The position numbers and the translations under genes are program-made. DNA of 64,000 bases from Neorhizobium petrolearium (GTDB taxonomy: Bacteria; Pseudomonadota; Alphaproteobacteria; Rhizobiales; Rhizobiaceae), in the NCBI RefSeq assembly GCF_017873175.1, contig NZ_JAGGJW010000002.1, forward strand, positions 186,001-250,000, given 5' to 3'. This document shows, one piece after another, positions 1-64,000 of this stretch; the stretch's first letter is position 1; each line of letters starts with the position of its first letter. A model generated the notes under the pieces. The model ran no database searches. It was not told where the DNA came from and worked only from the letters and a program-made list of their open reading frames with translations.

Positions 1-726
1 GCATTGGCCGCCGCGTTCGCGGTCACCATCAATGTCCAGACCGGACAGCCGCTCGCCGGCGCCATCCTATTCCCGGTTGGCTTCTGTTTGCTCTATCTGA
101 TGGGATTCGACCTTCTGACGGGCGTCTTCACACTTGCGCCGCTCGCGCTCATAGACAAGCGCCCCGGGGTCACCCCCGGCGGCGTCTTGCGCAACTGGAG
201 CCTCGTCTTCATCGGCAATTTCGCCGGCGCGTTGACGGTGGCGGTGATGATGGCCATCGTCTTTACCTTCGGCTTCACCACCGAACCGAATGCGGTCGGT
301 CAGGCGATCGGCCATATCGGCGAAGGCCGGACGGTGGGCTACGCGGCCCACGGCGCCGGCGGCATGCTGACGCTCTTCATTCGCGGCGTCCTGTGCAACT
401 GGATGGTCTCCACCGGCGTCGTGGCCGCCATGATGTCTACCTCGGTATCCGGCAAGGTGATCGGAATGTGGATGCCGATCATGCTGTTCTTCTACATGGG
501 CTTCGAGCACTCCATCGTGAACATGTTCCTCTTCCCCTCGGGTCTGATGCTCGGCGGCAAGTTCTCGATCATGGATTACTTCATCTGGAACGAGATCCCC
601 ACCGTGGTCGGCAACCTGGTCGGCGGCCTCGCGTTTGTAGGCCTCTCTCTGTATGCGACGCATTCCCGCACGGCTGCAAAGCGGGCGTCGATGGCAAAGA
701 CCCCGGCCCTCGTTGCCGCTGAATAA
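1..726 (+). CDS. formate/nitrite transporter family protein, 5'-truncated by window
   Basis: Inner-membrane FNT-family channel, most likely importing nitrite for the NirBD reductase encoded just downstream. About 241 residues are visible, and the frame is open at base 1, so the N-terminus lies outside the window; full-length family members are roughly 260-290 residues. Several hydrophobic helices are evident. The family hallmark GFEHSIVNM (around residues 167-175) supplies the central pore histidine, and the preceding RGVLCNWMV segment matches the other conserved FNT helix break. The gap to nirB is 82 bases and the strand is the same, which suggests a nitrite uptake and reduction operon (NirC-like role). 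Formate transport cannot be excluded from sequence alone. Confidence 0.88.
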   Translation, partial: ALAAAFAVTINVQTGQPLAGAILFPVGFCLLYLMGFDLLTGVFTLAPLALIDKRPGVTPGGVLRNWSLVFIGNFAGALTVAVMMAIVFTFGFTTEPNAVGQAIGHIGEGRTVGYAAHGAGGMLTLFIRGVLCNWMVSTGVVAAMMSTSVSGKVIGMWMPIMLFFYMGFEHSIVNMFLFPSGLMLGGKFSIMDYFIWNEIPTVVGNLVGGLAFVGLSLYATHSRTAAKRASMAKTPALVAAE

Positions 727-808
727 CGCCACCTTATGGGCTCTGCAGATCAAGCAGAGCCCATCCCCCCAGACTGCATCAGCAGGAATCTGATGGAGAA
801 ATGAGCGC

Positions 809-3259
809 ATGACCGAAAAACTCGTCATCATCGGCAATGGCATGGCCCCGGGGCGCATGCTGGAGCACCTCTTCGAACAGGCGCCCGGTCGCTTTGAGGT
901 CACGATCTTCAACGCCGAACCGCGCGTCAACTACGACCGCATCATGCTCTCACCGGTCCTTTCCGGCGAAAAGACCTATGAGCAGATCGTTATTCATGGC
1001 GACGGCTGGTACATCGATCATGGCATCACCCTCTACAAGGGTCACAAGATCGTCGCGATCGACCGTGAAAAGAAGACCGTAACGTCTGATCACGGCGTTA
1101 CCGAAAGCTACGACAAGCTGGTGATCGCCACCGGTTCTGTACCGTTCATCATCCCGGTGCCGGGCAAGGACCTGCCTGGCGTCATCACTTATCGCGACCT
1201 CGATGACGTCAACGCCATGCTGCTCGCCGCCCAGTCGCGCGAGAAGGCAATCGTCATCGGCGGCGGCTTGCTGGGGCTCGAAGCCGCGGCCGGCCTTGCC
1301 CAGCGCGGCATGGATGTGACCGTATTGCATGTCATGCCGACGTTGATGGAACGCCAGCTCGACCCCGCCGCCGGCTATCTGCTGCAGAAGGCCGTCGAGG
1401 AGCGCGGCATCAAGGTCCTCTGCAAGGCCAACACCAAACAGATCATCGGCAACGGCAAGGTCGAAGGGGTCGAGCTGGATGACGGTCGTGTCATCCCGGC
1501 AACTCTCGTCGTCATGGCCGTGGGCATCCGCCCGAATGTGACGCTCGCCAAGGAAGCCGGCCTTGCCGTCAACCGCGGCATCGTCGTCGATGCCGGCATG
1601 GGAACCTCGGATGGAGATATCCTGGCGCTTGGCGAATGCGCTGAGGTCGGAGGCCAGGTCTATGGCCTCGTCGCGCCGCTCTATGAAATGGCCCGCGTCG
1701 CAGCGGCTCATCTTGCGGGTGAGACGACGGCCAGCTTCGTCCATCAGGACACACCGACAAAGCTCAAGGTAACGGGCATCGACCTTTATTCGCTTGGCGA
1801 CTTCGCCGATGGTGACGACCGGCAGGAGATCGTGCTTCGCGATGCGACCGCCGGCATCTACAAGCGCCTTGTTATCAAGAACAACCGCATTATCGGTACC
1901 GTTCTCTATGGCGAGACATCCGACGGCGCCTGGTTCAACGATCTGAAGAAGAAGGCAACCGACATCTCCGAGATGCGCGACACGCTGATCTTCGGCCAGG
2001 CCTATCAGGGGGGATCCCCGCTGGACCCTATGGCGGCCGTTGCAGCCTTGCCGGATGATGCGGAAATCTGCGGCTGCAACGGCGTCTGCAAGGGTAAGAT
2101 CACTGCGACGATCACTGCCAAGGGCCTGACCTCGCTGGACGACGTGCGCGCCCACACCAAGGCGTCGGCCTCCTGCGGCTCGTGCACCGGTCTCGTCGAA
2201 CAGCTCATGGCGCTCACCCTCGGCGACAAATACAATCCCGCAGCCGTGCAGCCGATGTGTCCCTGCACCGAGCTTGGCCATGACGATGTGCGCCGGCTCA
2301 TCAAGGCAAAGAAGTTGAAGACCATTCCGGCCGTCATGCAGGAACTGGAATGGAAGACCTCCTGCGGCTGCGCCAAGTGCCGCCCGGCACTCAACTACTA
2401 CCTCGTCTGCGACTGGCCGGACGAATATGCCGACGACTACCAGTCGCGCTTCATCAACGAACGCGTCCACGCCAACATCCAGAAGGACGGCACCTATTCC
2501 GTCGTGCCGCGCATGTGGGGTGGTGTCACCAATTCGCAGGAATTGCGTGCGATCGCCGATGTGGTCGACAAGTTCGCCATTCCGATGGTGAAGGTGACCG
2601 GCGGCCAGCGCATCGACCTGCTCGGCGTCGAGAAGGAAGACCTTCCCGCTGTCTGGGCCGATCTCGGCAAGGCCGGTTTTGTCTCCGGCCAGGCTTATGC
2701 CAAAGGGCTTCGCACCGTGAAGACCTGCGTCGGCTCCGATTGGTGCCGCTTCGGCACTCAGGATTCGACCGGACTGGGCATCCGCATCGAGAAATTCATG
2801 TGGGGGTCCTGGACGCCGGCCAAGCTGAAGATGGCCGTTTCCGGCTGTCCCAGAAACTGCGCCGAGGCGACCTGCAAGGACATCGGCATCATCTGCGTCG
2901 ATTCCGGTTTCGAGATCCACTTCGCCGGCGCCGCCGGCCTCGACATCAAGGGAACGGAAGTGCTCGGACTGGTTAGGACCGAGGATGAGGCGCTCGAGCA
3001 TATCGTCGCGCTTACCCAGATGTATCGCGAGCAGGGCCGCTATCTGGAGCGCATCTACAAGTGGGCGAAGCGCATCGGGCTCGACGAGATCCGCCGGCAG
3101 ATCATGGAGGATCACGACAAGCGCAAGGCCTATTACGAACGCTTCGTGTTCTCCCAGAAATTCGCGCAGGTCGATCCCTGGTCGGAACGGGTCTCCGGCA
3201 AGGACAAACACGAGTTCAAGCCGATGGCGACCGTCGGTTATCCGCAGGCGGCTGAGTGA
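809..3259 (+). CDS. nirB: assimilatory nitrite reductase [NAD(P)H], large subunit
   Basis: Cytoplasmic flavo-sirohaem enzyme reducing nitrite to ammonium with NAD(P)H. The 816 residues show the standard order. An N-terminal FAD/NAD(P)H oxidoreductase carries a dinucleotide-binding VIGGGLLGLE near residue 148. Two BFD-like [2Fe-2S] segments follow (CGCNGVC near 421, with CGSC after it, then CGCAKC). The C-terminal half is a nitrite/sulfite reductase with the sirohaem/[4Fe-4S] ligand pair TCVGSDWC (near 638) and SGCPRNC (near 677), that is C-x5-C and C-x3-C. The ATG at 809 is preceded by GGAGAA. It sits between the transporter and nirD, with nirD starting immediately after its stop. All cofactor ligands look intact. 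Confidence 0.97.
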   Translation: MTEKLVIIGNGMAPGRMLEHLFEQAPGRFEVTIFNAEPRVNYDRIMLSPVLSGEKTYEQIVIHGDGWYIDHGITLYKGHKIVAIDREKKTVTSDHGVTESYDKLVIATGSVPFIIPVPGKDLPGVITYRDLDDVNAMLLAAQSREKAIVIGGGLLGLEAAAGLAQRGMDVTVLHVMPTLMERQLDPAAGYLLQKAVEERGIKVLCKANTKQIIGNGKVEGVELDDGRVIPATLVVMAVGIRPNVTLAKEAGLAVNRGIVVDAGMGTSDGDILALGECAEVGGQVYGLVAPLYEMARVAAAHLAGETTASFVHQDTPTKLKVTGIDLYSLGDFADGDDRQEIVLRDATAGIYKRLVIKNNRIIGTVLYGETSDGAWFNDLKKKATDISEMRDTLIFGQAYQGGSPLDPMAAVAALPDDAEICGCNGVCKGKITATITAKGLTSLDDVRAHTKASASCGSCTGLVEQLMALTLGDKYNPAAVQPMCPCTELGHDDVRRLIKAKKLKTIPAVMQELEWKTSCGCAKCRPALNYYLVCDWPDEYADDYQSRFINERVHANIQKDGTYSVVPRMWGGVTNSQELRAIADVVDKFAIPMVKVTGGQRIDLLGVEKEDLPAVWADLGKAGFVSGQAYAKGLRTVKTCVGSDWCRFGTQDSTGLGIRIEKFMWGSWTPAKLKMAVSGCPRNCAEATCKDIGIICVDSGFEIHFAGAAGLDIKGTEVLGLVRTEDEALEHIVALTQMYREQGRYLERIYKWAKRIGLDEIRRQIMEDHDKRKAYYERFVFSQKFAQVDPWSERVSGKDKHEFKPMATVGYPQAAE

Positions 3260-3270
3260 TGGAGTTGGAT

Positions 3271-3603
3271 ATGAATTGGCACCCGATCGGCGATATTTCC
3301 GATATCCCGCTCAGAGGCGCGCGTTGCGTGAAGACGCCGCAGGGCAAGATTGCCGTCTTCCGCACCGCCGAGAACGAGATCTTCGCAATCGAGGATCATT
3401 GCCCGCATAAAGGCGGTCCTCTCAGCCAGGGCATCATTCATGAGAAGGCGGTCACCTGCCCATTGCACAACTGGGTAATCTCGCTCGAAACCGGCAAGGC
3501 GCTCGGCGCCGACGATGGTGAAGTGCAGACCATCCCCGTCAGAAACGAAAACGGCAAACTCTTCATCAAACTCGGAAGTCTGATGATGGTGGCTGCGGAA
3601 TGA
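3271..3603 (+). CDS. nirD: nitrite reductase small subunit (Rieske-type)
   Basis: Small Rieske [2Fe-2S] subunit partnering NirB. From the ATG at 3271 it is 110 residues, with the cluster ligands C44-P-H46 and C63-P-L-H66 clearly visible. Three in-frame starts compete: GTG 3256 and ATG 3259, both within or touching the nirB stop, and ATG 3271. The last is preferred because GGAG at 3261-3264 lies at normal ribosome-binding distance. The stop overlaps the cysG start in an ATGA arrangement, so translation of nirB, nirD and cysG is probably coupled. Length and motifs fit the NirD family without anomalies. Confidence 0.94.
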   Translation: MNWHPIGDISDIPLRGARCVKTPQGKIAVFRTAENEIFAIEDHCPHKGGPLSQGIIHEKAVTCPLHNWVISLETGKALGADDGEVQTIPVRNENGKLFIKLGSLMMVAAE

Positions 3604-5081
3604 TGAACCTTCCGCAACAGCAGCGGAACGAAGCGCCCGCCCGCATGACGGCACTGGCGAAGCTTCCAGTCTTCTGGGCGCTCGAAGGCAAGCGGGCGAT
3701 CGTTGCGGGAGGCTCCGATGCCGCCGCCTGGAAAGCCGAACTTCTGGCCGCCTGCGGTGCCGAGGTTCATGTCTACGCGGAAGAACTTTCCGAGACTTTC
3801 GAGAGGTTGGTTGAGCGAGATGCAGAGCATCCGCAGGGCCGATTTGTTCGGCACTTCGACAGGTGGAACTCTGAAGAGCTCGAGGGTGCCGCCCTGGCAG
3901 TTGCCGATTGCGACGAAGAGGGTGAGGCCGAAGCCTTTTTCAATGCGGCCTGCACAGCCGGCGTGCCGGTCAATGTGATCGACAAGCCAGCCTTCTGCCA
4001 GTTCCAGTTCGGCTCGATCGTCAACCGTTCGCCGGTCGTCGTGTCGATCTCGACGGATGGTGCTGCGCCGATCCTTGCTCAGGCGATCCGCCGGCGCATC
4101 GAAACGCTGCTGCCGGCCTCGCTCAAGAACTGGGCAGAGCTTGCACAATCGCTGCGGGAAAGGGTCAATGAACGGTTGGCGCCTGGCCCGCAGCGCCGTG
4201 CATTTTGGGAACGCTTTGTCGATCGTGTCTTTATAAGTTCCGATGCGCCGGAGGAGGGTGCCGGCGGGGTGCTTCTAAGCGATGCCGAAAGGCTCGCGGG
4301 AGCCCCCGCCACCGGCCGCGTCACGCTCGTCGGAGCCGGTCCTGGCGATGCCGAACTGCTGACGCTGAAGGCGGTGCGTGCCCTGCAGGCAGCCGATGTC
4401 ATCCTCTTCGATGACCTCGTGTCCGACGAGGTACTGGAGCTTGCCCGCCGCGAGGCCAAACGCATGCTGGTCGGCAAGCGCGGCGGCCGGGTAAGTTGCC
4501 GACAGGAAGACATCAACGACATGATGGTGAAGTTCGCCAAGGCCGGCAAACGCGTGGTTCGCCTGAAGGCCGGCGATCCGATGATCTTCGGCCGGGCTGG
4601 CGAGGAGATCGCTTGCCTGGAGCGCCAGGGCATTCCGGTCGATGTCGTGCCGGGCATCACCTCGGCGAGCGCCATGGCCTCGCGGCTCGGCGTTTCGCTT
4701 ACCCATCGCGATCATGCGCAGGGCGTCCGCTTCGTCACCGGCCATTCCCGCAAAGGTACGCTGCCCGACAATCTCGACTGGAACGGTCTCGCCGACCCGC
4801 GGACGACGACGATCTACTACATGGCCGGTCGCACCGCCGGCGAAATCGCCACGAAACTCGTTAAAGCCGGCATGGCGCCTGCCATGCCGGCCGTGATCGT
4901 CAGTGCAGTATCCAGGCCAAACGAAAAGCGCTGGACCGGATCGCTTAGGGATATGACAGCGGCGATGGCAGAGATCGGTGTCGACGAACCCGTGCTGATC
5001 GGCATCGGCGAGGTGTTCGGCAGGGCAATCCTCGCGGTCAACACCGATCCTTTGAGCGAACAACTTGCCGCCAGTGCCTGA
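3600..5081 (+). CDS. cysG: multifunctional sirohaem synthase (precorrin-2 dehydrogenase/ferrochelatase plus uroporphyrinogen III methyltransferase)
   Basis: Makes sirohaem, the prosthetic group NirB needs. The N-terminal part (about residues 15-225) is a CysG-B type NAD-dependent dehydrogenase/ferrochelatase starting from a Rossmann-like AIVAGGSDAAAWKAELL. The C-terminal part (about 235-480) is the SAM-dependent methyltransferase, with VTLVGAGPGDAELLTLKA, RLKAGDPMIFGRAGEE and the VPGITSASA motif. At 493 residues it is slightly longer than the E. coli fusion. The start ATGATG overlaps the nirD stop by 4 bases, so it is the last gene of the nitrite operon. Placing the cofactor enzyme next to nirBD is common in proteobacterial nitrite assimilation clusters. 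Confidence 0.96.
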   Translation: MMNLPQQQRNEAPARMTALAKLPVFWALEGKRAIVAGGSDAAAWKAELLAACGAEVHVYAEELSETFERLVERDAEHPQGRFVRHFDRWNSEELEGAALAVADCDEEGEAEAFFNAACTAGVPVNVIDKPAFCQFQFGSIVNRSPVVVSISTDGAAPILAQAIRRRIETLLPASLKNWAELAQSLRERVNERLAPGPQRRAFWERFVDRVFISSDAPEEGAGGVLLSDAERLAGAPATGRVTLVGAGPGDAELLTLKAVRALQAADVILFDDLVSDEVLELARREAKRMLVGKRGGRVSCRQEDINDMMVKFAKAGKRVVRLKAGDPMIFGRAGEEIACLERQGIPVDVVPGITSASAMASRLGVSLTHRDHAQGVRFVTGHSRKGTLPDNLDWNGLADPRTTTIYYMAGRTAGEIATKLVKAGMAPAMPAVIVSAVSRPNEKRWTGSLRDMTAAMAEIGVDEPVLIGIGEVFGRAILAVNTDPLSEQLAASA

Positions 5082-5093
5082 GGGCTGGAGGTC

Positions 5094-5125
5094 ATAAACG
5101 AAAAAGGGCGATGAAACCGCCCCTT
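5094..5125 (-). terminator. rho-independent terminator for the exo operon (minus strand)
   Basis: On the minus strand a GGGCG...CGCCC hairpin (arms 5118-5122 and 5106-5110, 7-base loop) is followed directly by a T-rich run. It lies 7 bases past the exoP stop and so probably ends the long exoHKLAMONP transcript. On the plus strand no T-run follows the hairpin, so it is a weaker candidate for ending cysG. Confidence 0.65.
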
Positions 5126-5131
5126 CTCGGT

Positions 5132-7489
5132 TTATCGTGGCGCCGGCGCGGCCCCTTCCTTGTCCTTGTAGTAGGAAAGATAGCTGCTGCGCAGCCGCTC
5201 CGGTGCACCGGGATCAGCATATTTATGCAATTCCGACATCTCCGTCTTGTTGAGGATGACGCCGACCGTCTTCGAGGCGATCTGCGGCTCGGATCGCAGC
5301 ACGGACTGCACCGCTTTCGCGGGCGTCGCGCCCCATTCCGTCACGAAGACGAAGCCGTCGACATAGGGTTCGAAAGCCTTGGCATCGATCACCGGGATAA
5401 GCGGTGCGAGATCGACGACGATGACGTCGAACGTTTCCTTGATGCTTTCGAGAAACTGGCTCATGCCGGAGGACGCCAGGAGCTCGCTTGTATGGGCGAG
5501 ATTGCGGCTCCGCATGGTCATCGGCAGGATCGTCAGCCGCGACCTGCGATCGACACGTGCAGCGCTCGTCCACGACGTCTTCTGGAGGATGACTTCCACA
5601 AGGCCGACCTCCGGCTCGCTGCCAAGCATGCGGCTGAGGCCGGGATTTCGCAGGTCGGCATCGATCACCAGCGTCCGCACGCCGGTCGAGGCGAGCAGAC
5701 CGGCAAAGTTCGCAGCAACCATGGATTTCCCCTCGCCCGGCAGGCAGGATACGACGCCGATCACCCGGCATTTCCGATCCTGCAGCATGATATCGCAGGC
5801 AAGCTTGGTATTGCGCAGCGTCTCGGCAAACTGTGAACGGGGCGCCTCCACGGCAATCCGCATCAGACGCCTGGACGAAATCGGGTTGCCGGCAGGTACA
5901 CTAGCTGCCTCGCCCTCCGTCGGTGGCGCAGGAGGGGCCGAAGACGTCGATTTGTCTTCCACGAGAGCATTGCTGACCCTCGGCAGATACCCGAGGAAAC
6001 GTTGGCCGAGCTTGTCCTGGACGTCGTCGCCGGTGCGGAAGAACCGCTCGCGGAATTCAAGCAGTGTCGCCGCCGCACCGCCGATAAGCAGGCCGAGCGC
6101 GATCGAAAGCGCCATCGTCAGCGTCTTCCGCGGGCTGGACGGCGCCGTCGGGACACCGGCATCCGAGATCACCCGCGCCTTGGCAATCGGGAAGGATTGA
6201 CGCTGGGTGGCTTCTTCGAAGCGGCCTAGATAGGATTCGTAAAGTGACTTCAGCGCCGCCGCTTTCTGCTCCAGTTCATGCAACTGGACCATTGAAACAT
6301 TGGCCTCCGAATTCCGCCCGGCGACGCGGTCGATGCTGTCGCGCAGCGACTTTTCCCGAGAGCTTGCCACTTCGAACTCATTGCGGAAGCTACCCATCAG
6401 CTGCTGCAATTCGCGATAGATCTGTTGCGCGACATCGTTCTTTTCCGCTTTCAGCGCGACAGCCTGCGGATGATCTGCACCGAACTGCTGGATGACCCCC
6501 TGCTCTCGGTCATTGATCGCGATATAACGCTTCCGTAAGTCCTGAATGACCGTATTGTCCGTATCGCGTGCTGAAACGACCGCGTTCTGGACAGCCGTCT
6601 CCGGCCCCTTGTCGGTGATCGCCTTGTATTGCTCATACCGGGCCGAAGCGGCTGCGGCATCTGCCTGGGCCACGATCAACTGGCTGTTCAGATCGGAAAG
6701 CTGTTGCGTCGAAAGCAGTTCTCCGCGTGGCGAGACGAGATTGTGCTCAATTTTATATTGCTCGACGGCCAGCGCCGCCTGCTGCGAACGGCTGTTAAGA
6801 TCGTTGAGCCGTTCCTGCAGCCACAGCGAGGCTCGTTCAGACGCATCGAAGTTGGCATTGAGCTGATCGGTTAGGTAGGAATCGGCATAGGTTCGTGCGA
6901 TCGATGCCGAAAGCTGCCGATCAGGGGACCTGACGGAAACCGCAATCACCGAGCTGCGTCCGACGCGCTCGACGGTCAGGGACTGCTGCAGGACAGCGGC
7001 GGCCTTTTCGCGCCGGCCCATGCGGGCAAGCTCTTCCGAAAGCGGCGGATCGCCGGGGGTGACCAGAGCGACGATGCTGCGAACCGCTCCCTTGGCAAGA
7101 GCGACCGGCGATTGCGGCGGATTGACCAGTATTTCGTTCTGGTCGAATTTGCCCTTGTCGACGACCCGCAACGCCAATGCCTTGGATTTCAGGATCTCCA
7201 CCGCACTCGACATGCGGTTGTCGATCTGCTGGGCTGTCTGGCTGTCTCGCTCGTCCTCGGCATAACGCGAAAGATTTTCGTCAATCAGGATTTGCGTCAT
7301 CGCCGTGTAAGTCGACTGCGCGGTGAGGAGGTAAAGCCCCGCAAGCGTGACGGTGGCGATAAGGCACGCGATGACCACGCCCAGGCGGCGAAACGCCGCC
7401 GCCCAGAGCTTGTCGAGATCAATGAACGTGTCGCTGTCGCGCGTCTCGCCGGGAAATATCGTTCGTGGTCGAAAGTTTACCTGATCCAT
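5132..7489 (-). CDS. exoP: succinoglycan polymerisation/chain-length protein with BY-kinase domain, ExoP
   Basis: Inner-membrane polysaccharide co-polymerase controlling succinoglycan polymerisation and chain length. 785 residues, essentially the S. meliloti ExoP length. A first membrane helix (about 35-55) is followed by a large periplasmic Wzz/coiled-coil region. A proline-rich stretch (VPTAPSSPRK) then leads into the second helix (about 455-477). The cytoplasmic autokinase domain has Walker A CLPGEGKS (near 580-590) and Walker A' VIDADLRNPG (near 605-614). The C-terminus holds several tyrosines (SSYLSYY), possible autophosphorylation sites. It is the last gene of the leftward exo operon and is separated from exoN by a hairpin. 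Confidence 0.95.
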   Translation of the reverse strand: MDQVNFRPRTIFPGETRDSDTFIDLDKLWAAAFRRLGVVIACLIATVTLAGLYLLTAQSTYTAMTQILIDENLSRYAEDERDSQTAQQIDNRMSSAVEILKSKALALRVVDKGKFDQNEILVNPPQSPVALAKGAVRSIVALVTPGDPPLSEELARMGRREKAAAVLQQSLTVERVGRSSVIAVSVRSPDRQLSASIARTYADSYLTDQLNANFDASERASLWLQERLNDLNSRSQQAALAVEQYKIEHNLVSPRGELLSTQQLSDLNSQLIVAQADAAAASARYEQYKAITDKGPETAVQNAVVSARDTDNTVIQDLRKRYIAINDREQGVIQQFGADHPQAVALKAEKNDVAQQIYRELQQLMGSFRNEFEVASSREKSLRDSIDRVAGRNSEANVSMVQLHELEQKAAALKSLYESYLGRFEEATQRQSFPIAKARVISDAGVPTAPSSPRKTLTMALSIALGLLIGGAAATLLEFRERFFRTGDDVQDKLGQRFLGYLPRVSNALVEDKSTSSAPPAPPTEGEAASVPAGNPISSRRLMRIAVEAPRSQFAETLRNTKLACDIMLQDRKCRVIGVVSCLPGEGKSMVAANFAGLLASTGVRTLVIDADLRNPGLSRMLGSEPEVGLVEVILQKTSWTSAARVDRRSRLTILPMTMRSRNLAHTSELLASSGMSQFLESIKETFDVIVVDLAPLIPVIDAKAFEPYVDGFVFVTEWGATPAKAVQSVLRSEPQIASKTVGVILNKTEMSELHKYADPGAPERLRSSYLSYYKDKEGAAPAPR

Positions 7490-7518
7490 GGAGCTCGCTT
7501 TCCGGAGCGTTGCTGTGA

Positions 7519-7543
7519 CGGGCGGCAGCCGCGCTGCCGTCCG
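7519..7543. repeat. intercistronic hairpin between exoN and exoP
   Basis: CGGGCGGCAGC (7519-7529) pairs with GCTGCCGTCCG (7533-7543) around a 3-base loop, with one non-Watson-Crick position in an 11-bp stem. It lies in the 76-base exoN-exoP gap, without a T-run. It may stabilise mRNA or tune exoP expression; no more can be said. Confidence 0.5.
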
Positions 7544-7565
7544 CCGCGAATGATTTCAAGCTGCA

Positions 7566-8465
7566 TTAAGCTGCCTGGACGCGTGTCTCGTGTGACATCA
7601 TCAGTTCCTTGAGGGAGGTGTAAATCTCCGCTCCCATATCCGCACGCAACATGGCGAATGCGACATTTGCTTCGATGAAGCCACGCTTGCTGCCACAGTC
7701 GAAAGTGCGTCCCTGATAGGGGTGCGCATGGAACGGCTGGGCCTTCGCAAGCTTGTGCATGCTATCCGTAAGCTGGATCTCATTGCCGGCACCCCGTTCC
7801 TGACGCGCAAGCAATTCAAAGATTTCCGGTTGCAGAATATAGCGACCATTCAGGTAATAATTAGACGGCGCTTCGGACGGTTTGGGCTTCTCGACCATCT
7901 CGGTCACCTCGAAACCGTGCCTGACGGAGTGGCCGACACCGACGATACCATAGCTGGACGTCTCCTCGGGCGAGCATTCTTCTACCGCAAAGACATTGCC
8001 GCCAACCTCCTCATAAAGCTCCATCAGCCCGGCCATGCAACCTTGCGGACCGTAGGAGACCATGTCGGGCAGCAAGAGCGCGAATGGTTCGTTCCCCACC
8101 AATTCCCGGGCACACCAGACCGCGTGACCGAGCCCGAGCGGGACCTGTTGACGTGTGTAGCTGACGGTGCCGGCAACCGGAAGCATCTTTTCAAGCTGGG
8201 TAACTTGGACCGTCTTGCCGGAGCGGGTCAGCGTGGCGATCAGTTCCGGTGCACTGTCGAAATAGTCCTCGATCGCCGTTTTGTTGCGGCTGGTCACGAA
8301 GATGATGTTCTCGATTCCCGCCTGCATGGCCTCATCGACGGCATACTGGACGACGGGACGATCGACGATCGTCAGCATCTCCTTCGGCATGGCCTTGGTG
8401 GCCGGCAGAAACCGAGTGCCGTTGCCTGCGACGGGAATCACCGCCTTTCGAACTGGTCTATTCAT
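7566..8465 (-). CDS. exoN: UTP-glucose-1-phosphate uridylyltransferase
   Basis: Forms UDP-glucose from UTP and glucose-1-phosphate, supplying the glucosyl donor for succinoglycan. The nucleotidyltransferase signature [18 protein letters not shown] lies close to the N-terminus, followed by the conserved [13 protein letters not shown]. The start at 8465 (299 residues) gives an ATGA overlap with the exoO stop and has AAGGA six bases upstream. An alternative ATG at 8471 would add two residues but sits almost on top of that ribosome-binding site. Position between exoO and exoP matches S. meliloti exoN. A housekeeping GalU could exist elsewhere, so this copy is probably dedicated to EPS. Confidence 0.94.
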
Positions 8466-9475
8466 ATCCATTCCTTCGTCCTTTCTCGAGGGCGCCCCCG
8501 CCCTATCCGATCGGATCTCAATTGACGCCAGCCGTTCCCCAACAGCCGGCGCATGCGGACAGCGATCGGCATGCGCAAATGTCTCAATGCACGCGGATTT
8601 CCGATCGCTGTTTTCAGGAAGCCCCTGACGGAGCCTTTCTTGATATCCTCGACAAGCGTGAGGAACGCACCCGCCTCGACGAGGCTGCGGGAGCGCCGGC
8701 GCTGGGCGGCCATGGCCATCTCATCCAGCGTATAGCGGGAGAGGAAGGCCCGGTCGGACGCCAGCATCGCGTCGAGGTGGTGTTGTTCCAGGACCCGCGA
8801 AATCGAGCCCTGCCGAAGATGGTAGACATAGCCGACATCCGGCATGACTGCGCACTGGCCGCCACTTGCAAGGGCGGAGGCGAGCAACAGATAGTCTTCG
8901 CCGATCCGCAGCGTCTCGTCGAAGAGTAGTCCGTGGCGTTCAAGGAAATCCCGCTCATAGACCGGCTTCATGTAGCCGAAGTTGAAGGTTGACTGGAAAA
9001 TCACGTTCGAACCGATGAAATCGGCAAGCGTCATGAGCGGACGCCGCGTCAGCTCTTCCCTGGGAAACATAGTCTGCGGCTTTCCGCCCTCGATGGGGAC
9101 GACATCGATATTGTCTACCACGATCTGGGCCTCGGCAGCCTCCGCCCTTTCGAGCATCATCAAAAGCCTTGCCGGATAGACCGTATCGTCGGCATCGAGG
9201 ATGGCGATCCAGCGGCCGCGGGCGACAAGAAGGCCGGCATTGCGGGCAACAGCCGGTCCGCCATTCCTCTCCTGAACGATCAGCCGAACCCGATCATCCG
9301 CAAGCGCACGCACCCGCTCACGCGTGCCGTCCGTCGAGCAGTCGTCAATGACGATGACCTCCATGGTCACCCCGATCTGAGCCAGCGCACTCGCGATCGC
9401 ACGCTCGATCGTATCTTCCGCATTGTAGGCGGCGATCACGAAGCTCACGTCGGGCTGGTGTACGAACGTGTTCAT
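8462..9475 (-). CDS. exoO: family 2 glycosyltransferase, succinoglycan ExoO
   Basis: GT-A fold glycosyltransferase of 337 residues. The opening [17 protein letters not shown] and the nucleotide-binding [10 protein letters not shown] and ILDADDT (DxD-type) motifs are typical of family 2. In S. meliloti ExoO adds the fifth sugar, a beta-1,6-linked glucose, to the lipid-linked octasaccharide on the cytoplasmic face; that role is transferred by synteny and similarity. It overlaps exoM upstream and exoN downstream by 4 bases each, so the three are translationally coupled. It resembles exoU in this cluster, and the exact acceptor cannot be read from sequence. Confidence 0.9.
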
Positions 9476-10401
9476 GCTGCTTCAGCGGCTCCATATTGGC
9501 GAATCTCGCGCATGCCGAGCGTGCCGGAAACGGCGCCGGCGTGCAGAACGGCACGAAGGGCATAACGGTTGCGGATGACCGGGGAAAAGGCCGTGGCTGC
9601 AGCCATCGCCGCGCAAAAGGCAAACTTTGAACCGGCAAGCCCCATCTGTTTGACCCGATTCAAACCAGCATGCTTGGAGGCAAGAATGCGCCCATGCGTC
9701 TGGCCCGAGCGAAAGCGTCGCTTCGCAAGCCAGGAAAAACTTGCCCGTTTTTCCGGAACGATTTCCTCGACAATCGCCTCCTGGGCAAATTCAATGCGCC
9801 CGCCGGCATCGGTGAGCGCTGTGAAGAAATGCGTGTCCTCGCCGCCGGTCTGGCCGAGCGACAAGGCAAACTTGCGACCCGCAACCAGGGGCGAACGCAT
9901 GTCGAGCAATACGTTGCAGGTGTAGCCGGTGCTGATCTTGCCACCGACCCAGACGGGCATGGTGGAATGGAAATCCCCCTTGCGCATCCATGATGTGCTT
10001 CGTGCTCCGTAAACTGCCCGGACGGGGCCGAGTATCGCGTCTGCGCCGGTAAGCATCACCGCCGCGAAAAGCTCGGCGAGCCATCGGGGCATAGCTGTTT
10101 CGTCGTCATCGATGAAGGCAAGATAATCCGCATCGCACTCGGTCAGGCAGGCGTTGCGGGCAATCGAGATGTTTGATTTCGGGCAATGGACATAGCTGAT
10201 CGGAAAGGGCGACCGGCCGCGCAGGCTATCTACCAGTGCGCGCGCGCTCGGAGCGGCATCGTTGTCTGCAACGATCAGGCGCAGTTCGACACCCGCCGGG
10301 ACGCTCAGCGAAAACAACGACATGAGCGTCGCCTGCAATTCCGGTCGGCGATAGGTGCAGACGCCGATATCGATGCGAACCGGCTTTTCTCCTGCCGTCA
10401 T
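9472..10401 (-). CDS. exoM: family 2 glycosyltransferase, succinoglycan ExoM
   Basis: 309-residue glycosyltransferase, the same length as I recall for S. meliloti ExoM. The N-terminus IDIGVCTYRRPELQATL and the nucleotide-sugar motif YLAFIDDDETAMPRWL place it in family 2. By homology it adds the fourth sugar (beta-1,4-glucose). The frame stays open far upstream, but ATG 10401 is chosen because GGAGGG lies 8 bases before it, it overlaps the exoA stop as TGATG, and homology begins there. A hydrophobic C-terminal stretch may associate with the membrane. Confidence 0.92.
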   Translation of the reverse strand: MTAGEKPVRIDIGVCTYRRPELQATLMSLFSLSVPAGVELRLIVADNDAAPSARALVDSLRGRSPFPISYVHCPKSNISIARNACLTECDADYLAFIDDDETAMPRWLAELFAAVMLTGADAILGPVRAVYGARSTSWMRKGDFHSTMPVWVGGKISTGYTCNVLLDMRSPLVAGRKFALSLGQTGGEDTHFFTALTDAGGRIEFAQEAIVEEIVPEKRASFSWLAKRRFRSGQTHGRILASKHAGLNRVKQMGLAGSKFAFCAAMAAATAFSPVIRNRYALRAVLHAGAVSGTLGMREIRQYGAAEAA

Positions 10402-11411
10402 CAAGCGGCCCTCCCTGGACGAATGCCGATCAGTTCCAGCCAGAAGCCAGCCGACCAGGCGAAATGCATGATCATCGCCGAGAGCGAGGCGAGCGGGCCG
10501 TAGGGGTTTTTCTGCCCCACGGCCATCCAGAAGCCATAACCGAGGCAGGCCGCAGCCCAGATCGCCAGCGGCACCGCAGCCCACCAATGAAGCAAGGCGA
10601 GGAAGGCGCCGACGACGACAGGAGCGACCGCGAGCGGGATCGCCTGCCGTAGTCTCGGGATCGAGCGATGCTTGATGAGGTTTTTCGCGCGGCCGCGGCC
10701 ATAGGCGAGATATTGCCGGAAGAGAGCCGGGGCACTCGCTCGCGGATAATAGGTCATGAAGGTCTTGCCGGTCATCCAGATACGGAAGCCCGCGGCGCGC
10801 AGCCTGAAATCCAGCTCCGCATCCTCGTTGTGGCTGAAATTCTCGTCGTATCCGCCGACAGCGCGAAAAGCCTCGATCAGCATGAGCGCATGATGACCGT
10901 GATCCACCCAGTCGCCGCCGCCACCGGCGCGATGCTTGGAGCCGCCATTGCCGAGTTTGGAATTCTGCGCCACGGCCGTCGCTTTCTGGAACAGGCCGAA
11001 GCCGACCGTCTCCATGCCGACCACGACAGAATCGGCTTGCATATCGAGCGCCTCCTCCAGCAGGGTCCGACAATACCCGTCCGGATAGTCACCATGCGCA
11101 TCGATACGGATGAGATAGTCGCGATCCTGCCCGAAACGGTCCACGGCGAGATTGATCGCGGCGCTCTGGATGCGCTTCGGGTTTTCCAGAAGCAGAAGTC
11201 GGGGTATCTCAGGCAGAAGCTTTTGCACGATATCCCGCGTGCCATCATGGCTGCCGCCGTCCGCCACAACAATCAACATGTCCATCTCGCCGCGCTGCTC
11301 GTTCAGCTTGCGCAAGAGCGGCTCGATCGTCGCCGCCTCGTTGAGGCAGGGGATCACGAGGAGCGTCCGGACGCTGGAAATCTCGACATTGGAGTGAGAA
11401 CGCGAAACCAT
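10401..11411 (-). CDS. exoA: family 2 glycosyltransferase, succinoglycan ExoA
   Basis: 336-residue glycosyltransferase. The N-terminal TLLVIPCLNEAATIEPLL, ADGGSHDGTRDIV and IRIDAHGDYP motifs match the ExoA-type GT2 proteins. In S. meliloti ExoA adds the first glucose (beta-1,3) onto lipid-linked galactose. The C-terminal 80 residues contain hydrophobic segments (VVVGAFLALLHWWAAVPLAIW), consistent with membrane anchoring. The frame is open up to 11531, but that extension lies inside exoL. The ATG at 11411 sits 8 bases after the exoL stop and gives a family-like length. The stop overlaps the exoM start. Confidence 0.92.
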   Translation of the reverse strand: MVSRSHSNVEISSVRTLLVIPCLNEAATIEPLLRKLNEQRGEMDMLIVVADGGSHDGTRDIVQKLLPEIPRLLLLENPKRIQSAAINLAVDRFGQDRDYLIRIDAHGDYPDGYCRTLLEEALDMQADSVVVGMETVGFGLFQKATAVAQNSKLGNGGSKHRAGGGGDWVDHGHHALMLIEAFRAVGGYDENFSHNEDAELDFRLRAAGFRIWMTGKTFMTYYPRASAPALFRQYLAYGRGRAKNLIKHRSIPRLRQAIPLAVAPVVVGAFLALLHWWAAVPLAIWAAACLGYGFWMAVGQKNPYGPLASLSAMIMHFAWSAGFWLELIGIRPGRAA

Positions 11412-11419
11412 ACTCAACC

Positions 11420-12622
11420 TCACGACTGCACGGTTGACACGACCGGCATGTCTGCCGGCGACGAGAGGTTGGGATGTAGGGCAGCAAGCCTGGAAACAAG
11501 GGCCTGGCATTCCGCCTGACCCGTGATCCATTGATTCCGTTCAATAATTGAAATTCTGGAAGCGAGATCGGCGTAGCGTGCCTCGGTCATGCCCTCGAAC
11601 AGAGCCTCGAGCGTTTCCGGCGTCGCGTTGTCGAGCGTCACGCCAATGTCACGTTTCTCGACAAACCGGCCGGTCTCGGTCCCCGAAAGCGCGATCGGCA
11701 CCGCGCCGTGGAGCCCTCCTTCATAAAGGCGGTTCGGCAGTAGCCAGTTCGAATTGAGCCCTTCCTCGAAGAAATCGATCGCCCATGTGAAATGGACATC
11801 GCCATAGATCGCCGCGAGATCCTCCGGATTGCGGTAGGCGCCGTGGAATTCCACATGCGGAGCAGCACTGACCTTTGCATCGAAATCGTCGAACTCGCTA
11901 TAGGCCGGGCGACCGCGCAGGACGATCTCGACCTTGCCATCCATCCGTGCTGCGAAATCGATCAGGCTGTCCAGCGACTTTCGGCAACGGATCGCCCCGA
12001 ACCAGCCAATCCGCCAGGGCGCACCTTCTTTCCGTGGTCTCGGTGCGACTGGCGCGCGCAGAAGTTCCGGCTCCAGGGCCAGAACCTTGTTCTCCAGAAG
12101 CAGGACCGGCAGATCGAGACCTGACCGCGGTTTAAAAAAATTCTCGACGAAAGCCGGCGAACTGGTGATCAGCAGGCTGGCGCGATTGCCGAAGAAGCGT
12201 TGAGCCTGCCGCATCAGGCGGCCTTTTATCCCCTCATCGAGGAGAAGCCGGTGAATATCGAGGCATTCGTAGACGACCGGAATATTGCGATCGAAAAGCG
12301 AGGTAGCATGGCCGGCAAGCGCAAGGGTTTCCAGGTTGCGGGCGATGATAACGTCGGGCCGGGTGATTCCCGAGAGCTTTCGCTTCAGCACCATGCGCGC
12401 GGCCACCACCGCGCCGATGCGTTGGGCGAAGCGGGCATCTGCCGTTCTTCCGAGCACAATCGTCGGCACATCCCGCTCGTCGGACAGCACGTTCGCGCCG
12501 CGCTCGAAACCGGCAACGGTGACGCTTGCACCGCCCGCTTTCAAGGTCAGCACCCGCCGCCGGATCGCCGCATCCGCGAGATCATGCGCGAGATAAAGAA
12601 CGTTCAATGTCAAATCGTCCAA
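11420..12622 (-). CDS. exoL: succinoglycan glycosyltransferase ExoL
   Basis: 400 residues of a GT-B-like glycosyltransferase. The C-terminal half carries WRIGWFGAIRCRKSLDSLIDFA and a downstream EEGLNSNWLLPNRLYEGGLHGAVPIAL segment, typical of nucleotide-sugar binding in that fold. By S. meliloti analogy ExoL adds the third sugar (beta-1,4-glucose). The family is narrow and found mainly in succinoglycan clusters. It sits between exoK (60-base gap) and exoA (8-base gap) in the leftward operon. No unusual features were seen. Confidence 0.9.
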   Translation of the reverse strand: MDDLTLNVLYLAHDLADAAIRRRVLTLKAGGASVTVAGFERGANVLSDERDVPTIVLGRTADARFAQRIGAVVAARMVLKRKLSGITRPDVIIARNLETLALAGHATSLFDRNIPVVYECLDIHRLLLDEGIKGRLMRQAQRFFGNRASLLITSSPAFVENFFKPRSGLDLPVLLLENKVLALEPELLRAPVAPRPRKEGAPWRIGWFGAIRCRKSLDSLIDFAARMDGKVEIVLRGRPAYSEFDDFDAKVSAAPHVEFHGAYRNPEDLAAIYGDVHFTWAIDFFEEGLNSNWLLPNRLYEGGLHGAVPIALSGTETGRFVEKRDIGVTLDNATPETLEALFEGMTEARYADLASRISIIERNQWITGQAECQALVSRLAALHPNLSSPADMPVVSTVQS

Positions 12623-12682
12623 CTCCTTTATCGAGCCTTCCGGCTCTCAGGGACCGCATCGGGCAACGAGCCGCAGAGCGCC

Positions 12683-13480
12683 TCAGTCGAGCGTGCACAG
12701 CACGGATTCTGGAAAGCGGCAGTCTTCGCCCATCGCCGTGAACGCGACACGGTCAATGGTCATCGTCGTGGGTTGAGTGTAGGAAAACGCACCCATCCAT
12801 TGTTTGAGTGTGTCGGTGCCCCATAGGCTCAGGAATATCTTCTGGGCGTTCGAAGGGATCGTCGCCTTGTCGGTCACCTCCTGAACAAGCTTGCCGTTCA
12901 CGAAGTAACGGAGGCGGTTCTCCTCCCAGATGAAGACGTAATCATTGAAGCCCTGGTCTGCACCGCCGGCGACCGGCACAAGCTTCTCATTGCCGCCCTT
13001 GCCGTTGATGTACTGATTGACCTGAACTTGGCCGGTGTTCTTGCCGAGGACCTCAAAGTCGATCTCGTCGTGCGGTTTCTTGTCGGTTGGTCCGATATAG
13101 CTGAAGAAGGCGGAGTTCAGTCCGGAGCCGGTCGCAGCCTTCATCCGCACTTCGTAGGTACCGTAGCCGAAGCGCGCCTTGGTTTGGATCTCGCCACAGA
13201 CATAATTGCGGTCGCCGGTCTTGCGCTCGGCAAATTCCAACTGCAGTACGCCATTTTCAACGCGCACCTGGTTCTTCGACCAGGTGCAGTTCTGGTGCTT
13301 GCCGTTATTCCAGCCGTCGGAGACGTACCAGAACGAACGGTCGAGGCTGTCGAAGTTCTCGACAAAGGATTTGCCGGTCGCGCCCTGTTGAGCTTGGACC
13401 ATGGGTGCAAGAAGGCTCGCCACCGCGGCTGCGGTAGCGATCTGCCAGGCTCGCCGAAGATGTCTGGCTTTCGCCATCAT
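12683..13480 (-). CDS. exoK: secreted endo-beta-1,3-1,4-glycanase ExoK (GH16)
   Basis: Extracellular glycoside hydrolase family 16 enzyme that cleaves nascent succinoglycan to lower molecular weight. 265 residues. The N-terminus has a basic stretch, a hydrophobic core and an AQA-like cleavage site near residues 29-31. The GH16 catalytic motif D138-E-I-D-F-E143 is intact, with E139 the expected nucleophile and E143 the acid/base. Two adjacent ATGs start the gene (13480 and 13477); either is possible. It sits 3 bases after exoH. No type I secretion operon lies beside it in this window. Confidence 0.95.
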   Translation of the reverse strand: MMAKARHLRRAWQIATAAAVASLLAPMVQAQQGATGKSFVENFDSLDRSFWYVSDGWNNGKHQNCTWSKNQVRVENGVLQLEFAERKTGDRNYVCGEIQTKARFGYGTYEVRMKAATGSGLNSAFFSYIGPTDKKPHDEIDFEVLGKNTGQVQVNQYINGKGGNEKLVPVAGGADQGFNDYVFIWEENRLRYFVNGKLVQEVTDKATIPSNAQKIFLSLWGTDTLKQWMGAFSYTQPTTMTIDRVAFTAMGEDCRFPESVLCTLD

Positions 13481-13483
13481 GTT

Positions 13484-14632
13484 TCACCTCTGCTGTTGCG
13501 TCATTGCCGGTTCGCCGGAGCGAGTGGTACCGGCCGACGAATAGGATTTCGCCGCGGCGGAAAGCTTCGCCTTTCGCCCACGGCTGCCAGTCAGGATTTC
13601 ATAGAAGCCCGGCATTGCGCGGGAGACGAAGAGATTGGATGTCGTGAGGACGACGAAGCTGGCGATGACCGAACTGGCATAGAAAAGCGGATATTGCCCA
13701 TCTCCAACCATACGGTTCCAGACCATCCACATCAGGACCAGTAGGGGATAATGGGCGCAGAAAACCCAGAAGCTCAGGCTGCCGGTGCTGGCCAGACGCC
13801 GGCCGATCCACGACCGGATAGCAAAGGCCGACATAAGCCAGAATCCTCCCGCGCCGACGATCGACAGCGTGTTGCGCGCAAGATCAAGCGCCCATGGGAA
13901 ATCCGGGCCTGTGCGATAAAGACCAATCGACAGCAGAACGGCGACTGCAAGCACTGCTGCGGTCCCAACAATCGAGAATCGATCGAGCGCCTTCAGGTCC
14001 AGCCGGTTGAGCGCCAGGAAAATGCCGAACGTGAAGCTGAAGAGAATCGACTTTTTGAGCACAATACCAAGCGTCAGTTCCGGCAAGATCGCCAGGACGA
14101 AGAGAATCACAAGCGTCGGTGCCGCATAGCGGCGCACCAGAAAGGCAAGGATCGGCGAAAGAATGATGCAGACGACCAGGTCACGCAGGAAATAGAGCGG
14201 AACATTGACCGGCAGCCCTTCGGTTGCCAGCGCATAACTCAGGAACTCTCGTGTCGAGGCGTTCCAAAGGTCGGGGAAATAACCGACACTAATATCGAAG
14301 TGCTGAAGGAGGAAAACGGTGACCAGCAGGCTACAATTCCAAAGCAGGAGAGGAAGAAGGACGGTTTTCGCTTTCGAACGAAGCGTCCTGCCATAGTCGA
14401 AGGCGTCCAAGCCGCGCTGGAACAGCAGATAACCGGAAATCGCGCTGAGGCACGGAACGCCAATGCGAAACAGGCTATCGCCCAAAAAGACGCGCAGCCA
14501 GTCGAAGAAGCCATTCAGTCCGAGGAAGGCGCTCGTTGGAGGATCATAAGGCACATGCACGAAGACAATGCCGGAGATCAGCAAGATACGCATCAAATTG
14601 ATACGGGAGGATATGTTCTGATCAACAGTCAA
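13484..14632 (-). CDS. exoH: succinoglycan O-succinyltransferase ExoH (acyltransferase 3 family)
   Basis: Multi-pass inner-membrane acyltransferase that adds succinyl groups to succinoglycan. 382 residues and about ten hydrophobic segments, with the family's N-terminal histidine in GIVFVHVPYDPPTSA. The start is a TTG at 14632 preceded by AAGGGG. The residues from this codon onward resemble the S. meliloti ExoH N-terminus as I remember it, whereas the first in-frame ATG would remove 14 residues of it. It is the promoter-proximal gene of the exoHKLAMONP operon. The C-terminal tail is basic and polar. Confidence 0.92.
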   Translation of the reverse strand: MTVDQNISSRINLMRILLISGIVFVHVPYDPPTSAFLGLNGFFDWLRVFLGDSLFRIGVPCLSAISGYLLFQRGLDAFDYGRTLRSKAKTVLLPLLLWNCSLLVTVFLLQHFDISVGYFPDLWNASTREFLSYALATEGLPVNVPLYFLRDLVVCIILSPILAFLVRRYAAPTLVILFVLAILPELTLGIVLKKSILFSFTFGIFLALNRLDLKALDRFSIVGTAAVLAVAVLLSIGLYRTGPDFPWALDLARNTLSIVGAGGFWLMSAFAIRSWIGRRLASTGSLSFWVFCAHYPLLVLMWMVWNRMVGDGQYPLFYASSVIASFVVLTTSNLFVSRAMPGFYEILTGSRGRKAKLSAAAKSYSSAGTTRSGEPAMTQQQR

Positions 14633-14735
14633 CGAGTCACCCCTTTTGAGCAGCGCCTCCCCTCACCGCCGTTTCAATCAGAGCAGACTTGGGCCCGCAG
14701 CTAAAATGATCACGCCCAGTTTGGCGCAAAATGTG

Positions 14736-14746
14736 GCGGCGCAGCA
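14736..14746 (+). promoter_or_regulatory. GCGGCGCAGCA motif, exoH side
   Basis: Exact GCGGCGCAGCA about 105 bases upstream of the exoH start codon. The same 11-mer occurs inverted at 14862 and again in the exoX-exoY control region. Shared placement at two exo control regions suggests a common regulator site, but the factor is unknown. Confidence 0.35.
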
Positions 14747-14861
14747 AAAAATTGATGGATGATAGAATAATCGGTGCTCGGACGGCCGAGGGCACGCCCC
14801 ATCAATTCGCTCACACGTATTTATGATTTCCAAGGAGTTCGAACGTGATTTAGGTCCAGAA

Positions 14862-14876
14862 TGCTGCGCCGCAGCA
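14862..14876. promoter_or_regulatory. perfect palindrome containing inverted GCGGCGCAGCA motif
   Basis: TGCTGCG-C-CGCAGCA, 7-bp arms with a one-base centre. It includes the reverse complement of the 11-mer found at 14736 and 19189. It lies 230 bases upstream of exoH. It may be a repressor or activator site, or a small hairpin. Confidence 0.35.
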
Positions 14877-15501
14877 CATGGGAAAAATTTTTCTTTCCCA
14901 CTGAGAACCGATCAATGGAATCCGTATCCCATTACCATTCTCGTTTCAGTCCTCGCTAAAATATGGCGAGATTGGGGCAAATCTGCGTCACATTCAGGCG
15001 GGCGAGGCGTCTGATTGGATCGCCGATCCGGCGACGTCGGACAAGCTCCAAAACTTTATTCAGAGGCGCATGCTCCGTAAGCAGGAAAAGCAATGCACGG
15101 AAATTGGTCCTGTGGCAGCGAAGCCGGCATTCCATATCCAAGATTTGTTAACCCGTCGGCCAAGACAGGCTGGAAAGCATGCATACCGAGCGCCATCATG
15201 AACGCGGTGATCGTCGACTAGTCTGCGGGCCAAGTCGCCTCTCCGGCCATCGATCCGACATCTTCCGGTGTCAGCAGCCTTGCCAGAATGGACACGGTGA
15301 CAAATTTCAGCCTGAATGTGGCGGTCTTAGATAGCACGCTCCAGTCGGCACTTGCGTGACGGTCTCAACGTCGTGATTTGGAGCCACAGGTCAAATCCCG
15401 TTGCTGGAGGTCAGTCGAATACGGCAGCGAGCTGCCGCCTAAACCCGAAGCCCGGCGAAAGTCAGTGGCTTGCAATTCTTCAAGGAGGCAGGGGCTAAAG
15501 C

Positions 15502-16470
15502 ATGGCGACGTTCACGGTTGTTATCCCGTTTTACCAAAGAGAGGCTGGCATTCTTCGCCGCGCATTGAAATCGATCTTCGATCAAACCTATCAGGATTTC
15601 GATATCGTCGTCGTCGATGATGAGTCGCCCCTTCCCGCAGACGTGGAGCTTCAAGGCATTGATGAAACCTGGAAATCGCGCATCCGGGTGATCAGCCAGA
15701 AAAATGGCGGGCCAGGAGCCGCACGCAATACCGGCCTCGATAACGTGCCGGCGGAAACTCGTTTCGTCGCCCTTCTCGATTCGGATGATATCTGGCTGCC
15801 GGCTCATCTGAAGAACGCGTTTGACTGCATGACCCGGTTCGATGCCGAGTGCTACTGGGCCTCCATGCAGGCGAGCGACGAGTTCTACTATCACTTCGGC
15901 ATGGCCGAGCTCGAACAGGCGGAGGGCGGCACGCGATTGTCCGAATATCCCCTCGTGATCGAGATGTCGAATCTGGCAAGCGTGATGCTGAAGAACTGGA
16001 GCTTCCTGCATCTATCCTGCATGGTGATCGCGCGGCCGGTTTTCGAGACGATCCGCTTCGAACCCTCGCTGCGATTGGCTGCGGAAGATGTGCTGTTCTT
16101 CTGCGACTGCATTCTCAAATCGAAACGAACCCTGCTTTGCGACGAGGCGGGTGCGGGCCGCGGCATGGGCCTTAACATCTTCCACAGCATCGACAACCGC
16201 TCACCGCAGTTCCTGCGCCAACAGTTCAACACCTGGGTTGCGCTTGACACGCTGGAACAGCGTTTCCGCTCCCGCCCTGGCGACGTAGCGTCGATCGCAT
16301 CCTACAAAAACACTGCTCGCCGCCAGGCCCTCTGGAGCCAGGCCGGACGGGTGAAACGACGTGAGGCTCCGGATTTCGGCCTGCTCGCCCGCTGGGTGAT
16401 GCGTGATCCTGGCTTGCTTCGGGCAGCCTTCGAACTCGGCACCGGAAAATTCGGTCGCAGCGCTCGCTAA
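15502..16470 (+). CDS. exoW: family 2 glycosyltransferase, succinoglycan ExoW
   Basis: 322-residue GT2 enzyme beginning TFTVVIPFYQREAGILRRAL, with the nucleotide-sugar motifs VVVDDESPLP and ALLDSDDIWLPAH. In S. meliloti ExoW adds the seventh sugar, a beta-1,3-glucose; the assignment here rests on gene order (exoW-exoV-exoU) and overall match. The ATG follows a GGAGGCAGGGG stretch (about 15484-15496). exoV follows after 36 bases on the same strand. No exoT precedes it, unlike the exoTWV arrangement I recall from S. meliloti. Confidence 0.9.
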   Translation: MATFTVVIPFYQREAGILRRALKSIFDQTYQDFDIVVVDDESPLPADVELQGIDETWKSRIRVISQKNGGPGAARNTGLDNVPAETRFVALLDSDDIWLPAHLKNAFDCMTRFDAECYWASMQASDEFYYHFGMAELEQAEGGTRLSEYPLVIEMSNLASVMLKNWSFLHLSCMVIARPVFETIRFEPSLRLAAEDVLFFCDCILKSKRTLLCDEAGAGRGMGLNIFHSIDNRSPQFLRQQFNTWVALDTLEQRFRSRPGDVASIASYKNTARRQALWSQAGRVKRREAPDFGLLARWVMRDPGLLRAAFELGTGKFGRSAR

Positions 16471-16506
16471 CTCGTATTTTCAATCATTTATCCCACGGAG
16501 GCCCGC

Positions 16507-17451
16507 ATGAAAGCGTACTACTGGGAATCACATCACGGCAATTTCGGTGACGATCTCAACCTCTGGCTCTGGGATGCACTGCTGCCCGGCTTCCGGGATG
16601 TCCATCCGGAAACACTGCTCGTAGGTGTCGGCACTGTCCTCAATCCGGTCCTGTTACCAGCGGGACAGAAGAAGCTCGTGGTGGGCAGCGGTTATGGTTA
16701 TGGCACGCCCCCGGATATCGGCGATTCGGCGGAATGGGACGTGCGTGCGGTTCGCGGTCCGTTGACGGCCGCCAAGCTTGGCCTGCCGCCTGAAAAGGCG
16801 ATTACCGATCCGGCGGCGATGATCACAGACATGCCGGAATTCCAGAGCCTCCCGAAGATCCACAGGAAAACCTTCATTCCCCATTGGGAATCGGCCGAAT
16901 TCGGCATGTGGGAGGCGGTTTGCGAGCCGGTCGGCCTCGCTTACCTCGACCCCCGCGGCGAAGCGAAATCCGTCATCCGCCATATTGCCCAGTCAGAGCT
17001 GATAATCGCCGAATCCATGCACGGCGCTATCCTGGCGGATGCCTTCCGTGTTCCCTGGATTGCTGTCAGCACCTCGCGTTCGATCAACAATTTCAAATGG
17101 AACGACTGGGCAAGCTCCGTCGGCACCACCTATGAACCTCGCTATGTGCCGGTATCCACCCGCGCAGAGGCAGTCGCCAAACGCTCCCGGTTCTGGGGCG
17201 TGCGCTTCGACGGGGAGCAGCCCGCCCCCGAGGCGGCGCCGCAAAACCCGGGAGGCGAAGTCATGACCCGCAGGCCCCCCTCACAGACCGGCCTTCGCGG
17301 CATGGCCAAGCAGTTTCTGGCCTCTCCTTCTGTACTGGCGCTCTGGCAGGCAAGCCGCGGCGAACCACGCCTCAGCCCCGATAATGTCCTCGAAGAGCGG
17401 AAGGAACAGTTCCGCACCATGCTGGATGGGATCCGCCGCGACTATTTCTGA
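16507..17451 (+). CDS. exoV: succinoglycan pyruvyl (ketal) transferase ExoV
   Basis: Polysaccharide pyruvyl transferase family protein (314 residues) that places the pyruvate ketal on the terminal glucose of the succinoglycan repeat. The N-terminus MKAYYWESHHGNFGDDLNLWLW and the internal RGPLTAAKLGLP and SMHGAILADAFRVPWIA segments are characteristic of the family. It follows exoW closely. Its last 10 bases (17442-17451) overlap the 3' end of the convergent exoU, so the two transcripts must read into each other. Confidence 0.93.
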   Translation: MKAYYWESHHGNFGDDLNLWLWDALLPGFRDVHPETLLVGVGTVLNPVLLPAGQKKLVVGSGYGYGTPPDIGDSAEWDVRAVRGPLTAAKLGLPPEKAITDPAAMITDMPEFQSLPKIHRKTFIPHWESAEFGMWEAVCEPVGLAYLDPRGEAKSVIRHIAQSELIIAESMHGAILADAFRVPWIAVSTSRSINNFKWNDWASSVGTTYEPRYVPVSTRAEAVAKRSRFWGVRFDGEQPAPEAAPQNPGGEVMTRRPPSQTGLRGMAKQFLASPSVLALWQASRGEPRLSPDNVLEERKEQFRTMLDGIRRDYF

Positions 17452-18446
17452 ACGGCAGGGATACCAGGCAGGAGATAGCGCGTCCTCGGAGGCTCAACCA
17501 CCGCCGGAGACGATTTTGAACGCATGAGATCGAGCTTGTCGAGGAAGATGCCTGTCGCCACCGCCGGCAACATCTGCGGGCGGGTTAGGATATGGCGAAT
17601 CGCGGCGAACTTGCCGGCTTGCGACTTGACGTCGAGGAAGGCACGCAACTCGTATTTGCCGCGGACATGGTCGCGATGGCGCTGGACAGCAGCACGGGCG
17701 GCCTGGGAAAGCGCCGGATCGGCGAGGATTGCCTCGTCCGCCTCGTAGAGGTGGCGCAGATCCTCAGTGCGGTGCCGGCCGCTGAGCGAATCCTGCCGGA
17801 CCACGGCGCCGTAGCCGCAATGCTCGATCACCTTGTAGCGGCCGCCTTTTGCCAATGCCCGGACATAGAAATCATAGTCCTCGCCAAGCCGCATCTCCTC
17901 CTTGTAACGCAGCCCATGAGCGTCCAGGAAATTCCGACGTATCATCGGTTTCAGGAAACCGGTCTCCCCGCGCTTCACGCCGCGCTTCGAGATATTCCCC
18001 TCGACGAATTCGGTCAGTGACATTGTACGCGCCCTCGTCTCGAAGCGCTCTGGATGAATGACTTCAGTTGGCTCGTAGATGAAGGCGATGTTATCGGCGA
18101 TGAGATCCCATTCATCCTCTTCGAGCATTGGCGCGAAACGGCCGGGAAAGAAGAAATCGTCGGCATCGAGGATGGCGATCAGCGGGGCGCGCGATATCGT
18201 AATGGCGTGGTTGCGGGCAGCCGAAGGACCACGATTTTTTTCGAAGGAAACGATGGTCAGGCGACCCGATCCGTCATCGGCTTGCCGTGCGACCGTGGCC
18301 GTCCCATCCGTCGAACCGTCATCGACCACGACAACCTCGCCGACATGCATCTCATTCAGCGCCGATTGAATCGCGACCCCGATTGTTTCGGCAGCATTCC
18401 TGGCCGCGATGATGACGCAGATTGTCTGGTGAGTGGTTTCAGCCAT
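17442..18446 (-). CDS. exoU: family 2 glycosyltransferase, succinoglycan ExoU
   Basis: 334-residue GT2 glycosyltransferase with ICVIIAARNAAETIGVAI, VVVDDGSTDGTATVA and AILDADDFFFPGRF motifs. By S. meliloti analogy ExoU adds the sixth sugar, a beta-1,6-linked glucose. ATG 18446 is preferred over an upstream in-frame TTG at 18458 because GAGAGG lies directly before it. It converges on exoV with a 10-base 3' overlap. It closely resembles exoO of this cluster, so a duplication origin is plausible. Confidence 0.9.
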   Translation of the reverse strand: MAETTHQTICVIIAARNAAETIGVAIQSALNEMHVGEVVVVDDGSTDGTATVARQADDGSGRLTIVSFEKNRGPSAARNHAITISRAPLIAILDADDFFFPGRFAPMLEEDEWDLIADNIAFIYEPTEVIHPERFETRARTMSLTEFVEGNISKRGVKRGETGFLKPMIRRNFLDAHGLRYKEEMRLGEDYDFYVRALAKGGRYKVIEHCGYGAVVRQDSLSGRHRTEDLRHLYEADEAILADPALSQAARAAVQRHRDHVRGKYELRAFLDVKSQAGKFAAIRHILTRPQMLPAVATGIFLDKLDLMRSKSSPAVVEPPRTRYLLPGIPAVQK

Positions 18447-18539
18447 AGCCCTCTCCAAGCTTCATCGGTTGGTGGAACTATGGACGCAGGAAAATGGCCC
18501 TCGTGTGAAATCTCCTGAAAAAAGCTTGAACAAGACAAA

Positions 18540-18833
18540 TCAGGTATCACTGGCGGGTAAATTCGGGGCGGCATCGGCGCGTAGACCGTCGCGTCGACTG
18601 CCGTCCTTTGAGTTTTTGATGCTGGCCGCCTCTGATGAAATGTTCTCTTCGCGAAGCTTCTTTTCGCGACGCACCAGGTAAAGAACGCCGATGAAATAAC
18701 CGACCTGCAGAAGTAGGGCACAGATCAATGTCTGTATAAACGCCGTATAAAATGATCCGCTCATAAAATACGCAGACACCGCAAAAACGATCAGTACCCC
18801 TGTCATGCTGACAAAGACGCGCGGTGCGTACAT
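18540..18833 (-). CDS. exoX: exopolysaccharide production repressor ExoX
   Basis: 97-residue small inner-membrane protein. Two hydrophobic helices (about 5-25 and 30-53) are followed by a charged, polar tail. In S. meliloti the ExoX:ExoY ratio sets EPS output, with ExoX acting post-translationally as an inhibitor. Length, topology and position next to, and divergent from, exoY match that protein. The ATG at 18833 has an excellent GGAGGA ribosome-binding site. Confidence 0.9.
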   Translation of the reverse strand: MYAPRVFVSMTGVLIVFAVSAYFMSGSFYTAFIQTLICALLLQVGYFIGVLYLVRREKKLREENISSEAASIKNSKDGSRRDGLRADAAPNLPASDT

Positions 18834-19561
18834 ATTTCCTCCTCCCGAACTTAAACTTGCTCAGTTCATCGATCTTTCGGCTCCTCTCCCAATGGAACAA
18901 CCATAGGAGCCTGCAGGAGAGGATTCAAGTTTCCTATCTCAATTATGTCAGGCTATTGGTGAAACTTTCGTAAGGTTTCGCAAGTTCCGTGAAAATATAG
19001 CTCGTCATAGCGCCTGATACCCCTGTACCACAATGCTTACGCCTCGTTTTTGCCACATTTTAGCCCGGTTTTGCCGCGTTTGGAACAATTCCCTAGTTGC
19101 GTCGGGTAGAGTGGCCGGTTATGCGATCAACTTTTGTTACAAAGCTTAAGACGGCACATCTACGATTATTGCAGCGCAGCATTGTATTGCGGCGCAGCAG
19201 GGCTGGGCCTTTGGTCCTAAGTGCAAGCTACTTTGGTCCCGCTCTCAAAGAAGCACGGTCGGGTGTAGCTGGGGCGACGACGAGAGGAAGGGTTGGAAAT
19301 AACCAGACACCACTGAAAACTATTCACCGGGGACAAGATTTTACATACGAAAATTAGTATTCCCAAACATAGAAGCCAACTGCCTTCAAGTTAAGCGGTG
19401 TCCTCCCAAGCCGCCCGCCCGGCGGGGGCTGCCAGTCGGAAATCCCCGCGCAAAAAATTTGACTGGCATCAAATTCCGAACACAGACTTATTATCACATT
19501 GGCACGAAATAACGCGCCGCAATGGCACCGACTATCGCAAAACCTAAATGGAGTTAACTCT
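18834..19561. other. 728-base exoX-exoY divergent control region
   Basis: No convincing gene. An 86-codon rightward frame starting with TTG at 19097 has no family resemblance. The stretch is A/T-rich with scattered GC islands. It holds a tandem pair of the GCRGCGCAGCA element (19168-19199), a GCCACATTTTAGC sequence near 19050-19070 that partly mirrors one upstream of exoH, and a GC hairpin near 19408-19425. Promoters for exoX and exoYFQ must lie here; I could not assign -35/-10 boxes with confidence. Confidence 0.6.
19168..19199 (+). promoter_or_regulatory. tandem ATTGCRGCGCAGCA repeat upstream of exoY
   Basis: ATTGCAGCGCAGCA (19168-19181) and ATTGCGGCGCAGCA (19186-19199) form a direct repeat with an 18-base period. 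The core 11-mer GCGGCGCAGCA also appears twice upstream of exoH. Direct repeats are typical of OmpR-family regulator sites, so a ChvI-like regulator is one candidate; this is inference only. Confidence 0.4.
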
Positions 19562-20242
19562 ATGAAGTCAGCGACACGTTCGGCAGGTTCGCCGTTTTCA
19601 AGCCCAGACCAAGCCGACTTGGCTTTCCCGACCGGTGGCTTGGCAAAACGCACCTTCGACATAACCGCAGCCGCTCTAGCCCTCATCCTTTTCAGCCCGA
19701 TCTTTCTGATGATTGCGGCGCTGGTGAAGTTTTCCGACAATGGCCCGATCTTCTACGGGCATCGTCGGATAGGCCATAACGGCCGGTCATTCAGATGCCT
19801 CAAGTTCCGCACGATGGCTGTCAATGGCGACGAGGTCCTGCGAAACTATCTGAACGCCAACCCACAAGCAGCCGAAGAGTGGCGGGCCACCCGCAAACTC
19901 AAAGTCGACCCGCGCGTGACGGTTGTTGGGACAGTGCTACGCAAACTCAGCCTCGATGAACTCCCGCAGCTCATCAACATTGTTCGAGGTGAAATGAGCG
20001 TGGTCGGTCCAAGACCCGTCGTCGATGAGGAACTGAACCTCTACGACAGCTTTGCCGCTTATTACCTTCGGACCCGTCCGGGGCTTACGGGTCTCTGGCA
20101 GATCAGCGGCCGCAACGATGTCTCCTACGAAACCCGCATCGCTTTCGATACCCAATACGTCCAGAACTGGTCGCTTCTCGGCGACTTCGCAATCATTGCG
20201 AAAACGATTCCCGCCGTTTGCCTGGCACGCGGCAGCTACTGA
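19562..20242 (+). CDS. exoY: undecaprenyl-phosphate galactosephosphotransferase ExoY
   Basis: Priming enzyme of succinoglycan synthesis, transferring galactose-1-phosphate to the lipid carrier at the inner membrane. From ATG 19562 it is 226 residues, the length I recall for S. meliloti ExoY. A membrane helix (about 30-55) is followed by the sugar-transferase signatures CLKFRTMAVNGDE, LDELPQLINIVRGEMSVVGPRP and RPGLTGLWQISGR. The frame is open to 19499, but homology starts at the chosen ATG. It opens the rightward exoY-exoF-exoQ unit and is the expected partner of ExoX. Confidence 0.95.
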   Translation: MKSATRSAGSPFSSPDQADLAFPTGGLAKRTFDITAAALALILFSPIFLMIAALVKFSDNGPIFYGHRRIGHNGRSFRCLKFRTMAVNGDEVLRNYLNANPQAAEEWRATRKLKVDPRVTVVGTVLRKLSLDELPQLINIVRGEMSVVGPRPVVDEELNLYDSFAAYYLRTRPGLTGLWQISGRNDVSYETRIAFDTQYVQNWSLLGDFAIIAKTIPAVCLARGSY

Positions 20243-20355
20243 TCGTTCGCCTTCTCTTGCCACAGAAGAAATCCGAAATCCCTGTCCGCGGCCGGTTTCG
20301 GAAAAATGATGCTCCCCAAGCGTGGACGCAACCGCGCGATTTGAGGAAAAGTCAA

Positions 20356-21606
20356 ATGCAGATACGAACCGCCTCCGCATGGAGGATTTTATGCTTTCTG
20401 GTTGGAGCGCTTCTTGTCATATCGACGGAAAGCGCCGCAGCGGATGAAACCGGATATCAACTCGGTGTTATGGACAAGCTGCGCATTCGGGTGGCTGAAT
20501 GGCAGCCTGCCGAGGGCACTGTCCGAAATTGGGACGCGATCAGCGGCGATTATACGATCGGGCCAACGGGTTCCCTCTCGCTACCCTTCATCGGCGACCT
20601 CGCAGCTGCGGGAAAGACGACCTCCGACGTGGCAAAAGCCATCGGTGAAGAGCTGCGCAGCAAGTTCGCGTTACGCAATTTGCCATCGGCCTCGGTGGAG
20701 ATCGCTGAGTTCCGCCCGGTTTTCGTAACCGGTGATGTCGATAGGCCCGGCGAATATCCCTATGGCCCCAACCTGACGGTTCTGAAGGCCGTCAGCCTCG
20801 CCGGCGGGCTCCGCCGGTCCGATGCGGGACAACGTTTCGCCCGCGATTTCATCAATGCTCGCGGCGACGCGGTTGTCTATGATTCCGGTCGGAGCCGACT
20901 TTTTGCCCGTCGCGCCCGCCTGCTTGCGGAAGTCGCCGGCGCCGATGAACTGAAGGTCCCGCCGGAGCTTCAGAATGTCGCAAATGCCGACCAGCTTATC
21001 GCTAGCGAGGCGGCGCTCATGAAATCCCGGCGGGATCGTTATGAAACTCAATTGAAAGCATTGGCCGATCTCAGGGAACTGCTCGAAAAGGAAGTCCAAT
21101 CGCTAGCCCAGAAGTCCGAGACACAAAAGCGTCGGCTGCAGCTTGTCGCCGAGGACCGCGACAAGATGGCCAGGCTGACCGAACAAGGCCTTGCCACTTC
21201 CAGCCGGCGCCTGACGGCCGAGGAGCGGGCAGCCGATCTCGAATCGAACATGCTGGATACGGATACGGCAGCACTTCGCGCCAAGCAGGACATCAATCAG
21301 GCCAATCAGGACGAAATCAATCTGCGTAATGACTGGGAGGCGCAACGCGCCAAGGAACTGCAGGATACCGAAGCCGAGCTCGAAAAACTCGGGCTGCAGC
21401 TCGGCACCAGCCGCGAATTGATGTCGGAAGCGCTGGCCCAATCCGCTGAAGCGCTGAAATTCGATCCCACCGGCAAGGCTGCCACCATCAAATATGTCGT
21501 GGTGCGGGACCAAGGAGAAGGGCCGAAGGAAGTCATGGTGAGCGAGAACGACAGGCTCTTGCCCGGCGATGTCATCAAGGTCAGTTCCGAGCTTTTGATG
21601 CAATGA
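20356..21606 (+). CDS. exoF: polysaccharide export (OPX/Wza-type) protein ExoF
   Basis: Periplasmic/outer-membrane export protein of 416 residues, needed with ExoY for succinoglycan assembly. A signal peptide is visible (hydrophobic core LCFLVGALLVIS, cleavage near SAAADE). A poly-export domain follows (YQLGVMDKLRIRVAEW... YTIGPTGSLSLPFIG), then an SLBB-like segment (VFVTGDVDRPGEYPYGPNLTVLKAV) and a long coiled-coil C-terminal region (about 225-375). ATG 20356 is chosen for its GAGGA site and because the signal peptide starts there. exoQ follows 7 bases later. Confidence 0.93.
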   Translation: MQIRTASAWRILCFLVGALLVISTESAAADETGYQLGVMDKLRIRVAEWQPAEGTVRNWDAISGDYTIGPTGSLSLPFIGDLAAAGKTTSDVAKAIGEELRSKFALRNLPSASVEIAEFRPVFVTGDVDRPGEYPYGPNLTVLKAVSLAGGLRRSDAGQRFARDFINARGDAVVYDSGRSRLFARRARLLAEVAGADELKVPPELQNVANADQLIASEAALMKSRRDRYETQLKALADLRELLEKEVQSLAQKSETQKRRLQLVAEDRDKMARLTEQGLATSSRRLTAEERAADLESNMLDTDTAALRAKQDINQANQDEINLRNDWEAQRAKELQDTEAELEKLGLQLGTSRELMSEALAQSAEALKFDPTGKAATIKYVVVRDQGEGPKEVMVSENDRLLPGDVIKVSSELLMQ

Positions 21607-21613
21607 GGCGTGC

Positions 21614-22885
21614 ATGAGGATTGCCAAATCTGCGCTGATCGATCCGGCCCGCAATGAAGTCTACGGCGTGGCTGCGATCGCGCTTTCTTTCTTCGTGTTC
21701 GCCTATTCGAGCCGGTTGGGGCAGGTTTCCATCCTGGCCTATTATGCCGTTTGGTTTCCGCTCGTTCTGATCGATTATCGCCGCGTCCTCGGCAACTCCT
21801 TCCGATACCTGTGGGTATTCTCCTTCGCGCTGTTCTGTTTCCTGTCGGTGTTCTGGTCGGCGGCTCCTCCGGTATCGATGCGTGCATCCGTACAGTATCT
21901 GACGCACATCATCTGCGCATTGATCGCAATGCGGACGATGACCGTCGCCACTCTGTCGCGCGGCGCCGTCGCTGGATGCGGGCTGGTATTGCTGTATTCG
22001 CTTCTGTTCGGCACCTATCTCTACGATTCGCTTGATGGCACTTACAGCTTCGTCGGCGCCTTTTCCTCCAAGAATCAGCTCGGCCTTTATGCTTCGCTCG
22101 GCGTTTTCTTTTCCTATGCAACGGTGTTGATCTTCCGGGCGCGCGGTCTCTGGTTCATCGCCTCCGGCCTGATCGGCCTGCTTTCGGTCTATTCGCTCGC
22201 GGCGTCACAATCGGCAACATCCGTCATTACGACGCTTGGTGCCGTGGCTCTCTGTGTCGGTATGCAGGTCATCATGTTCTTTACGCCACAGAACCGGCGG
22301 GTATTCTTCGCCGCGTCCCTGATCATAATGGCAGTCGTCGGAGTTGGGGCACTGCAATTCGGCGCGATGGATGTGATCCTCTCCGTCTTCGGCAAGGATT
22401 CGACCCTGACCGGCAGAACCTATCTCTGGCAACAAGGCATTGCCGCAGCTCGCGATAACCCCTATTTCGGAATCGGCTATCAGGCCTATTGGGTGCCGGG
22501 GTTTTCCGAAGCGGAACGATTGTGGCAGGATTTCTACATCGCCTCGCGAAGCGGCTTCCATTTCCACAACACCTATATCGAAGCCATGGTGGAAACCGGA
22601 TTGGGCGGCACGCTTCTGCTTGCCCTCATTCTACTGACAACCGTCGTTAGTCACCTGAGACGACTGTTTACCATCGACAGGAACCCCGGATCGCTTCTCC
22701 TCTTCGGCATAGCCAGCCTGCTGCTGGTCCGTTCCTTTGTCGAGATCGACATCATGCATCCTTATCATATCGGCTCGTTCCTCCTCTATTTTGCCGTCGG
22801 GAAGCTGACGATCGTGCAGGCCCGCCTCTCCCGATCCTATTTCGATCAATATGTTTCCAGTCTGAACAGCGCCCATACGGGCTGA
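21614..22885 (+). CDS. exoQ: succinoglycan polymerase ExoQ (Wzy-like)
   Basis: Polytopic inner-membrane protein (423 residues, about ten helices) of the O-antigen polymerase/ligase type. It works with ExoP to join octasaccharide repeats, chiefly for high-molecular-weight succinoglycan. The conserved periplasmic loop near residues 255-325 (GRTYLWQQGIAAARDNP...FHFHNTYIEAMVETG) carries the arginine and histidine residues characteristic of this superfamily. It is tightly linked to exoF (7 bases). Confidence 0.92.
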   Translation: MRIAKSALIDPARNEVYGVAAIALSFFVFAYSSRLGQVSILAYYAVWFPLVLIDYRRVLGNSFRYLWVFSFALFCFLSVFWSAAPPVSMRASVQYLTHIICALIAMRTMTVATLSRGAVAGCGLVLLYSLLFGTYLYDSLDGTYSFVGAFSSKNQLGLYASLGVFFSYATVLIFRARGLWFIASGLIGLLSVYSLAASQSATSVITTLGAVALCVGMQVIMFFTPQNRRVFFAASLIIMAVVGVGALQFGAMDVILSVFGKDSTLTGRTYLWQQGIAAARDNPYFGIGYQAYWVPGFSEAERLWQDFYIASRSGFHFHNTYIEAMVETGLGGTLLLALILLTTVVSHLRRLFTIDRNPGSLLLFGIASLLLVRSFVEIDIMHPYHIGSFLLYFAVGKLTIVQARLSRSYFDQYVSSLNSAHTG

Positions 22886-22937
22886 ACGCTTATCGGGGGC
22901 GCGGACCGCCTAAACCCCGCGCTGAAGGATACCCAGG

Positions 22938-23951
22938 ATGCAGACGCTCTACTCAATTCAGTACCTGAGGGCATTCGCAGCGATCGCCGTCGTGATCTTT
23001 CATGCCGGCGAGCGCACCGGCTTGCATTTCACGATCGGCGCGGCCGGCGTCGATGTCTTCTTCGTGGTCAGCGGTTTCATCATGGTGGCTCTCAGCGACA
23101 GCCGGCCAGTCAGCCCCGCCGATTTCTTCCGTAGCCGCCTTCAGCGCATCGCACCGGCCTATTGGGCCGCGACTGCGGTCATGATCATCGGTGCGGTTAT
23201 CGGGCTTTTCCCGAACCTGAAACTCAACCTCGAGCATATGCTCGGATCGTTCTTCTTCATCCCGGTAACGTCTCCAAGTTCGGGAAACCTATGGCCGGTA
23301 CTGGTGCAGGGGTGGACGCTGAACTACGAGATCTTCTTCTATGCGGTATTCGCGCTGATCTTGTTTCTGAAACCCGCCTCACGGCTCCCGGCCCTGGCCG
23401 TCCTGTTCGGCCTGCTTGTCGCCGCCGGAGCCTTGCTGCAGCCGGCGAGCCCGATCATCGGCTTCTATACGGCACCGGTCATCCTCGAATTCGTCGCCGG
23501 AGCGGCGCTCGCAAAATTGTGGCGCGGCGGATATTTACCATCCCCCTTGATCGGCCTTTTTCTCGTAGGCGCGTCGATAGCAGGCTTTACTGCGATCCAT
23601 CTGCTGAAGCTTGAATTCGATGCCTGGTCATGTGGACCGCTGGCGGTGATGCTCGTGTCAGGAGCGCTGGCCGTTGAAGCCAGCGGTAAGCTGCCGAAGC
23701 TTCCCGCACTCACCTATCTCGGCGACAGCTCCTATTCCATCTATCTCTGGCATACTTTCGCCGTTTCCGTCGTGGCACAGGTTGGCGTCTCGTTATCGCT
23801 CGCGGCTCCGGCAATCCTTTTTGCAGCCGTCGTACTCGGTACACTCGTGGGCGTCGCCGGCTACGAGTGCCTGGAAAGGCCCGTTCAATTCCTTCTCAAG
23901 GGGAAAAGGTCCTCTCTCTGGCGTCTTCCGATCCGTCGGCCGGCCAGATGA
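22938..23951 (+). CDS. exoZ: succinoglycan O-acetyltransferase ExoZ (acyltransferase 3 family)
   Basis: Multi-pass inner-membrane acyltransferase (337 residues) that acetylates the succinoglycan repeat. It begins SIQYLRAFAAIAVVIFHAGERTG, with the family histidine, followed by DVFFVVSGFIM and RLQRIAPAYW motifs. It lies 52 bases after exoQ on the same strand. It is distinct from the ExoH succinyltransferase of the same superfamily. exoB (UDP-glucose epimerase), which follows exoZ in S. meliloti, is absent; the next gene is convergent. Confidence 0.92.
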   Translation: MQTLYSIQYLRAFAAIAVVIFHAGERTGLHFTIGAAGVDVFFVVSGFIMVALSDSRPVSPADFFRSRLQRIAPAYWAATAVMIIGAVIGLFPNLKLNLEHMLGSFFFIPVTSPSSGNLWPVLVQGWTLNYEIFFYAVFALILFLKPASRLPALAVLFGLLVAAGALLQPASPIIGFYTAPVILEFVAGAALAKLWRGGYLPSPLIGLFLVGASIAGFTAIHLLKLEFDAWSCGPLAVMLVSGALAVEASGKLPKLPALTYLGDSSYSIYLWHTFAVSVVAQVGVSLSLAAPAILFAAVVLGTLVGVAGYECLERPVQFLLKGKRSSLWRLPIRRPAR

Positions 23952-24059
23952 ACTGAGCTTCGAAATACTCAGGCCGCAGCTTGTGGCAAGCCTAGACTTT
24001 TTATCTCATACCGAATTGAGACCAATCCGTTTCTTCGTGGACCCCACAGACCCTTGAGC

Positions 24060-24968
24060 TCATCGTGGCAGGGGATAAAGGAGCTGCCCGTCCTCTTCGC
24101 CTCGCGGAAATGCGCCTTCACGGTTGCGTTTTTCCGATTGTTGATAACCAAGCGGGCTGATGCCGATATAGCGCTTGAACATGCGGGAGAAATAATAGGC
24201 ATCGGAATATCCCGAAAGCTCTGCCGCGCGCTTGACGCTGCAACCGCCAGCCATCAGCCCCATGGCTCTCTCCATCCGTTTGAATTCCTGGAATTTGTCC
24301 GGGGTCCATCCAACGCGCTTGCGGAACTCGCGCTTGAAATAGTCGAGATTATAAGGCGCCGAATTCAGAGCGCGTTCCACGATTTGATCGTTGAGCGGAT
24401 CGGCGGCAATCTGACTTGCCGCTACCATGATGGAAAATGAAAGCGCGTCGGGATTGTTGACGTTACCGACCGATTGCTCTCGCCATCCGATATGTGCCTG
24501 CTCGATGAATTCGATCAGAAGGAACATGAAAAGATGATGCTGCAGGAGTGTGGTGGAATAGGGCGGCGAATTGTCGTGGTAGTAGCGCGTCAGCGGCTCG
24601 ATCATATCCCAGCGGGCGAGAGCAACGGACCGCTTGAGATGCATCTGGGAGATCATGTCCAGCCGACCGAAGAGGTCGAGCATGAAGTGTTGGGCAATTC
24701 CCGTATAAGGCTCCTTCGAGGTCGAATAGCCGATGAAGTGCGTGTCCGCCGGCAACAGCATCGCCCGACCCGGCGACATGAGGATTGCCTCTCCGTCCAC
24801 CTCGTAATGCGCCGAGCCCGTCAGGCAGATGATGAGATCATGGACACTGTTCGACTTGTCGACGCTCCAGGTGTGGGAGTGCTGCATCCTTATGGTTGAA
24901 CGCGTGAGTGTCAGGGCAAGTGCACCCATCGGAATCCCGGCGAGCACGCTACCTTCAATTTTGTCCAT
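24060..24968 (-). CDS. AraC-family transcriptional regulator, probable pectin/oligogalacturonide locus activator
   Basis: 302 residues. An N-terminal cupin-like effector domain (HSHTWSVDKSNSVHDLIICLTGSAHYEVDG) is joined to a C-terminal AraC double helix-turn-helix (about 190-285: DYFKREFRKRVGWTPDKFQEFKRM... AAELSGYSDAYYFSRMFKRYIGISPLGYQ). It is divergent from the ABC transporter-GH28-GH105 operon, which makes it the likely substrate-responsive regulator of that operon. The N-terminal histidines may bind a metal or sugar. The exact inducer cannot be deduced. Confidence 0.88.
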   Translation of the reverse strand: MDKIEGSVLAGIPMGALALTLTRSTIRMQHSHTWSVDKSNSVHDLIICLTGSAHYEVDGEAILMSPGRAMLLPADTHFIGYSTSKEPYTGIAQHFMLDLFGRLDMISQMHLKRSVALARWDMIEPLTRYYHDNSPPYSTTLLQHHLFMFLLIEFIEQAHIGWREQSVGNVNNPDALSFSIMVAASQIAADPLNDQIVERALNSAPYNLDYFKREFRKRVGWTPDKFQEFKRMERAMGLMAGGCSVKRAAELSGYSDAYYFSRMFKRYIGISPLGYQQSEKRNREGAFPRGEEDGQLLYPLPR

Positions 24969-25332
24969 CTTTTTCCCCGAATTTGTCGATTTGATCTCTC
25001 CGACAAGATGAGATTATCAGTGCGGGAACCAAGACCTCAACACGTTTGAAGGCCGGATTGGGAGGAAATGGCGTTAGATTTTTCAGGAGCCCGCAGTCGT
25101 TGCGGGCGCCGCGGGATTTCTGTGCCAAAAATACGATGCACAATAAGGGAAGTATCTCTTCGTTTAATATTGCCCTCGGCAGGGGCGCGCGCAACGGGCC
25201 GGCGAAACTCATGGGCGACCTTGCCCAGGGCAGAACGTTCGCCCTGCTCATCCGGATTTCTGCCCCCTGCCAGATCATCGATAGATCCCAGCACCGGGAG
25301 GCCGAAGCGCTGGCAAAGTCGAGGACAGCGGC
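24969..25332. other. 364-base regulatory gap between araC-type gene and ABC operon
   Basis: Contains the divergent promoters. A GCCCGCA/TGCGGGC hairpin lies at 25089-25107. A rightward open frame (TTG 25046, or ATG 25135, to TGA 25336) overlaps the permease start as ATGA, but its product matches nothing I know and its start lacks a good ribosome-binding site, so I leave it uncalled. No clear AraC half-sites were identified. Confidence 0.5.
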
Positions 25333-26217
25333 ATGAGCGGAGAAAGCCGGTTCCTGGGTCTTTTTTATCTATCGCCCTACGTCATCGGGCTGCTGATCTT
25401 CACGGCCCTTCCATTCGTGGCATCGTTCTACCTGAGCTTCACCAATTATAACCTGATGAACGAGCCGATCTTCACCGGCTTGGCGAACTACATCAAACTC
25501 TTCACCAACGATCGGACCTTCCGCAAATCGCTCTGGGTGACGCTCGTCTACGTCTTCACGACCGTGCCGCTGAAGCTCGCCTTCGCGCTCTTCATGGCGG
25601 TCATCCTGAATTACAAGCTGAAATTCATCAACGTCTTCCGCACGGCCTATTACGTGCCGTCCATCCTCGGCGGCTCGATCGCGATCGCCGTCTTGTGGCG
25701 TTATATCTTTGCGGATGTCGGCCTCGTCAACATGGGCCTGAACCTGATTGGCTTCGAATCCGTCAACTGGTTTGGCGATCCGACCAATGCGCTGTTCACG
25801 ATCACTCTGCTGAGGCTCTGGCAGTTTGGTTCGGCGATGGTGATCTTCCTGGCCGCACTTCAGAGCATCGACAGGACGCTTTATGAGGCTGCCGCGATCG
25901 ACGGCGCCGGCCGTTGGACAAGCTTCGTCTATATCACTCTGCCGCTCATCACACCGGTCATCTTCTTCAACCTGATCATGCAGATGGTCCAGGCCTTCCA
26001 GGAGTTCAACGGCCCCTACATCATCACGCAAGGCGGCCCGCTGAAATCCACCTATCTCCTGCCGCTCTATATCTATGATGAGGCCTTCAAGCGTTTCGAC
26101 ATGGGGTATGCCTCGGCAATCGCCTGGGTCCTCTTCGTCATCATCATGCTGCTCACTCTCGCGGCCTTCTGGTCCTCGCGCCACTGGGTCTACTACGCCG
26201 GCGACAAGAGGAGCTGA
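25333..26217 (+). CDS. sugar ABC transporter permease (MalF/UgpA-type)
   Basis: 294-residue inner-membrane permease of a carbohydrate ABC importer with six predicted helices. The cytoplasmic EAA loop reads YEAAAIDGAGRWTSFVYITLPLITP (about residues 180-204), the docking site for the ATPase. It is first in a four-gene transporter set (permease, permease, ATPase, binding protein) that continues into pectinolytic enzymes. The substrate is therefore probably an oligogalacturonide or rhamnogalacturonan oligosaccharide. A weak GAGGA precedes the ATG. Confidence 0.92.
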   Translation: MSGESRFLGLFYLSPYVIGLLIFTALPFVASFYLSFTNYNLMNEPIFTGLANYIKLFTNDRTFRKSLWVTLVYVFTTVPLKLAFALFMAVILNYKLKFINVFRTAYYVPSILGGSIAIAVLWRYIFADVGLVNMGLNLIGFESVNWFGDPTNALFTITLLRLWQFGSAMVIFLAALQSIDRTLYEAAAIDGAGRWTSFVYITLPLITPVIFFNLIMQMVQAFQEFNGPYIITQGGPLKSTYLLPLYIYDEAFKRFDMGYASAIAWVLFVIIMLLTLAAFWSSRHWVYYAGDKRS

Positions 26218-26219
26218 TC

Positions 26220-27128
26220 ATGACCGAACACGTGCTTTCCAATACCGCGCCCACGGTCGGCGACATTGACACCGTGAACGCACGCGAAATGCGCAGCCAT
26301 CGGCTCAGCGTGGCATTTCGTTATGCGCTGCTGGCCGGAGTGGGCCTGCTGATGCTCTATCCGCTGATCTGGCTGATCGGCGCATCCTTCAAGACCAATT
26401 CTGAGATCTTTGCCAATCCCGGGTTCTGGCCCAAGAATCCGACACTTGACGGCTATATCAAGGGCTGGAAGACGTCGACGCCCTATTCCTTCGGCACGTT
26501 CTTTTTGAACACGCTCTGGATCGTCGTCCCCAAAGTGATCGGCACGGCCATCTCATGCACGGCAGTCGCCTACGGTTTTGCTCGCTTTGAATTTCCGTTC
26601 AAGAAGCTGCTCTTCGCCTCGCTGATCGCGACATTGCTCTTGCCAAACGTGGTCACCCGCATTCCGCAATACCTGCTCTTCCGCGACCTCGGATGGCTCG
26701 ATAGCTTTCTGCCGCTGTGGGTACCCTCGGCTTTTGCAGGAGACGCCTTTTTCGTCTTCATGCTTGTGCAGTTCCTGCGCGCCATTCCTCGCGACATGGA
26801 AGAAGCCGCCCGCGTCGATGGCGCCACCACGTGGCAGGCGCTGATCTTTATCGTCGTGCCGCTGCTCATGCCGGCGCTGATCTCCGTCTGCCTCTTCCAG
26901 TTCATGTGGACGATGAACGACTTCCTGGGGCCACTGATCTACATCTCGTCGGTGGACAAATATCCGGTTTCGCTGGCGCTGAAACTCTCGATCGACACCA
27001 CGGAAGCGTTCGAATGGAATCGCGTGCTCGCCATGTCCGTCCTGACGCTGACGCCGGCGCTCGCCGTCTTCTTCCTCGCGCAGAAATATTTCATCGACGG
27101 CATCTCGTCCGGCGGCATCAAAGGATAA
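26220..27128 (+). CDS. sugar ABC transporter permease (MalG/UgpE-type)
   Basis: 302-residue second permease, with six helices and the EAA loop EEAARVDGATTWQALIFIVVPLLMP. It starts 2 bases after the first permease stop. A polar N-terminal extension of about 35 residues precedes the first helix. It forms the heterodimeric channel with the upstream gene product. Confidence 0.92.
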   Translation: MTEHVLSNTAPTVGDIDTVNAREMRSHRLSVAFRYALLAGVGLLMLYPLIWLIGASFKTNSEIFANPGFWPKNPTLDGYIKGWKTSTPYSFGTFFLNTLWIVVPKVIGTAISCTAVAYGFARFEFPFKKLLFASLIATLLLPNVVTRIPQYLLFRDLGWLDSFLPLWVPSAFAGDAFFVFMLVQFLRAIPRDMEEAARVDGATTWQALIFIVVPLLMPALISVCLFQFMWTMNDFLGPLIYISSVDKYPVSLALKLSIDTTEAFEWNRVLAMSVLTLTPALAVFFLAQKYFIDGISSGGIKG

Positions 27129-27133
27129 TCGAC

Positions 27134-28246
27134 ATGGCACGTCTGCAACTGAGAAACCTCGAAAAGGACTATGGCTCGTTCCGCGCGGTGCATGGCATCA
27201 ACCTCGATGTCGAGGATGGTGAGTTCATGGTGCTGGTAGGCCCGTCCGGCTGCGCCAAATCGACAACGCTGCGCATGATCGCCGGCCTCGAACGGATTAC
27301 CGGCGGCGAGATCCGCATCGGTGGTGAGCTTGTTAACGACAAAACCCCGGGCGACCGCGGCATTTCCATGGTCTTCCAGAACTATGCTCTCTACCCTCAT
27401 ATGAAGGTGCGCAAGAATCTCTCCTTCAGCATGCGGCTGAAGCGCCGCCCGGCTACCGAGATCGCGGAGGCGACGCAGCACGTCTCAGGCCTTCTGGAGA
27501 TCGACCCGCTCCTCGACCGGCTTCCGAAGCAACTTTCCGGCGGTCAGGCCCAGCGGGTCGCTGTCGGCCGGGCACTCATCAAGAAGCCGCAGGTCTTCCT
27601 GTTCGACGAGCCGCTCTCGAATCTCGACGCAAAGCTGCGCGCCTCGATGCGTGTGCGCATCACCGACCTCCATAAGCGCCTGAAGGCCGAGGGACAGCAG
27701 GCGACCGTCATCTACGTGACCCACGACCAGACGGAAGCCATGACCATGGGCGACCGCATCTGTGTGATGAAGGACGGGCACATCATGCAGGTTGCCGACC
27801 CGGTGACGCTCTACAATCGACCTGCCAATACCTTTGTCGCAGGTTTCATCGGCAGCCCGGAAATGAACTTCCTGGACGGAGAGCTTGAGGGAGAAAGCAG
27901 CTTCCGGACAGCGGATCAGGCGATTGAGCTCGGTGGAGATTTCGCCTCCCGCCTGCCGGGAAATTCGCACCGCGCGGTAACGCTCGGCATCCGGCCTCAG
28001 CATCTGCGCCTTGCCGCCGCTGAAACGCCGGCAACACTCAAAGGCAAGCTCAATCACATCGAGTTCATGGGCCATGAAGTCTACCTCTATGTCGACATCG
28101 GCCCGAAGCGACTGATCGCCGTCGTGCCGTCTGCGGCCTACGACCGCAGCGCATTGCGCGACGATTGGGTCTGGCTGAGCCCGGACCCAAGGGGAGTGCA
28201 TCTGTTCGACCGCCAGACCGGGGAGAATATCAGCCTGGCGGTCTGA
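27134..28246 (+). CDS. sugar ABC transporter ATP-binding protein (MalK/UgpC-type)
   Basis: 370-residue ATPase energising the preceding permeases. Walker A is GPSGCAKST (residues 36-44), with alanine where glycine is most common. The signature is LSGGQAQRVAVGRAL, Walker B is VFLFDEPLSNLD, and the switch histidine is in VTHDQTEAM. The C-terminal 130 residues form the TOBE/OB-fold regulatory domain seen in MalK/UgpC. ATG 27134, 5 bases after the permease stop, is the natural start; the frame extends upstream only inside the previous gene. Confidence 0.94.
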   Translation: MARLQLRNLEKDYGSFRAVHGINLDVEDGEFMVLVGPSGCAKSTTLRMIAGLERITGGEIRIGGELVNDKTPGDRGISMVFQNYALYPHMKVRKNLSFSMRLKRRPATEIAEATQHVSGLLEIDPLLDRLPKQLSGGQAQRVAVGRALIKKPQVFLFDEPLSNLDAKLRASMRVRITDLHKRLKAEGQQATVIYVTHDQTEAMTMGDRICVMKDGHIMQVADPVTLYNRPANTFVAGFIGSPEMNFLDGELEGESSFRTADQAIELGGDFASRLPGNSHRAVTLGIRPQHLRLAAAETPATLKGKLNHIEFMGHEVYLYVDIGPKRLIAVVPSAAYDRSALRDDWVWLSPDPRGVHLFDRQTGENISLAV

Positions 28247-28278
28247 AATTTCACCGTTCCAACTTGGGAGGAGCCAAA

Positions 28279-29535
28279 ATGAGAACCATGATCATCACGG
28301 CGGCACTGTTTGCCGCTACCAGCCTTTCGACAGCATTTGCCGCGGATCTGCGCATGTCCTGGTGGGGTAGCGACGACCGTCATCTTGCAACGCAGGAAGC
28401 CCTGAAGATTTGCGGCGGCAAGTTCGGCCACACGATCGCGCCCGAGTTCACCGGGTGGACAGGGCATCAGGAGAAGGTCGCCACCCAGCTTGCCGGCGGC
28501 ACCGAAGCCGATATCCTGCAGATCAACTGGCCGTGGCTGCCGCTCTTTACCAAGAACGGCACCGGCTTTGCCGATCTCTATCAGTACAAGGACATCATCG
28601 ACCTCAGCCAGTGGACCAAGGCCGACCTCGACAGCGGCGCCGTCAAGGGCAAGCTGAACGGCATTCCGGTCTCCACCACCGGGCGCGTCTTCATGTTCAA
28701 CAAGACGACCTACGACAAGGCCGGCGTCCCGATCCCCAAGACCTGGGATGAACTGATCGCTGCCGCACCGAGGATGAAGGAAAAGCTCGGCAAAGACTAC
28801 TATCCCTTCGAAGGCGCCGCCCTCGACGCCCGGCTGATGGTCATCCTGCGCACCACGCAAAAGACCGGCAAGGACCTGATCGACCCAGCGACGAACCAGG
28901 TCGCCTGGACGGAAGAGGAGCTCACGGAAGGTCTCGAATTCTACCAGACCCTGGTCGACAAAGGCGTCATCGAATCCTGGAAACAGGTTGCCGCCGCCGG
29001 CAATACGCCGCTGCATGAAAACCAGAAATGGGCGAAGGGCCAGATCGCCGGCACCTATCAGTGGGACAGCACCTACGGGAAGATTTCAACCCCCATGGAA
29101 AAGGGGCAGGAACTCGTCCCGGTCAAGCTCCTGACGATCGACGGAGCCAAGACGGACGGTGTGTATCGCAAGCCTTCCATGCTGTTTGCGATCTCCAAGA
29201 ACAGCAAGGATCCGAAGGCGGCAGCGCAGATCGTCAATTGCCTGCTCAACGACCCGGAAGCGGCGAAGGTGATGGGCGCCACTCGCGGCATTCCCTCCAG
29301 CAAGGCAGCCCTCGATATCCTGACCAAGGAAGGCAAGATCAAGCCTGTGCAGTTGGAGGCTTACAAGCAGGTGATGGAACCGACGAGCCCCGGCGTTTCG
29401 CCGCTCAACGAGCATCCGCGGGTCACCGAAGTCTTCGACAGCAATTTCGAAGCCTTCGCTTACGGGCAACAGTCCGCCGAGGACGCCGCGGCCGAAATCA
29501 TCGCCGGCATCAATGAAGCGCTGACGGGGATATGA
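28279..29535 (+). CDS. sugar ABC transporter periplasmic substrate-binding protein
   Basis: 418-residue family 1 extracellular solute-binding protein. A signal peptide (MRTMIITAALFAATSLSTAFA) precedes DLRMSWWGSDDRH. The binding domain shows the usual GWTGHQEKVATQLAGGTEADILQINW opening. Tryptophan-rich patches (WPWLPLF, WKQV, YQWDS) could stack on sugar rings. A strong GGGAGGAG ribosome-binding site precedes ATG 28279. It sits between the ATPase gene and the GH28 gene, so the ligand is probably a pectin-derived oligosaccharide. Confidence 0.93.
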   Translation: MRTMIITAALFAATSLSTAFAADLRMSWWGSDDRHLATQEALKICGGKFGHTIAPEFTGWTGHQEKVATQLAGGTEADILQINWPWLPLFTKNGTGFADLYQYKDIIDLSQWTKADLDSGAVKGKLNGIPVSTTGRVFMFNKTTYDKAGVPIPKTWDELIAAAPRMKEKLGKDYYPFEGAALDARLMVILRTTQKTGKDLIDPATNQVAWTEEELTEGLEFYQTLVDKGVIESWKQVAAAGNTPLHENQKWAKGQIAGTYQWDSTYGKISTPMEKGQELVPVKLLTIDGAKTDGVYRKPSMLFAISKNSKDPKAAAQIVNCLLNDPEAAKVMGATRGIPSSKAALDILTKEGKIKPVQLEAYKQVMEPTSPGVSPLNEHPRVTEVFDSNFEAFAYGQQSAEDAAAEIIAGINEALTGI

Positions 29536-29539
29536 GGAC

Positions 29540-31051
29540 GTGACGGCCACCATCGAACTTCTGACGACCGGATCACGCAGTGCGACCTTCAGCGTCGATG
29601 CCGAAAGGTATTTCTTTGAACGTGACGCTACGTTCGCCTGGGAAGTGCGGGATGCTGATGGTGGCCTTGTAGCCGAGGAGACGACACGCCGTGTCGTCTC
29701 CTCGGTCAATGGGCTAGAGCCGGGCAGCCTTTATTCTCTCCAGATAGGCGATGCCCGTCTTGAGTTCACAACGCGAAACGAAACCGCTTTAATTGACATC
29801 CGCGATTTCGGCGCGTCGACCGGATCATCGGACAATGCCGAAGCGATTCAGAGCGCCATTGCCGCTCTTCCGATCGGAGGAACGCTCAAGATACCTCAAG
29901 GCCGCTGGTTAAGCGGTCCGGTCTTCCTCAAGAGCAGCATGACACTGCTGATTGAAGAGGGAGCGGAATTGGCGGCGACCTCCGAAAGGGAAAGCTTTCC
30001 AATCCTACCCGCGCGCCATCCCGATGGCCGTGTACTCGGCACCTGGGAGGGCGTGGCGGAAGCCTGTTATGCAGGCCTCATCAACGCAATCGACTGCCGG
30101 AACCTTTCGATCACCGGCGCCGGTATCATCGATGGCGGTGGCGATCGCGGAGACTGGTGGTCCTGGCCCAAGGAGACGCGCCAGGGCGCCCGCCGGGCAC
30201 GGACCATCTTCCTCTCCGGATGTGAGGACGTGACACTTTCCGGCCTTACCATCCGCAACTCGCCCTCGTGGACGATTCACCCGGTCCTCTGCAGGCGAGT
30301 GCTGGCTGTCGGCCTGAAAATCTACAATTATCCGGATTCGCCGAATACGGACGGTTTCAACCCCGAAAGCTGTGCTGACGTCCGTCTCGTCGGGCTGCAC
30401 ATCTCGGTTGGAGACGACTGCATAGCCATAAAGGCCGGCAAACGCAGCCCGCGCGGCGGGCCGGACCGGCCCACGGAACGCGTAAGTATCTCCAACTGCT
30501 TCATGGAACGCGGCCATGGCGCCGTCGTCATCGGCAGCGAGATGAGCGCCGGTGTCCGGGACATCAGCATCCGGAATTGCCACTTCAGGGGCACGGACCG
30601 CGGCTTGCGCATCAAGACCCGGAGAGGGCGCGGCGGCATGGTTTCGGACATCAGGATAGCGGACAGCCTTATGGAGGAGGTCGCGACACCGGTAGCCGTC
30701 AACTCCTTCTATTTCTGCGATGCCGATGGCCGGTCGGACTACGTTCAGTCCCGAGCACCGCTACCGGTATCCATCGAGACGCCGAATATCAGATCAATTT
30801 CGATCGAAAATGTTACCGTCTCCGGCGCCCGCACGGCGGCAGCCGTCTTTTACGGCCTGCCGGAAGCGGCAATCCGCGACATCACCTTTGAGAATTATTC
30901 GGTTTCCTTCGCGCCCGAGGCGGAGGCAGAGGTGCCGGAGATGGCCTGCCGTCTCCCGCCTCTCCGCCACGCCGGAATCATTGCTGAAAACGCCACGTTC
31001 AGCCGCATTGTCCGGCTCTCCCCTCCTTCCATTCATCCAGCACAAGACTGA
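29540..31051 (+). CDS. GH28 polygalacturonase-family glycoside hydrolase, no signal peptide
   Basis: 503 residues. A short N-terminal beta domain (about 1-80) precedes the right-handed beta-helix of glycoside hydrolase family 28. The four GH28 signatures are present: N269-T-D-G272, G291-D-D-C294, G325-H-G327 and R357-I-K-T360. Catalytic aspartates are therefore expected at 271, 292 and 293. There is no signal peptide, so it probably acts in the cytoplasm on imported oligogalacturonides or rhamnogalacturonan pieces, as an exo-acting enzyme. The start is GTG 29540, overlapping the end of the previous coding region's leader by 4 bases and preceded by GAGGA. The next gene starts 6 bases after its stop. 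Confidence 0.9.
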   Translation: MTATIELLTTGSRSATFSVDAERYFFERDATFAWEVRDADGGLVAEETTRRVVSSVNGLEPGSLYSLQIGDARLEFTTRNETALIDIRDFGASTGSSDNAEAIQSAIAALPIGGTLKIPQGRWLSGPVFLKSSMTLLIEEGAELAATSERESFPILPARHPDGRVLGTWEGVAEACYAGLINAIDCRNLSITGAGIIDGGGDRGDWWSWPKETRQGARRARTIFLSGCEDVTLSGLTIRNSPSWTIHPVLCRRVLAVGLKIYNYPDSPNTDGFNPESCADVRLVGLHISVGDDCIAIKAGKRSPRGGPDRPTERVSISNCFMERGHGAVVIGSEMSAGVRDISIRNCHFRGTDRGLRIKTRRGRGGMVSDIRIADSLMEEVATPVAVNSFYFCDADGRSDYVQSRAPLPVSIETPNIRSISIENVTVSGARTAAAVFYGLPEAAIRDITFENYSVSFAPEAEAEVPEMACRLPPLRHAGIIAENATFSRIVRLSPPSIHPAQD

Positions 31052-31057
31052 AATCCG

Positions 31058-32212
31058 ATGCTTCAAGACTACTTCGAAACCTATGTCCGCAACTACAAAT
31101 ATTATAAGGGCGGCGCGTGGTGCTACGAAGACGGGTGCCTCTATCGCGGCCTGATTACGCTCTATGAAGCGACGGGCGACGACCGCTGGCTCGACCACCT
31201 TATCCGGCTGGTCGGCGGTCAGATCGACGCCTCAGGTCGGCTGGCCGGTTATGAGATCGAGGAATTCAACATCGACAATATCCTGGCCGGCCGCGCCCTC
31301 GTCTTCCTTTACCGGCAAACCGACGAGACTGCCTGGCTTGATGCCGCCACTGCACTCGCACGGCAACTTGAAACGCATCCGCGCACCGAAAGCGACGTCT
31401 ATTGGCATAAGCTTCGCTACCCCCACCAGATCTGGCTGGACGGCCTCTACATGGCTCTGCCGTTCAAGGTGGAATATGCCCGCGCTACCTCCCGGCCCGA
31501 CATGGTAGATGAGACGCTTCGGCAATTCCTGACCGCGCTCGACCTGACTTACGACCAGGCGACCGGCCTTTACCGGCATGGCTACGACGAATCTCGGCAG
31601 CAATCCTGGGCGGATGCGGAAAGCGGCCTCTCGCCTGCCCACTGGGGAAGATCGATCGGTTGGCTCGCCATGGCCTTCGTCGACATTATCGAGAGCCTGC
31701 CGTTCGGCCCAGCTCGACAGGAACTTGCCGATCGCGCGTCGGCGCTCGCATCCCGATTGTTGACTCTTCGAACGCCGGACCACCGCTGGCTGCAGGTCAT
31801 CGACCGCCCCGACCAGGCCCGGAATTACCCGGAAAGTTCGGCGACGGCGATGTTTTCCTATTTCCTCCAGAAGCTTGCGCGCCTCACCGAATCGGCCTAT
31901 GCGTACGCCGGCCGGACTGCTCTCCAATCGCTCGTCGAACACGAACTGCGGCCGGCTCCGGATGGCATGATCAAGCTTCACAATGTCTGTTGCGTAGCGG
32001 GTCTTGGCGGTTTTAACGGCCGGTACCGGGACGGCACGGTGGAATATTATCTTTCGGAGGAAATCCGCCCGGATGACATCAAGGGCGTCGGGCCCCTGAT
32101 GATGGCCTATGCCGAAACAAAGCGAGATACCCAATCCAAACACACCATCGGGAAGGAAGATGGGGGTAAGGGTAAGGGTAAGGTTGAGCTCAGCACAACC
32201 GCGGAACGCTGA
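31058..32212 (+). CDS. GH105 unsaturated rhamnogalacturonyl/glucuronyl hydrolase
   Basis: 384 residues of an (alpha/alpha)6-barrel hydrolase of family 105 (YteR-like), removing the unsaturated uronic acid from the non-reducing end of lyase-generated pectin fragments. The WLDGLYMALPF motif places the likely catalytic Asp at 128; a second conserved patch is HWGRSIGWLAMAFVD. It lacks a signal peptide, as usual for this family. The C-terminal tail of about 25 residues is low-complexity (GGKGKGK) and encoded by a GGGTAA hexamer repeat; it looks acquired rather than part of the fold. Last gene of the pectin operon. Confidence 0.88.
   Translation: MLQDYFETYVRNYKYYKGGAWCYEDGCLYRGLITLYEATGDDRWLDHLIRLVGGQIDASGRLAGYEIEEFNIDNILAGRALVFLYRQTDETAWLDAATALARQLETHPRTESDVYWHKLRYPHQIWLDGLYMALPFKVEYARATSRPDMVDETLRQFLTALDLTYDQATGLYRHGYDESRQQSWADAESGLSPAHWGRSIGWLAMAFVDIIESLPFGPARQELADRASALASRLLTLRTPDHRWLQVIDRPDQARNYPESSATAMFSYFLQKLARLTESAYAYAGRTALQSLVEHELRPAPDGMIKLHNVCCVAGLGGFNGRYRDGTVEYYLSEEIRPDDIKGVGPLMMAYAETKRDTQSKHTIGKEDGGKGKGKVELSTTAER
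32164..32184 (+). repeat. GGGTAA hexamer repeat within the GH105 3' end
   Basis: Three exact GGGTAA units (32164-32181) plus a partial one, encoding the GKGKGK tail. The GGGTAAGGGT unit also appears, inverted, beside the palindromic element at 41085-41128, suggesting origin from the same dispersed rhizobial repeat family. Confidence 0.6.
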
Positions 32213-32259
32213 GCGATCTGGCCGCCTTCTGGTCAGGCGGCCAAGGCATGACGATGCCT
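32188..32259. terminator. three consecutive hairpins at the end of the pectin operon
   Basis: GCTCAGC/GCTGAGC (32188-32194 with 32208-32214, spanning the GH105 stop), TGGCCGCC/GGCGGCCA (32219-32226 with 32236-32243) and AGGCAT/ATGCCT (32244-32249 with 32254-32259). No T-run follows. They probably end or protect the operon mRNA, and could slow polymerase for factor-dependent termination. Confidence 0.45.
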
Positions 32260-32327
32260 GGTACGAGAGATCCGTTCAGCGAGTAGGGGAACAGGCGCGA
32301 TGCAGGCAACCGATCCCCCGCCCTGGC

Positions 32328-32630
32328 TTACGAAGCCGCGATCCTGCCGTTACCTGATGGAGCAAACGCAATGCCGCCGACCATGACTGCGGGCATGCCG
32401 GCCTCCAGGCAGGCGGCGATGAATGCCTCGCGGGCGACCTCGGTCGGAAGCATCCTGTTCAAAGCTGCCCGGCACCTTCGCACGGCGCGCTGATAGCGCT
32501 CCCCGCGTTTCAAAGGCCATTCATTTTCCAGAAAATCCAGAGCGTCATAGACGCTTCCAAAACTGCGCTCCAAGCCCGATTGCAGGCGGATCGTAACAGG
32601 CGCACGGAATGGCATATCCGGGATGTACAT
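32328..32630 (-). CDS. DUF982-type small protein
   Basis: 100-residue protein resembling the DUF982 family, which is abundant in rhizobia and of unknown function. Recognisable features are the central SVYDALDFLENEWPLKRGERYQRAVRRCRAAL and the alanine-rich helix that follows. It has a strong AAAGGAGGA ribosome-binding site 4-5 bases before its ATG. It stands alone between the pectin operon and a small basic protein gene. It has no membrane or signal segment. Confidence 0.75.
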   Translation of the reverse strand: MYIPDMPFRAPVTIRLQSGLERSFGSVYDALDFLENEWPLKRGERYQRAVRRCRAALNRMLPTEVAREAFIAACLEAGMPAVMVGGIAFAPSGNGRIAAS

Positions 32631-32754
32631 GATTTCCTCCTTTCGCTGTCAAACCGGATAAAGAAGCGAAATCAATCTGGTGAGTAGCATTTGGTTTTTC
32701 AAGAAGTAACGTCCGCACCAGCGTCCTGGTGCCGACCGCACTAGTGGTCCTCAC

Positions 32755-32967
32755 TCATCCCCGCGGATCATGGTTCGGGTCCCGGTCGTTGGAGGCCCCC
32801 TTGCCCTTCCTTCTTGGCGGGTTGCGATGTGCCGTGGCATCCTCGGACCCGGTAACGACCGTTGGCTTGGCGCTATGAACGCCGCTGCTTTTCCTGTCGG
32901 CTTGCGACTTGGCGAACTGGCCTTTTGCGTCGGTTTCGGGACTGCGGGGCGATTGGCTTTCCTTCAT
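32755..32967 (-). CDS. small hydrophilic protein, unknown function
   Basis: 70 residues, highly polar and basic (rich in S, K, R, P), with no hydrophobic core, so probably intrinsically disordered. ATG 32967 has GGGAGA five bases upstream; an in-frame upstream start at 33018 would add a proline/arginine-rich leader and lacks a comparable site. The composition (SPRSPETDAKGQFAKSQADRKSSG) recalls small disordered hydrophilic proteins common in Rhizobiaceae, but no family is recognised. Confidence 0.5.
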   Translation of the reverse strand: MKESQSPRSPETDAKGQFAKSQADRKSSGVHSAKPTVVTGSEDATAHRNPPRRKGKGASNDRDPNHDPRG

Positions 32968-33061
32968 CTCAGTCTCCCTTGGTCTTACCGGCCTCCTCCT
33001 TTGAGGAATAACCAGCATTGAGGCGGTGGGTTCCGCTAGGAAAGAAATCTCCAGGCGCGGT

Positions 33062-35182
33062 TCAGGCCGCGTGTGAGATGAATCTTTTTTCGATTTCGAC
33101 CGCCGCCATGGGCTTGCCTACCAAATAGCCCTGGAGCTGGTCGCATCCGGAAAGCTTGAGAACTTTGGCCTGTGCTGGCGTTTCGACGCCCTCAGCCGTC
33201 ACGGGAATGTTGAGCGCATTGGCAAGAGAGATGGTTGCGGCCAATATCCGCGCTCCCCGCTCGCTGTCGATTGCCGTCACCAGTGATCGATCTATCTTCA
33301 TGCGGTCGAAACCGAACTCTCGCAACGCTCCGATGCTCGCATAACCGCAACCGAAATCGTCAAGGGCGAACTTGACGCCGATCGCTTTCAGGCTGGCAAT
33401 CGAACGCTTGGCCTGTTCAGGATTCGACATCAGAACACCTTCGGTGATTTCAAGCGTCAGCCGATCGGGATCGAAAGATTTCGCCTTTAAAACGGCTGCG
33501 ACATCTGCCGCAAAGTTCGGATTCTTGAGCTGGATCGGCGAGACATTGACGGAAACGGCGATATCGTCCCATCGCCGAACGTTGTCGATAGCCGCCGACA
33601 GTACATGCAGGCCAAGTTCATCGATCAGACCGGCGCGTTCGGCGATTGGAATGAAGACTTCCGGGCTGATCGGGCCGGCTTCGGTTGTCCACCGAGCCAA
33701 GGCTTCGACCCCCTTCAGCTCTCCAGTCTCCGCATCTACCAATGGCTGATAGGCTGGCTGAATGCTTGCAGATGCGATCGCCGAACGGAGACTATCCTCC
33801 AGTCTCGTGCGATACTCCCGCTCAAGGTCGAGGTCGCCGTGATATTCGACAGCCTGACCCCGGCCGTTTTCTTTGGCCCGATACAAGGCCATGTCGGCGC
33901 GTCGGACAAATTCGAGAGGGTCATTGATAGTTGCATCGGTGGAAACAAGACCGATGCTTACCCCGATCTCTATTGTCCTTCCACCGATAGTGAACGGGGT
34001 CGCCAATGCGCGCAGGATCGTTTCCGAAAGCTTATCGACGGCTCCCTTCGCTACGGCAATGGCGAATTCATCGCCACCGAGACGCGCGAACAATGCATCA
34101 TCAGGCAGAAGCGCCTCGATCCTCGCGGCGACGAGCTTGATTAATGCGTCACCGACGGCATGTCCCCAGGCATCATTAACCTCTTTAAACCCGTCGAGAT
34201 CGAGAAAATGAAGGTCCATCTCAACCTTTCGAACCAGCCGCTCGTCCAGCCTTTCCAGAAATCCTGCTCGATTTAAGAGGGAGCTCAATGGATCATGAAT
34301 TGCCCTCTGATGGGCCTGTTGCGCCGATCGCTTGAAGTTGCGGGCAGAAAGGGCACCGGTCACGACAATGGCAACGAAGAAGCCGGTCAGAAGCAACGCG
34401 GCCGCAAGCAAATAGCCCCGTACTTCCTGATAGATCTTTGAACCTGGATCCCGGCTTGGCCATTCGAGATAGGAAATGGCTCTGCCGTCGATGCCCGGAA
34501 GCGGCGTGCTCAAACGGTCGGCATTGGGAAAACTAACAAGTCTCAAGTCGCCAAGGTCAGATGTTTGGTCCAGTTGTGCAACTGCCTCAGGTGTCAGCAT
34601 CTTGGCGAGGAAGAGCGTGCTGAACTTCGGAGGGATATCGGCAGTCGCCGTATAAGGCTGAATAGCACCGGCTCCGACAAGCATGGTGCCGTCAGGTGTT
34701 GCCACGAAACCTGCAACCGTATTCTGGCCCGCCTTGTTCGCTTTTTTGGAAAACTCAAAAAGCGTTGCGCCGAAATAGCGGATCGGATCGAATTCCTGCC
34801 CTTTCTTGTAGGAGATCAAGACCTCCCGCTCTGCCGTTAGCACGATGGCAATGTCATAGAGCGGGTAGTCTTCCGTCGTCGTGCCCCAGTTCTCGATAGC
34901 CCAATCCTTTGCATCCTCCGACGCGATCGCGCTATAGGCATCGTCCCAGACAGCATTGTCCCTGACCGTTGCGCTGAGATTGTTCTGAAAGGCCCGCACA
35001 GCGGCGCCAGCGGCATTGAGTGCGCGGGCATCATCGATCGCCGTTGCCGCTCCCGTCATGTCTTTGACCGCCAAAGCCACCAACACCGCCAGGATGGTAC
35101 CAACGACGATGAAGAACGCTGTCACAGCGGCTATAACAAGAAGGGTGGAATGGGAGGATCGGGCGCGTAGGCTTTTCTGCAT
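33062..35182 (-). CDS. membrane-bound GGDEF-EAL cyclic-di-GMP enzyme with periplasmic CHASE4-like sensor
   Basis: 706 residues. An N-terminal helix (about 13-40) precedes a periplasmic domain of about 210 residues with the CHASE4-like NLSATVRDNAVWDDAYSAI. A second helix (about 250-275) follows, then GGDEF and EAL domains. The cyclase site is intact (RLGGDEFAIA), and so are the phosphodiesterase hallmarks (VEALARW, DDFGCGYAS, AEGVET). It may therefore make or degrade c-di-GMP; the net direction cannot be told. c-di-GMP commonly governs EPS and motility in rhizobia, which fits the exo genes on the same window, though they are not adjacent. Confidence 0.92.
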   Translation of the reverse strand: MQKSLRARSSHSTLLVIAAVTAFFIVVGTILAVLVALAVKDMTGAATAIDDARALNAAGAAVRAFQNNLSATVRDNAVWDDAYSAIASEDAKDWAIENWGTTTEDYPLYDIAIVLTAEREVLISYKKGQEFDPIRYFGATLFEFSKKANKAGQNTVAGFVATPDGTMLVGAGAIQPYTATADIPPKFSTLFLAKMLTPEAVAQLDQTSDLGDLRLVSFPNADRLSTPLPGIDGRAISYLEWPSRDPGSKIYQEVRGYLLAAALLLTGFFVAIVVTGALSARNFKRSAQQAHQRAIHDPLSSLLNRAGFLERLDERLVRKVEMDLHFLDLDGFKEVNDAWGHAVGDALIKLVAARIEALLPDDALFARLGGDEFAIAVAKGAVDKLSETILRALATPFTIGGRTIEIGVSIGLVSTDATINDPLEFVRRADMALYRAKENGRGQAVEYHGDLDLEREYRTRLEDSLRSAIASASIQPAYQPLVDAETGELKGVEALARWTTEAGPISPEVFIPIAERAGLIDELGLHVLSAAIDNVRRWDDIAVSVNVSPIQLKNPNFAADVAAVLKAKSFDPDRLTLEITEGVLMSNPEQAKRSIASLKAIGVKFALDDFGCGYASIGALREFGFDRMKIDRSLVTAIDSERGARILAATISLANALNIPVTAEGVETPAQAKVLKLSGCDQLQGYLVGKPMAAVEIEKRFISHAA

Positions 35183-35429
35183 TTATAGGACCGGCATCTG
35201 TATAAACAGCAGGTTATTCCTGCAAGCCGAAACATTAGGATTTGATAATCAAGGAACAATTAATCCGATGGTTATCGACGCACGTTTTGAGCGGCCGCAT
35301 TACGGGCGCGCCCCTGTTTCTTAGAGAAATACCGGAAACATGGTAATCAAATTCGAATTTGGAACTGATACCTTTTAAGGAACGACACACCTAAACCTTC
35401 AGCCGGCGTGTCAGAACCAAGTTCGCCTT

Positions 35430-35537
35430 TCACTGACGCATTTTGTTACGGCGAATGATCGCATCCACACTGTTGGATACATAGCTCTTCGCCTCCTCGC
35501 GCGTCCAGGGAGGTTGCTCTGCAAGGCATAGTCTCAT
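35430..35537 (-). CDS. possible 35-residue small protein downstream of rhaI
   Basis: An unannotated-size frame: ATG 35537 to TGA 35430, 9 bases after the rhaI stop on the same strand. The product is hydrophilic, with the central part reading PPWTREEAKSYVSNSVDAII, rhizobial-like codon choice and amphipathic helix character. No clear ribosome-binding site is visible, and translation would depend on coupling to rhaI. It could be a genuine small protein or the tail of a decayed gene. Confidence 0.35.
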   Translation of the reverse strand: MRLCLAEQPPWTREEAKSYVSNSVDAIIRRNKMRQ

Positions 35538-35546
35538 CCTGGACTT

Positions 35547-36839
35547 CTAAACAATCCCACCGCTGCCGGCGGCTGACGCCGGGCGTTCTGCCGCGACCTT
35601 CTTGCGATAACCGCTGATGCGATAGGTTGCGATGGGGTCCACCGCACCGCCGGCGCGGCGGCGGGCTTCCGCGAGGATTGGTTCCACATCTGTGCGATAA
35701 GCGCGCTTCAAGGTTTCCGAAGCCATCAGCGCATCGTTGTCCTGCTGATAGCCGTCGAGTGCCGCACGATCGACGAGCAAGGCCTGGGCATAAGCACGGC
35801 GGATTTCGTTGGCGCTGGAAATCAGGCTTTCGATCGGGTCGGTCACGTTATGCGACTGGTCGATCATATGGGCCGGATGGAAGCCCTTCACGTCACGATT
35901 GTCCGCATCAACCAGTTCGTTGAAGACGAGGAACAGCCGGTAGGGCTCGATGGCACCGGCGTCGAGGTCGTCGTCGCCATATTTGGAATCGTTGAAGTGG
36001 AAGCCACCGAGCTTGCCGAACTGTATGAGGCGTGCGACGATCATCTCGATATTGGTATTCGGCGCATGGTGGCCGAGATCGACAAGGCAAAAGGCCTTGG
36101 GTCCGAGCGTGCTGGCGATCAGGTAATTCGTGCCCCAATCCTGCACCACCGTCGAATAAAACGCCGGCTCGTACATCTTGTGCTCGGTAAACAACCGCCA
36201 GTCGTCCGGCAATGCCTTGTAGATCTCGCCCATAGAGGCGAGATATCGTTCGAAGGTTCGGGTAAAATGGCTCTGGCCCGGAAAATTCGAGCCGTCGCCG
36301 ATCCACACGGTCAGCGCCTTCGAACCGATCGCCTTCCCGATCTCGATGCATTCGAGATTGTGTTCGATCGCCTGGCTGCGCGTCGCCGCATCCGTATGGC
36401 TGAGCGAGCCGTATTTGTAGGAATGTTTCTGCCCCGGCGCGTCGGAAAAGGTGTTGGAGTTCATCGCATCGAAGCTTAAGCCCAGTACATCTCCCTTGGC
36501 CTTCAGTTCCTTTGCATCCGCCTTGTCCCAGGGAACGTGCAGAGAGACTGTCGGCGTTGCCTGGGACAACTGATGAATGACCGCGCAATCGTCGAGCTTG
36601 TCGAAGATGCCGCGCGGCTCACCCTGACCCGGGAAACGGGCAAAACGGGTGCCGCCCGTGCCGACGCCCCAGGAGGGCACCGCGACGAAGAAATCCGCGA
36701 CTTGTCTCGTAACCGCGTCGATATCGATTCCGCGGCGAGACAGATTTTCGCCAAGCGCAGCGTAATCGGATTTGAGTGCTGCTGCGCGCTTGTCGTTTTC
36801 CGCAGCAATCAGGTCCGCAGCAATCTTCAGCTCTGTCAT
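35547..36839 (-). CDS. rhaI: L-rhamnose isomerase (rhizobial type)
   Basis: Converts L-rhamnose to L-rhamnulose, or acts on related sugars, in the cytoplasm. 430 residues of a TIM-barrel xylose-isomerase-like fold. Metal-ligand-type segments are FTEHKMYEPAFYST, LVDLGHHAPNTN and GGFHFNDSKYGDDDLDAG. It is closer to the rhizobial RhaI than to the E. coli enzyme in style and length. ATG 36839 has a GGAGGAG site; the longer in-frame reading upstream runs antisense-free through the rhaD end but has no support. Transcribed with rhaD away from rhaR. Confidence 0.92.
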   Translation of the reverse strand: MTELKIAADLIAAENDKRAAALKSDYAALGENLSRRGIDIDAVTRQVADFFVAVPSWGVGTGGTRFARFPGQGEPRGIFDKLDDCAVIHQLSQATPTVSLHVPWDKADAKELKAKGDVLGLSFDAMNSNTFSDAPGQKHSYKYGSLSHTDAATRSQAIEHNLECIEIGKAIGSKALTVWIGDGSNFPGQSHFTRTFERYLASMGEIYKALPDDWRLFTEHKMYEPAFYSTVVQDWGTNYLIASTLGPKAFCLVDLGHHAPNTNIEMIVARLIQFGKLGGFHFNDSKYGDDDLDAGAIEPYRLFLVFNELVDADNRDVKGFHPAHMIDQSHNVTDPIESLISSANEIRRAYAQALLVDRAALDGYQQDNDALMASETLKRAYRTDVEPILAEARRRAGGAVDPIATYRISGYRKKVAAERPASAAGSGGIV

Positions 36840-36918
36840 GGCGTCTCCTCCCCAAGGCGTAATTAGAGGGTCCACCCGCCGCCGGCCTTGGGAGAGCCGG
36901 AAGCGGGCGGACAAGCTG

Positions 36919-39015
36919 TCAGCGCGTAAAGCTCTGGGCGTTGCCCGCATCCACGTTGATGATATTGCCGGTCGACTTGGAAGATGCGTCGGATGCAAGG
37001 AAGTAGATCGCCTCGGCAATGTCTTCCGGAAAGACGTTCAGCTTCAGCATCGAGCGCTTGCGGTAATGTTCCTCCAGATCGCTCACCTCGATCTTTGAAG
37101 ATGCCGCGCGCTGCTCGCGCCACTCGCCGCTCCAGATCTTCGAACCGCGCAGCACCGCATCCGGATTGACGGTATTGACGCGGATGCCGGCTTCAGCACC
37201 TTCCAGCGCCAGGCAGCGGGCAAGATGGATTTCGGCAGCCTTGGCGGTGCAATAGGCCGATGCGTTCGGCGAAGAGGCAAGCCCGTTCTTGGAGGCCACG
37301 AAGACGACATTGCCGCCAAGCTTCTGACGCCGGAACAGCCGAAACGCCTCACGCGAGACAAGGAAATAACCGGTCGTCAGGATATCGATATTCTTGTTCC
37401 ACATGGCGAGCGTAGTTTCTTCGACCGGAGCCGAAGAGGCAATGCCGGCATTGGAGACGAGGATATCGACGCCGCCGAATTCGACGCAGGCTTCCGCGAA
37501 AGCGGCGAGGACCGCATCTTCCTTGGTGACGTCCAGAATGACGCCTCGGACCCCATCCTTGCCGAAAGACTCTTCGAAATCAGCCCTCGTCTCCTCAAGC
37601 GCGCCGCCGTCGATATCGGCAAGCACCACGCAGGCCCCCTCGCCCATCAGCCGCGCAGCCGTCGCCCGCCCGATGCCACCGGCGCCTCCGGTGACGAAAG
37701 CCACCTGGCCGGCGAGGCTTTTCGGCTTCGGCATACGCCGCAGCTTCGCCTCTTCGAGAAGCCAGTATTCGATGTCGAAAGCCTCCTGCTCCGGCAGGCC
37801 CTGGTATTCGGAAACGGTGGAGGCGCCGCGCATCACGTTGATGGCGTTGACATAGAACTCCCCGGCGATGCGGGCGGTCGCCTTGTCGCGCGCAAAGGAC
37901 AGCATGCCAACGCCCGGCACCAGGAAGATGACGGGATTGGGATCGCGCATTTTCGGCGAGTCGTCGTGCTTGCAGGTCTCGTAGTAGCGGGTGTAGTCGG
38001 CGCGGTACTCCTCCAGCGCCTCATCGAGCGCGGCGATGACCGCATCGACATCCGGCTTTCCCGGGTCGAAATGGAGGATCAGCGGCCGGATCTTCGTGCG
38101 CAGGAAATGGTCCGGGCAGGACGTGCCGAGAGCACCCAAGGGCTTCAGGTTCTTCGAGTTGACGAATTCCAGCACCGCATCCTGGTCATCGAAGTGGCCG
38201 AGCTTGCGCTCTACCTTGCCAATACGGCCGCGGATTTCCGGCATAAGCCTGGCAGCGATCGCCCGGCGCTCCGCTGCCGGCAGGCTATTTGCCGCGGCAC
38301 CACCGAAGGTCGTCTTGCCCTCGGTCGCTCCTGCGAACCAGTCGATCGCCTTGTTGATGATCTGAAGCGTCAGTTCGTAGCAGGCCTTCGCGTCGTTTGC
38401 CCAGGTGAACAGGCCGTGGCTCTCCAGTACGACGCCCCTGGCATTCGGATTGGCCTTCACGAATGCTTCAAGGTCGAGCCCGAGCTGGAAGCCCGGCCGC
38501 CGCCACGGCAGCCAACCGATCTCGTCGCCAAAAATCTGCTTCGTCAGTTCCTTCGAATTCTTCGAAGCGGCAATCGCGATGATGGCGTCCGGATGCATGT
38601 GGTCGACATGCGTATAGGGCACGAAACCATGCAGCGGCGTGTCGATGGAAGCCGCACGCGGATTGAGGTTGAAGGTGCAATGCGGCAGGAAACCGACCAT
38701 GCGGTCTTCGTCCTCTACCCCCTTGTAGAGCCCCTTCAGCGCTTCCAGCTTGTCCATGTAAAGGGTGGCAAAACCATCGAGCTTGATCGTGCCCACATCG
38801 CCGCCGGAACCCTTCACCCACATGACGCGGACCTTTTCGCCGGACAGCGGGTCCGTCTCCATCACCTTGGCAGAAGTATTGCCGCCGCCGTAATTGGTAA
38901 TGCGCTTGTCGGCGCCGAGGAGGTTGGAGCGGTAGAGCAGCTTGCCCAGCTCATCGAGCTTGGCGGCGTAAGAATCGTCCCAGCGGTTTTCGAGAAGGCG
39001 GGTTTGGCCCGACAT
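36919..39015 (-). CDS. rhaD: bifunctional rhamnulose-1-phosphate aldolase / short-chain alcohol dehydrogenase
   Basis: 698-residue fusion. Residues 1-400 form a class II aldolase/adducin-type domain (THVDHMHPDAIIAIAASKNSKEL, ESHGLFTWA). Residues about 430-698 form a short-chain dehydrogenase with the Rossmann VTGGAGGIGRATA and catalytic Y-x3-K in AYCTAKAAE. The pair splits rhamnulose-1-phosphate and oxidises or reduces the resulting lactaldehyde. ATG 39015 is preceded by GGAGGAAA. It is the first gene of the leftward rhaD-rhaI unit, divergent from rhaR across a 200-base operator region. Confidence 0.94.
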   Translation of the reverse strand: MSGQTRLLENRWDDSYAAKLDELGKLLYRSNLLGADKRITNYGGGNTSAKVMETDPLSGEKVRVMWVKGSGGDVGTIKLDGFATLYMDKLEALKGLYKGVEDEDRMVGFLPHCTFNLNPRAASIDTPLHGFVPYTHVDHMHPDAIIAIAASKNSKELTKQIFGDEIGWLPWRRPGFQLGLDLEAFVKANPNARGVVLESHGLFTWANDAKACYELTLQIINKAIDWFAGATEGKTTFGGAAANSLPAAERRAIAARLMPEIRGRIGKVERKLGHFDDQDAVLEFVNSKNLKPLGALGTSCPDHFLRTKIRPLILHFDPGKPDVDAVIAALDEALEEYRADYTRYYETCKHDDSPKMRDPNPVIFLVPGVGMLSFARDKATARIAGEFYVNAINVMRGASTVSEYQGLPEQEAFDIEYWLLEEAKLRRMPKPKSLAGQVAFVTGGAGGIGRATAARLMGEGACVVLADIDGGALEETRADFEESFGKDGVRGVILDVTKEDAVLAAFAEACVEFGGVDILVSNAGIASSAPVEETTLAMWNKNIDILTTGYFLVSREAFRLFRRQKLGGNVVFVASKNGLASSPNASAYCTAKAAEIHLARCLALEGAEAGIRVNTVNPDAVLRGSKIWSGEWREQRAASSKIEVSDLEEHYRKRSMLKLNVFPEDIAEAIYFLASDASSKSTGNIINVDAGNAQSFTR

Positions 39016-39101
39016 CGCTTTCCTCCCAACGTGTTTCGGGTCACGGCGGCCGGGCGCCGCCGTCTCCCATACGGTGGATATCGCGCATTGCCCCGCCATG
39101 T

Positions 39102-39172
39102 GTCAATCAAAAACGATCATAAGATTTCATTGTGCAACGCAATAAAAGCGAATTTGATCGTTTATGATTGAC
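39102..39172. promoter_or_regulatory. inverted-repeat operator in the rhaD-rhaR divergent region
   Basis: GTCAATCAAAAACGATCA (39102-39119) faces TGATCGTTTATGATTGAC (39155-39172): 18-base arms with a single mismatch, 53 bases apart centre to centre. They lie between divergent rhaDI and rhaRSTPQUK and are the best candidate binding sites for RhaR. A start-proximal TTGAC follows at the right arm (TTGACA at 39169), a possible -35 element for the rightward promoter. Confidence 0.65.
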
Positions 39173-39215
39173 AACGGAATATTTCCGGCAATAGTTGACG
39201 CTTAGGAGGAACACC

Positions 39216-40031
39216 ATGCACGAACGTGAACGCCATCGCATCATTCTGAGCGCTATCCAGGAAAAGCCTGTCATTACGGTACAGGACATCGCAGAGCTGA
39301 CCGAAGCCTCCGAAGCAACGATCCGGCGCGACATCGCGGCACTGCACGTCCAGGGCAAGCTCCGACGCGTGCGCGGCGGCGCGGAAGCGGTGCATCCGCC
39401 GCAGATCGGCCAGCTTGCCGCCCGTTCGTTTCGGGTTTCCGAATCCGTCAATATCGACAAGAAACGCGCAATTGCGCGCCGCGCGGTCGAGCTCTGCGAA
39501 GAAGGCGACTCCGTCATCATCAATGGCGGCACCACCACGTTCCAGATGGTGCATTTCATGTCGGCGCGCCGCCTGCAGGTCATGACCAATTCGTTTGCGA
39601 TCGCCGAACATCTGGTCAAGCATTCGAAAAGCACGGTGACGGTGCCGGGCGGCGCGATCTATCGCGAGCAGAGCCTCATCCTGTCGCCTTTCGAAAACGA
39701 TGCGATCCGCAATTTCTATGCCCGGCGGATGTTCATCGGCGCACAGGGCGTCGGCCCGCTCGGTGTCATGGAAGCCGACGCTTTGGTGATTCAGAGCGAG
39801 CAGAAGCTGATGCAGCAGGCTGAAGAACTGATCGTGATGGTGGATGCTTCAAAATTCCACCGCCGTTCCAGCCTCATTCTCTGTCCGCTTGAGCGGGTGA
39901 CGACGGTCATTACCGATGACGGCATTTCCGAGGATGCCGCACGGATGATCGAGGACGCGGGCGTCAAACTGATCATTGCCGGAGCCGCGGCAGCGGAGAC
40001 TGTCAAGGAGGATTCCCCGTCGGCCGCCTGA
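39216..40031 (+). CDS. rhaR: DeoR-family transcriptional regulator of rhamnose genes
   Basis: 271 residues. The N-terminal DeoR helix-turn-helix is TVQDIAELTEASEATIRRDI (residues 21-40). The C-terminal phosphosugar-sensing domain has INGGTTTF and GAQGV segments. ATG 39216 with TTAGGAGGA is the start; a frame extension to 39195 is unlikely. It is the first gene of rhaRSTPQUK and divergent from rhaDI, exactly as in R. leguminosarum, where RhaR acts negatively. The inducer is probably rhamnose or a phosphorylated intermediate. Confidence 0.92.
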   Translation: MHERERHRIILSAIQEKPVITVQDIAELTEASEATIRRDIAALHVQGKLRRVRGGAEAVHPPQIGQLAARSFRVSESVNIDKKRAIARRAVELCEEGDSVIINGGTTTFQMVHFMSARRLQVMTNSFAIAEHLVKHSKSTVTVPGGAIYREQSLILSPFENDAIRNFYARRMFIGAQGVGPLGVMEADALVIQSEQKLMQQAEELIVMVDASKFHRRSSLILCPLERVTTVITDDGISEDAARMIEDAGVKLIIAGAAAAETVKEDSPSAA

Positions 40032-40077
40032 GGGGCGACGGGAGGGAAATGAACCTGTTCAACTGGGAGGATTGAAA

Positions 40078-41073
40078 ATGAGACTAGCCAAGAAACTTGC
40101 GCTCGGCGTGGCACTTGCCTTCGCCGCCATGACGACGGCCGCAAGTGCCGCCGACATGAAGATCGCGCTTGTCGTCAAATCGCTCGGCAACGGCTTCTTC
40201 GAAGCCGCCAACAAGGGCGCGCAGGAAGCTGCGAAGGAACTCGGCGGCGTCGAGGTCATCTATACCGGCCCTACGACGACCACGGCCGAAGGCCAGATCG
40301 AAGTGATCAATTCGCTGATCGCGCAAGGCGTCGATGCGATCGCCATCTCCGCCAACGATCCGGATGCCGTCGTTCCGGCGCTGAAGAAGGCCGCTCAGCG
40401 CGGCATCAAGGTCATTTCCTGGGATTCCGGTGTGGCACCTGAAGGTCGCATCATGCACCTGAATCCGTCCTCCAACGAGCTGATCGGCAGGATGTGCCTG
40501 ACGCTCGCCAAGAACCATCTGGAAGGCGGCAAGGGCGATTTCGCGATCCTGTCTGCCACCACCACCTCGACGAACCAGAACACCTGGATCGCCGAAATGA
40601 AGAAGCAGCTCAAGGATTTCCCCGGTCTCAACCTCGCCACTACCGTTTACGGGGACGACCTGGCCGACAAGTCCTATCGCGAAGCGCAAGGCTTGCTCAC
40701 CTCGCAGCCGAACGTAAAGGTCATCGTCGCACCGACCACAGTCGGGGTGCTGGCTGCATCGCAGGCCGTCAAGGATGCCGGCAAGATCGGCCATGTCTAT
40801 GTGACCGGTCTCGGCCTACCGTCTGAAATGGCCGGTGCCATCAAGTCGGGTGCGACGAAGGAATTCGCCATCTGGAACCCGATCGACCTCGGCTATTCTG
40901 CAACCCAGATCGCCTATCACATCGTCAAGGGCGACACGGACGGCAAGCCGGGCTCCGAGATCAAGGCAGGCCGCATGGGCGCGATCAAGATCGGCGACAA
41001 TGGCGAGGCGGCGATGGCCGACCCGTTCGTCTACAATGCCTCCAATATCGACGAGTTCTCGAAGATTTTTTGA
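40078..41073 (+). CDS. rhaS: rhamnose ABC transporter periplasmic binding protein
   Basis: 331-residue ribose/galactose-type periplasmic binding protein. The signal peptide (MRLAKKLALGVALAFAAMTTAASA) precedes ADMKIALVVKSLGNGFFEAANKGAQEAAKEL. Bipartite sugar-binding segments DPDAVVPALKKA and YVTGLGLPSEM follow. A strong GGGAGGATTG site precedes the ATG. A palindromic element after the stop may hold expression of this abundant component above that of rhaT. Confidence 0.93.
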   Translation: MRLAKKLALGVALAFAAMTTAASAADMKIALVVKSLGNGFFEAANKGAQEAAKELGGVEVIYTGPTTTTAEGQIEVINSLIAQGVDAIAISANDPDAVVPALKKAAQRGIKVISWDSGVAPEGRIMHLNPSSNELIGRMCLTLAKNHLEGGKGDFAILSATTTSTNQNTWIAEMKKQLKDFPGLNLATTVYGDDLADKSYREAQGLLTSQPNVKVIVAPTTVGVLAASQAVKDAGKIGHVYVTGLGLPSEMAGAIKSGATKEFAIWNPIDLGYSATQIAYHIVKGDTDGKPGSEIKAGRMGAIKIGDNGEAAMADPFVYNASNIDEFSKIF

Positions 41074-41100
41074 TCGAATTGAGACTCTGCCCTCACCCTT

Positions 41101-41128
41101 ACCCTCTCCCCGCTTGCGGGGAGAGGGT
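41101..41128. repeat. perfect palindromic element between rhaS and rhaT
   Basis: ACCCTCTCCCCGC-TT-GCGGGGAGAGGGT: 13-bp perfect arms and a 2-base loop, preceded by CCTCACCCTT. This is the form of a dispersed rhizobial intergenic palindrome. There is no T-run, so it is not a classic terminator. In the 92-base rhaS-rhaT gap it probably stabilises the rhaS 3' end. Confidence 0.75.
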
Positions 41129-41165
41129 GCCACCGGGCGGATGAAGGGCTTTTGGTGAAACGATA

Positions 41166-42710
41166 ATGAGCGCTGTCGCATCCATGACCGACCAGAGCCC
41201 CCTACAGGCATCGGCGCCCGAAGCCGCGCCGATCCTGGAAATGCGCGGCATCAGCCAGATATTTCCGGGCGTGAAGGCGCTCGACGGCGTCCGCATCAAA
41301 CTCTATCCCGGCCAGGTGACGGCACTGATCGGCGAAAACGGCGCCGGCAAATCGACGCTGGTCAAGATCCTTACCGGTATCTACCGCCCCAACGAGGGCG
41401 AGATCCTGATCGATGGCCGGCCGATAGTCTTTCACAGTGCACAGGCTGCGATCGATGCAGGCGTCACCGCCATCCATCAGGAAACCGTGCTGTTCGACGA
41501 ATTGAGCGTCGGAGAGAACATCTTTCTCGGCCATGCGCCGCGCACCCGTTTCGGCACGATCGACTGGCGGCAGATCAACGAGCGCTCAAAAACGCTCATG
41601 CGGCAGCTCGAAAGCGAGATCGACCCGACGATCCGGTTGCGCGACCTCTCAATCGCCCAGCGCCACCTCGTTGCGATCGCCCGGGCGCTCTCCGTCGAAG
41701 CGCGCATCGTCATCATGGACGAACCGACTGCCGCCCTTTCCCGCAAGGAAATCGACGACCTGTTCCAAATCGTTGAAGGCCTGAAGCGACAGGGCAAGGC
41801 AATCCTCTTCATCAGCCACAAGTTCGACGAGGTCTATGAGATCGCCGAGAACTTCGTCGTCTTCCGCGACGGTCGCGCCGTCGGCCAGGGCAAGCTGAAA
41901 ACGACGTCGCAGGACGAGATCGTCCGCCTGATGGTCGGCCGCGACGTCAAGGACGTCTTTCCGAAGGTCAATGTCGAGATCGGCGGACCGGTCCTCTCAG
42001 TCCAGGATTATTGCCATCCGACGGAATTCCGCGACATTTCCTTCGAACTCCGGCGAGGCGAAATTCTCGGATTCTACGGCCTGATCGGCGCCGGCCGCTC
42101 GGAGTTCTGCCAGTCGCTGTTCGGCATCACCCGACCTTCATCCGGCCGCCTCACTCTGGAAGGTCAGCCGATCGATATCCACTCATCGAGCGATGCGATC
42201 CGCGCCGGCATCGTCTACGTGCCGGAAGAACGCGGCCGCCATGGCCTGGCACTGCCCATGCCGATCTTCCAGAACATGTCGCTACCGTCTCTGAAGAAGA
42301 CCTCGCGCTCCGGTTTCCTGAAGGCGGCCAACGAATTGGCACTCGCCCGCAAATATGCCGAGAGGCTGGATCTGCGCGCCGCCGCCCTTTCTGTGCCGGT
42401 CGGCACACTGTCCGGCGGCAACCAGCAGAAAGTGGTGATCGGCAAATGGCTGGCGACCCAGCCGAAGGTGATCATTCTCGACGAGCCGACCAAAGGTATC
42501 GACATCGGCTCCAAGGCAGCCGTTCACGGCTTCATCAGCGAACTGGCCGCGCAGGGCCTGTCGATCATCATGGTCTCCTCCGAACTTCCGGAAATCCTTG
42601 GCATGTCCGATCGGGTAATGGTGATGCGCGAAGGCCTCTCCGCCGGCATTTTCGAACGTGATCATCTCAGCGCCGAAGTGCTCGTGCGTGCAGCAACCGG
42701 CAATCAGTGA
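41166..42710 (+). CDS. rhaT: rhamnose ABC transporter, duplicated ATP-binding protein
   Basis: 514 residues with two ABC domains, as in RbsA/AraG-type importers. The first Walker A is GENGAGKST (56-64), with Walker [11 protein letters not shown] and a degenerate signature LSIAQRHLV. The second domain has a degenerate Walker A (GLIGAGRSE), an intact LSGGNQQKV signature and [12 protein letters not shown]. This asymmetry is normal for the family. It sits after rhaS and 10 bases before rhaP. Confidence 0.94.
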
Positions 42711-42720
42711 GGAAAGACAG

Positions 42721-43710
42721 ATGAACCGCCTCCTGAAAAACCGCGAAATCCTTCTCATTGTCATCATTGCGATCATGGTGGCCGCCTTCTCGACCCGTGC
42801 GCCGGGCTTCGCCTCGCCGGGCAATCTCGCCAACATCTTCAACGACACCTCGATCCTGATCATCCTGGCGCTCGGCCAGATGACGGTGATCCTGACGAAA
42901 TCGATCGACCTTTCGGTCGCCGCCAACCTGGCCTTTACCGGCATGGCGGTGGCAATGACCAATGCCGCCTATCCCGACCTGCCGCTGGCGTTCCTGATCG
43001 TCATGGCAATCGGCATCGGCGCTTTTCTCGGAGCCATCAACGGCTTCCTCGTCTGGGCGCTGCAGATCCCGCCGATCGTCGTGACGCTCGGCACGCTCAC
43101 CATCTATCGCGGCATGGCCTTCGTGCTCTCCGGTGGCGGCTGGGTGAACGCCCACCAGATGACGCCGACTTTCCTCAATGTCCCGCGCATGCCGATGCTC
43201 GGCCTGCCGATCCTCTCCTGGATCGCAATCCTCATCGTCATCGGTGCATGGTTCGTCCTGACCCGGCTACCCTTCGGCCGCGCCGCTTACGCTTCCGGCG
43301 GCAACCCGACCGCCGCGGTCTATGCCGGCGTCGATATCGGTCGGACGCGCTTCCTCGCGTTCGTTCTGTCGGGCGCGCTGGCCGGTCTTTCCAGCTATCT
43401 CTGGGTATCGCGCTATGCCGTTGCCTATGTGGATATTGCGGCCGGTTTCGAGCTCGATACGGTCGCAGCTTGCGTGATCGGCGGCATATCCATTGCCGGC
43501 GGCATTGGCTCCGTTGCTGGTGCAGTGCTCGGCGCCCTATTCCTCGGCGTTATCAAGAATGCTTTGCCCGTCATTGGCATATCGCCCTTCGCCCAAATGG
43601 CAATTTCCGGCATCGTCATCGTACTCGCCGTCGTTTTCAATGCCCGTGCCGAAAAGAAGGCGGGCCGTATCATCCTGCGCAACCGCGCGGCGCCTGAGGT
43701 AACCGCATGA
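42721..43710 (+). CDS. rhaP: rhamnose ABC transporter permease
   Basis: 329-residue RbsC-type permease with eight to ten helices and the family motif LTKSIDLSVAANLAFTGM, plus GGISIAGGIGSVAGAVLGALFLGV near the C-terminal loop. ATG 42721 follows GAGGAAAGAC. The stop overlaps the rhaQ start by 4 bases. It pairs with RhaQ to form the membrane channel. Confidence 0.92.
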   Translation: MNRLLKNREILLIVIIAIMVAAFSTRAPGFASPGNLANIFNDTSILIILALGQMTVILTKSIDLSVAANLAFTGMAVAMTNAAYPDLPLAFLIVMAIGIGAFLGAINGFLVWALQIPPIVVTLGTLTIYRGMAFVLSGGGWVNAHQMTPTFLNVPRMPMLGLPILSWIAILIVIGAWFVLTRLPFGRAAYASGGNPTAAVYAGVDIGRTRFLAFVLSGALAGLSSYLWVSRYAVAYVDIAAGFELDTVAACVIGGISIAGGIGSVAGAVLGALFLGVIKNALPVIGISPFAQMAISGIVIVLAVVFNARAEKKAGRIILRNRAAPEVTA

Positions 43711-44708
43711 ACGACGTCGCTACCACGAAACGCGTTATTCCAGACCGGCTTGGGACGAAAACCTCGCGCATGCTCGCCAGCTGGGAAATCCTGCTCCTCG
43801 GTGTTGCTGTGCTGATCTTCATCTTTAACTCCTTCGCCTCGCCCTACTTCCTCAACGCCTGGAACCTCTCAGACGCGACGTTCAATTTCACGGAGAAGGC
43901 GATGATCGCCTTTGCCATGGCTTTGCTCGTCATTGCCGGCGAGATCGACCTGTCGGTCGCAGCAATCATCGCGCTTGCTTCGACGGCGATGGGTGCAGCC
44001 GCACAAGCTGGTATCGGCACGCCTGGACTGGTGGCGATCGGCATCTGCACCGGGCTTGTCTGCGGGGCCTTCAATGGACTGCTTGTCGCAGGTTTGCGCC
44101 TTCCGTCCATTGTGGTGACGATCGGCACGATGAGCCTCTTCCGGGGCATTTCCTACATTATCCTCGGCGACCAGGCCTATGGCAAATATCCGGATAGCTT
44201 CGCTTACTTCGGACAGGGCTACGTCGCCTGGGTCTTCTCCTTCGAATTCGTGCTATTCATCGTCCTCGCCATTGCCTTCGCCATCCTGCTGCATGCGACG
44301 AATTTCGGCAGGCAGATTTACGTCATCGGCAACAATGAATTCGCGGCGCGTTTTTCGGGCATCCCGGTGGAACGGGTCAAATTCATCCTCTTCCTTCTGA
44401 CCGGCCTGATGGCCGGTGTCGCTTCCGTCTGCCTCACCTCGCGGCTCGGTTCCACCCGGCCGTCGATCGCGCAGGGCTGGGAGCTGGAAATCGTCACCAT
44501 GGTCGTGCTGGGTGGTGTATCGATCCTCGGCGGCGCTGGCACGATCGCCGGCGTCGTCATTGCCGCCTTCGTCATGGGGCTCGTCACTTTCGGGTTGGGT
44601 CTGCTCAACGTACCCGGCATCGTCATGTCGATCTTCGTCGGCCTGCTTTTGATCATCACCATCGCCGTGCCGATCATTACCCGCCGCATCAGGGAAATGA
44701 GCCGATGA
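43707..44708 (+). CDS. rhaQ: rhamnose ABC transporter permease
   Basis: 333-residue RbsC-type permease paralogous to RhaP, with [21 protein letters not shown] and [23 protein letters not shown] motifs. ATGA overlap at both ends (rhaP upstream, rhaU downstream) indicates coupled translation. Two non-identical permeases are typical of the rhizobial rhamnose system. Confidence 0.92.
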
Positions 44709-45025
44709 CTCTGGAAAAATATGCCTTCAAGATGAAGCTCAATCCCGGCATGGAGGCGGAATACCGGAGGCGCCATGACGAGATCTGGCCCGAATTGGCC
44801 GATCTGTTGCATCAGGCAGGTGTCAGCGACTATTCCATTCATCTCGATCGCCAAACCAACATCCTCTTCGGGGTGCTGACCCGTCCACAGAACCATGGCA
44901 TGGCGAACCTGCCGGACCATCCGGTCATGAAGAAGTGGTGGGCATATATGGCCGATATCATGGAAACCAATCCGGACAATTCGCCGGCCGCGACCGATCT
45001 CGTGACGGTATTTCACTTACCATGA
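44705..45025 (+). CDS. rhaU: L-rhamnose mutarotase
   Basis: 106-residue RhaM/RhaU-type epimerase interconverting alpha- and beta-L-rhamnopyranose to feed the isomerase and kinase. The conserved opening [27 protein letters not shown] carries the family histidine, and WWAYMADIM is the typical C-terminal motif. It overlaps rhaQ and rhaK by 4 bases each. Confidence 0.94.
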
Positions 45026-46419
45026 ACGAGCCGGGAAAGATCGCCGTCCTCGACATCGGCAAGACCAACGCCAAGGTCGTCGTGCTCGATTGCGCGACTG
45101 GCCAGGAGATTGCCGAAAGGCGCATGCCGAACCGGGTTCTCTCCGGTCCGCCTTATCCTCACTACGATATCGAAGCGCTGTGGGCCTTTGTGCTGGAAGC
45201 GCTGACCGCCTTCGCCCGACAACCCGGCTTCGATGCGATCTCCATCACCACGCATGGCGCATCTGCCGTGCTTCTGGATGACATGGGCAACCTCGCCTTG
45301 CCGGCGCTGGACTACGAGCACCAATATCCGGAAGAGACTCAGGAGGCCTATGCGGCTCTTCGCCCGGCCTTCTCGGAAACCTTCTCGCCGGCCCTTTCCG
45401 GCGGCTTGAATATCGGAGCGCAGCTCCATTACCAGAAGGCGACATTTCCGACAGAGTTCACCCGGGTGAGGACGATCCTGACCTATCCGCAATACTGGGC
45501 ATGGAGGCTGGCCGGAGTAGCGGCGAACGAGGTCACCTCGCTCGGTTGCCATACGGATCTCTGGCGACCGCGCGAAGGCGCCTACTCCTCGCTGATCGAT
45601 GCACTCGGCATCCGGGACTTCATGGCGCCGGTGCGCTCCGCCTTTGATGCTTTGGGGCCGGTCCTGCCGGAGATCGCCGAGAGAATCGGCCTCATGAAAC
45701 CGGTTCAGGTATATTGCGGCATCCATGATTCCAACGCCTCGCTGCTACCGCACCTGATTGGACGCGAGCCGCCTTTCGCCGTCGTCTCGACCGGCACGTG
45801 GGTGGTGAGTTTTGCGGTCGGCGGTGATCTCGACCACCTCGATCCTGAGCGAGATACGCTCGCCAATGTCGATGCCTATGGCCGTGCGGTGCCCTCCTCC
45901 CGCTTCATGGGCGGCCGCGAATTCGAACTTTTGACAGCCGAGCTTGGCGAACTCCCGCTGGAGGCCGCACTGGCCGCACTGCCTGCAGTAATCGGAAAAG
46001 GTGTCATGCTGCTGCCGAATATTGCAGCAGGCTCAGGCCCCTTCCCCGGCCACGAGCGGCAATGGATCAACGACAAGGGGGCCTCGGCGGACGAACGCTG
46101 GGCCGCCGCCTGTATCTATCTCGCGCTGATGACGGAGACCTGCCTCCACCTGATCGGCGCCAAAGGACCTATCCTGGTGGAAGGTCCGTTTGCCTCGAAC
46201 GCCGCATACCTTCGCACGCTGGCATCGTTGCTGGGCCGCGAGGTGATTGCGCTGCCTGGATCAACCGGAACAAGCCAGGGTGCTGCGCTGCTGGCGGGAA
46301 TGCCTTCGGTCGAGGCCAAGAAATTCGCCCGATTCGAGGGCAGCATCCATCACCTGACAGATTATAAAGAGAACTGGCGCCGACACATCAGTTTTCCCGG
46401 TCGTCAGGAGCCCGGTTGA
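45022..46419 (+). CDS. rhaK: FGGY-family rhamnose/rhamnulose kinase RhaK
   Basis: 465-residue sugar kinase. The phosphate-binding loop is [13 protein letters not shown], the hinge glycine region is [10 protein letters not shown], and the substrate aspartate is probably in [15 protein letters not shown]. In R. leguminosarum RhaK phosphorylates the sugar and is also needed for ABC transporter function. ATG 45022 overlaps the rhaU stop as ATGA. Its last 32 bases overlap the 3' end of the convergent DUF4365-like gene. It closes the rhaRSTPQUK operon. Confidence 0.92.
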
Positions 46420-47440
46420 TGCCGCGTTTGCGCCAGAAATCACGCTCTTCCTCTTGCGTCATGAAATCCTCGGGCTCCGGAGCAGCCGGTTCCTTTTCGT
46501 GCGGGTAGCCTGCCTCCAGAAAGCTTTCGGCATCGATATAGGCACAGGCTTCCGGACGCAGTTCAACGTCCAGCACATGAACGGCGATCTTTTCCGAATA
46601 TTCCGCAATCGGTTCGGCATAGGAGTAGCTCGCCCACGGGAAAAGTCTGGTCATGATCTCGTGGAGACTGTCTGCCCGCAAATGGTAGTCGAACCGCATG
46701 TCCGGACCGCTATCTCTATCTTCCTTGAAGTAGATGCGGAGATTGCAGAAGGTCGAAGGCGGGTCGATCCATTCGTCCCAGATGAAGACAGTTATCCGAT
46801 CTAGCATGTCCTCCATCAGCGGACGGTCGAGGACAAAGATCGAACGCATCAGGGCTTCGGGGTCGGTGGGGACCGCCTCTTCGAAAAGCAGCCGTGCCGC
46901 GGCGTCGAGCCGATTGGCATCCGGCACCACGATCGACCATTCCGCTTCCGTCTCCCGGCAGAAAGGCCGTTCAATGCGCTGCCAAACGATCCGTTTTCCG
47001 ATCATGTCAGCTACGAGAAGATAGACCGGCAGCGAATGTCTCGTCCAATAGTCCAGGTGCTCCTTGCGCCCATGATAGAGATATCCCTCCTCTTCCCGGA
47101 CACAGGACGTTTCTGACCGGATATGCAACGCCATGAACCGGCCCGTGGCTCTCCCTTCCTCGAGAATTTCCGCCCGCGCCTCTATGCCGACGTCGGACTC
47201 CGGTATCCGACGAAAGAACCATTTGAAATCCCGCCGGAAAACCTCCTCGCTGGCATCGACCGCGAGGCGCGTGACCTGATCCGCCGGATAGTCTCCCGGG
47301 CCTTTATGGCGCGAGCGGCGGAGCGGCTTTAGCGGAGATCGCCGCCCCCGGATACCTGCAAGCGATGAGAATGCCGCCGCAAGCCGAGCTGTGATCTGGG
47401 CGCCGGTTGCGAAGAGTGCTGCCTGGAGACGTCGCATCAT
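46388..47440 (-). CDS. DUF4365-like protein with altered nuclease-type core
   Basis: 350 residues. Residues about 52-150 match DUF4365: a helix (ADQVTRLAVDASEEVF), SD83-VGIE87-ARAE91-IL, a strand GRFMALHIRS, then LDYWTRHSLPVYLLVAD. DUF4365 resembles Mrr-like PD-(D/E)xK nucleases, where the strand normally ends Q-x-K. Here it is H106-I-R108, so the catalytic lysine is replaced by arginine. The basic N-terminus (about 1-50) and an acidic C-terminus are extra. It starts 12 bases after the hyfI stop on the same strand, so it may be co-transcribed with the hyf genes, and its 3' end overlaps rhaK by 32 bases. Function unknown. Confidence 0.7.
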   Translation of the reverse strand: MMRRLQAALFATGAQITARLAAAFSSLAGIRGRRSPLKPLRRSRHKGPGDYPADQVTRLAVDASEEVFRRDFKWFFRRIPESDVGIEARAEILEEGRATGRFMALHIRSETSCVREEEGYLYHGRKEHLDYWTRHSLPVYLLVADMIGKRIVWQRIERPFCRETEAEWSIVVPDANRLDAAARLLFEEAVPTDPEALMRSIFVLDRPLMEDMLDRITVFIWDEWIDPPSTFCNLRIYFKEDRDSGPDMRFDYHLRADSLHEIMTRLFPWASYSYAEPIAEYSEKIAVHVLDVELRPEACAYIDAESFLEAGYPHEKEPAAPEPEDFMTQEEERDFWRKRGINRAPDDREN

Positions 47441-47452
47441 GGAAGACCGTCC

Positions 47453-47986
47453 TCACGAAGCGCGGGCTCCCTTGTTCACCTGCTCGAGCAGCGCGAGCAG
47501 ACCTTTGAGGATGTCCGTCGGAGAGGGCGGGCAGCCCGGAATATGGAGGTCTACCGGAACAACCTTCGAAACCCCGCCCACGACCGCATAGCTGCCGGCA
47601 AAGCAGCCGCCGTCGCGGGCGCAGCCGCCGAGCGCGACCACCCATTTGGGTGCGGGCGTGGCGTCGTAGGTTCGCAACAGGGCCTCGCTCATGTTCCTAG
47701 TCACCGGCCCTGTCACCATCAGGACGTCGGCATGTCTGGGAGAAGCGACGAAACGGATGCCGAAACGCTCGATGTCGTAAAAGGCGTTGCTGAGCGCATG
47801 CATTTCGAGTTCGCAGCCGTTGCAGGACCCCGCATCGACGGCGCGGATCGACAGGCTGCGGCCGAGCCGCCGGCGTGCCGCCTTGTCGAGCGCCGCCGCC
47901 AGTTCCTCCGCCGCCATGTCGGAAATATCCGGCGCCGGTTCGGTCAATGGCGGTCGGATCACACTTCCAAAAAGGAGCTTGCGCAT
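47453..47986 (-). CDS. hyfI: HyfI/NuoB-like [4Fe-4S] subunit
   Basis: 177-residue small subunit of the complex I / group 4 hydrogenase module. Four ligands of the proximal [4Fe-4S] cluster are visible: C55 and C58 in SCNGCELE, C122 in GGCARDGGC and C152 in IPGCPPSP. The cluster is therefore probably intact even though the partner large subunit lacks nickel ligands. It lies 12 bases after hyfG and 12 bases before the DUF4365-like gene. The peripheral arm is cytoplasmic. Confidence 0.9.
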   Translation of the reverse strand: MRKLLFGSVIRPPLTEPAPDISDMAAEELAAALDKAARRRLGRSLSIRAVDAGSCNGCELEMHALSNAFYDIERFGIRFVASPRHADVLMVTGPVTRNMSEALLRTYDATPAPKWVVALGGCARDGGCFAGSYAVVGGVSKVVPVDLHIPGCPPSPTDILKGLLALLEQVNKGARAS

Positions 47987-47998
47987 GACGGCCTCCCT

Positions 47999-49528
47999 TC
48001 AGAGATCGTGGCCGGAGTAGGAACAGTTGAACGATTTGTTGCAGAGGGGAAAATCGGCGACGATATTGCCCTCGATGACGGCCTCCAGCAGCGGCCACTG
48101 GAACCAGGAAGGGTCGCGCAGATGGCAGCGTTCCACTGTATTCCCGGCAAGCCGGAGCCAGACCAGCACATCGCCGCGAAAGCCCTCGACCATCGCCATG
48201 CCCTCCCTCACCTCGCCGTTTTCGGGGATATCGATCCGCACCGGACCGGCCGGGAGCCGGTCGAGGATCTGTTCGACCAGCGACAGACTGCTCTCCACCT
48301 CCCGGATGCGAACCCAGACGCGCGCATTGACATCGCCCTCGTGCAGAACCGGCACGTCGAAGGCAAGTTCTCCGTAGGGCAGATAGCGCAAGGCGCGCCG
48401 CGCATCGAAATCGCGGCCTGACGCACGTCCGACATAACCGCCCGCGCCATACTGGCGGGCAAGTTCCGGCACGAGCCGGCCGGTTCCAACGGTCCGGTCC
48501 TGCAAAGAAGCGGTATTGTCGTAAAGTTCTATTAGGGCCGGAAACCGGCGGCGGATTTCCGCGAGCAATTCCCGCAAGGCGGTGATACCGTTGTCCTCGA
48601 GGTTGGCAACGACGCCGCCAGGCGCGATGCGGTCACGCATCAGGCGATGCCCGAAAGCGATATCCGCCACCCGCAGCACCCGCTCGCGCAACACGCCGCA
48701 ATGCGCAAGCATCAGCGAAAAGGCCGCGTCGTTGCAGATGGCGCCTATATCGCCGAGATGATTGGCAAGCCGTTCGAGTTCCGCCATGAGCGCCCTGAGC
48801 CATACCGCGCGTCCCGGTATTTCGAGCCCGAACGCTGCCTCTACGGCCCGCGAGAACGCATAGGCGTAGGCAACTGTGCTGTCGCCTGATGTACGTCCGG
48901 CGAGTTGGAGCGCTTTGTCGAGATCCGCGCCCACCATCAGAGCTTCGATCCCCTTGTGGACATAACCGAGACGCTCTTCGAGGCGAACGACTGCCTCGCC
49001 ATTGGCGGTGAACCTGAAATGCCCCGGTTCGATGATGCCGGCATGGACCGGTCCGACCGGAATCTGGTGCAGGCTTTCTCCTGTCGCCGGCAGGAATTCG
49101 TAAGGAGCCGCTTCGGAAGAACGGAGTGTCTTCTCTCCGAGCGGGAAGCGGATATCCCAGCGCCGGTGGTCGAGCCAAGGCCGGGTGTCCGGCAAGCCCC
49201 TGGGTTCAAGACCCGTCAGATCGCGGACCGTCCGTTCCAGGCGAAGCGCCGGTGGGTGATGTCGCGCGACGGAAGGATAAGCCCCCTCCAGCCCCTCAAG
49301 GCTGGCGACGCAGACCGCGCCGTCGACTTCGTCTAGCAGCGCCATATACACACTGTTCCGTTCGCCCCAAAGGCCGAGCAAGGTCAAGTGTCCATCCCGG
49401 AGAGCCTCGGCCAAGGAAATCCAGGCATCGGCATCGACAACGATACGCGGCCAAGGTTGATGCGCCTCGATGAGGCGGTCGGTCCGGATGAAATTGCTCA
49501 GCATCGGCATACCCGTCCTCCTCATCAT
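47999..49528 (-). CDS. hyfG: HyfG/HycE-like large subunit lacking [NiFe] ligands
   Basis: 509 residues. An N-terminal NuoC-like domain (about 15-120) is fused to a NuoD/hydrogenase-large-subunit domain. The HQIPVGPVHAGIIEPGHFRF motif (154-173) is well conserved. Where hydrogenases have R-x-C-G-x-C, this has R212-T-S214-G-D-S217, and the following histidine position is Tyr221. The C-terminal C-x2-C is S503-Y-S-G506. All four nickel-iron cysteines are thus absent, so H2 chemistry is not expected. There is no C-terminal maturation extension. The start is at ATGATG overlapping the hyfF stop. Confidence 0.9.
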   Translation of the reverse strand: MMRRTGMPMLSNFIRTDRLIEAHQPWPRIVVDADAWISLAEALRDGHLTLLGLWGERNSVYMALLDEVDGAVCVASLEGLEGAYPSVARHHPPALRLERTVRDLTGLEPRGLPDTRPWLDHRRWDIRFPLGEKTLRSSEAAPYEFLPATGESLHQIPVGPVHAGIIEPGHFRFTANGEAVVRLEERLGYVHKGIEALMVGADLDKALQLAGRTSGDSTVAYAYAFSRAVEAAFGLEIPGRAVWLRALMAELERLANHLGDIGAICNDAAFSLMLAHCGVLRERVLRVADIAFGHRLMRDRIAPGGVVANLEDNGITALRELLAEIRRRFPALIELYDNTASLQDRTVGTGRLVPELARQYGAGGYVGRASGRDFDARRALRYLPYGELAFDVPVLHEGDVNARVWVRIREVESSLSLVEQILDRLPAGPVRIDIPENGEVREGMAMVEGFRGDVLVWLRLAGNTVERCHLRDPSWFQWPLLEAVIEGNIVADFPLCNKSFNCSYSGHDL

Positions 49529-50988
49529 CGAAGAAGGTTGGCAATATGCTGGAACCAGGCGACCAGCGGTGGCGGCAGATAAATGCCTGCGCCGAGGACC
49601 AGCGCCAGATGGGCATACATGGGAATGTAGGACGCCTTGCCCGGGGCTACGCTGCCTCGTGGCTGGCCGAAGGCCACCCCTGTCAGCCGCAGAAGCAAGG
49701 CCCCGAATGCAACCAACAACCCGAAGACAAGCGGGATCGCGAGCAGCGGATGCCGTGCGAAGGTGGAGCTCACGATCAGGAACTCGCTCATGAAGATACC
49801 CATCGGCGGCAGGCCGGCAATGGCAATGACGCCGGCGAGCAGTCCCCAGCCCAGGCTAGGATGCGTCTCGGTCAAGCCGCGGATGGCGGAAAGCCTTTGC
49901 GTTCCCTTGATCTGGGCGACATGGCCGACGGCGAAGAAGATCGCCGATTTGGTGAGCGAGTGCATGACCATGTGCAGCAGGCCGGCGAAATTGGCGAGCG
50001 GCCCGCCGAGGCCGAAGGCGAAGACGATGATACCCATGTGCTCGATCGAGGAATAGGCAAACAGGCGTTTGATGTCGCGGCGGCGATAGAGCATGAAGGC
50101 GGCAAAGATCAGCGACGTCAGCCCCATCGTCATCATCAGCGGCCCGGCGGCGATCGCCTCGGGACTGGCGGAAAGCAGGATCTTGAAGCGCAGCACGGCG
50201 TAGAGCGCGACGTTCAGCAGAAGGCCGGAGAGCACCGCCGAGATCGGCGTCGGCCCCTCGGCATGCGCATCCGGCAGCCAGGCATGCAGTGGCGCGAGGC
50301 CGACTTTGGTACCGTAACCCAGAAGCAGAAAGACGAAGGCGACATTGAGAAGCGCCGGATCGAAGGTAGCAGCGTGCTCCACAAGAATGGTCCAGACCAT
50401 GGCGTCGTAACCCTCGCCGACAACCGGCTGTGCCGCGAGATAAACGAGGATGGTGCCGAAGAGCGCAAAGGCGATGCCGACGCTTCCGAGGATGAAATAT
50501 TTCCAGGCCGCTTCCAGCGCCTCATGCGTCCGATAGATGCCGACCATCAGCACCGTCGTCAGTGTCGCGAGTTCGACCGCCACCCACATCAGCCCGATAT
50601 TGTTCGAGACGAAGGCGAGGTTCATGCCGAACATCATGACCTGATACATGGCGTGGTAGAAACGCAGGTTCGCCGGCGTTAGCCGACCGGTTTCGAGTTC
50701 GTGCGCGATATAGCTTGCGCTGAATATGCTGGTGGTGAACCCGACGAAGGCATTGAGGACGATGAAGACGATGTTGAGATCGTCGACGAGCAGGTATTGT
50801 CCCGGCTCGGGCCGTTCGGTGACGAACAGGGAAAGGGCGGCGAGCAGTGTCAGCAGGCTTGCAAGCACGTTGAGCCGCGCCGTGATCCTGTAGCCGGGCA
50901 AGAGGGCCAGAAGCGCCGCCGCCACGACGGGGACCAGCAGGACCGCCGCCACCGCATCGAAGGCGAGCAAAGGGGACAGCACGTTCAC
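49525..50988 (-). CDS. hyfF: HyfF-like proton-pumping membrane subunit (NuoL/M/N family)
   Basis: 487-residue antiporter-like membrane protein with about 14 helices. Core motifs are VAVELATLTTVLMVG (conserved Glu), LLGYGTKVGLAPLHAWLPDAHAEGPTPISAVLSG (conserved Lys and His), RRRDIKRLFAYSSIEHMG and HSLTKSAIFFAVG. The GTG start at 50988 overlaps the hyfE stop as GTGA; the frame continues upstream only antisense to other evidence. It forms part of the membrane arm with HyfB, C and E. Confidence 0.9.
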   Translation of the reverse strand: MNVLSPLLAFDAVAAVLLVPVVAAALLALLPGYRITARLNVLASLLTLLAALSLFVTERPEPGQYLLVDDLNIVFIVLNAFVGFTTSIFSASYIAHELETGRLTPANLRFYHAMYQVMMFGMNLAFVSNNIGLMWVAVELATLTTVLMVGIYRTHEALEAAWKYFILGSVGIAFALFGTILVYLAAQPVVGEGYDAMVWTILVEHAATFDPALLNVAFVFLLLGYGTKVGLAPLHAWLPDAHAEGPTPISAVLSGLLLNVALYAVLRFKILLSASPEAIAAGPLMMTMGLTSLIFAAFMLYRRRDIKRLFAYSSIEHMGIIVFAFGLGGPLANFAGLLHMVMHSLTKSAIFFAVGHVAQIKGTQRLSAIRGLTETHPSLGWGLLAGVIAIAGLPPMGIFMSEFLIVSSTFARHPLLAIPLVFGLLVAFGALLLRLTGVAFGQPRGSVAPGKASYIPMYAHLALVLGAGIYLPPPLVAWFQHIANLLR

Positions 50989-51650
50989 TTCCGCCTCCTC
51001 CCCCTGAAATCGTCGAGCGCCCTGACATCGACGGTATCGAACCGTTCCCGGATGCGAAACAGGAAGACGCCAATGACGATGAAGGCAATCAGGATCGAGA
51101 AGGCGACACTGATCTCGACGACCAGCGGCATGCCCTTCGCGCCGGTCGCGGCCAGCACCAGCCCATTCTCCAGCGACATGAAGCCGACGACCTGGCTGAC
51201 CGCATTGCGGCGCGTGACCATGATCAGCAATCCGAGCAGGAGAACGGAGAGGGCGAAGGCGAGATCTTCGCGGGCAAGCGGATCGGCTTCCGGCGTGACG
51301 CGCAGCATGACCACGATCGACAGCGCGACGAGGCCGATGCCGGCCAGCATGGTCGGGCCGACTCCGACGACCGTCTCGATCTCGCGATGGATGCCGAGCT
51401 GGCGGATCATACGATGGAGCGCTACCGGAATAACGATTGCCTTGAAGATGAGGGCGATGGCCGCGGTCACGTAAAGATGCGGCGCGTCCTGAATTAAAGC
51501 CTGCCAGGCGACCGACAGTGTCAGCACCAGCGAATGCAGTGCGAACACGTTGAGCAGGGCATAAAGACGGTCCTGGTAGAGCATCATCATGCTCACCAGC
51601 ACCAATCCGCCAGCAAGCATGTGAGCGATGTCGAAGACCGGACCATTCAT
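50985..51650 (-). CDS. hyfE: HyfE-like membrane subunit
   Basis: 221 residues with about six helices, resembling HyfE and, in its C-terminal half, NuoK/MrpC-type proteins (SQVVGFMSLENGLVLAATGA). The glutamate in SLENG corresponds to the conserved membrane-embedded acid residue of that family. ATG 51650 overlaps the hyfC stop (TGATG). It precedes hyfF with a 4-base overlap. Confidence 0.87.
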   Translation of the reverse strand: MNGPVFDIAHMLAGGLVLVSMMMLYQDRLYALLNVFALHSLVLTLSVAWQALIQDAPHLYVTAAIALIFKAIVIPVALHRMIRQLGIHREIETVVGVGPTMLAGIGLVALSIVVMLRVTPEADPLAREDLAFALSVLLLGLLIMVTRRNAVSQVVGFMSLENGLVLAATGAKGMPLVVEISVAFSILIAFIVIGVFLFRIRERFDTVDVRALDDFRGRRRK

Positions 51651-52606
51651 CACAAGCTCCTCGAAACGAACCGCAGAAGGGTGGCAAGCAGCGCGAGCAT
51701 GAGCGCGGCACCTAAGAACTCCGGCACGCGAAAAACCCGCATTTTCGCGATCGAGGTTTCGAACAAGGCAAGAAGAGCGCCCCCGACTATAAGCTTGGTC
51801 AGATAGACGACGAGCCCGGCCAGATAGGCGGTCGGCCCCGTTTCCGGGGCCGCAAGTTTCCACGGCACGAATATGCAGACGATCAACGAAATGTAGAGGA
51901 GTAGCTTGAGCGACGCCGCCAGTTCGATCATCGCGAGATGCCGTCCGGAATATTCGAGCACCATAGCCTCATGCACCATGGTGAGCTCCAGATGGGTTGC
52001 CGGATTGTCCACCGGAATGCGGGCGTTCTCCGCAATCGCCACCATAACGAGCGCGACCAGCGCGATCGCGAGGGAAACGCGCAAGCCGACCTCAGGGGAG
52101 CTCATGAACCCGGCGATCGTGGAAAGCTGCGTCGAGCCGGCGACCAGGGCAAGCGTGAAGATGATGAGCAACATTGAAGGCTCGGCGAGCGTTGCGATCA
52201 TCGCTTCACGGCTTGAACCTATCCCACCGAAGCTGGTGCCGACATCCATGCCGGCGAGCGCCAGGAGGAACCGCGCACTGCCCAGAAGGGCGACGATCGC
52301 GATCAGGTCCGCCGTCCAACTGAAGATCAGGCCGGTCGCAAATGTCGGGATGACGGCCGCTGCCACCCAGGTCGTGGCGAAGATCAGGTAAGGTGCCACC
52401 CTGAACAGCCAGGATGCGTTCTCCGCCACGACGGCCTCCTTGCGGAGCAGCCGCAGGAGATCGCGATAGGGCTGAATCAGCGAGGGGCCTTGCCGGCGCA
52501 ACAGCCGCGCCTTGACCTTGCGGATGAGACCGGTCAGCAGCGGCGCCAGCAGCACGACAAGCGCCATCTGGAAAGCCTGAACGAAAAGAGCGGAGATCAG
52601 GACCAT
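51650..52606 (-). CDS. hyfC: HyfC-like membrane subunit (NuoH family)
   Basis: 318-residue, eight-helix membrane protein of the NuoH/HycD family that docks the peripheral subunits. Typical motifs are GPSLIQPYRDLLRLLRKE near the N-terminus, AENARIPVDNPATHLELTMVHEAMVLEYSG in the middle, and ETSIAKMRVFRVPEFLGAAL. Acidic residues of the quinone/ferredoxin-side loop are kept. It overlaps hyfB by 10 bases and hyfE by 1. Confidence 0.9.
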   Translation of the reverse strand: MVLISALFVQAFQMALVVLLAPLLTGLIRKVKARLLRRQGPSLIQPYRDLLRLLRKEAVVAENASWLFRVAPYLIFATTWVAAAVIPTFATGLIFSWTADLIAIVALLGSARFLLALAGMDVGTSFGGIGSSREAMIATLAEPSMLLIIFTLALVAGSTQLSTIAGFMSSPEVGLRVSLAIALVALVMVAIAENARIPVDNPATHLELTMVHEAMVLEYSGRHLAMIELAASLKLLLYISLIVCIFVPWKLAAPETGPTAYLAGLVVYLTKLIVGGALLALFETSIAKMRVFRVPEFLGAALMLALLATLLRFVSRSL

Positions 52607-54612
52607 AGCGCCAGCACCAGAAGCAGGAAAACAAGCGCGAGGAAGACCAGGCTCAGATAGCGCCGGATGGACAGGAACTGCAGGCGGTTGAGCTTCTCGG
52701 CGGCGAACCCGACGGCGCCCGCAATCGGCACATAGAGTCCCTCCCAGACCAGATCGTGTTGCTCGACCGAGAAGGTGGCCGGCCGGAGATCTCCCGGAGC
52801 CGGCATATCCACGCGCTCGCGGACACGCATGGCAAGCGTGCCGAAGACCCGCCTGACGGGCTGGGCAAAGCTGCCTGCCGTATATTGCGTCAGAGGACTG
52901 CCTTCGGGGAAACCGCAATCCCAGGCAGCGGAACGACGAAGCGTCCGCGAGGCGTAGCGATGGACGATATAGATCGTGGCGGAAGCCGAGAAGGCGATGA
53001 ACAGGAAGACCAGCAAGCCGTTATAGGAACTGCGGCTTTCGGCGATCGGCACGATCGACAGCCACGGGATGTCCATCTGGACCGGCATCCGATCGCCGAC
53101 CAGCGAAAGCACCACAGACGCGACCCCGTCGATGACGATCCCGGGCAGGATGCCGGCAAGCAGGCACAGGCCCGCAAGCACGCCCATCGCGCCAAGCGAG
53201 AAACGATCCACTTCCGAGACGTCGCTCGCCGCAGGTGTCCGCGGGCGGCCAAGAAACGTGATGCCGAAAGCCTTGATGAAACAGGCGGCCGCCAGCGCCG
53301 CCGACAGGGCGAGCAGCCCGCCGACTGCCGGCACGGCTATCGTCAGCGCCCATTGCGGCAGGTTGGGGCTCTGCAATATGGCCTGGAAGGCAAGCCATTC
53401 CGACGCGAAACCGTTGAACGGCGGCAGAGCCGAAATCGCAACGCAACCGACAAGGAAGGTGAAACTCGTGACCGGCATGCGATGGATGAGACCGCCGAGC
53501 TTCTCCATGTCCCGCTCCCCGGTTGCCGTCAGCACCGCGCCGGCGCCGAAGAAGAGCAGGCTCTTGAAGAGCGAATGGTTGAAGATATGGAACAGTGCGG
53601 CGGTCAGGGCCAGCGCCGATGCCAGTCCCATGCCGTTCGCCTTGAATGCCAGCGCCAGCCCGAGGCTGACGAAAATCACGCCGATATTCTCGATCGTGCT
53701 GTAGGCGAGCAGGCGTTTGAGGTCGCGTTCCATCAACGCGTGCAGGATGCCGAGCGCCGCCGTCGCTCCGCCCAGCAGCAGGACGACAAGCCCCCACCAC
53801 CACATCGGCGCCCCCAGAAGATCGAAGGTCACGCGGATGAAGCCGTAGATCGCGATCTTGGTCATGACACCGCTCATCAGAGCCGAGACATGGCTCGGCG
53901 CTGCGGGGTGAGCCAGCGGCAGCCAGACATGCAGGGGCACGAGCCCCGCCTTGGAGCCTGCGCCGAGCAGCAGCAGGATAAGGACCAGGCCTGCCGTCAG
54001 CGGCGCATGCTCGGCCGCGCGAATGGCGGCAAAACCGTAAGCGCCTTCAGGGCCGGCAAGCAGGCCGAAGGCAAGCAGCAGTGCCAGCGTCCCGAAGCTT
54101 GCCATGACGATATAGAGATAACCCGCCCTGCGATTGCCCGCGTCGCGATGATGCGACATCACCAGCGCCCATGAGGCGAGCGACATGAACTCCCACGAAA
54201 TCAGGAAGGTGAAGGCATCGTCGGCCAGCAGCACCAGGTTCATTCCGGCGATGAAGGCCGGGAAGAACGGCAGCACCCGGTGCGGCGCATGCTCGTGCCG
54301 GCCGTAGCCGAGACCATAGAGACTAGCGAGCGTGCCGCCGAGATTGGCCACGAGGAGAAAGAAGGCCGAGAGCGCGTCGAGCCGGAAATGGGCTCCGAGC
54401 CACGGTAGGCCGATGGGAAGGATGACGGTCGGCGCGTCAACGAAAGATGTCGCGAGATGCATCAGACTGATGACGAAAGCAATGGCCGAGAGAAGAAGGC
54501 TCAGCCCATAGATCGCCGGGGTCGCCCGGTGTGACCGGCTCATCAAAATCCCGAGCCCTCCCGTCACCAGAAACATGACAATACATGACAGGATGACGGA
54601 AAGCGACGTCAT
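52597..54612 (-). CDS. hyfB: HyfB-like proton-pumping membrane subunit (NuoL/M/N family)
   Basis: 671 residues with about 16 helices. Antiporter signatures: ISWEFMSLASWALVMSHH, GAGSKAGLVPLHVWLPLAHPAAPSHVSALMSG, ERDLKRLLAYSTIENIGVIF and HSLFKSLLFFGAGAV. The C-terminal section (CGFPEGSPLTQYTAGSFAQPVRRVFG) matches HyfB-type extensions. The start overlaps the stop of the upstream XRE gene as ATGA, so it is coupled to it. It is first of the structural genes of this complex. Confidence 0.92.
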   Translation of the reverse strand: MTSLSVILSCIVMFLVTGGLGILMSRSHRATPAIYGLSLLLSAIAFVISLMHLATSFVDAPTVILPIGLPWLGAHFRLDALSAFFLLVANLGGTLASLYGLGYGRHEHAPHRVLPFFPAFIAGMNLVLLADDAFTFLISWEFMSLASWALVMSHHRDAGNRRAGYLYIVMASFGTLALLLAFGLLAGPEGAYGFAAIRAAEHAPLTAGLVLILLLLGAGSKAGLVPLHVWLPLAHPAAPSHVSALMSGVMTKIAIYGFIRVTFDLLGAPMWWWGLVVLLLGGATAALGILHALMERDLKRLLAYSTIENIGVIFVSLGLALAFKANGMGLASALALTAALFHIFNHSLFKSLLFFGAGAVLTATGERDMEKLGGLIHRMPVTSFTFLVGCVAISALPPFNGFASEWLAFQAILQSPNLPQWALTIAVPAVGGLLALSAALAAACFIKAFGITFLGRPRTPAASDVSEVDRFSLGAMGVLAGLCLLAGILPGIVIDGVASVVLSLVGDRMPVQMDIPWLSIVPIAESRSSYNGLLVFLFIAFSASATIYIVHRYASRTLRRSAAWDCGFPEGSPLTQYTAGSFAQPVRRVFGTLAMRVRERVDMPAPGDLRPATFSVEQHDLVWEGLYVPIAGAVGFAAEKLNRLQFLSIRRYLSLVFLALVFLLLVLALWS

Positions 54613-54923
54613 GAACTCGACCCCGCCTTATTCTGGCGGGCGGGTGATCTTCCTGCCCCGTCTTCGGGCGGGTTGGCTCTCGTTTTCAGCCGGACGCCTC
54701 GTCCGCCGTCCTCACTGACAGCGCCCTCTCTGATGAGTTCAATCCCGGCGTTCTCCAGTGCCGCCAGCAAACGCATCAGAGAATCGACATTGCCGCGGAC
54801 GACGTCGACGCTGGCCTCCATGCGCTGGATTGTCGGCACCGAAATTCCCGCCCGCTCGGCCAGTTGGCGCTGGTCGATGCCAAGAAGAGCCCGGGCGGCT
54901 CTCATCTGAGCAGCAGTAATCAC
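54609..54923 (-). CDS. XRE-family helix-turn-helix regulator, coupled to hyfB
   Basis: 104 residues. The N-terminal Cro/CI helix-turn-helix is MRAARALLGIDQRQLAERAGISVPTIQRMEAS (residues 7-38), followed by a helix (DSLMRLLAALENAGIELI) and a disordered basic tail. The start is GTG 54923. Its stop overlaps hyfB by 4 bases, so it probably controls the hyf-like operon from its own promoter. Similar small XRE proteins often bind inverted repeats close to their start; one lies 59-75 bases upstream. Confidence 0.85.
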   Translation of the reverse strand: MITAAQMRAARALLGIDQRQLAERAGISVPTIQRMEASVDVVRGNVDSLMRLLAALENAGIELIREGAVSEDGGRGVRLKTRANPPEDGAGRSPARQNKAGSSS

Positions 54924-55242
54924 GATTCATCCATCGCTTGTATTACGCAGACTCTGATATTCGCGAGTTATGATGTACCTATTGATGTTTCAAATCAACA
55001 TTCTGATGCAATGAGACTCTGAAATTAGATTCCGCAATGCAATAAGGAAGTGGAACCCCGTGCGTGATATCTTCAGAGTTTCGGCCCGATGATTTGCCGA
55101 CGCGTCACCGCGCATGGTCCATCGCAGCGATCGGCGAAACCCGAAAATTCGAAGAGTATCGATATAAGGAGGGGATGCGCCCGGCAAATAGCCTGCGCAT
55201 CTCATTCACATCTCACGCCATGGGGAGCTTCGACGTGGATCT
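54924..55242. other. 319-base region upstream of the XRE-hyf operon
   Basis: No gene is supported. It carries the hyf promoter region on the minus strand, with an inverted repeat TTGAT-N7-ATCAA at 54982-54998. A 38-codon rightward frame at 55175-55291 sits behind AAGGAGGGG but with almost no spacing and runs antisense into the kinase gene, so I do not call it. The rest shows no feature I can name. Confidence 0.5.
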
Positions 55243-57159
55243 TCAATCCAAGAGCTGGCGCAAACAGGTGGCAAGCTCGCGTGCCGTATAGGGCTTCTTC
55301 AGCCAGCTTCCCGATTGGGCAAGTTCGCGTCCGGCGATCGCCGGCTCGGCATAACCCGACGTGAACAGCACCCTGATATTCGGACGCCTTGCCCGGACTT
55401 CCGCCGCCAATTCGTCGCCTGTCATGCCGCCCGGCATGACGATGTCGGTAAACAGCAGCGCGATATCGTCGTTCTGAGCGAGCCGGTCGAGCGCCTCCAC
55501 GCCATTTGCCGCCTCGACAACCTGATAGCCGAAATCGATCAGGCGTGAGACCGCCACACGCCGCACCCTGGGATCATCCTCCACGACGAGGATTTTCTCC
55601 GTTCCGCCGGGAATCGCCGCCGCCCTTGAAGCAGTCGCCACTTCCGCGGACATCTTCGCATCCTCCTTTTGCGCCGCCGGCAGGAAGAGCCTGACACTGG
55701 TGCCCTGCCCCGGCTCGCTGTAAAGCTGGATATTGCCGCCGGACTGCTTGGCGAAGCCATAGACCATGGAAAGGCCAAGGCCGGTCCCGGAACCGACACC
55801 CTTGGTGGTGAAGAACGGTTCGAAGGCTTTTTCCTTCACTTCCGGCGTCATGCCGGTGCCCGTGTCCGTGACCGAGATCAGCACATAGTCGCCGGTGCGC
55901 ATATGCGGATACATCTGGGCATAATCGACGTCCAGCTTGACCCTTGAGATGTCGATCGTCAGTTTGCCGCCGCGCGGCATGGCATCGCGGGCATTGAGGG
56001 CAAGGTTGAGAAGCGCGTTCTGGAGCTGCGACGCATCGACGAGCGCCTCATTGGAAGCTCCCGTGACGACAGTGCGGAATTCAATCGTCTCGCCGAGCGA
56101 ACGTCTTAAAAGATCGGAGAAACCGGTTACCAATTGCCCGACATCCACCAGTTCCGGATTGAGGGGCTGGCGGCGCCCGAAGGCCAGAAGCTGGCCGGTC
56201 AGCTTGGCTCCGTCCTCGGACGCGTCCTGCGCCTCATGCAGCAGGGCCAGCAGCTTCTCGTCCGAGAGCTTGTTCTCGATCATTTCGAGATTACCGCTGA
56301 TGACGGTCAGCAGGTTGTTGAAGTCGTGCGCCAGCCCGCCGGTGAGCTGGCCGATCGCCTCCATCTTCTGCGATTGCCTCAGTTCTTCCTCGATCTTGTG
56401 GCGGCTGGTGAGGTCGCGGATGAAGCCGGTGAAGATGCGCTTGCCATTGGTGATCGCCTCGCCCACCGCAAGCTCCATGGGAAACACAGATCTGTCTTTC
56501 CGCTGACCGGTAACCACGCGACCGTACCCGATGATACGGCGCTCGCCGGTCGTCAGATATCGCGTAAGATAGCCGTCATGAGCCTCCCGGTCCGGCGACG
56601 GCATCAGCATCTTGACGTTGTGACCACGAACTTCATTCGCCGAATATCCGAAAAGCTGCTCCGCTGCGGCGCTGAAAGACGTGATGATACCGATTTCGTC
56701 AATGACGACCATCGCCTCGGGAACCGTATCCAGGATCGACCGCAGATGCGCCTCCCGTCCGGCAAGATCGTTCTGGACCTTTTTCATATCCGTGATGTCG
56801 TTGTTCGTCTGGATGATGATCGTCCGCTCAGCCGGTGACGGATTGAGTGCGACCCAGCGGGTGGCAACGAAAATCCGCTGACCGTTTCGGTGCCGGTGAA
56901 CGACCTCACCTTCCCACGAATGGTCGGTCTGGACCTGTCGGCGAATGATATCCAGCGGCTCAGGAAACTCCGTTGCCAAAAGCTCGTGAACCACGCTACC
57001 GACAACCTCATCCCGCGACCAGCCGTAGAGGCTCTCGCATCCCTTCGTCCAGCGGGTAATGACGCCATCCAACCCGTGAACGATGAGGTTGGCATCGTCC
57101 AGAAGGCCGGTTACGGCATCGAGCTGATTTTCGGTATCGGTAAGCGTCTTTTCGTTCAT
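55243..57159 (-). CDS. fixL: hybrid oxygen-sensor histidine kinase hFixL (PAS - haem PAS - HisKA - HATPase - REC)
   Basis: 638 residues. PAS1 is about 12-125. PAS2 (about 135-250) closely matches the FixL haem domain: PSPDREAH194-DGYLTRY with the proximal His at 194, and IIGYGR214 matching the distal-pocket arginine region (Arg220 in Bradyrhizobium FixL). The kinase core has GGLAH278-DFNN and an HATPase with [13 protein letters not shown]. The C-terminal receiver has Asp572 and Lys622. It lacks transmembrane helices, so it is a soluble O2 sensor. It follows fixK by 22 bases on the same strand. The cognate regulator is probably the divergent FxkR. ATG 57159 has GGAAG upstream. Confidence 0.88.
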
Positions 57160-57181
57160 ATGTCTTCCGTGAGCGGTACCG

Positions 57182-57931
57182 CTAATGGCGGCGCCGCTCA
57201 CCATGAACGACGAAATCCCGCCGGCTATCCTCATATTCATCGCCGTCCCCGGCGAGTTGCGCAAGCGTCGCGGGCTTGATGATCCGGAGCGAATGTCGAC
57301 CGGCCGGACCGAGGATGCCCTTGCTGGTCAGCTTGGTGATCGTGCGGGAAACGGTTTCGATTGTTAGACCCAGATAGTCACCCATGTCCAGCCGAGTCAT
57401 CGGCAAATCGACGATAGGCTGCAACGCACCTTCCGACATTGTCCGTCTGAGGTACTTCAGAAGAAAGCTGCAGAGCCGCTCCTCGGCGTTCTTGCAGGAG
57501 AGAAGAACCATCTGATCCTGGGCAGCGGCCATCTCGTCGCAGACATGGGCGAAGACCTGCGGGCGGAGTTCCTCCGAATCCGCAACAGCCATATCGAATG
57601 CCTTGCGGGTGAGACGGCGAACCTTTGTAGCGGTGATCGCTTCGGCACTGTAAAGATAGTTGCCCTTCAGGGAGACGCCGACGATATCGCCAGCATGCAC
57701 GAACCCTGTAATAATGCGTCGGCCGTCGGAAATGATTCTGAAGATGCGGAGCGTGCCTTCAACCACATCGAAAACATGTTTGGCACTGTCGCCCTCGAAA
57801 AACAGCGACTGTCCCGGGGTCAGATGTTCAACGGGCTGCCTTGCGAAAAGAGCGTGCAGGCAACTCTGTTCTCCAAGTTCCGTAGCCCTTGCGATCTCGT
57901 ATCCATGAATGCGGTTGCTGGTGAGAAACAT
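57182..57931 (-). CDS. fixK: Crp/Fnr-family microaerobic regulator FixK
   Basis: 249 residues with a cyclic-nucleotide-fold N-terminal domain and a C-terminal helix-turn-helix carrying E192-T-V-S195-R196, the E-xx-SR recognition helix of regulators that read TTGAT/TTGAC half-sites. The N-terminal cysteine cluster of FNR/FnrN is missing (only C24 in that part), so it is FixK-like and not itself an Fe-S oxygen sensor. ATG 57931 is preceded by GGAGG. A GTTACA-N4-GTTACA K-box lies about 85 bases upstream. Matching FixK boxes occur before five downstream genes in this window. Confidence 0.87.
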
Positions 57932-58016
57932 GGCGCTGCCTCCGTCTTTCGATGGATACAGTTGACCGAAGCCAGGTAACACGCGAATGCTAATAGTGTT
58001 AAACACAGTTCGATTT

Positions 58017-58032
58017 TGTAACAGACTGTAAC
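58017..58032 (-). promoter_or_regulatory. K-box (FxkR site) upstream of fixK
   Basis: On the minus strand the sequence reads GTTACA-GTCT-GTTACA, an exact GTTACA-N4-GTTACA direct repeat, the motif I recall as bound by FxkR in R. etli. It is 86 bases upstream of the fixK ATG and immediately before the fxkR start, so it may serve both genes. Confidence 0.75.
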
Positions 58033-58038
58033 AGGCCG

Positions 58039-58767
58039 ATGCCAATTCTCTCATCCAGCACCGTCCGTATTCTCGTCGTCGATGACGATCCTCGCATCCG
58101 GCAGATGCTGACCCGTTATTTCGAGGACGAGGGGTACTCGGTGAGCACCGCGGCCGACGGCACGGAAATGAAAAGCCAATTCAGGCATAAAGAGATAGAC
58201 ATCATCCTGCTCGATCTTTCCCTGCCTGGCGGACAGGATGGCCTTGACCTTGCGCGCGAAATTCGAAGCCAGTCGGACGTCCCGATCATGATGCTGACAG
58301 GGCGTGACGATGTCGTCGACCGGATCATCGGCATCGAGATCGGGGCAGACGACTATATCGCCAAACCTTTCCATCTCCGCGAGGTGCACGCGCGGCTGAA
58401 ATCGATCCTCAGGCGGCGCCAGCCGAGCACAGCCAGGACGGAGGCAAACGAGGACAAGATCATCCATTTCGAAGGATGGACACTCAATCTTTCGAGGCGC
58501 CAGTTGCTGGCTCCGGACAACTCCGAGGTAGAACTCACGACCGGTGAATTCGATATGCTGACAGCCTTCCTTGAGAATGCCGGACGCGTCCTGACGCGCG
58601 ATTTCCTGATGGATTCGACGAGAGGGCGCCAACTCGAAGCCTTTGACCGGACGATCGACGCTCAGATCGTGCGCCTGCGCCGAAAAATCGAGGCAGATGC
58701 CAGCAACCCGCAATTGATCAAGGCCATCCGCGGCGTCGGCTACATCTTCACCGGCAAGATCGACTGA
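58039..58767 (+). CDS. fxkR: OmpR-family response regulator FxkR
   Basis: 242 residues. The receiver domain has VVDDDPR, phospho-acceptor Asp in IILLDLSLPGG and Lys in YIAKPF; the C-terminal winged helix has the OmpR-type DAQIVRLRRKIE and IRGVGYIF. Its position divergent from fixK, next to a K-box and a hybrid FixL, points to FxkR, which relays the low-oxygen signal from hFixL to the fixK promoter. The ATG at 58039 lies 6 bases after the K-box; there is no strong ribosome-binding site. Its 3' end overlaps the convergent GNAT-like gene by 28 bases. Confidence 0.85.
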   Translation: MPILSSSTVRILVVDDDPRIRQMLTRYFEDEGYSVSTAADGTEMKSQFRHKEIDIILLDLSLPGGQDGLDLAREIRSQSDVPIMMLTGRDDVVDRIIGIEIGADDYIAKPFHLREVHARLKSILRRRQPSTARTEANEDKIIHFEGWTLNLSRRQLLAPDNSEVELTTGEFDMLTAFLENAGRVLTRDFLMDSTRGRQLEAFDRTIDAQIVRLRRKIEADASNPQLIKAIRGVGYIFTGKID

Positions 58768-59213
58768 AGCGCATCGTTGAGGTCAGTGTTCAGGTCATAG
58801 ACCAGGCCGTCATTCCAGGGCTCCGTCTCCTTGAGATCTTCAAGGCTCTTCCAGTCCCTCGCCACCACCCTCCAGAAATGGATCTTCTCGCAACCTGTTT
58901 CCGCCGCCCGTTGTTTGATGACGTCGAAGAGTCGCTTCGCAATGTCCTGCTCATTGAAAAGGCTGATCGATGCGCAGACCGGCACCTCCAATTGACGCAC
59001 GGAAGGCGGATGATCACGAACGAAGACGTAACATAATCCCCGAAGGTAACCTTTGGTGTCGGTGACAGTCAGCCAATCGTGGCGCGAAACCTCCGTCGCC
59101 GTCATGATTCGCCATGTTTCGAGCCCCATTCCAGGCATGATCAACTGTATCACCGCAAAGGCACGGTGGACATCTGCCGCTTTCAGGACTCCTGTTTGGT
59201 AACCCGCGTCCAT
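58740..59213 (-). CDS. GNAT-like protein in the FixK regulon
   Basis: 157 residues with a weak acetyltransferase-fold look: an N-terminal helix (ADVHRAFAVIQLIM), central strands (DWLTVTDTKGYLRGLCYVFVRD), and a helix after VPVCASISLFNEQDIAKRLFDVIKQRAAETGC. The exact family is not recognised. Starts at 59276 (TTG), 59264 (ATG) and 59213 (ATG) are in frame. 59213 is preferred because a perfect FixK box at 59304-59317 would place the transcription start near 59269. Its 3' end overlaps fxkR by 28 bases. Confidence 0.6.
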   Translation of the reverse strand: MDAGYQTGVLKAADVHRAFAVIQLIMPGMGLETWRIMTATEVSRHDWLTVTDTKGYLRGLCYVFVRDHPPSVRQLEVPVCASISLFNEQDIAKRLFDVIKQRAAETGCEKIHFWRVVARDWKSLEDLKETEPWNDGLVYDLNTDLNDALQSILPVKM

Positions 59214-59303
59214 TTCGCAACCCCGCCAGAAGACCCGCGAGTAGTCTCTCACGAGTGCCAGCATCCAAGGGTTCAAAGTCTATCTCTGCTGCGATCACCG
59301 GCA

Positions 59304-59317
59304 TTGACCGGGGTCAA
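59304..59317 (-). promoter_or_regulatory. FixK/FNR box upstream of the GNAT-like gene
   Basis: TTGAC-CGGG-GTCAA, perfectly symmetric half-sites with N4 spacing. It is 91 bases before ATG 59213; class II placement gives a 5' leader of about 56 bases. Confidence 0.75.
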
Positions 59318-59452
59318 CATGGATCGATCGATTTCGAAACTGGCAAAACGCTGGCTTCCTTGCGGTGGCATGACAAGTAGCTTGAAGGTCTGCAAAGCGC
59401 AAACGGCAGTGATCATTTTGCAATCATGCGCTCTTCAGATTGCGCGCCAGCT

Positions 59453-59466
59453 TTGATCTTGGTCAC
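59453..59466 (+). promoter_or_regulatory. near-consensus FixK/FNR box upstream of the DUF1488-like gene
   Basis: TTGAT-CTTG-GTCAC, one mismatch from TTGAY-N4-RTCAA in the last base. It is 53 bases before ATG 59519, a spacing that fits class II activation with a leader of about 18 bases. Confidence 0.55.
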
Positions 59467-59518
59467 GGACAGCATCCAAACCACGGTTATTCTTCTTGCT
59501 TCAGAGAAGGAGGATGCC

Positions 59519-59806
59519 ATGCCATTGATGCTGAAATCGGGATTTCTCACGTCGTCCGGATACGAAGGACGCCTTATAATGAGTTCTGGGGCCGGCGATC
59601 AGGTCGTTGTGGTCACCCATGATGCACTTGCAGCGATTGCCGACCCGCCGCGTGTCGATGAATTCAGGCTGCAGGAATACATCGAGACCTTCAGCCGTAT
59701 CGCAAGTGAAAAGTTCGATGGCGGTCTGTTCGATTCAACCGGCCATGTCTGTGTCACCGTCGGCGATGTCCGCAAATGGCGGACCTCTCCTCCGCGCGTC
59801 CATTGA
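59519..59806 (+). CDS. DUF1488-like small protein
   Basis: 95 residues, resembling DUF1488: an N-terminal strand pair (GYEGRLIMSSGAGDQVVVVTHDAL), then a helix (VDEFRLQEYIETFSRIASEKFDGGLF) and a final strand (HVCVTVGDV). Function unknown. ATG 59519 is the start because AGGAGG lies directly upstream; the frame extends leftward without support. A near-consensus FixK box precedes it, so it is probably induced at low oxygen. Confidence 0.65.
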   Translation: MPLMLKSGFLTSSGYEGRLIMSSGAGDQVVVVTHDALAAIADPPRVDEFRLQEYIETFSRIASEKFDGGLFDSTGHVCVTVGDVRKWRTSPPRVH

Positions 59807-59933
59807 AAACAGCTCACGATTTGCCCCCGTTGGAGCATGAAAGCGGGCACACCTCACATTTTTGCCTGCTTAACAAAAACGGAGCGGGCCGACATCCTGA
59901 GCGCCTCAAGGCGGTAGTGAACACCTCAACTGT

Positions 59934-59947
59934 TTGACGCGCGTCAA
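59934..59947 (+). promoter_or_regulatory. FixK/FNR box upstream of hsp20
   Basis: TTGAC-GCGC-GTCAA, perfect 14-base palindrome, 124 bases before the hsp20 start codon. Confidence 0.72.
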
Positions 59948-60070
59948 TGTGGCTTCGGTCCATGAGGTCTTTCATGGTGGCGCTCGATCAAGAGCTGATA
60001 ACGGGCCTGCATAGACACCTTCGCGATGCTTCCGTGCAGCATCCCTTCTTCGGAAAATAGGAGAAAAATC

Positions 60071-60595
60071 ATGCCTGAGCCAGCAACCAGACTTCCAGTC
60101 CAGAAAGATGAAAAGCCGATACAGCCGGCAGGTAGCTTCTGGTCTCCGTTTGAAACCCTTCGCACCGAAATCGACCGGCTGTTCGATGACTTCGTCCCGG
60201 CGTCCTGGCGCCCGCTGGAACGCTCCCTGTTCACTCGGGCGCCATCCCCGAGCGGATGGTCCATTGCGCCAGCCGTCGATGTGGTCGAAAAGGACGACGC
60301 ATTCGAAATCACCGCTGAAGTCCCCGGCATCGATGAGAAAAACCTCGAGGTCAGGCTTTCGAACGGCTACCTGACGATCCGCGGGGAGAAGAGTGAAGAA
60401 AAGGAAGAGAAGCGGAAGGAGTATCGCCATTCCGAGCGGCGGTACGGCTCCTTCCAACGGACATTCCAGCTTCCCGAAGGGGTCGATGCCGACAAGGTGG
60501 AAGCGGCCTTCGAAAAGGGTATCCTGAAGGTCAAGCTTCCCAAGAGCGCCGATGCGAAGAAGAACGAACGCAAGGTGGAAATCAAGACAGCTTGA
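60071..60595 (+). CDS. Hsp20/alpha-crystallin small heat shock protein
   Basis: 174-residue ATP-independent holdase. The alpha-crystallin domain spans about 65-160, with VDVVEKDDAFEITAEVPGIDEKNLEVRL and the C-terminal AFEKGILKVKLPK (G-x-L motif), then an IEIKT-like tail. The N-terminal 60 residues are the variable oligomerisation arm. ATG 60071 has AGGAG upstream. A perfect FixK box lies 124 bases upstream and a strong terminator follows. No ROSE-type element was identified. Confidence 0.92.
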   Translation: MPEPATRLPVQKDEKPIQPAGSFWSPFETLRTEIDRLFDDFVPASWRPLERSLFTRAPSPSGWSIAPAVDVVEKDDAFEITAEVPGIDEKNLEVRLSNGYLTIRGEKSEEKEEKRKEYRHSERRYGSFQRTFQLPEGVDADKVEAAFEKGILKVKLPKSADAKKNERKVEIKTA

Positions 60596-60615
60596 TCCAT
60601 CGCCTCATCAAAGGG

Positions 60616-60648
60616 AAGGCGCGCTCCAACATGGGTGCGCGCCTTTTT
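60616..60648 (+). terminator. rho-independent terminator after hsp20
   Basis: AAGGCGCGC (60616-60624) pairs with GCGCGCCTT (60637-60645), 12-base loop, running into five T residues (60644-60648). It is 21 bases after the hsp20 stop. Confidence 0.88.
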
Positions 60649-60831
60649 ATATATTTTGCCGGATATCCCCAGTTGCCCGACAAGCAAAAACGCCGTTCCC
60701 AAGGCGAGCTTATGAAACGGCGCGTTGAATTTACGGTTGATGGAAGCGATGCATGTCCCGGGTTTTGAATGAAGGACGACCTGCTACGCGCCGCCGCCTC
60801 CACCAAAATCCTCCCAGGCGGACAAATGCAG

Positions 60832-61275
60832 TCAGAAAGACAAGTGCTTCTCGATCTCCTGCACCGGCAGGTTGACGAGGTCCTTGGCGTATTCCGCGAC
60901 GATCCGGCGCTTCACCGCCTCTGGCATCGCCTGCCGCAAATCGGCGAGCGCCTTCGGAGGAGCGACAATGAAGAGCTTGTCAATGCCATTCTCCTCGCAG
61001 ATCGCCTCCAGCTTTTCGGCGACCATGGCGGAGAAGCGATCCTCTTCCAACTCGTGAAAATCGGTCTGGCCGACGCTGCTGCGATGGCTGCCGGTCGCCG
61101 TGCGGCCAGGCCTGTCCGTGCCCTGTTCGTGGGTCGGGGCGTTCCTGGGAGCCTCGATCACCTGCTCGACTTCGAGCGTCAGGTTGAAAGCCGTGCCGGT
61201 ATTGCGCAGCAGAAGCGCCTTCTTTGCATCCGAAACGAGGACCCGCGCGTTATAGGGAATGATTTTCGTGTTCAT
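60832..61275 (-). CDS. host-attachment-type protein (PF10116/baeRF-like)
   Basis: 147 residues of the family named for attachment to host cells, more recently related to eRF1-like domains (baeRF). An N-terminal strand (ARVLVSDAKKALLLRNTG) is followed by a polar loop and a C-terminal helical part (FSAMVAEKLEAICEENGIDKLFIVAPPKALADLRQAM). ATG 61275 gives the usual family length; an upstream TTG at 61350 would overlap the FixK box. That box (61330-61343) lies 55 bases upstream, ideal for class II activation. It is divergent from groEL. The biochemical role is unproven. Confidence 0.8.
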   Translation of the reverse strand: MNTKIIPYNARVLVSDAKKALLLRNTGTAFNLTLEVEQVIEAPRNAPTHEQGTDRPGRTATGSHRSSVGQTDFHELEEDRFSAMVAEKLEAICEENGIDKLFIVAPPKALADLRQAMPEAVKRRIVAEYAKDLVNLPVQEIEKHLSF

Positions 61276-61329
61276 CGCTTCATCCTTCTCATGAATCGGA
61301 TCAACATAGCGGTTCAGATGGAGCGCAGT

Positions 61330-61343
61330 TTGATCGGCGTCAA
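61330..61343 (-). promoter_or_regulatory. FixK/FNR box serving the host-attachment-type gene
   Basis: TTGAT-CGGC-GTCAA, matching TTGAY-N4-RTCAA. Its centre is about 61.5 bases from the start codon, leaving a leader of about 20 bases if bound at -41.5. Confidence 0.75.
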
Positions 61344-61387
61344 TCTTCAATGCCGACTACAGCGGGTGAAAAAGCTGTGAAGCATTT

Positions 61388-61401
61388 TTGACGCCGGTCA
61401 A
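61388..61401 (+). promoter_or_regulatory. FixK/FNR box upstream of groEL
   Basis: TTGAC-GCCG-GTCAA, perfect, 110 bases before the groEL start. Bound at -41.5 it would give a leader of about 75 bases. Confidence 0.75.
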
Positions 61402-61510
61402 ACGCTCGCACGCTGAGCTGGTTCATTGTTCGGGTCATCAGGCTGGGAGTGACGCGCAGGCGCGTCAGCAGAGGATGTCTCGGCAGCCCAGGCAGCCATA
61501 GGAGCCGATC

Positions 61511-63130
61511 ATGCCGCATAAGCAAGTGCTTTTCAGAACCGAAGCCCGGGGCAAGGTACTCCAGGGCGCCACGCAACTGGCCGACGCGGTTCGCCTCACT
61601 CTTGGCCCGAAGTCGAAATCCGTCCTCATCGAAAAGAAGTGGGGCACGCCAATCATCTGTAATGACGGCGTGACAATCGCAAAGGAGTTCGACCTCAAGG
61701 ACCCGGAGGAAAATCTCGGAGCGAGAATGCTGCGCGCGGCTGCCGAGAAGACGGGGGAGATTGTGGGCGACGGAACAAGCACCTCGACTGTGCTGGCGCA
61801 TGCGATGCTTGCCGACGGCCATCGCAATGTCGTCGCGGGAGCAAATGCAATCGACCTCAAACGCGGCCTCGACCGGGGGGTAGCACGGGCGATAAAAGCC
61901 CTGCGGGGCATTTCGCATCCGATCACCACCGATAAGGAAAGGCAGCAGGTGGCGGCGATCTCGGCCCATAATGACGAGGCCATTGGCAAGCTTGTTGCCG
62001 ACGCCATGGCGAAGGTCGGCAAGGAGGGCGTCATCACCGTGGAGGAATCCAAGACGGTGGAGACGCGCCTCGACGTGGTCGAAGGCATGCAGTTCGACCG
62101 TGGGTATATTTCGCCCTATTTCGCGACCGATCCGGAAAAGATGGAGACCGTCCTGGAAGACGTCCGGATCCTGATATCCGACCGGAAGATTTCGGCGCTC
62201 GGCGACATGGTGGGGCTGCTTGAAGAGATCGCGAAATCCGGCAGACCGATTCTTGTCATCGCTGAGGACGTCGAAGGTGAGGCGCTCGCCACACTGATCG
62301 TCAACCACATTCGCGGAACGTTGCACAATTGTGCGGTCAAGGCTCCCGGGTTCGGTGACCGTCGAAAGGAAATGCTTCGCGACATGGCAGTTCTGACAGG
62401 CGCCCAGGTTATCTCCGAAGACCTCGGTTTCAAGCTTGAAAACGTAACGCAGGACCAGCTTGGGACTGCCGCACGCGTAATCGTCGACAAGGATACGACG
62501 ACCATCATCGGTGGCGGCGGCAATCAGGCGGCGATCAAAGGGCGCACGGACCAGATTCGCAAGGAGATCGAAAAGACGACCAGCGATTACGATAGAGAAA
62601 AGCTTCAGGAGCGGCTGGCGAAACTGTCCGGCGGGGTCGCCGTGATTCGCGTCGGGGCTCCTGCCGAGGCGGAGGTCAAGGCCAAGAAGGAGGCTTTGGA
62701 CGACGCAATCAATGCCACCAAAGCGGCCGTGGAAGAAGGCGTGGTGCCGGGCGGTGGACTTGCGCTCCTGCGCTGCATAAAGGCAGTCGAAGAGGAAGAA
62801 GAATTGTGTGAAGGCGACGAGCGGACGGGCGTGCAGATCCTGAAGCGGGCCCTCGAAGCTCCTGCCCGCCAGATCGCCGAAAATTCCGCGGTCGACGGCG
62901 GCGTCGTCATTGCGAGGATGCTCGAAAGCAAGGGAAACATCGGCTTCGACGCCTCGCGCAACCGGTATGTGGACCTGCTTCAGGAAGGCATCATCGACCC
63001 GACCAAGGTCGTGCGCGTCGCATTGGAGAATGCCGTCTCGGTTGCCAGCGTGCTTCTTCTGACGGAAGCAACCATGACGGAAATTCCGGAACCGACCATA
63101 CCGCCGGCTCCCGCACCCATTGGAATGTAG
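61511..63130 (+). CDS. groEL: GroEL-type chaperonin, orphan low-oxygen paralogue
   Basis: 539 residues. The equatorial ATPase motifs are mostly kept: [28 protein letters not shown] and [11 protein letters not shown] (canonical GroELs have GDGTTTATVLA). [13 protein letters not shown] is also present. The C-terminus ends PAPAPIGM with no GGM repeats. No groES lies beside it, so it must use a co-chaperonin encoded elsewhere. Several rhizobial genomes carry multiple groEL copies, some under FixK/NifA control. A perfect FixK box lies upstream. Convergent with the glucokinase-family gene. Confidence 0.92.
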
Positions 63131-63142
63131 ACGGAAACGCGG

Positions 63143-63172
63143 TGGAGCAGGGCTGCTTTCCGCCCCGCTCCA
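63143..63172. terminator. possible terminator hairpin between groEL and glucokinase-family gene
   Basis: TGGAGC (63143-63148) pairs with GCTCCA (63167-63172), extended by GGGC/GCCC inside, around an 8-base loop. It lies in the 48-base gap between convergent genes. There is no T-run on either strand. Confidence 0.4.
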
Positions 63173-63178
63173 TCCTGC

Positions 63179-64000
63179 TCAGGCAATCGCCATCGCGGCG
63201 CCCCGCAGGGCGGTATTCAGCGCCGTGATGATAAAGACAGGCGCCGTCGAGGAATATGCAGCGCTGCCGCTCACGGCCTCAAAGGTGCCCTTGCTCAAAA
63301 CTTCGAGCATGCGTGTTGGCATCTCTCCGGCGAGATAGAGGCCGCCTTCGGCGCCGGTTGCCAGGACAAGATCGTTTGAGAAGCGGCCGAGCCAAAGGCC
63401 GAAGCGCTCAAGGGTATCGACCGCTGAAGGCTCCTTCCCTTCGCAAGCGGCAGCAAGGATCTCCGCGACGGTCGAATATCGTCCCGTTGCTCCGGCCTGT
63501 CGCGAGATCGCACCGCTGAGCGCAACCATTCCTGCAGAGGTCAGGATGCTCCCGGCGCTGGTACCGCCAACCTCCTGCCACACCTGCTCCAGCAGCCAGA
63601 GATCCTCGTCGTCGGCGGCACCAAAAAACATGCCGCCTGCCTTACTGGGCAATACCGACCACTTCCCTCCACCTGGAACAGCGATTGCGGCCTCAAGCTT
63701 CTCCCCCACGGACACCACCGCTCTGGGCTTGTCCGCAAGCGCGGCCATCCCCGCGATCTTGCGCACGTCGTGGCGACCGAGGAGCTCCGTGGCCCTCGCG
63801 ATCGCATCGATATCGGCGATCAACGTGACGCTGTCGAGATCCAGGGCGGCTTCGAGCTCTTTGCCGGTAAAGGTTCGTGAGAGATTGGCAATATGAGCGC
63901 GATCTTTTTCGATGGAACCCGCGATGGCAAGGCTTGCGATCTTCGGATATTTCGCCAGTGACTTCAGGTAGGCGAAAAGCGCCTGCTGGACCGAGGAGAA
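63179..64000 (-). CDS. glucokinase-family protein, 5' end beyond window
   Basis: The frame is open to base 64000 on the minus strand (273 residues visible), so the N-terminal phosphate loop lies outside. Family features: SLAIAGSIEKDRAHIANLSRTFT, matching the Glk substrate-binding segment; LIADIDAIARA around the expected catalytic Asp; PSKAGGMFFGA and EVGGTSAGSILTSAGMVALSGAI in the C-terminal half. The position that is usually a GTGLG loop reads VSVGEKLEAAIAV, so nucleotide binding may be altered. Sugar specificity is uncertain. Convergent with groEL. Confidence 0.7.
   Translation of the reverse strand, partial: FSSVQQALFAYLKSLAKYPKIASLAIAGSIEKDRAHIANLSRTFTGKELEAALDLDSVTLIADIDAIARATELLGRHDVRKIAGMAALADKPRAVVSVGEKLEAAIAVPGGGKWSVLPSKAGGMFFGAADDEDLWLLEQVWQEVGGTSAGSILTSAGMVALSGAISRQAGATGRYSTVAEILAAACEGKEPSAVDTLERFGLWLGRFSNDLVLATGAEGGLYLAGEMPTRMLEVLSKGTFEAVSGSAAYSSTAPVFIITALNTALRGAAMAIA

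What the first reader, a model, noticed from the sequence alone, without database searches (positions are those of the whole stretch)
47453..54612. Hydrogenase-4-like operon whose large subunit has lost every [NiFe] ligand
Seen: hyfB-C-E-F-G-I are consecutive and overlapping. In the HyfG-like protein the R-x-C-G-x-C motif is R212-T-S-G-D-S and the C-terminal C-x2-C is S503-Y-S-G, so both cysteine pairs are gone, while the HyfI-like subunit keeps its four [4Fe-4S] cysteines. Known: group 4 hydrogenases need those cysteines; related ligand-less complexes have been termed energy-converting-hydrogenase-related (Ehr). Also absent here are ferredoxin-like subunits (HyfA, HyfH), formate dehydrogenase, and hyp maturation genes. 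Inference: an ion-translocating membrane complex with a different electron donor or substrate.
Basis: partly seen in the sequence, partly recalled or inferred. Interest (0 to 1): 0.75.

Follow-up and report, generated by a model that had tools for sequence, protein, structure and literature searches.

The report
Hydrogenase-like pump without nickel-iron site
This rhizobium-like bacterium carries the Hyq operon, whose large subunit has none of the four nickel-iron-binding cysteines of the hydrogenases it resembles; it would encode an ion pump that likely runs on an electron donor other than hydrogen, although published deletion mutants of a related bacterium link Hyq to hydrogen turnover, so its real substrate is an open and testable question.

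Summary
The locus is a hyq operon (hyqRBCEFGI), described in Azorhizobium caulinodans in 2009. A 2012 paper already states that HyqG lacks both CxxC pairs.

New here: (1) Of 117 HyqG sequences none has a ligand cysteine pair; the three cysteines noted in 2012 are all absent in 11 of 117, whereas D216 (117/117) and K498 (116/117) are kept. (2) In 387 genomes of the class, hyq occurs in 32; 22 of these lack both nifH and HypD, as does this genome. (3) Upstreams of hyq in 26 nif+ genomes show no sigma-54 site, whereas 18 of 20 nifH controls do. (4) The site matches neither [NiFe], MBS nor complex I. (5) Pump residues are conserved; dN/dS is 0.04-0.16.

Best reading: an Ehr-type, complex I-like ion pump using an unidentified, probably non-H2 redox couple. 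The published H2 genetics stands against this and remains unresolved.

The parts
54609..54923 (-). hyqR: XRE-type helix-turn-helix protein (104 aa, GTG start), first gene of the operon, overlaps hyqB by 4 bases
   Evidence: Pfam HTH_3/HTH_31; found in 67 of 82 loci (some loci are cut by contig ends), in 60 of these on the operon's strand ahead of hyqB
52597..54612 (-). hyqB: HyfB/NuoL-type antiporter-like membrane subunit (671 aa)
   Evidence: PF00361 E 3.6e-53; NF005086 hydrogenase 4 subunit B, 884 bits over a 667 cut-off; E141, K221, K299, K350, E405 kept in 69 of 69 distinct rows (one search counts the window twice)
51650..52606 (-). hyqC: HyfC/NuoH-type membrane anchor (318 aa)
   Evidence: PF00146 E 5.5e-42; nearest solved chain 7z0s_D, formate hydrogenlyase subunit 4; E193 kept in 74 of 74 distinct rows, D200, E207, E213, E218 in 73 of 74 with one unread X
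50985..51650 (-). hyqE: HyfE-type membrane subunit (221 aa)
   Evidence: NF008556 hydrogenase 4 membrane subunit, 92.5 bits, below its 136 cut-off; PF00420 E 5.8e-4, below cut-off
49525..50988 (-). hyqF: HyfF/NuoM-type antiporter-like subunit (487 aa, GTG start)
   Evidence: NF005043 hydrogenase 4 subunit F, 915.7 bits over a 533 cut-off; E139, K228, K307, K347, E402 kept in 77 of 77 distinct rows
47999..49528 (-). hyqG: fused NuoC/NuoD-type large subunit (509 aa) with S214-G-D-S217 and S503-Y-S-G506 in place of the two CxxC pairs
   Evidence: PF00329 + PF00346; aligns to HycE chain 7z0s_E, E 5.8e-64; family alignments
47453..47986 (-). hyqI: small subunit with hydrogenase-type C-x2-C...C...C for one predicted [4Fe-4S] cluster (177 aa)
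   Evidence: PF01058 E 3.1e-34; gapless over the C-x2-C region against 7z0s_G and 6cfw_J

Best explanation
The locus is a hyq operon that would encode a six-subunit, complex I-like ion pump in which HyqI's predicted [4Fe-4S] cluster likely carries electrons between an unidentified soluble low-potential carrier and a non-[NiFe] site in HyqG. Shown by sequence: gene set and order; HyqB and HyqF antiporter-like subunits with the Lys/Glu set intact; HyqC with its acidic loop intact; a hydrogenase-type four-Cys motif in HyqI; HyqG without a [NiFe] ligand pair and also without the His and Tyr of complex I's quinone pocket. Inferred: the complex assembles; electrons enter at HyqI directly because the operon has no HyfA/HyfH-type ferredoxin subunit; the conserved polar set around the old metal site (D216, K498, S499, N501, D508, with S214/S217/S503) binds the other redox partner; the free-energy drop drives ion transport through HyqB and HyqF. 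In this genome, which has no nifH over the cut-off and no HypD or HycI match, the couple is most likely not nitrogenase-derived H2.
For: Homology of the subunits to FHL, MBH and complex I. Purifying selection, dN/dS 0.035-0.158 for six genes against two relatives. Pump residues kept in 69 of 69 HyqB and 77 of 77 HyqF distinct rows. No ligand Cys pair in any of 117 sequences. No HypD in 30 of 50 hyq+ genomes and in 22 of 32 of the class sample; neither nifH nor HypD in 19 of 50 and 22 of 32. No [FeFe] hydrogenase domain in any of 50. No neighbour gene family in more than 20 of 82 close loci (that largest one is an ABC transporter ATPase), more than 5 of 20 further loci, or convincingly in 15 diverged alpha loci, with crude ORF calling; this argues for a diffusible carrier. 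Isolated clade in the tree, 100/100.
Against: A. caulinodans mutants: nodules of the hup hyq double mutant evolve 27 umol H2 per g per h against 0.30-0.36 in wild type and each single mutant. At 20 uM O2 the hyq mutant evolves 175 against 12 pmol per 1e9 cells per min in its parent; below 1 uM O2, output falls from 7,100 to 2,600 on hyq deletion and, in a hupSL background, from 61,000 to 14,000, and it is 56,600 in a nifK hupSL strain that keeps hyq. hyq and HypD co-occur more than by chance, 10/32 against 16/355 (Fisher p 8e-6), and likewise nifH, 6/32 against 6/355 (p 1e-4), genomes taken as independent. No electron donor or acceptor is identified, and no structure of the site was obtained: the AF2 model has pLDDT under 50 at 142-187 and 486-509.
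Confidence: 0.5

Rival explanations
1. Hyq really is a reversible H2:quinone oxidoreductase, as the Azorhizobium papers conclude, with a hydrogen site that contains no [NiFe] cofactor.
For: Genetic H2 phenotypes in culture and nodules. The 2010 paper states that strains lacking the complete 20-gene hup/hyp operon still recycle H2 and that Rhodocista centenaria, hyq+ and hup/hyp-, does too; the latter is marked data not presented, and the part I read shows no table for the former. HyqG keeps the hydrogenase-type Glu (E167, 116/117; Glu in 4 of 4 NiFe rows, Gly in 5 of 5 NuoD rows). Statistical link of hyq with nifH and HypD.
Against: No cell-free assay; whole-operon deletions including the regulator. 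The three cysteines noted in 2012 are not general: none of them in 11 of 117. 22 of 32 hyq+ genomes of the class sample have neither nifH nor HypD. Complex I quinone His/Tyr positions are I166 and G215 (their role is recalled). No precedent known to me for a metal-site-free hydrogenase.
Confidence: 0.13
2. The peripheral arm is redox-vestigial and Hyq works as a cation/proton antiporter or pH/pmf regulator; H2 effects in Azorhizobium are secondary to altered membrane energetics.
For: Mrp-like subunits with the transport residues kept; contested H2 data; a hyq growth deficit in diazotrophic culture that 20% H2 does not remove.
Against: HyqI cluster cysteines kept in 81 of 82 distinct rows (L079 is the exception) and HyqG/HyqI dN/dS 0.12-0.16, unexpected for an arm without electron transfer.
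Confidence: 0.15
3. Hyq is the membrane electron acceptor or donor for another enzyme (a separate soluble hydrogenase in diazotrophs, another dehydrogenase elsewhere).
For: Would reconcile in vivo H2 phenotypes with an unligated HyqG; positive association with HypD.
Against: Reported H2 recycling after complete hup/hyp deletion; no [FeFe] hydrogenase in 50 of 50 and no HypD in 30 of 50 hyq+ genomes; no conserved neighbour found.
Confidence: 0.15
4. HyqG still binds an ordinary [NiFe] centre through other residues.
For: None from sequence beyond homology; public names call it 'nickel-dependent hydrogenase large subunit'.
Against: No ligand Cys pair in any of 117 sequences; no HypD or HycI in this genome. 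HyqG also ends three residues after G506, without the C-terminal extension of the two HycE-type NiFe rows (L006, L114), but two other NiFe rows (L007, L115) lack it as well, so this point is weak.
Confidence: 0.02

Closest known systems
Hyq 'endo-hydrogenase' of Azorhizobium caulinodans (PMC2650096, PMC2930871, PMC3357923)
   Same: Same seven genes and order RBCEFGI; HyqG of 504 residues without either CxxC; its conserved Cys 258/491/497 correspond by position to C265/C496/C502 here. The A. caulinodans sequence itself was not fetched.
   Different: A. caulinodans hyq is NifA-dependent in a diazotroph with hup/hyp; this genome has no nifH over the cut-off, no HypD and no HycI match, and its hyqR upstream shows no sigma-54 or NifA site in my scan.
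Ehr, energy-converting hydrogenase-related complexes (PMC6349859, passages read)
   Same: Group 4-like complex lacking the Ni/Fe-coordinating residues, with Mrp antiporter-like subunits.
   Different: The Ehr label covers several ligand-less lineages (recalled); no reference Ehr other than Hyq-type was placed in my tree. Several Ehr discussed in that paper sit in genomes or regions with fdhA and nuoE/F-like genes; none is in this operon.
E. coli formate hydrogenlyase / hydrogenase-3 and -4 (7z0s)
   Same: Best solved-structure match for HyqG, HyqI, HyqC and HyqB; fused NuoC/D-type large subunit.
   Different: No [NiFe] ligands, no HycF/HyfA/HyfH in the operon, no HypD or HycI in the genome.
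MBS sulfane sulfur reductase of Pyrococcus furiosus (6u8y; PMC7684303, passages read)
   Same: Ion-pumping relative of MBH that lost the [NiFe] centre.
   Different: MBS keeps two of the four Cys and has a small-subunit motif three residues shorter than in MBH, leaving a three-Cys cluster; this HyqG keeps none of the four and the HyqI motif aligns without a gap to HycG and MbhJ.
Respiratory complex I (Nuo)
   Same: HyqG and HyqI are homologous to NuoCD and NuoB, and the membrane subunits to NuoH, L, M and J/K; the genome also has a separate NuoD on contig C6.
   Different: No NuoE, F, G, I or A in the operon; quinone-pocket His and Tyr columns are I166 and G215 (the role of these two residues is recalled); C-x2-C instead of adjacent cysteines.

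Membership tests
Hyq operon | gene set and order hyqRBCEFGI | tested here: met
Hyq operon | HyqG lacks both CxxC and carries the three conserved Cys | tested here: met
   the three Cys are not universal in the wider family: 95 of 117 have all three
Hyq operon | reported property in A. caulinodans, not used here to define the family: NifA/sigma-54 control | tested here: not met
   no site in the scan of this hyqR upstream; sigma-54 0 of 26 in nif+ genomes against 18 of 20 nifH controls
Hyq operon | reported property: H2 uptake/evolution | not testable with these tools
   needs biochemistry
Ehr | group 4-like complex without Ni/Fe-coordinating residues | tested here: met
Ehr | antiporter-like membrane subunits | tested here: met
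[NiFe] group 4 hydrogenase (Hyf/Hyc) | two CxxC pairs in the large subunit | tested here: not met
[NiFe] group 4 hydrogenase (Hyf/Hyc) | Hyp cofactor assembly and endopeptidase in the genome | tested here: not met
   HypD and HycI: 0 matches in the own genome; both searches ring in E. coli
[NiFe] group 4 hydrogenase (Hyf/Hyc) | ferredoxin-type subunits HyfA/HyfH in the operon | tested here: not met
   (this window only)
Respiratory complex I | quinone-pocket His and Tyr of NuoD (recalled role) | tested here: not met
   H and Y in 5 of 5 NuoD rows; I166 in 116 and G215 in 115 of 117 Hyq rows
Respiratory complex I | NADH module NuoEFG | tested here: not met
   not in the operon
MBS sulfur reductase | two of four former NiFe Cys kept and shortened small-subunit motif | tested here: not met

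The most novel reading that the evidence does not exclude
Hyq is a fourth kind of hydrogenase: a complex I-type membrane enzyme that interconverts H2 and protons at a site with no nickel, no Fe(CN)2CO cofactor, no Hyp assembly and, in some members, none of the conserved cysteines, built from a conserved Asp/Lys/Ser/Asn pocket next to one [4Fe-4S] cluster.
Probability: 0.08. Interest if true: 0.95.

Novelty: new member of a known kind. Interest (0 to 1): 0.5.

Why it matters
Public databases name this protein 'nickel-dependent hydrogenase' or 'formate hydrogenase HycE', and three papers credit the operon with hydrogen turnover, yet its large subunit lacks the ligands of a normal [NiFe] centre, and 22 of 32 genomes that carry it in a class sample have neither nifH nor HypD. 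Either the hydrogen assignment is wrong and a widespread ion pump, with homologues in Burkholderia and its relatives too, awaits its substrate; or hydrogen chemistry exists without a known hydrogenase metal site. Rhizobium johnstonii 3841 (hyq on plasmid pRL11, nifH+, no HypD match) is a strain that could separate the two cleanly.

Tried and rejected
Three invariant cysteines as a new metal or disulfide site: attractive on the 82 close relatives (82 of 82) and noted in the 2012 paper, but dropped after diverged members were read: L099 lacks all three, as do 10 further members; C265 also aligns with a Cys in the two HycE-type NiFe rows.

Nitrogenase-linked role as the general function: rejected because nifH is over its cut-off in only 25 of 50 and 6 of 32 hyq+ genomes and the upstreams lack NifA/sigma-54 sites. 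The positive association with nifH and HypD is kept as evidence against me. FNR/FixK-like boxes: 23 of 69 upstreams against 6.75 in mononucleotide shuffles with up to 2 mismatches; weak, not used.

Guilt by neighbourhood: no conserved partner found. Largest families: an ABC transporter ATPase in 20 of 82 loci and a methyltransferase-domain protein in 14 of 82, an XRE-cupin regulator in 5 of 20; a second hyqR-like cluster in 15 of 82. ORF calling was crude (longest ORFs, 70-90 aa minimum); several families were antisense shadow ORFs and were discarded by eye. DUF4365 neighbour: 12 of 82, Rhizobiaceae-type loci.

Structure: one AF2 job gave pLDDT 78.4 but under 50 at the site, so no geometry is claimed; no coordinates are returned. 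Tree: row L118 made Hyq appear split through a branch of 8.15 and was left out of the rebuild. Attachment to the HycE-type rows is weak (88/63) and branches are long, so the order of ligand loss is left open.

Literature searches that gave little. In the listings only the three Azorhizobium papers deal with Hyq; one search listed 10 of 727 papers, so later work is not excluded.

Correction made on checking: the residue counts count the window twice; the report gives distinct rows. The C-terminal extension argument was weakened.
Full report
What is in the sequence. Minus-strand positions 54923-47453 hold seven genes in the order R-B-C-E-F-G-I. Pfam and NCBIfam assign HyfB, NuoH-like HyfC, HyfE-like (below cut-offs), HyfF, NuoC/D-like HyfG and NuoB-like HyfI, with an XRE-type regulator at the front. 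Against solved structures the best matches of HyqG, HyqI, HyqC and HyqB are E. coli formate hydrogenlyase chains, and HyqF matches MBH, MBS and complex I antiporter-like subunits. HyqG carries R212-T-S-G-D-S and S503-Y-S-G where HycE has R-V-C-G-I-C and C-Y-S-C. The finding's coordinates and residue numbers are correct.

What it is. It is the hyq operon. Ng et al. 2009 (PMC2650096; abstract, introduction, the start of section 5 and sections 6-9 read) described the seven-gene hyqRBCEFGI operon of A. caulinodans as an endo-hydrogenase under NifA control. The 2010 paper (PMC2930871; parts 1 and 2 of 3 read) reported that nodules evolve H2 only when hup and hyq are both deleted. The 2012 paper (PMC3357923; parts 1-4 of 5 read) reported H2 uptake at 20 uM O2 and evolution below 1 uM. 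[quoted passage not shown] So the central observation of the finding has been in print since 2012. In the listings I saw, no later paper takes Hyq up.

Family survey. With the query and one same-genus genome, 82 sequences all carry C265, C496 and C502. In a sample of 387 genomes of the window's class (Alphaproteobacteria, inferred from named relatives), 32 hold a HyqG at E 1e-160 or better; the next match is 4.9e-77 and is a HycE type with both CxxC (L114). In 397 genomes of the phylum a second cluster at about 430-535 bits appears outside the class. Twenty loci were read, 17 of them from that cluster; none has a ligand Cys pair and all keep D216, S499, N501, G506 and D508. One is 99% identical to a Burkholderia protein.

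The pocket. Over 117 sequences (82 + 15 + 20) the ligand positions are S214 114/117, S217 110/117, S503 112/117 and G506 117/117. D216, S499, N501, G506 and D508 are invariant, and K498 is 116/117. D216 is Ile or Leu in four NiFe rows and Val in five NuoD rows; N501 is Asp in all nine. All three cysteines are present in 95, and none in 11. The complex I quinone His and Tyr columns read I166 and G215. The small-subunit C-x2-C motif aligns without gaps to HycG and MbhJ, unlike MBS, where the motif is three residues shorter and two of the four large-subunit Cys remain (PMC7684303, passages read). By sequence the Hyq site is therefore none of the three characterised types compared here.

Is it alive. 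dN/dS is 0.035-0.158 over six genes and two comparisons. The antiporter Lys/Glu residues examined are kept in 69 of 69 HyqB and 77 of 77 HyqF distinct rows; HyqI keeps its four cysteines in 81 of 82, L079 lacking all four (L079 not followed up).

Link to nitrogen fixation and hydrogen. In 50 hyq+ genomes (own, G002, and 48 of the 80 loci; the 32 dropped are MAGs plus L024) nifH passes its cut-off in 25, with one further gene in two pieces (G094, best piece 358.9 bits); HypD is found in 20; 19 have neither. In the class sample, nifH is in 6 of 32 hyq+ and 6 of 355 hyq- genomes, HypD in 10 of 32 and 16 of 355, and 22 of 32 have neither. One more hyq+ genome (G399) has a partial nifH under the cut-off; it also has HypD. 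Both associations are positive (Fisher p 1e-4 and 8e-6, genomes treated as independent, which overstates the strength). So the 2010 statement that hyq is absent from non-diazotrophs generally does not hold on this sample, but the link to diazotrophs is real. Draft genomes can miss genes; the own genome is rated 100% complete. The Fe-hydrogenase domain is in 0 of 50.

Regulation. In about 350 bases upstream of hyqR or hyqB, sigma-54-like sites occur in 1 of 69 regions (shuffle mean 1.45) and in 0 of 26 from nif+ genomes (G094 counted as nif+). The same scan finds 18 of 20 nifH upstreams, and NifA boxes in 19 of 20 (hyq in nif+ genomes: 2 of 26). NifA control as in A. caulinodans is thus not a family trait on this scan; the A. 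caulinodans promoter itself was not in hand. In this window hyq lies next to a PAS histidine kinase with receiver domain, a Crp/Fnr-type regulator and an OmpR-type response regulator, which resemble the hFixL-FixK-FxkR module named in an abstract in the listing; only 8, 2 and 7 of 82 loci show a match to each nearby, so this is local.

Mechanism. I commit to a redox-driven ion pump. Electrons likely enter or leave through HyqI alone, since no ferredoxin-type subunit is encoded in the operon and no conserved neighbour was found. The second partner would bind the Asp/Lys/Ser pocket of HyqG. Its identity is unknown. H2 is disfavoured as the general substrate but not excluded. The Azorhizobium genetics is strong as genetics (27 against about 0.3 umol H2 per g per h in nodules) and is the main result against my reading. 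It rests on one laboratory (R. A. Ludwig is last author of all three papers), on deletions that also remove hyqR, on uptake inferred from evolution rates, and conflicts with earlier hup mutant reports by that paper's own account.

Verdict. Observation correct; class known; the specific operon known. On my samples the family is wider, less tied to nitrogen fixation, and less dependent on its three cysteines than published. The unresolved clash between in vivo hydrogen data and the missing metal site is the interesting part, and can be tested directly.

Noticed in passing
55243-58767: Hybrid PAS histidine kinase with receiver domain, Crp/Fnr-type regulator and OmpR-type response regulator directly upstream of hyq; resembles a rhizobial hFixL-FixK-FxkR oxygen-sensing module (recall plus the abstract in the listing).
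   Followed up: partly
46388-47440: DUF4365 protein directly downstream of hyqI on the same strand; matched in 12 of 82 hyq loci, Rhizobiaceae-type.
   Followed up: partly
L048, L054, L055, L059, L063, L072: Bradyrhizobium loci whose best hyqR match lies downstream of hyqI on the opposite strand.
   Followed up: no
   Followed up: partly
L100, L102: hyqI lies upstream of hyqB on the opposite strand, so the operon has been rearranged in this lineage.
   Followed up: no
L079: The HyqI-like reading frame lacks all four cluster cysteines in my alignment, whereas its HyqG is ordinary; could be a sequence error, a frame problem or a real loss.
   Followed up: no
   Followed up: no
   Followed up: no
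47999-49528 homologues: Public names for this family are misleading: 'nickel-dependent hydrogenase large subunit', 'Formate hydrogenase HycE', 'hydrogenase expression protein HypE'.
   Followed up: no
60026-63130: Hsp20-type small heat shock protein and a Cpn60-type chaperonin gene.
   Followed up: no
41166-46419: Sugar-type ABC transporter genes and an FGGY kinase on the plus strand, resembling a rhizobial rhamnose locus (rhamnose assignment recalled).
   Followed up: no
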